Shown here piece by piece: positions 1 to 23,525 of a stretch of DNA of 23,525 nucleotides (position 1 is its first letter; each line of letters opens with the position of its first letter). Position numbers and translations under genes: made by a program. The stretch covers positions 1 through 23,525 of the IMG/VR virus record IMGVR_UViG_3300043567_000236. One strand, 5' to 3'. The notes below the pieces were generated by a model. That model saw nothing but the letters and a program-made list of their open reading frames with translations, was not told where the DNA came from and ran no database searches. The stretch is from a virus.

Positions 1-1088
1 TGACATCTGGCGGGCGTCTGTATCTCTATGACGGCACGACGCTGGCACAGGTGACAGACCCGGATCTCGGCACGGCGCTTACCGTTGTTTGGGTCGATGG
101 TTACTTCATGACAACCGACGGCGAGTTTCTCGTCATCACCGAATTGAACAACCCCTTCGCCGTCGATCCGCTGAAGTATGGATCTTCGGAAGCTGACCCT
201 GACCCGGTGAAGGCTTTGCTAAAGCTGCGCAATGAGATCTACGCGCTGAACCGCCACACCATCGAGGTGTTCGACAACACCGGGACAGCGGGTTTTCCGT
301 TCCAGCGCATCCCCGGCGCGCAAATGCAAAAAGGCACTCTAGGCACGCACACCTGCTGCGTTCTGGGCGAGAACATTGCCTTCATGGGCAGTGGCACCAA
401 CGAAAACATTTCGGTCTATATCGGCGCCAACGGAACAGTGCAGAAGATCGCCACGCGCGAGATTGAGGAAATCCTTGCGGGCTATACCGAAACCCAGCTT
501 TCCACCTCGTTCATGCAGGAGCGCACCGAGGGCGGCCACCAGTTCCTTGACATCCACCTGCCAGATCAGACCATCGTGTTTGACGCCGCAGGATCGCAGG
601 CTGTCGGGCAGCCTGTCTGGTTCTTCCTGCGCACTTCGCTGGTCGGCCTCGGTCGATGGGCTGTCTGCGATGCTGTGTGGGCCTATGATCGGTGGAACGT
701 CTGCAAGCCTGGCGACACTGACGTTGGCTATCTGGACAAGAACATCGCGTCGCATTGGGGCGAGACAATCGGCTGGGAGTTCGGCACGACCATCGTCTAC
801 AACGAAAGCCGTGGCGCGATCTTCCATGACATGGAGTTGGTATCGCTGACGGGCCGCGTGCAGGCCGGTGCCGATCCGACCGTGTGGACATCCTATTCAG
901 TCGATGGCCTGACCTACAGCGTTGAGAAGCCTGCGCGCGTGGGCAAGCTGGGTGAGTATAACAAGCGGGTGGTCTGGCTTCAGCAGGGCCACATGCGCAA
1001 TTGGCGTTTGCAGAAGTTTCGTGGCACCAGCGAGGCGCAGCTTGCGATGGCACGGCTGGAGGCGCGGGTCGAACCGCTGGCATTCTGA
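1..1088 (+). CDS. Packaged-DNA stabilisation / tail accessory protein, P22 gp10-like (5' partial)
   Basis: The frame is open from the first bases of the window, so the true start lies upstream; an internal GTG at 51 is not the start. About 361 residues are visible, against roughly 470 for P22 gp10. The protein is rich in beta strands, with repeats such as WVDGYFMTTDGEFLVITELNN and a following DPLKYGSSEADPDP stretch, which is the propeller-like pattern of the gp10 family. In P22, gp10 binds under the portal and gp4, closes the DNA channel and holds the tail needle and tailspikes. The stop overlaps the next start (TGATG at 1086-1090), as expected in a late structural operon. The ejection proteins and tailspike downstream support the call. 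The family assignment is by recognition, not alignment. Confidence 0.8.
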   Translation, partial: TSGGRLYLYDGTTLAQVTDPDLGTALTVVWVDGYFMTTDGEFLVITELNNPFAVDPLKYGSSEADPDPVKALLKLRNEIYALNRHTIEVFDNTGTAGFPFQRIPGAQMQKGTLGTHTCCVLGENIAFMGSGTNENISVYIGANGTVQKIATREIEEILAGYTETQLSTSFMQERTEGGHQFLDIHLPDQTIVFDAAGSQAVGQPVWFFLRTSLVGLGRWAVCDAVWAYDRWNVCKPGDTDVGYLDKNIASHWGETIGWEFGTTIVYNESRGAIFHDMELVSLTGRVQAGADPTVWTSYSVDGLTYSVEKPARVGKLGEYNKRVVWLQQGHMRNWRLQKFRGTSEAQLAMARLEARVEPLAF

Positions 1089-2311
1089 TGGCAGATCCGA
1101 CACCGCTTAATCGAAACCAGATCGCCGCCTTTGTCGGTAATGATCCTGACGCCATCCGGGCGATTGAGCGACTGTTTCTTGTAGCTGGACAAAAGACGCC
1201 TGCGGAAATCATTGACCTTCTTATAAACATTGGCGCGGCTGGCAATGTGGCCGAGGTGGCGCTGTCTGAGGCCACCGATGCCAAGCGGCTGGCCGATCTG
1301 TCTGCCACTGCGCCTGCACCGTTTCAAAGCCCGCAGACCGACTACATCGATTTCAACATTGCGCCGCCGCACGTCTCGCGCATTCGCCGCTTGGCTTGGA
1401 ACGATGCTGACCAGACGCTGGATCTGGGCATGGAATACGACGTGGTGCAGCAGATCGGTCTGGAGTATTACGCCCGCGTCGAGAACATGACGGGCGTGAT
1501 GATCCCCAACGGCACGGTGGTTGGGTTTGCCGGCGTTGGTGCAAACAACGTGCTTTCGGTCACGCCCTATCTGGCCGATGGCACGCTGTCGTCGCTCTAC
1601 ATTCTTGGCGTGCTGACGCATGATCTGCCCGACAGCGGCGAGGTGGGATATTGCACCACTTGGGGCCATGTGCGCGGGATCGACACCAGTGCGTTCTCGG
1701 TCGGTGACATTCTGTATGCCAGCCCCACGGTGGCCGGCGCCTTCACCGCGACGAAACCGACCGCGCCCGACAACGTAATCCCGGTAGCGGCTGTTCTGGC
1801 AGCCGATGCGGTCAACGGCGAAATATTCGTGCGCCCGACCATAGAGCAACAGCAATATTATGGCGAGTTTAGCAAGACCGGGACGGTTTCGCCTGCCGTG
1901 GTCAACACGTCTTATGCGGTCACGTGGGATAACGTCGAGATCGCCAACGGCATCAGCATCGTTTCTGGATCGCGGCTTACCGTGGTTGATTCTGGCCTGT
2001 ATCAGTTCGACATTACGTTGCAGCTTTCCAGCGGAAGCAGCAGCGCCAAGACGGTTCGCTTCTGGTATAAGAAGAACGGCACGAATGTTCCCAACTCAAC
2101 GCGCATCATCACGATGAACATCAACAACGGTTATTCTCCCATTTCAATGGCTGACTTCTTCAGCCTTGCTGCTGGTGAATATATCGAGTTGTGGTGGCAG
2201 TCTGACGATACCAACGTGTCTTTGGCCACTGTCGCGGCTGGAGGCACGGCGCCAAACAATTACCCTGCCGCGCCTGCCGCATTGGTCGCGGTGACGCAGG
2301 TTCAGCAATAA
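1088..2311 (+). CDS. Tail needle/fibre-like structural protein with C-terminal C1q/TNF-like knob
   Basis: This protein has 407 residues. The start is chosen at the ATG that overlaps the gp10-like stop; an in-frame upstream start at 1001 would run inside gp10. Residues 1-70 are helical and resemble the N-terminal anchor of many phage fibre proteins. Residues about 105-255 form a beta-rich middle domain with the segment SVGDILYASPTVAGAFTATK. Residues about 258-400 show regular strands (GTVSPAVVNTSYAVTW, SGLYQFDITLQLSS, VRFWYKKNGTNVP, AGEYIELWWQS) typical of C1q/TNF-type jelly rolls. It sits where P22 has gene 26, the tail needle, and the Sf6 needle ends in a jelly-roll knob. A needle role is therefore attractive but inferred; a head or tail fibre is the alternative. 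Confidence 0.6.
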   Translation: MADPTPLNRNQIAAFVGNDPDAIRAIERLFLVAGQKTPAEIIDLLINIGAAGNVAEVALSEATDAKRLADLSATAPAPFQSPQTDYIDFNIAPPHVSRIRRLAWNDADQTLDLGMEYDVVQQIGLEYYARVENMTGVMIPNGTVVGFAGVGANNVLSVTPYLADGTLSSLYILGVLTHDLPDSGEVGYCTTWGHVRGIDTSAFSVGDILYASPTVAGAFTATKPTAPDNVIPVAAVLAADAVNGEIFVRPTIEQQQYYGEFSKTGTVSPAVVNTSYAVTWDNVEIANGISIVSGSRLTVVDSGLYQFDITLQLSSGSSSAKTVRFWYKKNGTNVPNSTRIITMNINNGYSPISMADFFSLAAGEYIELWWQSDDTNVSLATVAAGGTAPNNYPAAPAALVAVTQVQQ

Positions 2312-2321
2312 GGAGGCCAGC

Positions 2322-2657
2322 ATGGCAGTCACAGTAAAGGTTCTGATCCCGCCTAAGCAGGCGGAGAACGTACAAACGGCGCAATACACCGCGACGGCTG
2401 TGCGGGCTATCATCGACAAATTCACGGTGACGAACACCAGCGCTGGCAACGTGGCGATCTCGGTAAATCTTGTGCGTGCCACAACGGTCGCCGGGGCTGA
2501 CAACCTTATCATCGACACCCGCACTGTCGCGCCTGATGAGACATACACCTGCCCGGAACTGATCGGCCACGTGCTGGAATCGGGTGACTTCATCTCGACG
2601 TTGGCCGGTGCTGCCACGTCTCTCACAATTCGCTGCTCAGGCCGGGAGGTATCGTAA
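2322..2657 (+). CDS. Small beta-rich phage structural protein, function unknown
   Basis: This protein has 111 residues and a strong AAGGAGG ribosome site at 2311-2317. It is predicted all-beta with alternating hydrophobic and Thr/Val residues, for example TAVRAIIDKFTVTNTSAGNV and NLIIDTRTVAPDETYTCPEL, ending in a short ESGDFISTLAGAATSLTIRCSG segment. This pattern is common in small virion proteins such as neck decorations and head fibre adaptors, and it resembles an Ig-like or jelly-roll fold. It lies between the knob protein and a Cys-motif protein in the tail block; its stop overlaps the next start (TAATG). A structural role is inferred from position and composition only. Confidence 0.6.
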   Translation: MAVTVKVLIPPKQAENVQTAQYTATAVRAIIDKFTVTNTSAGNVAISVNLVRATTVAGADNLIIDTRTVAPDETYTCPELIGHVLESGDFISTLAGAATSLTIRCSGREVS

Positions 2658-3028
2658 TGGACGAGATGATGATGGAGTTTGGTCTTTCCACGAAAAAGAT
2701 CGTATCGACATCCGAGAACCGCAAAAATCGCCAGTTGGTGATTGATGAATGGCAGCTTGGACCTGAGAAGGCTTCGGTCGATCCGAAGGCCAACAAGGAA
2801 TACTGGACATCTCTCGGCAAAGCATGGGGCATGAACGAGAAGGAAGCGCGCCGGCGTCTTTGCGCCAATTGCGAATACTTCCAGAACGATCCGATGATGC
2901 AGGCCAAGATGGAAGCCATCCCGCTCGACAAGTTCGACATGGACGGCGGCGGTCGCGGCTATTGCGAGAAGTTTGACTTCATCTGCCACAACCTGCGCGC
3001 ATGCCAGGCATGGGAGGAAGATGACTGA
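2657..3028 (+). CDS. Cys-cluster phage protein, possible metal or Fe-S binder
   Basis: This protein has 123 residues. The N-terminal half is charged and helical, starting [14 protein letters not shown]. The C-terminal half carries a CANC pair (C-x2-C) followed by [19 protein letters not shown] (C-x6-C-x5-C), so five cysteines lie within about 50 residues. A cytoplasmic phage protein with such spacing usually binds zinc or an iron-sulfur cluster, or forms disulfides in the virion. I recall similar small proteins near tail genes in marine podophages, annotated as high-potential iron-sulfur-like, but cannot verify that here. The start overlaps the previous stop (TAATG) and its stop overlaps the transglycosylase start (TGATG), so all three are probably translated together. 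Confidence 0.6.
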
Positions 3029-3570
3029 TGGACTATGTCGAAATGGCCCGCATGATTGCCATTGAAGAGGGCGTTGACCCCGATCTTTTCTTGCGTTTGG
3101 TGCAACAAGAAAGCGGTTTCAACCAAGACGCCGTATCATCTGCCGGCGCGATTGGCCTCGCCCAACTTATGCCAGGCACGGCTGCCGATCTTGGCGTTGA
3201 TCCGTATAACGACGAGGAAAACCTGCGGGGCGGCGCGCGCTACCTGCGCAAACAGCTTGACGAGTTTGTTGACCCAAAACTCGCTTTGGCTGCCTACAAT
3301 GCTGGCCCCGGCAACGTGCGAAAATACGGCGGCATTCCTCCGTTTGAAGAAACGCAGAACTATGTTGCCAAGATCATGGGCGGGTACGGTGGCCAAGGCA
3401 CAACGCCCACGCAATCCCGTTTCCGCCCGATGCCGGGTGGCGCGGAGGAGAGCGATTTCGCGCGCGGATACCAGCCTTCAACCCGTATGGCTGATCTTTA
3501 TGTAGATCGTCTTGATCCTCTTTCGCCATACAATCCCTATGCCATCCTCGAAAGGTTCCGCCTGCAATGA
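3028..3570 (+). CDS. Virion-type lytic transglycosylase (SLT domain)
   Basis: This protein has 180 residues. It cleaves peptidoglycan between MurNAc and GlcNAc to form the 1,6-anhydro product. The SLT family 1 signature is clear in residues 1-115: QQESGFN with catalytic Glu28, then [13 protein letters not shown], then [13 protein letters not shown]. The last 65 residues lack recognisable motifs and may tether it to the particle. It has no signal peptide. It lies among tail and ejection genes, far from the endolysin-holin cassette, so it most likely opens the wall locally during DNA entry rather than causing lysis; that role is inferred from position. A GGAGG at 3013-3017 serves as ribosome site, and the stop overlaps the next ATG (ATGA at 3567-3570). 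Confidence 0.85.
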
Positions 3571-4103
3571 CGAGCCTTGCCCGAAAAACCGATTTCTGCG
3601 ATAATGCGGACGCTGAGACTTTGGCCCACCAGCAGGCGCATCCCGCGATAGGCGAGCGAATGCGTGAAATCCTTGAGATGAACCTGAAATCTGCCTTCGA
3701 CCTGCCCGATGCGGCGGTTGCTTGGCTGATCGGCATGTGGGACGCAATCCAGTTTCTGGATGATGTCGCTGATGGCGACACCGTTTCACGGTCGGCACAG
3801 GATCGGGCATTCAATCAGCTTTTGGTGGCGATGCCTGCCAATCCGTTCTTTGCCGCGAATGCAGGCGCATTGCTTCCTGTCGTTGCCGTCCAGCTTTTGA
3901 AGTGGCAGGCTTCCGACATGGTGGAGCGTGCGGGCAACGCGGACGCGAAGAGCTACATGTGGCGCGCTGGCTATTACGATCTGGTGCTGCTGGTCATTCA
4001 AATCTGTCACGGCTATGAGAAGGCGCTTTTGGCCGCGCCTTCGGTCATGTCTCTCTATGGCGAGACGCTGGCAGATTATCTTGGGGAGTTTGAACATGCC
4101 TGA
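3567..4103 (+). CDS. All-helical phage protein with FLDDVADGD motif, function unknown
   Basis: This protein has 178 residues and is predicted almost entirely alpha-helical. A notable segment is [19 protein letters not shown] (residues about 53-71), in which the acidic DDVADGD lies in a helix-loop. Later helices contain [20 protein letters not shown], also acid-rich. It sits just before the ejection protein cluster, the position of P22 gene 14, but no sequence similarity to gp14 can be claimed. It is coupled to its neighbours: ATGA with the transglycosylase upstream and an 8-nt overlap with the gp7-like gene downstream. It could be a scaffold or chaperone for internal proteins. The DDxxD resemblance to isoprenyl synthases is probably coincidental. 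Confidence 0.65.
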
Positions 4104-4785
4104 TCCGATCACAGGCCTATTGGCAGGATCCTCTGTGCTTGGCGCCGGAATGCAGGCCAAGGCGCAGAAATCGGCATCCGCAACGGAGGCCGCCGCCGCG
4201 CAGGCAGGCATTGACGAGCAGCGCCGCCAGTTTGATCTAATTCGCGGACTGCTTCAGCCTTTCGTCGCTGGCGGCACTTCTGCTTTTGGGCAGCAATTGG
4301 ATCTGGCTGGTGTAAACGGCGCTGACGCACAGCGTGCGGCCCTGCAAGCCATTGAGCAGGGCCCAGCGTTCGCGGCGCTGGCACAGCAGGGCGAGAATGC
4401 TATCTTGCAGAATGCGTCTGCCACGGGCGGCCTGCGTGGTGGCAACGTACAGGGCGCGCTGGCCCAGTTCCGCCCGCAGATACTGTCTGGCCTGATTGAA
4501 AATCAATATACCCGCCTCGGTGGTCTGTCCTCAATTGGCCAAAACGCAGCGGTTGGCGTTGGGAATGCTGGCATGACAACAGGCGCCAATGTAAGCAATC
4601 TGCTTGGGCAACAGGGAGCGGCTCAGGCTGGCGGAACTTTGGCCACTGGCGGGACTTGGGGTAACCTCCTTGGAGACTTTAGCCAGTATCTTGGCCAGAT
4701 CCAGTCTGGCGCAATTAACAACCCATTTGGCGGTGGTTCTTCGCTCGCGCCTACAACTTCAATTCGTCCGCAGCCGAGGATCTAA
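4096..4785 (+). CDS. Ejection (DNA-transfer) protein, P22 gp7-like
   Basis: This protein has 229 residues. The ATG at 4096 was chosen because the frame upstream lies within the previous gene. The first 20 residues are hydrophobic and Gly/Ala-rich (PITGLLAGSSVLGAG), then a coiled region to about residue 45. The middle carries the block ASATGGLRGGNVQGALAQF followed by ENQYTRLGGLSSIGQNAAVG, a pattern characteristic of podophage DNA-transfer/injection proteins. The tail is Gly/Ser/Ala-rich. In P22, gp7 leaves the virion with the DNA and helps build the trans-envelope channel with gp20 and gp16. The next two genes fit those partners, giving the canonical 7-20-16 order. The call rests on motif recognition and synteny. 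Confidence 0.75.
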   Translation: MPDPITGLLAGSSVLGAGMQAKAQKSASATEAAAAQAGIDEQRRQFDLIRGLLQPFVAGGTSAFGQQLDLAGVNGADAQRAALQAIEQGPAFAALAQQGENAILQNASATGGLRGGNVQGALAQFRPQILSGLIENQYTRLGGLSSIGQNAAVGVGNAGMTTGANVSNLLGQQGAAQAGGTLATGGTWGNLLGDFSQYLGQIQSGAINNPFGGGSSLAPTTSIRPQPRI

Positions 4786-4787
4786 AG

Positions 4788-6152
4788 ATGGTTGGTCCTA
4801 TCGATTATACGATGAACGTCCTGACCCCGATGCAACGGTTCACCGAGGGCCTGAAGTTTGGTGAGGATCTCTTGACCGTACGTCAGGGGAGGCAGGAAAC
4901 TGAGCAGTTGATGGGCCAGCGTGCCGCCCAAGAAGCCCGTGCAGCGCAGGAGGCATCGGATCGCCGCGCCGAGGCAGAACGCCAGCGTGCGGAGGCAGAG
5001 GCCATGCAGGCTGATCTTGCTGCTTTGCGTGAAAACCCAACGGCGGAAGCAATCGGCGCGTTTGGGATGAAATACGCCAAAACATTTGAAGAGCTAACCG
5101 CAGCAAAAGACTCACTTGAAGCGCCCAAAAGGGAAGAGGCGACTAGGTTTGGGATCGAAGTTTCTTCGGCCCTTTTGTCCAATCCAGAAGCAGCAATCGC
5201 AATGATGGAAAACCGGGCCATTGCGGCAGAAAACTCTGGGCTGATGGACGAAGCCGCATCGCTCCGGGCCGCCATCGACAAAGCCAAGACTGACCCGCGC
5301 GGCCAGGCGGTGTCCAATCTTATTCTTCTGCAAAACTCAGGCGCGATCTCGGCTGAAACAACGAAGTTGATCCTTGAGAATGCTGGGTTTGGTGGTGATG
5401 AAATCCCTGAAAGTTTCCGCGCCTTGCAGTTGCGTGCAGAGGCTGCTGGCCTTGTTAAAGGCACGCCTGAGTATGACAAATTCATGGTCTCTGGCGGGAA
5501 GGGTCCAGAAACTACGGTGACAAACGTCTTGGGTGACGCAGAAGGATCTTTTGCGAGAGAACTTGCCAAGACTGAAGCCGCGCAGATCATGAAAACAATA
5601 GAAGCTGGACAGGCCGCATCGCGGAACTTGGTTGAACTTGACAATCTTTCTGCATTGCTCGGGCAGGTTGATACTGGCGGGACCGCCGCTGTCAAATCAT
5701 GGCTCGGGGAAACATTTGGCATTGCCACGGAAGGCCTAAACGATATTCAGGCGTTTGAGGCGACTATTGCACGCATGATCCCGGCGCAGCGCGTTGAGGG
5801 TTCTGGTTCCTCATCCAACCTTGACGTTCAGCAATTTGCAAAGGGCCTGCCCGCCCTCATTAAACAGCCTGGCGGCAACCAAATCATCATTGAAACCCTG
5901 CGTGACATCAATGATTACGACGTGGCGGCGTCAATTATCGCCGGACAAGTTGCAGAGTGGGCGCGGACCCCCGCGGCTGATAGGCCGGCGCTTGAAGAGC
6001 AGGGTCTGATCCTAAGCCCAGCCAAGGGACGCAAGGCCATTATGGACCTTGGAAGCCCAACATCCACTTACAAGTCCTTCCTGAAGGAAAAGCCAAAGAC
6101 GAAAGCCCAGCCAGTCGTGATCGATGGCGTCATTATTCAAAAGGTGGAATGA
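4788..6152 (+). CDS. Ejection (DNA-transfer) protein, P22 gp20-like
   Basis: This protein has 454 residues, close to the 471 of P22 gp20. It starts two bases after the gp7-like stop with GAGG at 4777-4780. Residues about 35-105 form a strongly charged Ala/Glu/Arg coiled coil (QEARAAQEASDRRAEAERQR). Residues 110-200 are helical repeats. The C-terminal half is a helical domain containing VEGSGSSSNLDVQQFAKGLP and ending in a Lys-rich tail. This design is typical of internal head proteins delivered to the cell with the DNA. Flanking gp7- and gp16-like genes make the assignment likely. No catalytic motif is visible. A minus-strand open frame of 281 codons opposite it is a shadow. Confidence 0.75.
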   Translation: MVGPIDYTMNVLTPMQRFTEGLKFGEDLLTVRQGRQETEQLMGQRAAQEARAAQEASDRRAEAERQRAEAEAMQADLAALRENPTAEAIGAFGMKYAKTFEELTAAKDSLEAPKREEATRFGIEVSSALLSNPEAAIAMMENRAIAAENSGLMDEAASLRAAIDKAKTDPRGQAVSNLILLQNSGAISAETTKLILENAGFGGDEIPESFRALQLRAEAAGLVKGTPEYDKFMVSGGKGPETTVTNVLGDAEGSFARELAKTEAAQIMKTIEAGQAASRNLVELDNLSALLGQVDTGGTAAVKSWLGETFGIATEGLNDIQAFEATIARMIPAQRVEGSGSSSNLDVQQFAKGLPALIKQPGGNQIIIETLRDINDYDVAASIIAGQVAEWARTPAADRPALEEQGLILSPAKGRKAIMDLGSPTSTYKSFLKEKPKTKAQPVVIDGVIIQKVE

Positions 6153-8380
6153 TGGCTGATTTTGAACTGACCACACCAGACGGCACGAAATACAAAGTCA
6201 CCGCCGAGACAGAGGAGCAAGCCTTCGCTGCATTGCAGAAAATGCTTGGCGGGCAGGCTCCAGAAGAAAAGCCGGGCGTCTTGTCTCGGCTCTGGACATC
6301 CATTGCCGGATCTGACGCTGACCCCACCATCCCGGCAATGGTCAGGTCAAACCTCGGCCTGCCGCCCGCCCAGGCAGCGCAAATGACGGCATTGCTGGCC
6401 ACGACGCGCAGCCCTGATCGACTGCGCAGCGGCATTGCCAAAATCGAGCCTGAAGCAGAGTTTGGCGAGGATGAGGCTGGCCGCCTATATGCGGTCATGC
6501 CTGTCTATCGTGATGGCAAGAAGACTGGGCAGTTCACGCGGGTTTACCCCAACGAGCCTGGGCTGGGCTTCACTGAGGCCATGCAGGCTGCTGGCGCGGT
6601 ATCTGCGGCCACACCTGTCGGGCGCGGCCTGCGCGCTCTTGGCCTGCCCACAACGGGCGCGCTGGGCGCTGCTACGATTGGCGCAACCGAGGCTGCCTTG
6701 GTGGAGGGCGTAAGCTCTGCCCTAAGCGGAGCGCCGTTTCAGGTGACGGACATTCCGATTGGCGCCGCTGGTGGTGTCGCTGGCGAAAAGCTGTTCAACG
6801 TGGTCGGTTCGCTTGTCGGCGCAGCCCGTCGCAGTGGCGCGGATCGCGTGCTTGGCCCTGATGGCCGCCTGCTTCCCGGCCCAGCTAAACTGGTGCGGGA
6901 TGCTGGCCTTGATCCCGATCAGGTGACGGCTGCGGTGGCTGCTGAGATCCAGAAGCAAGCCCGCGCCGGCGTTGAGCCGGGTGCTGCCGCTGTCACGGCT
7001 ATGTCGCGCGGCCTTCCTGTTGAGGTGCCGATGACGCGCGGTCAGATCACTGGAAGCAAGGGCCAACAGCTTGTTGAAGACGCGATGGCAAGTGGCGTTT
7101 ATGGACGGCGAGCAGAAGAGGTTATGACGGGCTTCCGTGAAAAACAGCAAGAGGCTCTGCGCGGCAACATTGAGGCAATTACCGAAGGTATGGCACCTGG
7201 ATCAATACCATTTCCTAAAGGTCAAGGTGGTCGGTTTGCACAAGAGGCTCTGGTGGCTGCGCGGGCTGGAGACAAGGCGCTTGCGGATGATCTTTACAAG
7301 CAGGCTCGCGCGTCAGGTGCTGCCTATGTTACTCCAGACGAAGCGGTCAACATTACAGATGCCCTGCGCGGAACTTATCGAGGTCTAAGCAGCCCAATTG
7401 CGACACCAAAAGTTGACCAATACTTGCTCAGACTTGACGAGATCATGGCCAACGGTGGTGATGTCGCGGCGTTACAGGCGTGGCGCCAGCAGGTCAGCAG
7501 CCTTCGTGAAGGAACACCGACACCAGACGGGGTGGTCGCAGGAAAAATTCTTAAAGACTTTGACCAACGGCTGGAGACTGCGGTCGATAATCAGCTTGTG
7601 ATTGGAGATCAGCAGGCTGTAAGGGCATGGTCAAATGCGATTAAGAACTGGCGAGAATACAAAAATACTTGGGAAAGCAAGGGTGGCATCCTGAACGTGT
7701 TGACCGAAGAGGTCATGCGCGATGGATCGCTCGTTCTTAAAGTTCCGAAGGAAGATGCAGCTAACGCAATCTTCACCATGACTGCATCTGGCCTTGCAAG
7801 GGAAACAGGTCTTCCGCGTGACCTTTTGACACTGAAGAGCAAGTTGCCAGCGGCTGAATGGAATGCCCTGCGCCAAGAAGCCCTGATCCGCCTGACGGAG
7901 ACGGCTGAAAAAATTGGGACTGCCGGCGCAGAAAATGTCTCTGGACTAACATTCAAAAAAGCATGGTCCAACCTGAACCAGAACAACCCTGGCGTTGTGA
8001 ATGCTCTGTTCAGCAAGGCTGAACGCGACACGATCACCCAGTTTGCTGACGTTGCCGCGCGGGCAACCAGCGCAGCGGTAAACGCATCAAACAGCGCCAA
8101 CGCGGCTGCCGGCATGATCCAGCGCCTTGCATCTCGCTTCACGGCGTCAGGCCCCGGCCAGTTCCTTTTGCAAAACTGGCTTGGGTCGATCATCCGCGAG
8201 CCATATGGTGCGGCTATGGCAGCCTTTGGCACCGCGCAGCGCAATGCTCCTCGGCAGATCGTCGGCACGCCCAGAGAGGCTGCTGTGGGCGCTGGCGCGG
8301 GTGCTGCGCTGTCGCAAGAAGAAGAAATCGGCCCGCGCATTCCGATCACGGGCCGCATGACAATCGGTGGTCAGCAATGA
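6152..8380 (+). CDS. Ejection (DNA-transfer) protein, P22 gp16-like
   Basis: This protein has 742 residues, longer than the 609 of P22 gp16. Two ATGs are adjacent (6149 and 6152); the second gives a TGATG overlap and a better distance from the AAGGTGG site. Residues 1-32 (PDGTKYKVTAETEEQAFAAL) are a small domain common at the N-terminus of phage internal and tail proteins. Residues about 144-226 are Gly/Ala-rich and hydrophobic (GAVSAATPVGRGLRALGL, then IPIGAAGGVAGEKLF), suggesting membrane insertion. A long helical region follows, and the C-terminus is again Gly/Ala-rich. As the third and largest ejection protein it would help DNA cross the inner membrane. Function is inferred from order and composition. 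Confidence 0.7.
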   Translation: MADFELTTPDGTKYKVTAETEEQAFAALQKMLGGQAPEEKPGVLSRLWTSIAGSDADPTIPAMVRSNLGLPPAQAAQMTALLATTRSPDRLRSGIAKIEPEAEFGEDEAGRLYAVMPVYRDGKKTGQFTRVYPNEPGLGFTEAMQAAGAVSAATPVGRGLRALGLPTTGALGAATIGATEAALVEGVSSALSGAPFQVTDIPIGAAGGVAGEKLFNVVGSLVGAARRSGADRVLGPDGRLLPGPAKLVRDAGLDPDQVTAAVAAEIQKQARAGVEPGAAAVTAMSRGLPVEVPMTRGQITGSKGQQLVEDAMASGVYGRRAEEVMTGFREKQQEALRGNIEAITEGMAPGSIPFPKGQGGRFAQEALVAARAGDKALADDLYKQARASGAAYVTPDEAVNITDALRGTYRGLSSPIATPKVDQYLLRLDEIMANGGDVAALQAWRQQVSSLREGTPTPDGVVAGKILKDFDQRLETAVDNQLVIGDQQAVRAWSNAIKNWREYKNTWESKGGILNVLTEEVMRDGSLVLKVPKEDAANAIFTMTASGLARETGLPRDLLTLKSKLPAAEWNALRQEALIRLTETAEKIGTAGAENVSGLTFKKAWSNLNQNNPGVVNALFSKAERDTITQFADVAARATSAAVNASNSANAAAGMIQRLASRFTASGPGQFLLQNWLGSIIREPYGAAMAAFGTAQRNAPRQIVGTPREAAVGAGAGAALSQEEEIGPRIPITGRMTIGGQQ

Positions 8381-8435
8381 CCCTATCCAAGACCCCGCAT
8401 TTCGTGGTAAAAATCACGCGAAAGGATGCCCACCA

Positions 8436-10163
8436 ATGAGCCTGCAAATCGCGTCGCCCTTCCAGCAGTTCTTTGATCGGGATGGTTCGCCGCTCGACAA
8501 CGGCTTTGTTTACGTTGGCACGGTCAACCTAAACCCGGAAACAAACCCGCTGACGGTTTACTTTGACGACGCATTGACGATCCCGGCAGCGCAGCCGCTG
8601 CGGACTTCAAACGGCTACATCGTGCGCAACGGATCTCCGGCGCGGATCTACACCTCGCAAGAAGATTTCTCGCTGACGGTGCGGGATAAGAGCAGCGTTC
8701 TGGTGTTCACGGTGGCTGACGCGACTTCGCTTTCGAACCTCGCAACGCAGCTTGCATCTGGCTCAGGGTCGTCATTGGTTGGTTATAATCAGGGTGGCAT
8801 TGGCGCTGTTGATCGCACTGTGCAGGCTCGCTTGCGTGATTTTGTCTCGGTCAAAGACTTCGGGGCCATCCCAAACAACAGCAGTGGCGCTGCAAGGTCC
8901 GCAAATGATCTTGCCTTTGCATCGGTTCTGGCTGAGTGCGGATACCTCAACTTGGATGCAGACTATTACACTTCTGCACCAATTGACATTGGTTTTGGCC
9001 AGAAAATCTACGGCAACGGCTACACAATTTACCCGGCGCAAAACACCAGAGCCATCCGCATCCAATCGTCGCGTTGGACAATTGCGGACCTGATTATCGA
9101 CTACGGCACGCAGCAAGGAGTGTCGGACACAAATGCTGTCGGCATCTTGTTCAATAAAGGCGCCTTTGAGGGCATCATCTCCAATGTGATGGTCATGAAA
9201 TCGTATCGTGGCGTGGCGGTTGGCAATGACGTGGACGGAGCCGACCCGTTCGTTTACATGGCGCTACTGATGTCGGTTCGTGTTCTGGATGCTTATGACT
9301 GGGGCATTTCTTTGTCGAACGCTGGCAGCGTTGGAATGACCACCAACACGCTAATCAACTGCTACGTCCTTCAGTCAACAATTGGTGCAAACCCGGCATC
9401 AAAGGGAATGTTGTTTCAGTTCCACACTGGGGGGCTTTCGCTTATCAACTGCGCGGTGGACAAATGCAGTGGCCGCGCACTGCTGCTCAATGGTTGCACT
9501 GCGTTCTCTGTCAACGGCTTTTATACCGAAGCAAACGTCATCGCAGGCACGCATCTTGTTGAGGCCGCTTCTTGCACGTCGTCCTACTTGATGGGCATTA
9601 CTTCTTTCGCAAATACGTTCTCTGGAACATCGTCGGTGGTTCGTATTTCCGGCACAAGTGGTCAAATCACCGTATCTGGCAGAGAGCAAGGCAGCGTTAA
9701 CACGGGAACACTTTATGGGGTTCTGGCAGATGCTTCTGGAACTGATGTTTGGGTCGAAGCACTTGACTTCGTGACAGACAGTGGCCTCGCCAGAAGTGAC
9801 GCCCTTGTGTCTGGGGGTCGTAGGCAGATCGCATCTTATGACGGATTGCGGTTTTCTGACAAAAAGGCTGGCAAATACATCGAATACAGAAACTCCGCAC
9901 CGACAGCTGGGACATGGCAACTTGGCGACGAGACGCAGCCTGATGCGCTGGGCTTGGGGGACTCTTTCGGATTTTATTGTGCTGTTGCGGGAACACCGGG
10001 GACTTGGGTGCCGAGTGGTGGCCAGATTGGATACCGCAGCAACGCAGGCACTCCGATTGGTGTGTTGGTGCCTAAGTTCATTGGTGAGGAGGTTTTGAAC
10101 ACTAGCGGCCCAGCTTGGTTTAAGGCGACCGGGCTTACCTCCGCAGACTGGCAGGCACTGTGA
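8436..10163 (+). CDS. Tailspike with P22-like head-binding domain and beta-helix
   Basis: This protein has 575 residues. The start is at 8436 with AAAGGA upstream; an in-frame GTG at 8367 lies inside the preceding gene and is rejected. Residues 1-105 match the P22 tailspike head-binding pattern: SPFQQFFDRDGSPLDNGFVY, then NPETNPLTVYFDDALTIPAA and YIVRNGSPARIYTSQEDFSL. Residues about 127-144 (RTVQARLRDFVSVKDFGA) are the usual linker into a right-handed beta-helix. The helix has many short strand repeats to about residue 480, and a small C-terminal domain follows. Such trimers bind and often cleave surface polysaccharide. Whether it is enzymatic cannot be read here, since catalytic acids in this class are not conserved by motif. 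Confidence 0.85.
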   Translation: MSLQIASPFQQFFDRDGSPLDNGFVYVGTVNLNPETNPLTVYFDDALTIPAAQPLRTSNGYIVRNGSPARIYTSQEDFSLTVRDKSSVLVFTVADATSLSNLATQLASGSGSSLVGYNQGGIGAVDRTVQARLRDFVSVKDFGAIPNNSSGAARSANDLAFASVLAECGYLNLDADYYTSAPIDIGFGQKIYGNGYTIYPAQNTRAIRIQSSRWTIADLIIDYGTQQGVSDTNAVGILFNKGAFEGIISNVMVMKSYRGVAVGNDVDGADPFVYMALLMSVRVLDAYDWGISLSNAGSVGMTTNTLINCYVLQSTIGANPASKGMLFQFHTGGLSLINCAVDKCSGRALLLNGCTAFSVNGFYTEANVIAGTHLVEAASCTSSYLMGITSFANTFSGTSSVVRISGTSGQITVSGREQGSVNTGTLYGVLADASGTDVWVEALDFVTDSGLARSDALVSGGRRQIASYDGLRFSDKKAGKYIEYRNSAPTAGTWQLGDETQPDALGLGDSFGFYCAVAGTPGTWVPSGGQIGYRSNAGTPIGVLVPKFIGEEVLNTSGPAWFKATGLTSADWQAL

Positions 10164-11416
10164 TGATTAATCCGGCTTTTGCGCTCGAACTCACTGCGGA
10201 GAGCCTTGATCCTCGGGTTACGTTTTCTCGTGCCTTGAATACGGCAACCCGTATCAACAGTGCTGGGCTTCTCGAAAACGTCAACGCCGACACTGCTCGA
10301 TTTGACTACGACCCAATATCTTTGGCTTGCAGAGGCTTGCTGATTGAGGAGACAAGGGTCAACGGCTTTACATACTCCGAGGCGTTCAATGATGCCTCGT
10401 GGGTGGCGGGAAACTTAGTCAAGTCGGCATCTGTCGTGACAGACCCAAGAGGGAACACAAACGCTATTCGCTTCACGGCAACGGCTGGTCTTGCCGTTAA
10501 ATTTGTCGCCAAGACTTACACGGCGTCCGCTGGGACAACGCAGTCTGTTTCGTTCCTTGTTCGCGCAGGGACACACAGCTTCATACAGATATACAACAAT
10601 GGAGACGCGCAGGCTTTTTGCAACTTCGACCTAACGTCTGGAGTAGTTGGCACGGCGGGAACAAAAACGACCGGAGCAATCAAGGCCTTAAAAAATGGCT
10701 GGTATATTTGCACGGCAACTTTTGGCACGACAACCACATATGGAACGGGCTGGCGTGTTTATTTTGCGCCATCGGCTTCGGCTACTTATGGGCAATCCCT
10801 AAACGCTGTTGGAACGGAAAGCGTTGACTTCTTTTTTGGTCAGATTGAAGCTGGCGCATTCCCCACCAGCCTTATCACAACAACCACGACAGCCATGACC
10901 CGCAACGCTGACATCGCCACGATCACAGGGGCGAACTTCAGCGATTGGTGGCAGGCTGGCAAAGGCTCTGCGCTGGTTCGCGCCCGCCCGTCTGTTGTTT
11001 CCGGCACGCGCCCGCTGATCCAGTTTGACGACACCACGGGTGGCAACATCATTGCCCTGCGTGGGAACGCGACAAACCCAGAACTTTACGTCAGGACCGG
11101 AGGTTCGGATCAGGTTCAGATCGACGCAGGCACCATCGCGGCCAATACCAGCTATCGCTTGGCTGGATCTTGGGCCGAGAATAGCTGCGCTGCCAGCATA
11201 AACAGCGGCACGCCTGTCCTCGATGGCGTGGCGACAATCCCAGTTGTCACGCAGAGCCGTCTCGGAAGCGACGGCACCAACTACCTCAATGGCCACCTTG
11301 AGGCGGTTGAGTATTACGATGAGCGCGTCCTGGATGCCTCTCTGCAAGTGGTGTCTAGCACTGCTGGATATAGATCAATCATCGGCCCGGTTTTCCGGGA
11401 CGCCATCATTTCGTAA
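10163..11416 (+). CDS. Second receptor-binding/fibre protein with lectin-like domains
   Basis: This protein has 417 residues from the ATG at 10163, which overlaps the tailspike stop (TGATG); a GTG at 10160 would add one residue. The N-terminal block contains ARFDYDPISLACRGLLIEET, a signature frequent in phage fibre/spike proteins. Residues about 75-240 look like a carbohydrate-binding jelly roll (NDASWVAGNLVKSASVVTD, then QSVSFLVRAGTHSFIQIY). Residues about 250-405 look like a LamG/concanavalin-A-type domain ending YLNGHLEAVEYYDERVLD. It probably forms a second adsorption element or a branch that docks on the tailspike. No catalytic residues are evident. Direct overlap with the tailspike suggests equal production. 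Confidence 0.7.
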   Translation: MINPAFALELTAESLDPRVTFSRALNTATRINSAGLLENVNADTARFDYDPISLACRGLLIEETRVNGFTYSEAFNDASWVAGNLVKSASVVTDPRGNTNAIRFTATAGLAVKFVAKTYTASAGTTQSVSFLVRAGTHSFIQIYNNGDAQAFCNFDLTSGVVGTAGTKTTGAIKALKNGWYICTATFGTTTTYGTGWRVYFAPSASATYGQSLNAVGTESVDFFFGQIEAGAFPTSLITTTTTAMTRNADIATITGANFSDWWQAGKGSALVRARPSVVSGTRPLIQFDDTTGGNIIALRGNATNPELYVRTGGSDQVQIDAGTIAANTSYRLAGSWAENSCAASINSGTPVLDGVATIPVVTQSRLGSDGTNYLNGHLEAVEYYDERVLDASLQVVSSTAGYRSIIGPVFRDAIIS

Positions 11417-11426
11417 GGAGGCGATC

Positions 11427-11720
11427 ATGCCAGCAACGACCAAGACCCTATCGGCTCAGAACACCTTCACTGATGCCGTTCTCATCATCGGTGACTTCAA
11501 CGTCTCCATCTCCGGCACCTTCGTTGCCACCGTAACGGTGCAGCGTTCGACCGATGGCACGGTGTGGCGTGATGTCAACACGTTCACGGCGCCTTTTGAG
11601 GGTGTCGGCTATGACCCGATGAAGAACTTCTACCGGGCCGGCATAAAGACCGGAGAATACACTTCTGGCTCTGCCGCTATCACCCTGAACGGCTACGACA
11701 ACTGGCCGCCGCGCTACTAA
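11427..11720 (+). CDS. Small beta-rich phage protein, function unknown
   Basis: This protein has 97 residues. The start is set by AAGGAGG at 11415-11421; the in-frame upstream region lies in the fibre gene. It is predicted all-beta (NVSISGTFVATVTVQRSTDG, then SGSAAITLNGYDNWP) and resembles a single small beta-sandwich of the kind that decorates virions or caps fibres. Its repeated Thr/Val strands are reminiscent of the 111-residue protein at 2322-2657, but no clear homology is visible. It follows the two adsorption proteins, so a fibre accessory role is plausible but inferred. Confidence 0.6.
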   Translation: MPATTKTLSAQNTFTDAVLIIGDFNVSISGTFVATVTVQRSTDGTVWRDVNTFTAPFEGVGYDPMKNFYRAGIKTGEYTSGSAAITLNGYDNWPPRY

Positions 11721-11721
11721 G

Positions 11722-12015
11722 ATGGCGAAGACGCCGGCTTGGACCAGAAAAGAGGGCAAGAGTGCCAAAGGCGGCCTCAACGCCAAGGGGCGCGCCTCTG
11801 CGAAGGCCGAGGGCATGAACCTCAAGGCCCCGGTGAAGTCTGGCGACAATCCTCGCCGGGCGTCATTCCTTGCGCGCATGGGCAACATGCCTGGGCCTGA
11901 GTATAAAGACGGTGAACCGACGCGCCTGCTGCTGTCTCTGAAGGCTTGGGGCGCGTCCAGCAAGGCAGATGCAAAGAAAAAGGCTGCGGCCATTTCGAAG
12001 CGGAATAAGACATGA
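11722..12015 (+). CDS. Basic phage protein, DUF6321-like
   Basis: This protein has 97 residues and is strongly basic. It contains the blocks AWTRKEGKSAKGGLNAKGRA, KSGDNPRRASFLARMGNMPG and LLSLKAWGASSKADAKKKAA. These recur in a widespread small phage protein family that I associate with DUF6321; the number is from memory. The charge suggests nucleic-acid binding, possibly condensed with the packaged genome. It starts one base after the previous stop, so translation is probably coupled. Confidence 0.65.
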   Translation: MAKTPAWTRKEGKSAKGGLNAKGRASAKAEGMNLKAPVKSGDNPRRASFLARMGNMPGPEYKDGEPTRLLLSLKAWGASSKADAKKKAAAISKRNKT

Positions 12016-12023
12016 GGGACGCT

Positions 12024-12248
12024 ATGGAAGTGCTTGAGGCTGTCATGCAGTGGATCGTTGCCCCTGTGGCGGCCTTCGTGTGGGTGCTGCACAACAAGCA
12101 GCAAACCCATAGCACTGACATCGAGGTGCTGAAGGCCCAGGCGTCGGCCAACAACAAGGCCCACGATCTCGAAATGAAGAACCTGCAAACTCTGATCCAG
12201 AAGGTTTTCGACAAGCTGGATAAGATTGAAGAGAGCCTGCGCAAATGA
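12024..12248 (+). CDS. Single-TM coiled-coil protein before the lysis cassette, holin/antiholin-like candidate
   Basis: This protein has 74 residues from ATG 12024, chosen because GAGG at 12014-12017 sits at good distance; ATG 12012 (ATGA with the previous gene) would add four residues. Residues about 6-23 (AVMQWIVAPVAAFVWVLH) form one membrane helix. The remainder (KAHDLEMKNLQTLIQKVFD) is a cytoplasmic-type coiled coil. It overlaps the endolysin start by 4 nt. The position suggests a lysis role, but a classical holin is present at 12665, so this may be an antiholin or pinholin-type partner, or unrelated. No direct motif decides. Confidence 0.6.
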   Translation: MEVLEAVMQWIVAPVAAFVWVLHNKQQTHSTDIEVLKAQASANNKAHDLEMKNLQTLIQKVFDKLDKIEESLRK

Positions 12249-12652
12249 GATCCTGGAGCGCACGCAGCCTCGCCAGCATGAAGGGCATCCACCCGGATCT
12301 TCGGGCCGTGCTGGACCGTGCGCTGCACGACAGCCCGCACGATTTCGTTGTGACAGAGGGCCTGCGGACGCTGGACAGACAGCGAGAGCTTCTGCGGATC
12401 GGCGCATCCACGACGATGAACAGCCGCCACCTGACGGGCCACGCTGTTGATCTTTACGCTTGGGTGGACATCAACCGAGACGGCAAGGTTGTCTTTGAAG
12501 AGATGGCCAGCCCGCGCTTGCTGGCCGCCATTGCGAAGTCAATAAAGGCTGCCGCAATGGCAGAAGATGTGCCGATTGTCTGGGGAGGTGACTGGAAAAA
12601 ATTTAGAGACCTCCCGCATTTTGAACTGGACCGCCGGACATATCCGGCCTGA
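12245..12652 (+). CDS. Endolysin: peptidase M15-type L-alanyl-D-glutamate peptidase
   Basis: This protein has 135 residues. It is a zinc peptidase that cuts the peptide stem of peptidoglycan. The M15 signature is clear: SRHLTGHAVDL with zinc ligands His62 and Asp69, and RDLPHFEL with Asp122 as likely catalytic acid and His125 as third ligand. WGGDW before it is usual for the family. Between these, D75-INRDGKVVFE-E86 is a textbook EF-hand loop, discussed as a finding. There is no signal peptide, so release depends on the holin at 12665. The ATG overlaps the previous gene by 4 nt (ATGA). Length and motifs match single-domain M15 endolysins such as that of phage T5. Confidence 0.88.
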   Translation: MRSWSARSLASMKGIHPDLRAVLDRALHDSPHDFVVTEGLRTLDRQRELLRIGASTTMNSRHLTGHAVDLYAWVDINRDGKVVFEEMASPRLLAAIAKSIKAAAMAEDVPIVWGGDWKKFRDLPHFELDRRTYPA

Positions 12653-12664
12653 GAGGAGACTGAC

Positions 12665-12829
12665 ATGACTGGTGAACAAATCGCAGGCGTTGTTCGCGCC
12701 ATCGTTGCTGCCCTCGGCGGCTACTTCGTCGGCCAAGGTGTGGTTGACGCCGAAACCGTCACGACCATTGGCGGCGCTGCTGCTACCTTGGCTGCTGCCG
12801 TTTGGTCGATCTACTCCAAGCGCGCATGA
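12665..12829 (+). CDS. Putative holin, Pam3-gp28-like
   Basis: This protein has 54 residues. An AGAGGAG site lies at 12652-12658. It carries two hydrophobic stretches, IAGVVRAIVAALGGYFVGQG and TTIGGAAATLAAAVWSIYSK, separated by a short VVDAET turn, and ends in a basic SKRA tail. This two-helix layout matches what I know as the Pam3-gp28 family of putative phage holins. It would collapse the inner membrane and free the M15 endolysin. It lies directly between endolysin and spanins, and its stop overlaps the i-spanin ATG (ATGA at 12826-12829). Confidence 0.75.
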   Translation: MTGEQIAGVVRAIVAALGGYFVGQGVVDAETVTTIGGAAATLAAAVWSIYSKRA

Positions 12830-13044
12830 TCTGGCAGGCGCTGGTTGGCGCCGTCTCGAAGCTGTTTCTTTTTGTCGCCATGCTGGCAGCAAGCTGGTTT
12901 GGCGGCAAAAAGACAGCCCAGGCTGACGCCAAAGTTGAGGGGCTTGAAGACTATGTTGAGACACGCCAACGCATGGACGAGGTGGGCCGCATGTCTGACG
13001 CTGACGCTGCCCGCGGCTGGCTGCGTGAGCGTGGCAAGCGGTGA
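12826..13044 (+). CDS. i-spanin (Rz-like) inner-membrane subunit
   Basis: This protein has 72 residues. It starts with one membrane helix (LVGAVSKLFLFVAMLAASWF), followed by a charged periplasmic coiled coil (ADAKVEGLEDYVETRQRMDE). It ends in AARGWLRERGKR, a C-terminal pattern common in Rz-like proteins of alphaproteobacterial phages. Topology and size fit an i-spanin, which pairs with an outer-membrane lipoprotein to fuse the envelope at the end of lysis. That partner begins inside this gene in another frame (12953). Translation is coupled to the holin by ATGA. Confidence 0.75.
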   Translation: MIWQALVGAVSKLFLFVAMLAASWFGGKKTAQADAKVEGLEDYVETRQRMDEVGRMSDADAARGWLRERGKR

Positions 13045-13180
13045 GGCGATCTGCGGTGCAACCGATGCGGCGCGGACGGAACATGCGGCGGCATTGGCGC
13101 GCGATGGTGGGCCTCTATCGGTGGTCACGGGCGCGCGGCTGATCCGCTTGGTCGATGCCGGGTGTGCCAATGACACCTAG
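12953..13180 (+). CDS. o-spanin (Rz1-like) lipoprotein, overlapping the i-spanin gene
   Basis: This protein has 75 residues, read in a +1 frame relative to the i-spanin. ATG 12953 gives a short signal peptide (MLRHANAWTRWAACLTLTLP) and a lipobox with Cys24 in LPAAGC; the -3 residue is Ala rather than the usual Leu. A GAGG lies about 12 nt upstream. The mature part contains EAICGATDAARTEHAAALAR and SVVTGARLIRLVDAGC, typical of Rz1-like proteins in Rhodobacter-type phages. It begins 127 nt into the i-spanin gene, runs 136 nt past its end, and overlaps the metallophosphoesterase start by 11 nt. The lipobox, overlap and position together make the call strong despite the small size. Confidence 0.78.
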   Translation: MLRHANAWTRWAACLTLTLPAAGCVSVASGEAICGATDAARTEHAAALARDGGPLSVVTGARLIRLVDAGCANDT

Positions 13181-14312
13181 ACAGCAAGAGGCCATCGAGG
13201 CCTACAAGCGGCTCGGGAACGTGACCGAGGCTGCGCGCGAGATTGGCATAAATCGGCGGGACATGCAGCGCATGTTGAATCGCGCCGGGTTCACGCCGGA
13301 TGTCCGGGAAGATTACCGGGTAGACCCCGCCATCGCTGACAGCATGGCAGCCGTCGGCACAAACATGGTGCCTTCGCTGGCCTGGGTGAAGGTGCCGGCC
13401 AAAGACGATGAGCCGGGCTATTCTGTCATGCTGCGGCCCGAGGGCGAGGCGCCAGAGGCCGTCGCAGAGCGCATACGGGCAGCGCTGGAGGGCATGGTGC
13501 CTGCCGAGCCTGTGGTGGCCCCTGAAACCGTCATGGCCGATCTGTGCGCCGTTTATCCGCTGATGGACGCGCACGTCGGCATGATGGCCTGGGGACGTGA
13601 GACAGGCGCGCAGGACTATGACCTCGGCCACGCGGCAAAGGACATGAGGCACGCCTTCGCCAAGGTGCTGGCGCTGACGCCTGCCGCCGAGCAGGCGGTC
13701 CTGCTGATCGGGGGCGACTACTTCCACAGCGACGACACCAGATCCGAAACGCCGGCCAACCGGCACAAGTTGGACGTTGACGGGCGGTTCTGGAAGGTCT
13801 TGGACGTTGGCATAGGCATCATCGCGGAAACCGTCCACCAGCTTTTGCAAAAGCATTCGCGCGTGCTGGTGCGCGTGCTGCGCGGCAACCATGACATTCA
13901 CTCCAGCATGACGCTCAACTTCGCGCTGGCGGAGCGGTATCGAAGCGAGCCTCGGATCATGGTCGAGAAAGAGCCGCGCGATCTGTTCATGATGCAGTGG
14001 GGCAAGTGCGCCATCTTTGCCCACCACGGCGACAAGGGTAAGCCCGCGCAGATGGCGCTGTATCTATCTGATGTATGTACGTTCTGGTCGCAGACACGCC
14101 ACCGCCACTACCTGACGGGCCACGTCCATCACGACCAAGCGAAGGATCTCGGGCCGCTGCGGTTTGAGAGCCTGCGCGCCTTCTGCCCGCCTGACGCTTA
14201 TGCCGCCGGCATGGGGTACGGCGCCAGACGTGCTTTGCAGTCGATCACCTTTCACAAGCAGGACGGGCTGGTGTTGCGTGCGCTAGATCCGATTGATCGA
14301 GATGAAAGATAG
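13170..14312 (+). CDS. Metallophosphoesterase with N-terminal helix-turn-helix
   Basis: This protein has 380 residues from ATG 13170; an in-frame GTG at 13155 is possible but lies inside the o-spanin. Residues 1-40 form a helix-turn-helix (GNVTEAAREIGINRRDMQRM). A linker to about residue 120 precedes the calcineurin-like fold. All metal motifs are present: DAH (133-135), GGDYFH (Asp183), GNHD (239-242), AHHGD (285-288) and GHVH (317-320). The enzyme should be an active binuclear phosphodiesterase or nuclease related to the SbcD/Mre11 group, but no SbcC-like ATPase is nearby. It follows the lysis genes and is presumably made late. Whether it acts on DNA, RNA or a nucleotide signal is unknown. 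Confidence 0.82.
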   Translation: MTPRQQEAIEAYKRLGNVTEAAREIGINRRDMQRMLNRAGFTPDVREDYRVDPAIADSMAAVGTNMVPSLAWVKVPAKDDEPGYSVMLRPEGEAPEAVAERIRAALEGMVPAEPVVAPETVMADLCAVYPLMDAHVGMMAWGRETGAQDYDLGHAAKDMRHAFAKVLALTPAAEQAVLLIGGDYFHSDDTRSETPANRHKLDVDGRFWKVLDVGIGIIAETVHQLLQKHSRVLVRVLRGNHDIHSSMTLNFALAERYRSEPRIMVEKEPRDLFMMQWGKCAIFAHHGDKGKPAQMALYLSDVCTFWSQTRHRHYLTGHVHHDQAKDLGPLRFESLRAFCPPDAYAAGMGYGARRALQSITFHKQDGLVLRALDPIDRDER

Positions 14313-14472
14313 GCTGCCTATCGCATCCTGGCGCGTGACGCGCGATGGCCTGATCGTATCGATCAATCAGTATCACGGCGTGATACCTTTTGCCCAATTC
14401 GGCGGCTTGGTGCTGGCGCTGGCTGAGAGGATGAAAGATCGCGAGGGGCGCGCTGGTGATGATAAGCCGTAG
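14302..14472 (+). CDS. Small hypothetical protein at end of late operon
   Basis: This protein has 56 residues. The ATG lies 11 nt inside the end of the metallophosphoesterase gene, an overlap typical of this genome. The sequence has the pattern of a small mixed fold: SWRVTRDGLIVSINQYHGVI followed by a helix (FAQFGGLVLALAERMKDREG) and a charged tail. No family is recognised. The ribosome site is weak. It is the last plus-strand gene before the converging operon, and the terminator-like hairpin at 14527 follows. Confidence 0.5.
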   Translation: MKDRLPIASWRVTRDGLIVSINQYHGVIPFAQFGGLVLALAERMKDREGRAGDDKP

Positions 14473-14526
14473 CGCAGTCTGATCTTCGACCAACACAAAG
14501 CCACCCGTGACGGTTTCTTGGATGTG

Positions 14527-14549
14527 TTGCGCCCCTCGCAATTCGTTTT
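14527..14549 (+). terminator. Short intrinsic terminator-like hairpin between converging operons
   Basis: The stem is TTGCG (14527-14531) paired with CGCAA (14537-14541) around a CCCCT loop, followed by TTCGTTTT. The stem is only 5 bp, so it would be a weak terminator for the plus strand. Its place between the last late gene and the end of the minus-strand operon fits. No T-run follows it in the minus direction. A wider 7-bp inverted repeat (CAACACA at 14491, TGTGTTG at 14523) overlaps it and could alter folding. Confidence 0.35.
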
Positions 14550-14555
14550 AGCGGC

Positions 14556-14867
14556 TCAGTTTGTGGCCTGCAACCGCTTTTCGTTCTGAAGCCGCCGCAA
14601 GGTGCGCTCGACCGCTGCCGGGCTGGCTGACAGTTTGATCTTTGGCTTTGTCTCGCCATCGGCAATGTCAATCCAGACCTTGCTCTTTGGGCTGACCCGT
14701 TGCGGTGAGAACGGGTGCATCGGCAGCACGATGCCGAAACGCTCACAGGCGGCTGCGATGCTTGATCGGTGCATGCCGTAATGATTGGCTGCCAGGGTGA
14801 GGTGCCAGCCACGATCTTTCGCAGCTTGGATCATGTCGCGGGTGATTAGTCGTCTCGGCGGTGCCAT
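14556..14867 (-). CDS. Small helix-turn-helix protein
   Basis: This protein has 103 residues from the ATG at 14867; an upstream in-frame start at 14954 would overlap the preceding gene fully and is rejected. Residues about 8-42 read as a helix-turn-helix (GWHLTLAANHYGMHRSSIAA). The C-terminal helix (SPAAVERTLRRLQNEKRLQ) is basic and could be a second DNA-contacting or dimer helix. It is the last gene of the leftward operon and overlaps the gene before it by 22 nt. A DNA-binding role is inferred; its target is unknown. Confidence 0.6.
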   Translation of the reverse strand: MAPPRRLITRDMIQAAKDRGWHLTLAANHYGMHRSSIAAACERFGIVLPMHPFSPQRVSPKSKVWIDIADGETKPKIKLSASPAAVERTLRRLQNEKRLQATN

Positions 14868-15034
14868 TCGTATCTGTCCTTGATCTTGCTTATGGTGTCT
14901 AAGTTTTGCTGGAGCATGTAAAGTATAAGATCGAGTTGCTCCTGCGTGGCCCAAAGTCCACCCGGCACGCGGACAAAGCCAGCGGCGCGGATCGCCTGCG
15001 CTTGTGGAGATGTGTCGTGCCGGGTGCGTGTCAT
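14846..15034 (-). CDS. Small hypothetical phage protein
   Basis: This protein has 62 residues. The segment AAGFVRVPGGLWATQEQLDL followed by ILYMLQQNLDTISKIKDRYE is similar to small accessory proteins I have seen in alphaproteobacterial phages, where a GF-x-R-V-P-G-LW-x-TQEQLD pattern recurs. It is amphipathic and probably helical in the second half. Its ATG overlaps the previous stop (ATGA at 15034-15031). No function can be assigned. Confidence 0.6.
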   Translation of the reverse strand: MTRTRHDTSPQAQAIRAAGFVRVPGGLWATQEQLDLILYMLQQNLDTISKIKDRYEWHRRDD

Positions 15035-15189
15035 CCCTTCTCTACCTCAATCTCGGCCAGCGTGGTGCGGGCCATATCTCTTGCATACGTGTCCTCACCC
15101 CAAACACAGATTGCATTAAGACCCCTGACGGCCTTCGCCAGCTTGGCTTCAAGGTCTTCGATGATTCCTTCAAAATCTTCGTCAGTCAT
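15031..15189 (-). CDS. Small coiled-coil protein of the repeat family
   Basis: This protein has 52 residues. It begins MTDEDFEGIIEDLEAKLAKA and ends TLAEIEVEKG. Its final and central segments are nearly the same at the DNA level as parts of the two genes upstream (15186-15449 and 15442-15987), so it is a shortened relative of them. Predicted helical. The ATG overlaps the stop of the upstream gene by ATGA. AGAGAAGGGATG gives a usable ribosome site. Confidence 0.6.
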   Translation of the reverse strand: MTDEDFEGIIEDLEAKLAKAVRGLNAICVWGEDTYARDMARTTLAEIEVEKG

Positions 15190-15928
15190 CCCTTCTCTCC
15201 CTCAATCTCGGCCAGCGCGATGCGGGCAATAAGGCTGTCATCAGCTTCCCACGGCATTGCCTCAACAGCGTAATACTGCAGCGCCTTCACCGCCTTATTC
15301 AGTTTGTCCACGGCAGACACCCACTCTTCTTCAAAAAATTCAAGCTCGACGGTCAGGGCTTCGATGCGGTCGGCGGCTTCGTCCAGCGTCTTGATGCTCA
15401 TGCTGTCGCCGTCCATGCCGCGCAGCCGCTTCACCAGTTCTTCAGTCATGTCTTTCCCCCTCAATCTCGGCCAGTGCCGCTTTGACCTTGCGCATCACGC
15501 CACGCCAGCTTGCCTGCCTGTTCTTCTCGGCATCGAGACCGAAGAAGATGCTGGCCTCATGCTGTGCCACGGCCCTCAGCGCCTCCACCGCCTTCGCCAG
15601 CTTGGCTTCTGCTGCCTCGGCGCGGCTACGGTGCTTTTCGATATTGGCCTCAATCACCAAGCGCAGCGTATCCCGCTCCCGCTTCAACTCAGCAACGGTG
15701 TTGTCCATCACGGCCTGCGCCATTCGGCAGTTTTTGAGGTCACGCTCCAGCCCCTCCGCATAAGCCTCGGCCTCCTTGGCGTCAGCACGGGCGGCTTCGA
15801 GTTGCTCGGTCAGGGCTTCAATGCGGTCCTCATGCAGCTTCCGCTCGGCTTCCATTGCGTTTGAATAGCCTCGTTGCTCGGCAAGAGTTAACTCGGCGGT
15901 CAGGGCTTCAATGCGGTCGGCGGCTTCG
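15128..15928. repeat. Internal coding repeats: DRIEALT and KLAKAV blocks
   Basis: A sequence of 21 to 31 bp encoding ADRIEALT occurs at 15351-15381, 15808-15828 and 15898-15928. A second 23-bp block encoding EAKLAKAV occurs at 15128-15150 and 15587-15609. All lie in the three adjacent coiled-coil genes, in a different order in each, which shows mosaic shuffling. Confidence 0.75.
15186..15449 (-). CDS. Coiled-coil protein of the repeat family
   Basis: This protein has 87 residues from ATG 15449, chosen because GAGGGGG lies upstream; an earlier in-frame codon at 15464 would overlap the upstream gene more. It contains DEAADRIEALTVELEFFEEE and ends ALAEIEGEKG. The first motif recurs in the 181-residue protein upstream and the last in all three neighbours. 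Predicted helical and acidic. Such AADRIEALTAEL proteins are common in phage accessory operons; no function is known to me. Confidence 0.65.
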   Translation of the reverse strand: MTEELVKRLRGMDGDSMSIKTLDEAADRIEALTVELEFFEEEWVSAVDKLNKAVKALQYYAVEAMPWEADDSLIARIALAEIEGEKG

Positions 15929-15987
15929 CAATGCCAAAAATCTGTGTCGTCCTCCCGCAGCCGCGCGATCACTTCTTCGTTAGTCAT
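15442..15987 (-). CDS. Long coiled-coil accessory protein (Ead/Ea22-like in style)
   Basis: This protein has 181 residues. It is almost wholly coiled coil: CEAADRIEALTAELTLAEQR, a second DRIEALTEQLEAARADAKEA, then a long Glu/Arg/Ala helix and a final globular-looking part AVAQHEASIFFGLDAEKNRQ ending LAEIEGERHD. Two internal copies of the DRIEALT block show duplication within the gene. It overlaps the upstream gene by 8 nt and the downstream gene by 8 nt. The architecture resembles Ead/Ea22-type early phage proteins of unknown role; that is a likeness in style, not proven homology. Confidence 0.65.
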   Translation of the reverse strand: MTNEEVIARLREDDTDFWHCEAADRIEALTAELTLAEQRGYSNAMEAERKLHEDRIEALTEQLEAARADAKEAEAYAEGLERDLKNCRMAQAVMDNTVAELKRERDTLRLVIEANIEKHRSRAEAAEAKLAKAVEALRAVAQHEASIFFGLDAEKNRQASWRGVMRKVKAALAEIEGERHD

Positions 15988-16204
15988 AGTCCTTCACTCC
16001 ATGCTTCTCGATGTCCTTGAGCATCAGCATCAGCGCCTTCTGCACGTCCTCGACGCTCTCCCCGGTCACTTGCACAGGCTCGTCGGTCCATGCAGGCCCA
16101 TCGTCCATCTCGTAGAGTTCGTGGATGGCGTAGTAGTATTCTCCGTCCACATCGTTCGGTCGTGCCAGCTTGTGCCGCATCAGTTGGTAGTGCCAGTGGC
16201 TCAT
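15980..16204 (-). CDS. Small conserved phage protein (HYQLMRH type)
   Basis: This protein has 74 residues from ATG 16204, which overlaps the upstream stop (ATGA). It reads MSHWHYQLMRHK, then YYYAIHELYEMDDGPAWTDE and VQVTGESVEDVQKALMLML. I recognise this as a recurrent small phage protein with an N-terminal HYQ-hydrophobic-RH strand, an AIHE-x-Y strand and a C-terminal ESVEDV helix. It probably adopts a compact alpha/beta fold. No function is established. Confidence 0.65.
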   Translation of the reverse strand: MSHWHYQLMRHKLARPNDVDGEYYYAIHELYEMDDGPAWTDEPVQVTGESVEDVQKALMLMLKDIEKHGVKDYD

Positions 16205-16611
16205 TTCGGCCTCCGCTGCTTGCTGTCTTTCCAATCACACGTCCCGATCTGCACGATGCCGGGGAAGTCGTCTATGCGGCGGTATTTTGACATCATCGGC
16301 CATTTCTCATCTCGACTTTTTGGCTCAAAATCGTAGCCAAAGACGCCTCCATCAGAATCCCGCGCCACCCACTCAACCCAATCAGGCAGCTTCTCCCACG
16401 CGATCACGTCTTGGGTCTTGGGCAGGGGGACGGTGCGGTAGATGTAATGATGCACCCAAAAGTAGAGATTTGTTGCGGGCTCAAAAACCGAGCGGGAGGC
16501 AGCGCAATACTCAATAACCCCACCCACTTTCTCATGCTCATGCAGCGCAGCCTTTTCCTCTTCGGTCAGCAGGCCATACGGCACTCGGTTGTTGGTCATG
16601 TCGAGGGACAT
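16201..16611 (-). CDS. Hypothetical phage protein, Trp-rich
   Basis: This protein has 136 residues from ATG 16611, supported by GGAGG seven bases upstream; an ATG at 16599 gives ATGA overlap but lacks a ribosome site. The N-terminus is helical (GLLTEEEKAALHEHEKVGG). The rest is rich in Trp, Tyr and Arg (NLYFWVHHYIYRTVPLPKT, then WEKLPDWVEWVARDSDGGVF). Such proteins occur in phage accessory operons as single copies. No catalytic motif is visible. Confidence 0.6.
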   Translation of the reverse strand: MSLDMTNNRVPYGLLTEEEKAALHEHEKVGGVIEYCAASRSVFEPATNLYFWVHHYIYRTVPLPKTQDVIAWEKLPDWVEWVARDSDGGVFGYDFEPKSRDEKWPMMSKYRRIDDFPGIVQIGTCDWKDSKQRRPK

Positions 16612-16823
16612 TTGCGGGCCTCCAGCATGGCGTCGGCGATTTCATAAGCCCAGCCGCTAATCTCTTTGTCGCTGCCTCGAACTTCAAGCCAGCGATCTAG
16701 GGCACCCGCCAGCGCCTGACCCGCGAACCAGTCGCGCAGGGTCATGCCAGTGGCGTTGAAATATGCCGAGTTTGGCTCAAGCTGCGGAAACGCAGGCCCG
16801 CCGTTGTCTTTTGTGTTACTCAT
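16596..16823 (-). CDS. Small conserved phage protein (NGGPAFP type)
   Basis: This protein has 75 residues. It carries NGGPAFPQLEP near the start, then GMTLRDWFAGQALAGALDRW and WAYEIADAMLEARKC. This is a very frequent phage accessory protein: an extended Pro/Gly start followed by two helices, the second with YxIADAML. I know of no established function. The ATG overlaps the preceding 24-residue ORF (ATGA). Its length is normal for the type. Confidence 0.7.
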   Translation of the reverse strand: MSNTKDNGGPAFPQLEPNSAYFNATGMTLRDWFAGQALAGALDRWLEVRGSDKEISGWAYEIADAMLEARKCPST

Positions 16824-16894
16824 TTCCCCCTCCTCGCCGGGCAGTCCCGGCCTTGGTTGCAGTCGTGCGTGCAGGGTGGGCAGGTCTTGCTCAT
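16820..16894 (-). CDS. Cys-rich 24-residue micropeptide
   Basis: The peptide has 24 residues with five cysteines: MSKTCPPCTHDCNQGRDCP followed by ARRGK. The CNQGRxCPAR core recurs in tiny phage proteins from many hosts, which supports it as a real gene. ATGA overlaps join it to both the upstream and downstream genes, so it keeps the operon's translational chain unbroken. The C-x2-C-x3-C-x5-C pattern suggests zinc binding; unproven. Confidence 0.6.
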   Translation of the reverse strand: MSKTCPPCTHDCNQGRDCPARRGK

Positions 16895-17079
16895 GGCTCC
16901 ATCTCCTTCGTCACTGGCAGCGTCTCGCACTGCATTTTGTGGTCGTAGTCGAGGGTGTCGCCAACGGCTACCATAGACGCCTTGCAGGCCTCGGGCGTCA
17001 TGTAGGGAATGCCGAAGGTGTCGCCATCCAGATGGCCGCTGTGTATTGTAATCCACAGTATCGTCATCGTTGCGGTCAT
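16891..17079 (-). CDS. Small hypothetical phage protein
   Basis: This protein has 62 residues with an AGGGAAAG ribosome site. It starts with a hydrophobic strand (MTATMTILWITIHSG), continues GDTFGIPYMTPEACKASMVA and ends near CETLPVTKEMEP. The EACKASM-x8-DYDHKMQCE layout, with two cysteines that could pair, resembles short phage proteins with an exported or strand-swapped N-terminus. The hydrophobic start is short for a signal peptide. Function unknown. Confidence 0.6.
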   Translation of the reverse strand: MTATMTILWITIHSGHLDGDTFGIPYMTPEACKASMVAVGDTLDYDHKMQCETLPVTKEMEP

Positions 17080-17091
17080 TTTCTCTTTCCC

Positions 17092-17358
17092 TCAGTGCTG
17101 GGTTTCTGGTTTGGTGTCGTACATGTCTGCCGTCATCCGCAGACCAAGCGATATTGTTTTCCGGCTCAAACCTTTCGATATGCCGTAGGAATAAATCATG
17201 GCGATCAGATTCGGGATGACATCGGCCTCGCTGTCGCAATAGGCGCATAGCATCGTCAGCGTCAGGGCGCACAACTCGGCCTCGTCCAGTTCGTCTGGCA
17301 GCGAATCCATTATTGCCTCAAGGCGCGCATCTGTCATGTTGGTGGTCAACTCGGTCAT
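17092..17358 (-). CDS. Small acidic helical protein
   Basis: This protein has 88 residues from ATG 17358, which overlaps the upstream stop (ATGA); an earlier in-frame codon at 17397 has no support. The N-terminus is acidic and helical (MTDARLEAIMDSLPDELDEA) and a hydrophobic helical part follows (CALTLTMLCAYC, then VIPNLIAMIYSYGISKG). Not recognised as a named family. The fold looks like a compact helical bundle. Confidence 0.55.
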   Translation of the reverse strand: MTELTTNMTDARLEAIMDSLPDELDEAELCALTLTMLCAYCDSEADVIPNLIAMIYSYGISKGLSRKTISLGLRMTADMYDTKPETQH

Positions 17359-17759
17359 GCCGGAACCTCCAGCAGATCCGACATGCCCAGCGCCCACAGT
17401 TCCGTGTGCGGCAGCTTCATGGCGCGCAGTTCGTCTTCCACATCCCGCACGTCCGCATCCAGCATCTTGGCCAGTTCGTAAGAGGTGGCAGGCCCGTTGG
17501 CCAGTTCCTGGCGAACACGCTCTCGCAGGGTCGTCCCGGTCGTCGGCTCATGGCCTTCGATCGAGATCACCACCCAGGGCGTCTTTTCGCCGTGCGTCAC
17601 GTTTGGCACGATCTGGGCCAGGATCTTCTGGCCGGGGCGCAGGCCGGCGTTTATCGCGTGCTTTGACGGGATGAACACGTTCTGCGTCATGTCCTCGGAC
17701 AGCACACCAAAGGCCGTGCCAGTGGCCAGCACGTTGGTGACGAGCAATTCAGTTTCCAT
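17355..17759 (-). CDS. Cold-shock-like OB plus winged-helix fusion protein
   Basis: This protein has 134 residues. Residues 1-70 look like an OB/cold-shock domain: GTAFGVLSEDMTQNVFIPSK, then GLRPGQKILAQIV and PWVVISIEG, matching the GFGF...DVFxH...GxxV layout in weakened form. Residues about 75-116 look like a winged helix (TLRERVRQELANGPATSYEL, then ADVRDVEDELRAM). The pair suggests a nucleic-acid-binding regulator, perhaps on RNA through the OB part. GGAG lies eight bases before the ATG. It overlaps the upstream gene by 11 nt. Fold assignment is by pattern only. Confidence 0.6.
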   Translation of the reverse strand: METELLVTNVLATGTAFGVLSEDMTQNVFIPSKHAINAGLRPGQKILAQIVPNVTHGEKTPWVVISIEGHEPTTGTTLRERVRQELANGPATSYELAKMLDADVRDVEDELRAMKLPHTELWALGMSDLLEVPA

Positions 17760-17931
17760 TGTTTTTCTCCATTTCTGCTAATTGTTGCTCAGCATCGCGC
17801 AGGTAGAAGCACAGGATACCTATGTCCTCTCCTATAGCGGCGGATCTGACCCCGGTTCCGTAGAGCCGTTCAAGATCGGCGATCTGTTCTTTTTTGCGGG
17901 CGATGTAGGCGCGGCATTCTTCGATGGTCAT
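17749..17931 (-). CDS. Small coiled-coil protein
   Basis: This protein has 60 residues from ATG 17931, which forms TGATG with the upstream stop; a GTG one codon earlier is possible. The sequence MTIEECRAYIARKKEQIADL is followed by a short break and a second helix, LCFYLRDAEQQLAEMEKN. It should be a helical hairpin. Function unknown. Its end overlaps the OB/winged-helix gene, giving tight coupling. Confidence 0.55.
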   Translation of the reverse strand: MTIEECRAYIARKKEQIADLERLYGTGVRSAAIGEDIGILCFYLRDAEQQLAEMEKNNGN

Positions 17932-18122
17932 CACATGATCCCCAATCTGTCCAAGGCGAAGTATGATTTCTTGTAGCTTTCGATGATGCGGTCAACGCTG
18001 TCGATCTTGTCTTTAAGTTCTGGCGTGGGCCTAGTGTCGTTGTAAATCGTCAGCGTCTCGCGGTAATCCCACAGCGCGGTCAGCACGATGTGGGTGTCCA
18101 TTGCTCCAAGTTTGACAGCCAT
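17931..18122 (-). CDS. Small hypothetical protein
   Basis: This protein has 63 residues from ATG 18122. An upstream in-frame start at 18161 was rejected because it would overlap the 32-residue membrane peptide and because GGTGG lies just before 18122. The text MDTHIVLTALWDYRETLTIY followed by KIDSVDRIIESYKKSYFALD gives two helices. It resembles small helical proteins of phage early operons. Function unknown. Confidence 0.55.
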   Translation of the reverse strand: MAVKLGAMDTHIVLTALWDYRETLTIYNDTRPTPELKDKIDSVDRIIESYKKSYFALDRLGIM

Positions 18123-18123
18123 T

Positions 18124-18222
18124 TTACCACCCCATCCCATGCCCGATGAGCAGCAGGCCATAGCCCACGGCGAAGATTGCGATGACGCCGATCAGGTCGG
18201 CCAAGATGTCACGGATACGCAT
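18124..18222 (-). CDS. Single-TM membrane micropeptide, 32 residues
   Basis: The peptide has 32 residues: MRIRDILADLIGVIAIFAVG then YGLLLIGHGMGW. It has a positively charged start and one hydrophobic helix. It begins three bases after the upstream stop and ends one base before the next ATG, and AAAGGGAAA precedes it. Similar very short membrane peptides with an LLLIGxGxG ending are common in phage accessory operons. The tight fit in the operon is the best evidence that it is real. Confidence 0.6.
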   Translation of the reverse strand: MRIRDILADLIGVIAIFAVGYGLLLIGHGMGW

Positions 18223-18225
18223 GGC

Positions 18226-18420
18226 TTATTTCCCTTTGTTTGCATTAATTGCGGCGATCAAGCGCAGGCGCAGTTCAGCGCGGCGCAACAGAAACATGAT
18301 CTCGCCAGTGTCGTGGTAGTTCGGGTGGTCGTCGGTGTAGTTGCGCTCAATGTCGCGGTCGATGCACTCCAGAGCCGCCTCGGCCTGCTCTAGCGTGATG
18401 AGGATGGTTGGGTCTGACAT
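18226..18420 (-). CDS. Small helical phage protein
   Basis: This protein has 64 residues from ATG 18420, chosen by AGGAG eight bases upstream; an earlier in-frame codon lies before it without a ribosome site. The text LITLEQAEAALECIDRDIER, then DTGEIMFLLRRAELRLRLIA, makes two helices with a loop containing NYTDDHPNYHD. Function unknown. Confidence 0.6.
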   Translation of the reverse strand: MSDPTILITLEQAEAALECIDRDIERNYTDDHPNYHDTGEIMFLLRRAELRLRLIAAINANKGK

Positions 18421-18434
18421 GTTGGTTTCTCCTA

Positions 18435-18608
18435 TCAAAACGGCGATTCTTCGCCGGGGTAAGTTGGTTTCCACTGGGGCGGCGCGTAGGCCGCCGGCTG
18501 GGGGCGGGGTGCTGGCCGGGCAATGACGCCCAGCAAGTCTAGTTCATCGTCGCGTTGCTTGTGATAAAGCCAATCTCCGTAGTCTTCTTCGTAGCGGTAG
18601 CGGGTCAT
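18435..18608 (-). CDS. Small hypothetical protein with Pro-rich tail
   Basis: This protein has 57 residues from ATG 18608. The N-terminus is acidic and aromatic (MTRYRYEEDYGDWLYHKQRD) and the second half is Pro-rich (RPAPRPQPAAYAPPQWKP) ending GEESPF. Probably unstructured at the C-terminus and able to bind a partner. The ribosome site is weak. Not recognised. Confidence 0.5.
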   Translation of the reverse strand: MTRYRYEEDYGDWLYHKQRDDELDLLGVIARPAPRPQPAAYAPPQWKPTYPGEESPF

Positions 18609-18642
18609 ATGAATGTCACGGTCAGGTTTCGGGGCGCGTTGA

Positions 18643-18780
18643 TTAGATATTGCGAGGAAGGATGAACACATCCTTCGCGTAGCGCGACTTGTGAAAGGGC
18701 ATGGCGTTATTTTTGATCCAATCAAAATTCACGCTATCAGTGATCCAAAACTCTCCGTGGTAGAGGCTGTAAGCAGTCAT
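18643..18780 (-). CDS. First gene of the leftward operon, small hypothetical protein
   Basis: This protein has 45 residues from ATG 18780, supported by AAGGAG eight bases upstream. The longer frame to 18924 crosses the control region and is rejected. It reads MTAYSLYHGEFWITDSVNFD, then MPFHKSRYAKDVFILPRN. Not recognised. Its place just after the predicted leftward promoter makes it the leading gene of the operon. Confidence 0.55.
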   Translation of the reverse strand: MTAYSLYHGEFWITDSVNFDWIKNNAMPFHKSRYAKDVFILPRNI

Positions 18781-18849
18781 TTCGTCGTCTCCTTGTTTGC
18801 TAGTTCGTAGGACCACCATACAGCCTGCCACACCGCGTGCAAGCAAAAA

Positions 18850-18878
18850 ATTACACTTGACGCATCTTTTTTTAACAA
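18850..18878 (-). promoter_or_regulatory. Predicted leftward promoter
   Basis: Reading the minus strand, TTGTTA at 18878-18873 and TGTAAT at 18855-18850 form -35 and -10 boxes with an exact 17-bp spacer. The -10 differs from TATAAT at one position. It would start the leftward accessory operon with a leader of about 60 nt before ATG 18780. Confidence 0.5.
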
Positions 18879-18885
18879 ATAGACA
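18857..18885 (+). promoter_or_regulatory. Predicted rightward promoter
   Basis: TTGACG at 18857-18862 is a near-perfect -35 box. The -10 candidate TAGACA at 18880-18885 keeps the 17-bp spacer but is weak. It overlaps the leftward promoter almost fully. It would drive the HTH gene at 18913 and the replication genes beyond it. Confidence 0.45.
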
Positions 18886-18912
18886 GGCCAAACCGAAACA
18901 CAGGAGGACGCC

Positions 18913-19113
18913 GTGCAGGCTCAAGACCTAATCAGACAGTGGGCAGCGGACGGCGGGCGCAAGCTCGGCTGGATCGCTGACCAAGTTCCCGTCGCCAAAT
19001 CCAGCATGTCACGCTGGATGCAGAACAACATCGTGCCTGGCGCGATCTACCGCAATCGGCTGGCCGATATCACCGGGATCGACGGCCTGCGTGAGAAGGA
19101 TTGCTGGAAATGA
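18913..19113 (+). CDS. Cro/CI-like small helix-turn-helix regulator
   Basis: This protein has 66 residues with a GTG start and an AGGAGG site at 18902-18907. Residues about 17-38 make a helix-turn-helix (LGWIADQVPVAKSSMSRWMQ) followed by a helix (IYRNRLADITGIDGLREKD). The pattern is that of small Cro- or XRE-type DNA-binding proteins. It is the first gene of the rightward operon and sits beside the double promoter, so it probably binds there; a target is inferred, not seen. Its stop overlaps the next ATG (ATGA). Confidence 0.65.
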   Translation: MQAQDLIRQWAADGGRKLGWIADQVPVAKSSMSRWMQNNIVPGAIYRNRLADITGIDGLREKDCWK

Positions 19114-19376
19114 ACCGTTCCGAGATCCTCGACACCGCCAAGGCATATATCACGGTTGACCGCGCCAACACGCACGGCAGCGCCGAGGCCAACTTCGGCC
19201 TGATCGCGGCTTACTGGTCGGCCCACCTGAACACGAACATCAAGCCGCACGACGTGGCCGTGATGATGACCCTGTTGAAGCTGGCCCGCGCCAAGTCGAA
19301 CCCCATGCACGCTGACAACGCCATCGACGCGGCAGGCTATTCTGCGCTGGCTGGCGAGATCGGATCGGGCGAGTGA
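19110..19376 (+). CDS. DUF6378-like phage protein
   Basis: This protein has 88 residues. It contains DTAKAYITVDRANTHGSAEA, then NFGLIAAYWSAHLNT, DVAVMMTLLKLARAK and DAAGYSALAGE. These match what I know as DUF6378, a small helical family common beside replication and nucleotide-metabolism genes of phages. Its pattern of Asp/His in helices recalls MazG-like folds, but that link is only a guess. ATGA overlap upstream, TGATG downstream. Confidence 0.7.
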   Translation: MNRSEILDTAKAYITVDRANTHGSAEANFGLIAAYWSAHLNTNIKPHDVAVMMTLLKLARAKSNPMHADNAIDAAGYSALAGEIGSGE

Positions 19377-19582
19377 TGAAGCTGCAAGAACTCAAAGCAA
19401 TCATCGACGGCTTGGTTGATGTCCACGGCGGCGAGATGGACACCAAGTTCAAATACCGCTTCGGATCGGGCCGCACGGCGCAAGGTGCTGTGACATCGTA
19501 TCAGGTCGGCCCGCCAATGCAGGGCGACAGGCGAGGGTTCGTCCGCTTTGACATCGACCACGCGCGCGGGGAGCCTGAGTGA
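19376..19582 (+). CDS. Small hypothetical phage protein
   Basis: This protein has 68 residues from ATG 19376, a TGATG overlap; a GTG one codon earlier is possible. The N-terminus is helical (MKLQELKAIIDGLVDVHGGE) and strands follow (TKFKYRFGSGRTAQGAVTSY). It is not recognised. It is coupled to both neighbours within the replication operon. Confidence 0.55.
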   Translation: MKLQELKAIIDGLVDVHGGEMDTKFKYRFGSGRTAQGAVTSYQVGPPMQGDRRGFVRFDIDHARGEPE

Positions 19583-20019
19583 TGGCCATCTACATCGGCA
19601 TCGACCCCGGCAAGACGGGTGCCATCGCTGTCATGGACGCTGACGACATGAGCGTGCGCGTTTTCGACATGCCCGGCACCATTGAGGAAAAGCGCGCCGT
19701 CCTGTCCGAGATCGGTAGCGTGCGCTGCGCTTGGATCGAAAAGCCGTTCTTCCCGCGCATGATCGGCATCAAGAATGCCGTGACCATCGCGCAGGCCTAC
19801 GGCGAGATGAAGGCCTGCCTGTTCTACGCGGGCGTGCCGACGAATGAAGTGCCTCCGGCGGCGTGGAAGAAGCACTTCGGCCTGTCCACCGACAAGGACG
19901 CATCCAGGGCATACGCATCAAGCGTCTTCCCGGATCAGTCCAACCTGTGGGCGCGCAAGAAAGACGACGGCAGGGCCGAGGCGGCTCTGATCGCATACTA
20001 CGGATGGAGGAAGAAATGA
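19582..20019 (+). CDS. RuvC-like Holliday-junction resolvase
   Basis: This protein has 145 residues from ATG 19582. It has the RNase H fold of RuvC: GIDPGKTGAIAVMD with Asp8, WIEKPFFPRM with Glu53, and KKDDGRAEAALIAYYG with Asp128/Asp129 and Glu133 as remaining metal ligands. Length fits phage-type resolvases. It would cut four-way junctions or branched DNA before packaging and after recombination, as a dimer. It lies upstream of the RecE-like nuclease and SSB, giving a complete recombination set. Coupled by TGATG upstream and ATGA downstream. Confidence 0.82.
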   Translation: MAIYIGIDPGKTGAIAVMDADDMSVRVFDMPGTIEEKRAVLSEIGSVRCAWIEKPFFPRMIGIKNAVTIAQAYGEMKACLFYAGVPTNEVPPAAWKKHFGLSTDKDASRAYASSVFPDQSNLWARKKDDGRAEAALIAYYGWRKK

Positions 20020-20828
20020 GAACCGACCTGGACAACAAATCGTATCACGCCCACCCCGCGATCTCGTCATCCGACGTGAAAGCGGTTTACAAAACGTCTC
20101 TGGCCCATTGGAAGGGCAAGGCGCGCAAGCCCAGCAGCGCCTTCGCTATGGGGTCAGCCGTTCACGCGCTTGTGCTGGAACCGGAAAAAAAGATGGTCCG
20201 GCGTGGCCCGGAAGATCGTCGCGGTGACAAATGGAAGAAGGCGCAGCTTGAGGCCGATCTCGATGGCGTCATCCTGCTGCCCGAGGGCGACTTCGATCTG
20301 GCCGCCCGCATCGCAGATGCCGTCAAGGCTCACCCGGTCGCGGCCATGTATCTGGCCGACCCGACCTTTGTGGCCGAGGCCAGCTTCTTCGGTATCGATC
20401 CGGCAACCGGCACCGAGATCAAGTGCAGGCCCGACGGATATCTGCCCGAGGTCGGCCTTGTGTTCGACGTGAAGACTACCACAGACGCCAGCCCCGACGG
20501 CTTCCCGCGTGAACTGCGTAAATACGCATACGACGTGCAGGCCGCCTTCTACCTGCGCGCCCTGCGTGCCGCTGGCTACAAGGCCGACACGTTCATGTTC
20601 ATCGCGGTCGAAAAGGAGGCGCCCTTTGCTGTCGGCGTCCACGCCCTGACCGACCGCTATCTGGACCACGCCGACATGATCGTGACCCAGACCCTCCAAA
20701 AGATCAGCAACGCCATCGCCGTTTCAGACTTCCCAACTGGATGGGATCTGATTAACCATATCGATCTGCCACGCTGGCAGACCGAGACCACCGAAGATGA
20801 CATCTTCACCGAAACTGTAGACTTCTGA
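20016..20828 (+). CDS. RecE-type PD-(D/E)XK exonuclease
   Basis: This protein has 270 residues from ATG 20016; an in-frame start at 19863 lies inside the resolvase gene. The nuclease core is visible: GSAVHALVLEPE (His50), Glu121, the segment GTEIKCRPDGYLPEVGLVF with Asp140, then FDVKTTTDA with Asp151 and Lys153, and the helix VQAAFYLRAL (Q-x3-Y, 175-179). This order is that of exodeoxyribonuclease VIII/RecE-like PDDEXK proteins (PF12684 from memory). It probably resects double-stranded ends 5' to 3' for annealing. The adjacent SSB-type gene serves as partner. It carries no separate RecT-like annealase. Confidence 0.8.
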   Translation: MRTDLDNKSYHAHPAISSSDVKAVYKTSLAHWKGKARKPSSAFAMGSAVHALVLEPEKKMVRRGPEDRRGDKWKKAQLEADLDGVILLPEGDFDLAARIADAVKAHPVAAMYLADPTFVAEASFFGIDPATGTEIKCRPDGYLPEVGLVFDVKTTTDASPDGFPRELRKYAYDVQAAFYLRALRAAGYKADTFMFIAVEKEAPFAVGVHALTDRYLDHADMIVTQTLQKISNAIAVSDFPTGWDLINHIDLPRWQTETTEDDIFTETVDF

Positions 20829-20853
20829 GACCAACGCCAAGAGGAGCAAACCA

Positions 20854-21507
20854 ATGGCTAACAACGATGACTTCCACAAGGTTCTCGTCAAGAACGTGAC
20901 CCTTCAGTATCCGAAATTGAGCGGCACCTTCCGCTTCAACACCCAAAAGCAGGCCAGCGAACCCTGCGCGCCTACCGCATCCAACGCGGCTTGGAGCGTG
21001 GCCTTTGACATGCCCAAGGAGCAGGCCAAGCCGCTCTACGAAGAACTGCGCGCCCACTACGAGGCCTGCCGTTCGCGCAACAGCAAGATGCCACAGTTCT
21101 CCAAGGTCTTCGGCATGAAGAAGCTGAAGGACGAACACGGCAACGAGACGGGGATCGTGCAGTTCGCAGCCAAGCGCAACGGCATGAAGAAAGACGGCAC
21201 GCCCAACAAGGCGCCCACCGTCATCGACGGGCAGAAGCAGCCGCTGGCCGATCTGGCCTTCTGGGGCGGCTCCAAAGGCACTGTGCGCGCATGGGCGGTG
21301 GCCGTCATTGATCCCGATGGCAACGGCGGCATCAGCCTCCTGCTGGACGCGGTGCAGGTCACCGAAGCCCGCTACGGCGACGGCGGCATGGACGATTTCG
21401 ACACCGTGGAAAGCAAGGCCGATCCGTTCGAGCAAACCAAAGCGCCCTTGACCGAGCAGAAGCGCGAGAGCATCAAGGAAGAACTCGGGGACGATATCCC
21501 CTGGTGA
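20854..21507 (+). CDS. Single-strand DNA-binding protein, DUF2815/gp2.5-like
   Basis: This protein has 217 residues with GAGGAG at 20841-20846. The OB-type core contains VTLQYPKLSGTFRF, AAWSVAFDMPKEQAKPLYEE, a DGQKQPLADLAFWGGS segment and LLLDAVQVTEARYGDGG. From residue 178 the chain becomes acidic (GMDDFDTVESKADPFEQ) and ends ELGDDIPW, an acidic aromatic tail typical of SSBs that recruits partners. It resembles the DUF2815 group of T7 gp2.5-like proteins. It lies between the RecE-like nuclease and the primase-helicase, so it could serve both replication and recombination. Confidence 0.75.
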   Translation: MANNDDFHKVLVKNVTLQYPKLSGTFRFNTQKQASEPCAPTASNAAWSVAFDMPKEQAKPLYEELRAHYEACRSRNSKMPQFSKVFGMKKLKDEHGNETGIVQFAAKRNGMKKDGTPNKAPTVIDGQKQPLADLAFWGGSKGTVRAWAVAVIDPDGNGGISLLLDAVQVTEARYGDGGMDDFDTVESKADPFEQTKAPLTEQKRESIKEELGDDIPW

Positions 21508-21515
21508 TATAAAAA

Positions 21516-21548
21516 GAACCCCGGCGTGAGACCAACGCGCCGGGGTTC
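21516..21548 (-). terminator. Strong hairpin, intrinsic terminator on the minus strand
   Basis: An 11-bp perfect stem (GAACCCCGGCG at 21516-21526 with CGCCGGGGTTC at 21538-21548) encloses an 11-nt loop. Read leftward it is followed by TTTTTATAT, a textbook intrinsic terminator. Read rightward it is followed by AGTTAAGG without a T-run, so it should not stop the replication transcript. No minus-strand gene is visible to its right within the window. Confidence 0.65.
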
Positions 21549-21561
21549 AGTTAAGGCAGGC

Positions 21562-21585
21562 GGAACCGAGGGAGGAGCAGGTTCC
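21562..21585 (+). promoter_or_regulatory. Small hairpin presenting a Shine-Dalgarno sequence
   Basis: GGAACC (21562-21567) pairs with GGTTCC (21580-21585) around a 12-nt loop that contains GGAGGAG. The loop precedes the ATG of the first micro-ORF by about ten bases. A stem-loop with the ribosome site in the loop is the shape of several translational operators. Its regulatory role is inferred. Confidence 0.3.
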
Positions 21586-21587
21586 AG

Positions 21588-21623
21588 ATGTGTGAGAGCA
21601 ACCCAACACAAGGAATATCTTAA
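21588..21623 (+). CDS. Candidate leader micro-ORF 1
   Basis: The 11-residue frame reads MCESNPTQGIS. It follows GGAGGAG at 21571-21577. Its stop TAA overlaps the start of the next micro-ORF (TAATG at 21621-21625). It is too short to judge by coding statistics; the ribosome site and the overlap are the only support. Confidence 0.25.
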   Translation: MCESNPTQGIS

Positions 21624-21670
21624 TGCAGTCTATATCTGGTGGCAAGTGTCGCGGTGGCCACAATGTCTGA
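21623..21670 (+). CDS. Candidate leader micro-ORF 2
   Basis: The 15-residue frame reads MQSISGGKCRGGHNV. It has AAGGA eight bases before its ATG. It ends eight bases inside the primase-helicase gene, so ribosomes finishing it would sit at that start, which itself has only a weak GGTGG site. A coupling leader is plausible but unproven. Confidence 0.3.
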   Translation: MQSISGGKCRGGHNV

Positions 21671-23525
21671 CATCCGCTTTTTGACAGCCCCCGGCTCTTT
21701 CCACACGCTCATCAACAAACCCGGCGATACATACCCCGGCATCTCTTGGGCCGAGATCGCCCGCATGGTCTCCACACCGCAGGCGAAAGAAAAGATCGAC
21801 GCCGATTTTTTCATCCCATCGACCTACCGCGAATACGACGGCAGATCCCACGAAGCCCAGCGCGAGCGCGGCGCCTTCCGCATGCTGGCCCTCGACATCG
21901 ACCGGGGCAACCCCAGCCTCGATGACGTGCTGGCCGCCGTGGAGGCCGTCTGCGGCCCCGTCAGCCTGCTGGCCTACTCATCATCCGGCGCGACCCCAGA
22001 GAACCGCAAGTGGCGCGTCCTGCTGCCGCTGGCCGGCGCTCTGTCAGGCGCTGACTATGAGCTTGCCCAGACCGCCCTGTTCGATCTGCTGCACGCCAAT
22101 GGCATACACCCCGACGGCGCCCTGGCACGCTGCGGCCAGCCCATTTACCTGCCCAACGTGCCGCTGGCCAAACGCAACCCCGATCTGACCCCGATCTTCT
22201 ACCAACACCGCATCATCCGGGCTGGCACGCTGCGTCTGGATGCCGACAGCGCCATACGTCAAGAAATTGACAGGAGGCTGGAACAGTACCGCCTCGCCGC
22301 CGAGCAGGCCGACCGGGCGCGTGCCGACCGTGAGCGCCAGCGTGCCGAGCGCCGGCAGAAGTTTCCCGATCAGGTCAGCCCGGTTGATGCCTTTAACGCC
22401 GACCACAGCATCGAGGATCTGCTCGCCCGCTACCAATATGAGCGGCGCGGATCTTCCCAGCATTATCGTTCTCGGTATCAAACGTCCCCCAGCTTCGCCA
22501 CGCAGAACTTCTTATCGCATTGGGTAAGCCTGTCAGGATCGGATGCCGCCGCTGGTGTGGGCAGGCCTAAGTCACTTGGTGAGAGTTCATACTGCTGGGG
22601 CGATGCATGGGACCTTTTTGTGCATTATGAGCATCAGGGCGATTTCGACAAAGCCGTGCGCGCCTATGGCTTGGAGATCAGCCCGGCCAAAGCCGAGATC
22701 GAACTGCCCGAGAACGGCATGGATGATTTCGACTATGTAGCCCCGCAGGCCGCGCAGGAGGCACCTGCCAGCGCAGAGGCCGATGACATAGACCTCGACA
22801 GCTTCGACACCCCAGACGCCCCCGAGGCGGCCCCGGATTGGCCCACGCTCTACGATATGTTCGACGAGGCCAGCATCGAGCCGCGCCGCTGGATCTATGC
22901 CCACCATTACCTGCGATCCTTCGTCAGCGTGCTGGCGTCGGCAGGCGGGATCGGCAAGACCAGCCTCCAGATCGTGGAGGCGCTGGCCATCGTGACAGGC
23001 CGCCCGCTGCTGGGCGAGGAAGTGAAAGAGCGAACCAACGTCTGGATCGTCAACCTTGAAGATCCGCTTGAAGAAATCCAGCGCCGCGTTCTCGCCGCAA
23101 TGCGGCATTACGGCATCAAGCCCGCCGAGGTGGAGGGCCGCCTGTTCGTCAACGCGGGCCGAGACTTCAGCCTCAAGTTCGGCATCCAGACCCGCGAGGG
23201 CGTGCTGCCCAATACCAAGCTGGTCGAATACCTCTGTGCCAAAATCCCTGAAAAGCAGATTGGCTGCGTCTTCATCGATCCCTTCGTCGGCGCCCACAAC
23301 ATCAACGAGAACGACAACATGGCTGTGAACGCCATTGTGGCGGAAATAAGGCGCGTGGCTGACGAGACAAAGTGCGCCATCGGGCTGGTCCATCACATCC
23401 GCAAAGGCAACGGCGAGGATGCGTCAATCGACAGCGTGCGTGGCGCAGGCTCACTGATCGGTGCCGCCAGGGCTGCGCGCGTGGTCAACCGCCTGTCACC
23501 AGATGATGCCAGCAAGTTTGGCATA
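21663..23525 (+). CDS. Primase-helicase (AEP-like primase plus RepA/AAA_25-type ATPase), 3' partial
   Basis: An unbroken frame of 621 codons runs off the window. Residues 70-170 look like an archaeo-eukaryotic-type primase: LALDIDRGN with the DxD pair Asp78/Asp80, then LLAYSSSGATPENRKWRVLL and ARCGQPIYLPN. Residues about 200-235 form a charged coiled coil. Residues 250-340 (YERRGSSQHYRSRYQTSPSF, then SLSGSDAAAG and YCWGDAWDLFVHYEHQGDFD) are a connecting domain. An acidic linker 350-390 follows. The ATPase has Walker A ASAGGIGKTS (Lys432), Walker B CVFIDP (Asp539) and LVHHIRKG. It should prime and unwind phage DNA. The C-terminus is missing only because the window ends. Confidence 0.85.
   Translation, partial: MSDIRFLTAPGSFHTLINKPGDTYPGISWAEIARMVSTPQAKEKIDADFFIPSTYREYDGRSHEAQRERGAFRMLALDIDRGNPSLDDVLAAVEAVCGPVSLLAYSSSGATPENRKWRVLLPLAGALSGADYELAQTALFDLLHANGIHPDGALARCGQPIYLPNVPLAKRNPDLTPIFYQHRIIRAGTLRLDADSAIRQEIDRRLEQYRLAAEQADRARADRERQRAERRQKFPDQVSPVDAFNADHSIEDLLARYQYERRGSSQHYRSRYQTSPSFATQNFLSHWVSLSGSDAAAGVGRPKSLGESSYCWGDAWDLFVHYEHQGDFDKAVRAYGLEISPAKAEIELPENGMDDFDYVAPQAAQEAPASAEADDIDLDSFDTPDAPEAAPDWPTLYDMFDEASIEPRRWIYAHHYLRSFVSVLASAGGIGKTSLQIVEALAIVTGRPLLGEEVKERTNVWIVNLEDPLEEIQRRVLAAMRHYGIKPAEVEGRLFVNAGRDFSLKFGIQTREGVLPNTKLVEYLCAKIPEKQIGCVFIDPFVGAHNINENDNMAVNAIVAEIRRVADETKCAIGLVHHIRKGNGEDASIDSVRGAGSLIGAARAARVVNRLSPDDASKFGI

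Follow-up and report, generated by a model that had tools for sequence, protein, structure and literature searches.

Plasmids provide the classic cases of replication genes under antisense control. In plasmid R1, the antisense RNA CopA is described as lying opposite the leader of the replication gene, where a short leader ORF, tap, is also found, and as limiting the replication protein (PMC5883639, whose reference list names Blomberg et al. in the R1 context). Among phages, sar of P22 is described as a small antisense RNA that is located at the junction of two co-transcribed genes and blocks the ribosome site of the second gene (PMC7968456; PMC12197685). In the same two sources, the targets of sar and OOP are regulators of lysogeny and that of PreS is dnaN of the host, reached in trans; antisense RNAs of phage PAK_P4 are listed as well, most of them without known function (PMC12197685; PMC7968456). 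The types of gene overlap given as enriched in PMC12548453 are those of -1, -4 and -8 nt, of which the -8-nt type is NTGNNTGA. Searches of the open-access literature found nothing joining bacteriophage antisense RNA, primase and leader peptide, and nothing relevant, by title and abstract start, on antisense transcripts of phage replication genes; the main text of the paper on CRP-822-type phages contains 0 words starting with "RNA" (PMC12629253).

The locus described here is the junction between the SSB and primase-helicase genes of IMGVR_UViG_3300043567_000236, a 23.5-kb virus record that was analysed as a whole and is referred to below as the window. Tail, DNA-ejection and lysis-like genes are found in its left part and nuclease, SSB and primase-helicase genes in its right part. 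An inverted repeat of 14 nt (93%, 19 nt separating the arms) is also found at 12867-12913, in probable coding sequence that follows an endolysin-like gene. Based on comparison of related sequences, we propose that the SSB-primase junction probably consists of a cis-encoded antisense sRNA gene of about 50-105 nt and a coupled leader, in which the RNA would block ribosome loading on the leader and, in the window's clade, coupling would pass this block on to primase.

Table 1. Coordinates of genes, leader elements and predicted antisense elements in the window
Feature	Position	Strand	Details
SSB (gp2.5-like) gene	20854..21507	+	phrog_112, E 1.5e-13; acidic tail ends DDIPW
A-tract on plus strand, U-tail of minus-strand terminator	21508..21515	-	6 T in tail
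Predicted antisense RNA	21508..21610	-	about 100 nt, three hairpins; fold -39.0 kcal/mol; ends inferred, not mapped
Hairpin 1, terminator stem of predicted antisense RNA	21516..21548	-	11 bp; U-tract side, covariation
Hairpin 2 (small hairpin)	21562..21585		6 bp; leader ribosome site in loop (plus), anti-SD complement on minus
Leader Shine-Dalgarno (SD)	21570..21577	+	-11.6 kcal/mol for ORF1
Micro-ORF 1	21588..21623	+	MCESNPTQGIS, 11 codons; joins micro-ORF 2 by TAATG overlap
-10 of predicted antisense promoter	21617..21622	-	TAAGAT, 17 nt after -35; promoter scan, conserved spacing
Micro-ORF 2	21623..21670	+	MQSISGGKCRGGHNV, 15 codons; stop overlaps primase start by 8 nt
-35 of predicted antisense promoter	21640..21645	-	TTGCCA; promoter scan, conserved spacing
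Primase-helicase gene	21663..23525, continues past window end	+	AAA_25 E 2e-36; PHROG primase/helicase families

The leader and its probable coupling to the primase gene

The first-pass annotation of this DNA had described an 11-bp hairpin, a small hairpin with a ribosome site in its loop and two back-to-back micro-ORFs running into the primase gene, and all the leader elements that it named are found at the junction. The SSB stop codon occupies 21505-21507 and the primase ATG lies at 21663, within the end of micro-ORF 2, where the 8-nt overlap reads ATGTCTGA. As the SD duplex energies are -11.6, -5.2 and -4.4 kcal/mol for ORF1, ORF2 and primase, respectively, the primase ribosome site is the weakest of the three, which bears out its earlier description as weak. 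The plus-strand fold of 21505-21680 has a z of -2.55, with 3/200 shuffles equally good; hairpin 2 is absent from the minimum-energy fold of the 176-nt plus strand and present in the 103-nt folds of either strand.

Relatives were fetched by SSB and by primase, and the locus lists comprised the best 80 of 103, 113, 161, 171, 135 and 256 relatives; the primase of CRP-406 as query gave 2 loci. A first extraction from best-80 lists yielded 142 loci in which both genes are present, with 69 different leaders, and a wider one yielded 107 distinct haplotypes, 82 of which have at least 64% primase identity. At this identity the leaders include the long type of about 155 nt, to which the window belongs; the short type of about 117-121 nt with a single 17-codon micro-ORF; the L24x type of about 121 nt, also with 17 codons and with a different peptide; and single variants, including L148 with 13 codons and L241, on a Rhodobacteraceae MAG contig, with 47 codons. 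At L241:4750-5060, where the +8 overlap is the same, a long inverted repeat whose ends are CACCCAAC/GTTGGGTG lies before the ORF, and no SSB match is found there.

In all 82 haplotypes with at least 64% primase identity from the best-80 lists, which are related and do not count as independent events, a frame from upstream ends precisely at 8 nt within the primase gene; elsewhere in these genes, stops in this frame have a background of 755/26806 codon pairs (2.8%). The resulting start-stop overlap of -8 nt is of a kind expected for termination-reinitiation coupling. The stop at +8 is preserved across codons for Ser (TCT in 76 rows, AGT in five) and Ala (GCT in one), and through a change from TGA to TAA in two rows. 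The micro-ORF peptides, on the other hand, differ completely among the 82 haplotypes, ranging from MQIIQANRAYYKDIKHV to MFIHYSTTFHNILCCHV, and in L234 the frame has no in-frame ATG and apparently begins with GTG. TAATG is retained in 22/22 distinct long leaders, where the ORF reaching it is 11 codons long in 14 leaders and 5 codons long in 8. The median SD of the micro-ORF is stronger than that of primase in all four leader groups compared: -5.2 versus -4.4 in the long group, -9.1 versus -4.9 in the short group, -8.0 versus +1.9 in the L24x group and -6.1 versus -4.9 in L148. A primase SD is absent in all six L24x-type haplotypes whose SD energies were computed. A fixed stop, a changing peptide and a stronger micro-ORF SD form the pattern that is expected from coupling and not from a functional peptide, which is unlikely, as the sequence varies while position and stop persist. 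Against coupling, the primase SD of the uncoupled distant relatives has a median of -5.3, which is hardly better than that of the coupled short type (-4.9). The first-pass annotation had suggested that primase output may depend on translation of the leader and had named conservation of the leader as a check; the leader is conserved, and the comparison supports such a dependence well.

The 25 rows below 64% identity contain none with a micro-ORF of the window type. A frame ending at +8 is found only in L244, where it is longer and without ATG, and eight of the 25 rows have a frame ending at +4, which in L310, L311, L313 and L340 seems to be the end of another gene. In L312 and L319, a 4-codon ORF just before the primase start ends at primase +4 (ATGA overlap) and is perhaps an independent start-stop leader in otherwise uncoupled relatives.

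For the further suggestion that the SSB or another protein represses primase by binding the small hairpin, the comparison gave no evidence: the stem sequence varies, and the hairpin is not evident by eye in five relatives (L290, L249, L274, L336 and L292). Hairpin 2 was judged partly by eye because the search for it gave hairpin 1 for many rows. An antisense RNA from the minus strand, which the first-pass annotation had not considered, appears from the comparison to be a better candidate for the repressor.

Hairpin 1 and the predicted minus-strand promoter

Hairpin 1 has 11 perfect pairs; as plus-strand RNA it has 13, one of them G-U, around a loop of 7 nt. It is found in the relatives either directly after the SSB stop or after an insert there. 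Such inserts, of about 480-500 nt, lie between the SSB stop and hairpin 1 in several lineages, and the antisense unit beyond them is intact. The insert at L122:2960-3400 encodes an HNH endonuclease (HNH_3, E 1.9e-15); L034, L124 and L274 have gaps of 600-646 nt, and their insert is judged from the gap and similar text.

At least five of the eight nucleotides before hairpin 1 are A on the plus strand, i.e., form a U-tract on the minus strand, in 58 of the relatives' 64 rows, or in 57 of 60 when L310, L313, L318 and L340, whose hairpins are other ones (of an insert or another gene), are excluded. A plus-strand intrinsic terminator after the SSB gene was rejected, as a U-tract following hairpin 1 (at least five T of eight) is found in just 1/64 rows and a plus-strand terminator in 1/20 loci of a later, mostly marine set. 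With the A-tract before it and no T-tract after it, hairpin 1 has the shape of a minus-strand terminator; that its U-tract is on the minus strand is a refinement absent from the first-pass annotation. The marine set comprised 74 loci, of which 53 were redundant and one with short upstream sequence was excluded; among the 20 kept, L410 and L450 are on contigs already represented as L295 and L300, and the other 18 are on new contigs. A minus-strand terminator is present in 19 of the 20 (17 of the 18 on contigs not met before). The stem itself covaries: two-sided changes are found at 12 of the 13 pairs (23 relatives), and 90.3% of its cells are paired, a count lowered by alignment A6, which places the L24x stems one column off, compared with at most 56.9% when the stem is slid. 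A plain tool scan, which accepts loops of up to 8, omitted hairpin 1, whose loop on the minus strand measures 11.

A predicted sigma70-like promoter on the minus strand overlaps the micro-ORF. Among the 62 haplotypes that are distinct in 75+12 nt, the best minus-strand site has a 17-nt spacer in 58, all of the form TTGnnn/TAnnnn, while the spacer sequence changes. In shuffles, P <= 0.05 is reached on the minus strand in 46/62 haplotypes and on the plus strand in 6/62, in a scan that, like the unit scans below, was designed after the locus had been seen. The 16 haplotypes that miss this level include all seven of the L24x type, in which spacing is the one feature that suggests an antisense promoter. 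The -10 shifts relative to the micro-ORF (-41, -35 or -38) and the spacing stays constant; the site lies before the micro-ORF ATG in long leaders, at codons 3-4 in short ones and at codons 2-3 in the L24x type. When codon 3 was compared among 26 micro-ORFs of the short type, its first base was the least variable (0.62 bits, versus 1.85 for the second and 1.55 for the third), which is predicted by TATnnT and not by coding. Of the 19 marine loci with the minus-strand terminator, 17 have a spacer of 17 and 16 a score of at least 7. In the relatives with less than 64% identity, including the marine set, the antisense promoter is located around or within the primase start, so that the RNA would extend over the ribosome site of primase itself. 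The micro-ORF thus looks like a later addition, which would relay the block. The marine -35 is situated in primase codons, and part of its conservation may therefore be coding. The promoter weights used in the scans were assumed values, and a plain tool scan of 15000-23525 gave 3 promoter-like sites compared with 2.8 expected.

When both strands were scanned for a promoter followed by a terminator (RNA of 50-130 nt), one unit was found in the window, at the SSB-primase junction. The cultured Roseobacter phages CRP-831, CRP-406, CRP-811 and CRP-821, of which CRP-831, CRP-811 and CRP-821 are close relatives and not independent, have one or two units each, and the unit at this junction has the top score in all four; CRP-831 gave 1 unit when the stem was required to have 6 G-C pairs and 2 when this was later set at 5. 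Shuffled genomes gave 0 or 1 unit each (15 shuffles per genome).

Alternative explanations

The junction could hold a coupling leader only, with hairpin 1 stopping stray antisense transcription from primase and the promoter-like site arising incidentally from the ribosome site together with the AT-rich beginning of the micro-ORF. This would agree with the weak promoter scores of the L24x type and with the short leaders, where the -35 TTG is complementary to CAAGG, a sequence that may be retained as the primase SD. In CRP-811, a single small opposite-strand gene is present at 1-264, about 4.3 kb beyond primase, read-through from which would head towards the junction. The genes next downstream of primase in CRP-831, CRP-406 and CRP-821, however, run co-directional, so that no convergent gene there requires an antisense terminator. 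The 17-nt spacing persists despite changing spacers and shifting position, and in five genomes a hairpin with such a tail adjoins a promoter at this one junction. We consider a leader without an antisense gene unlikely.

Less probable still is that the minus-strand RNA is made and acts mainly in trans, its anti-SD loops pairing with other phage or host mRNAs. Cuckoo/CcsR sRNAs carry a CUCCUCC-type loop motif, and loops of this type are found here, those of hairpin 1 in the L24x type being UCCUCCC on the minus strand. Full-length minus-strand matches to ar14 (21.3 versus a gathering score of 58.8 bits), mmgR (19.4 versus 41) and anti-hemB (21.6 versus 49.5) point in the same direction, but all are below threshold, and Rfam gave no match at gathering score for the window or five loci. 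Like a plus-strand match to ylbH (E 0.013), they are taken as resemblance. The anti-SD of hairpin 2 follows simply from the SD on the plus strand, and the loop complement has no second target above chance in the window (2 matches, 2.64 expected).

The position between the SSB and primase genes would also suit a replication origin, with the minus-strand RNA as primer for DNA synthesis and with hairpins that function in single-stranded DNA, and lambda OOP is mentioned as once considered a primer (PMC12197685). An origin would not require a strong terminator and a covarying leader with a ribosome site, and in four genomes the cumulative GC skew does not turn at the junction, a test weakened by their nearly one-sided gene order; we regard this possibility as very improbable. 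Nor do we give more credit to hairpin 1 as a plus-strand mRNA feature (a processing site, a protector of the SSB mRNA 3' end or an operator for the SSB or another protein), which is favoured by a strong covarying stem right behind the SSB stop and, in some relatives, by G-U pairs valid in plus RNA only, since A-C pairs, valid on the minus strand only, occur in equally many (by eye, the two kinds of change point to neither strand) and the A-tract in 58/64 rows and the paired promoter are left unexplained.

Proposed mechanism and comparison with known systems

Under the preferred reading of an antisense gene combined with a coupled leader, ribosomes would bind to the strong site in hairpin 2 and read through the micro-ORFs. 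Having terminated 8 nt within the primase gene, they would reinitiate at its ATG. From the conserved signals we infer that the promoter overlapping the micro-ORFs drives a short minus-strand RNA across the leader ribosome site, ending at hairpin 1. By pairing with the leader, this RNA would prevent translation of the micro-ORF and hence, given the coupling, of primase. As phage genomes multiply, antisense RNA would increase and primase would decrease, so that the RNA could act as a sensor of copy number.

Related aquatic phages seem to share this putative antisense replication brake. In the window, 3028-11416 contains matches to a DNA-ejection protein and a tail-spike-like protein, and the CRP relatives (L383-L386) carry tape-measure and tail-tube genes. 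The SSB-antisense-primase block, which is common to both despite their different virion genes, may be movable between virion types. It is possible, and here we are more tentative, that aquatic phages of different virion types carry a plasmid-style copy-number brake in which a dosage-sensing antisense RNA limits the primase-helicase, and that the window's clade rebuilt this brake through the addition of a coupled micro-ORF, in which the antisense promoter is also located; the RNA would then not have to extend as far as the start of primase. If true, the presence of such a conserved unit in cultured Roseobacter phages would allow direct tests of whether phage replication is under dosage control, and it would explain why micro-ORFs with a meaningless peptide precede primase. 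More generally, the hairpin that stands out most between two genes can be part of the opposite strand.

Among known RNAs, the alphaproteobacterial ar14 consensus resembles the predicted RNA in its CUCCUCC loops and terminator hairpin. Unlike cuckoo/CcsR and ar14 RNAs, which are trans-acting (context for the CcsR sRNAs is given in PMC10253847), the motif here is the complement of the local SD, and its score is below gathering. The leader is similar to termination-reinitiation and bicistronic-design leaders in its strong first ribosome site, short first cistron and stop-start overlap, and differs from them in being natural, in its unconserved peptide and in the predicted antisense promoter that overlaps it.

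The locus is most readily compared with R1 and P22. Like CopA/tap/repA of R1, it has a leader ORF whose stop overlaps the downstream start, here in 82/82 haplotypes. Conserved promoter and terminator signals lie to either side of the leader ribosome site, from which an antisense RNA gene comparable to that of CopA is predicted. Unlike in R1, no Rfam family matches at gathering score and repression would be a prediction, the downstream gene is a phage primase-helicase rather than a plasmid replication initiator, and this leader ORF is lacking in more distant phages that carry the antisense unit. Similar to sar of P22, the predicted RNA is short and would lie over a ribosome site in an intergenic junction, with position and signals that fit, and in the distant relatives it would lie over the ribosome site of primase itself, in the way that sar covers that of ant. 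The genes concerned, however, are different: sar is found between arc and ant, an antirepressor of lysogeny, whereas the RNA proposed here would act between SSB and primase-helicase genes and, in the window's clade, via a coupled micro-ORF.
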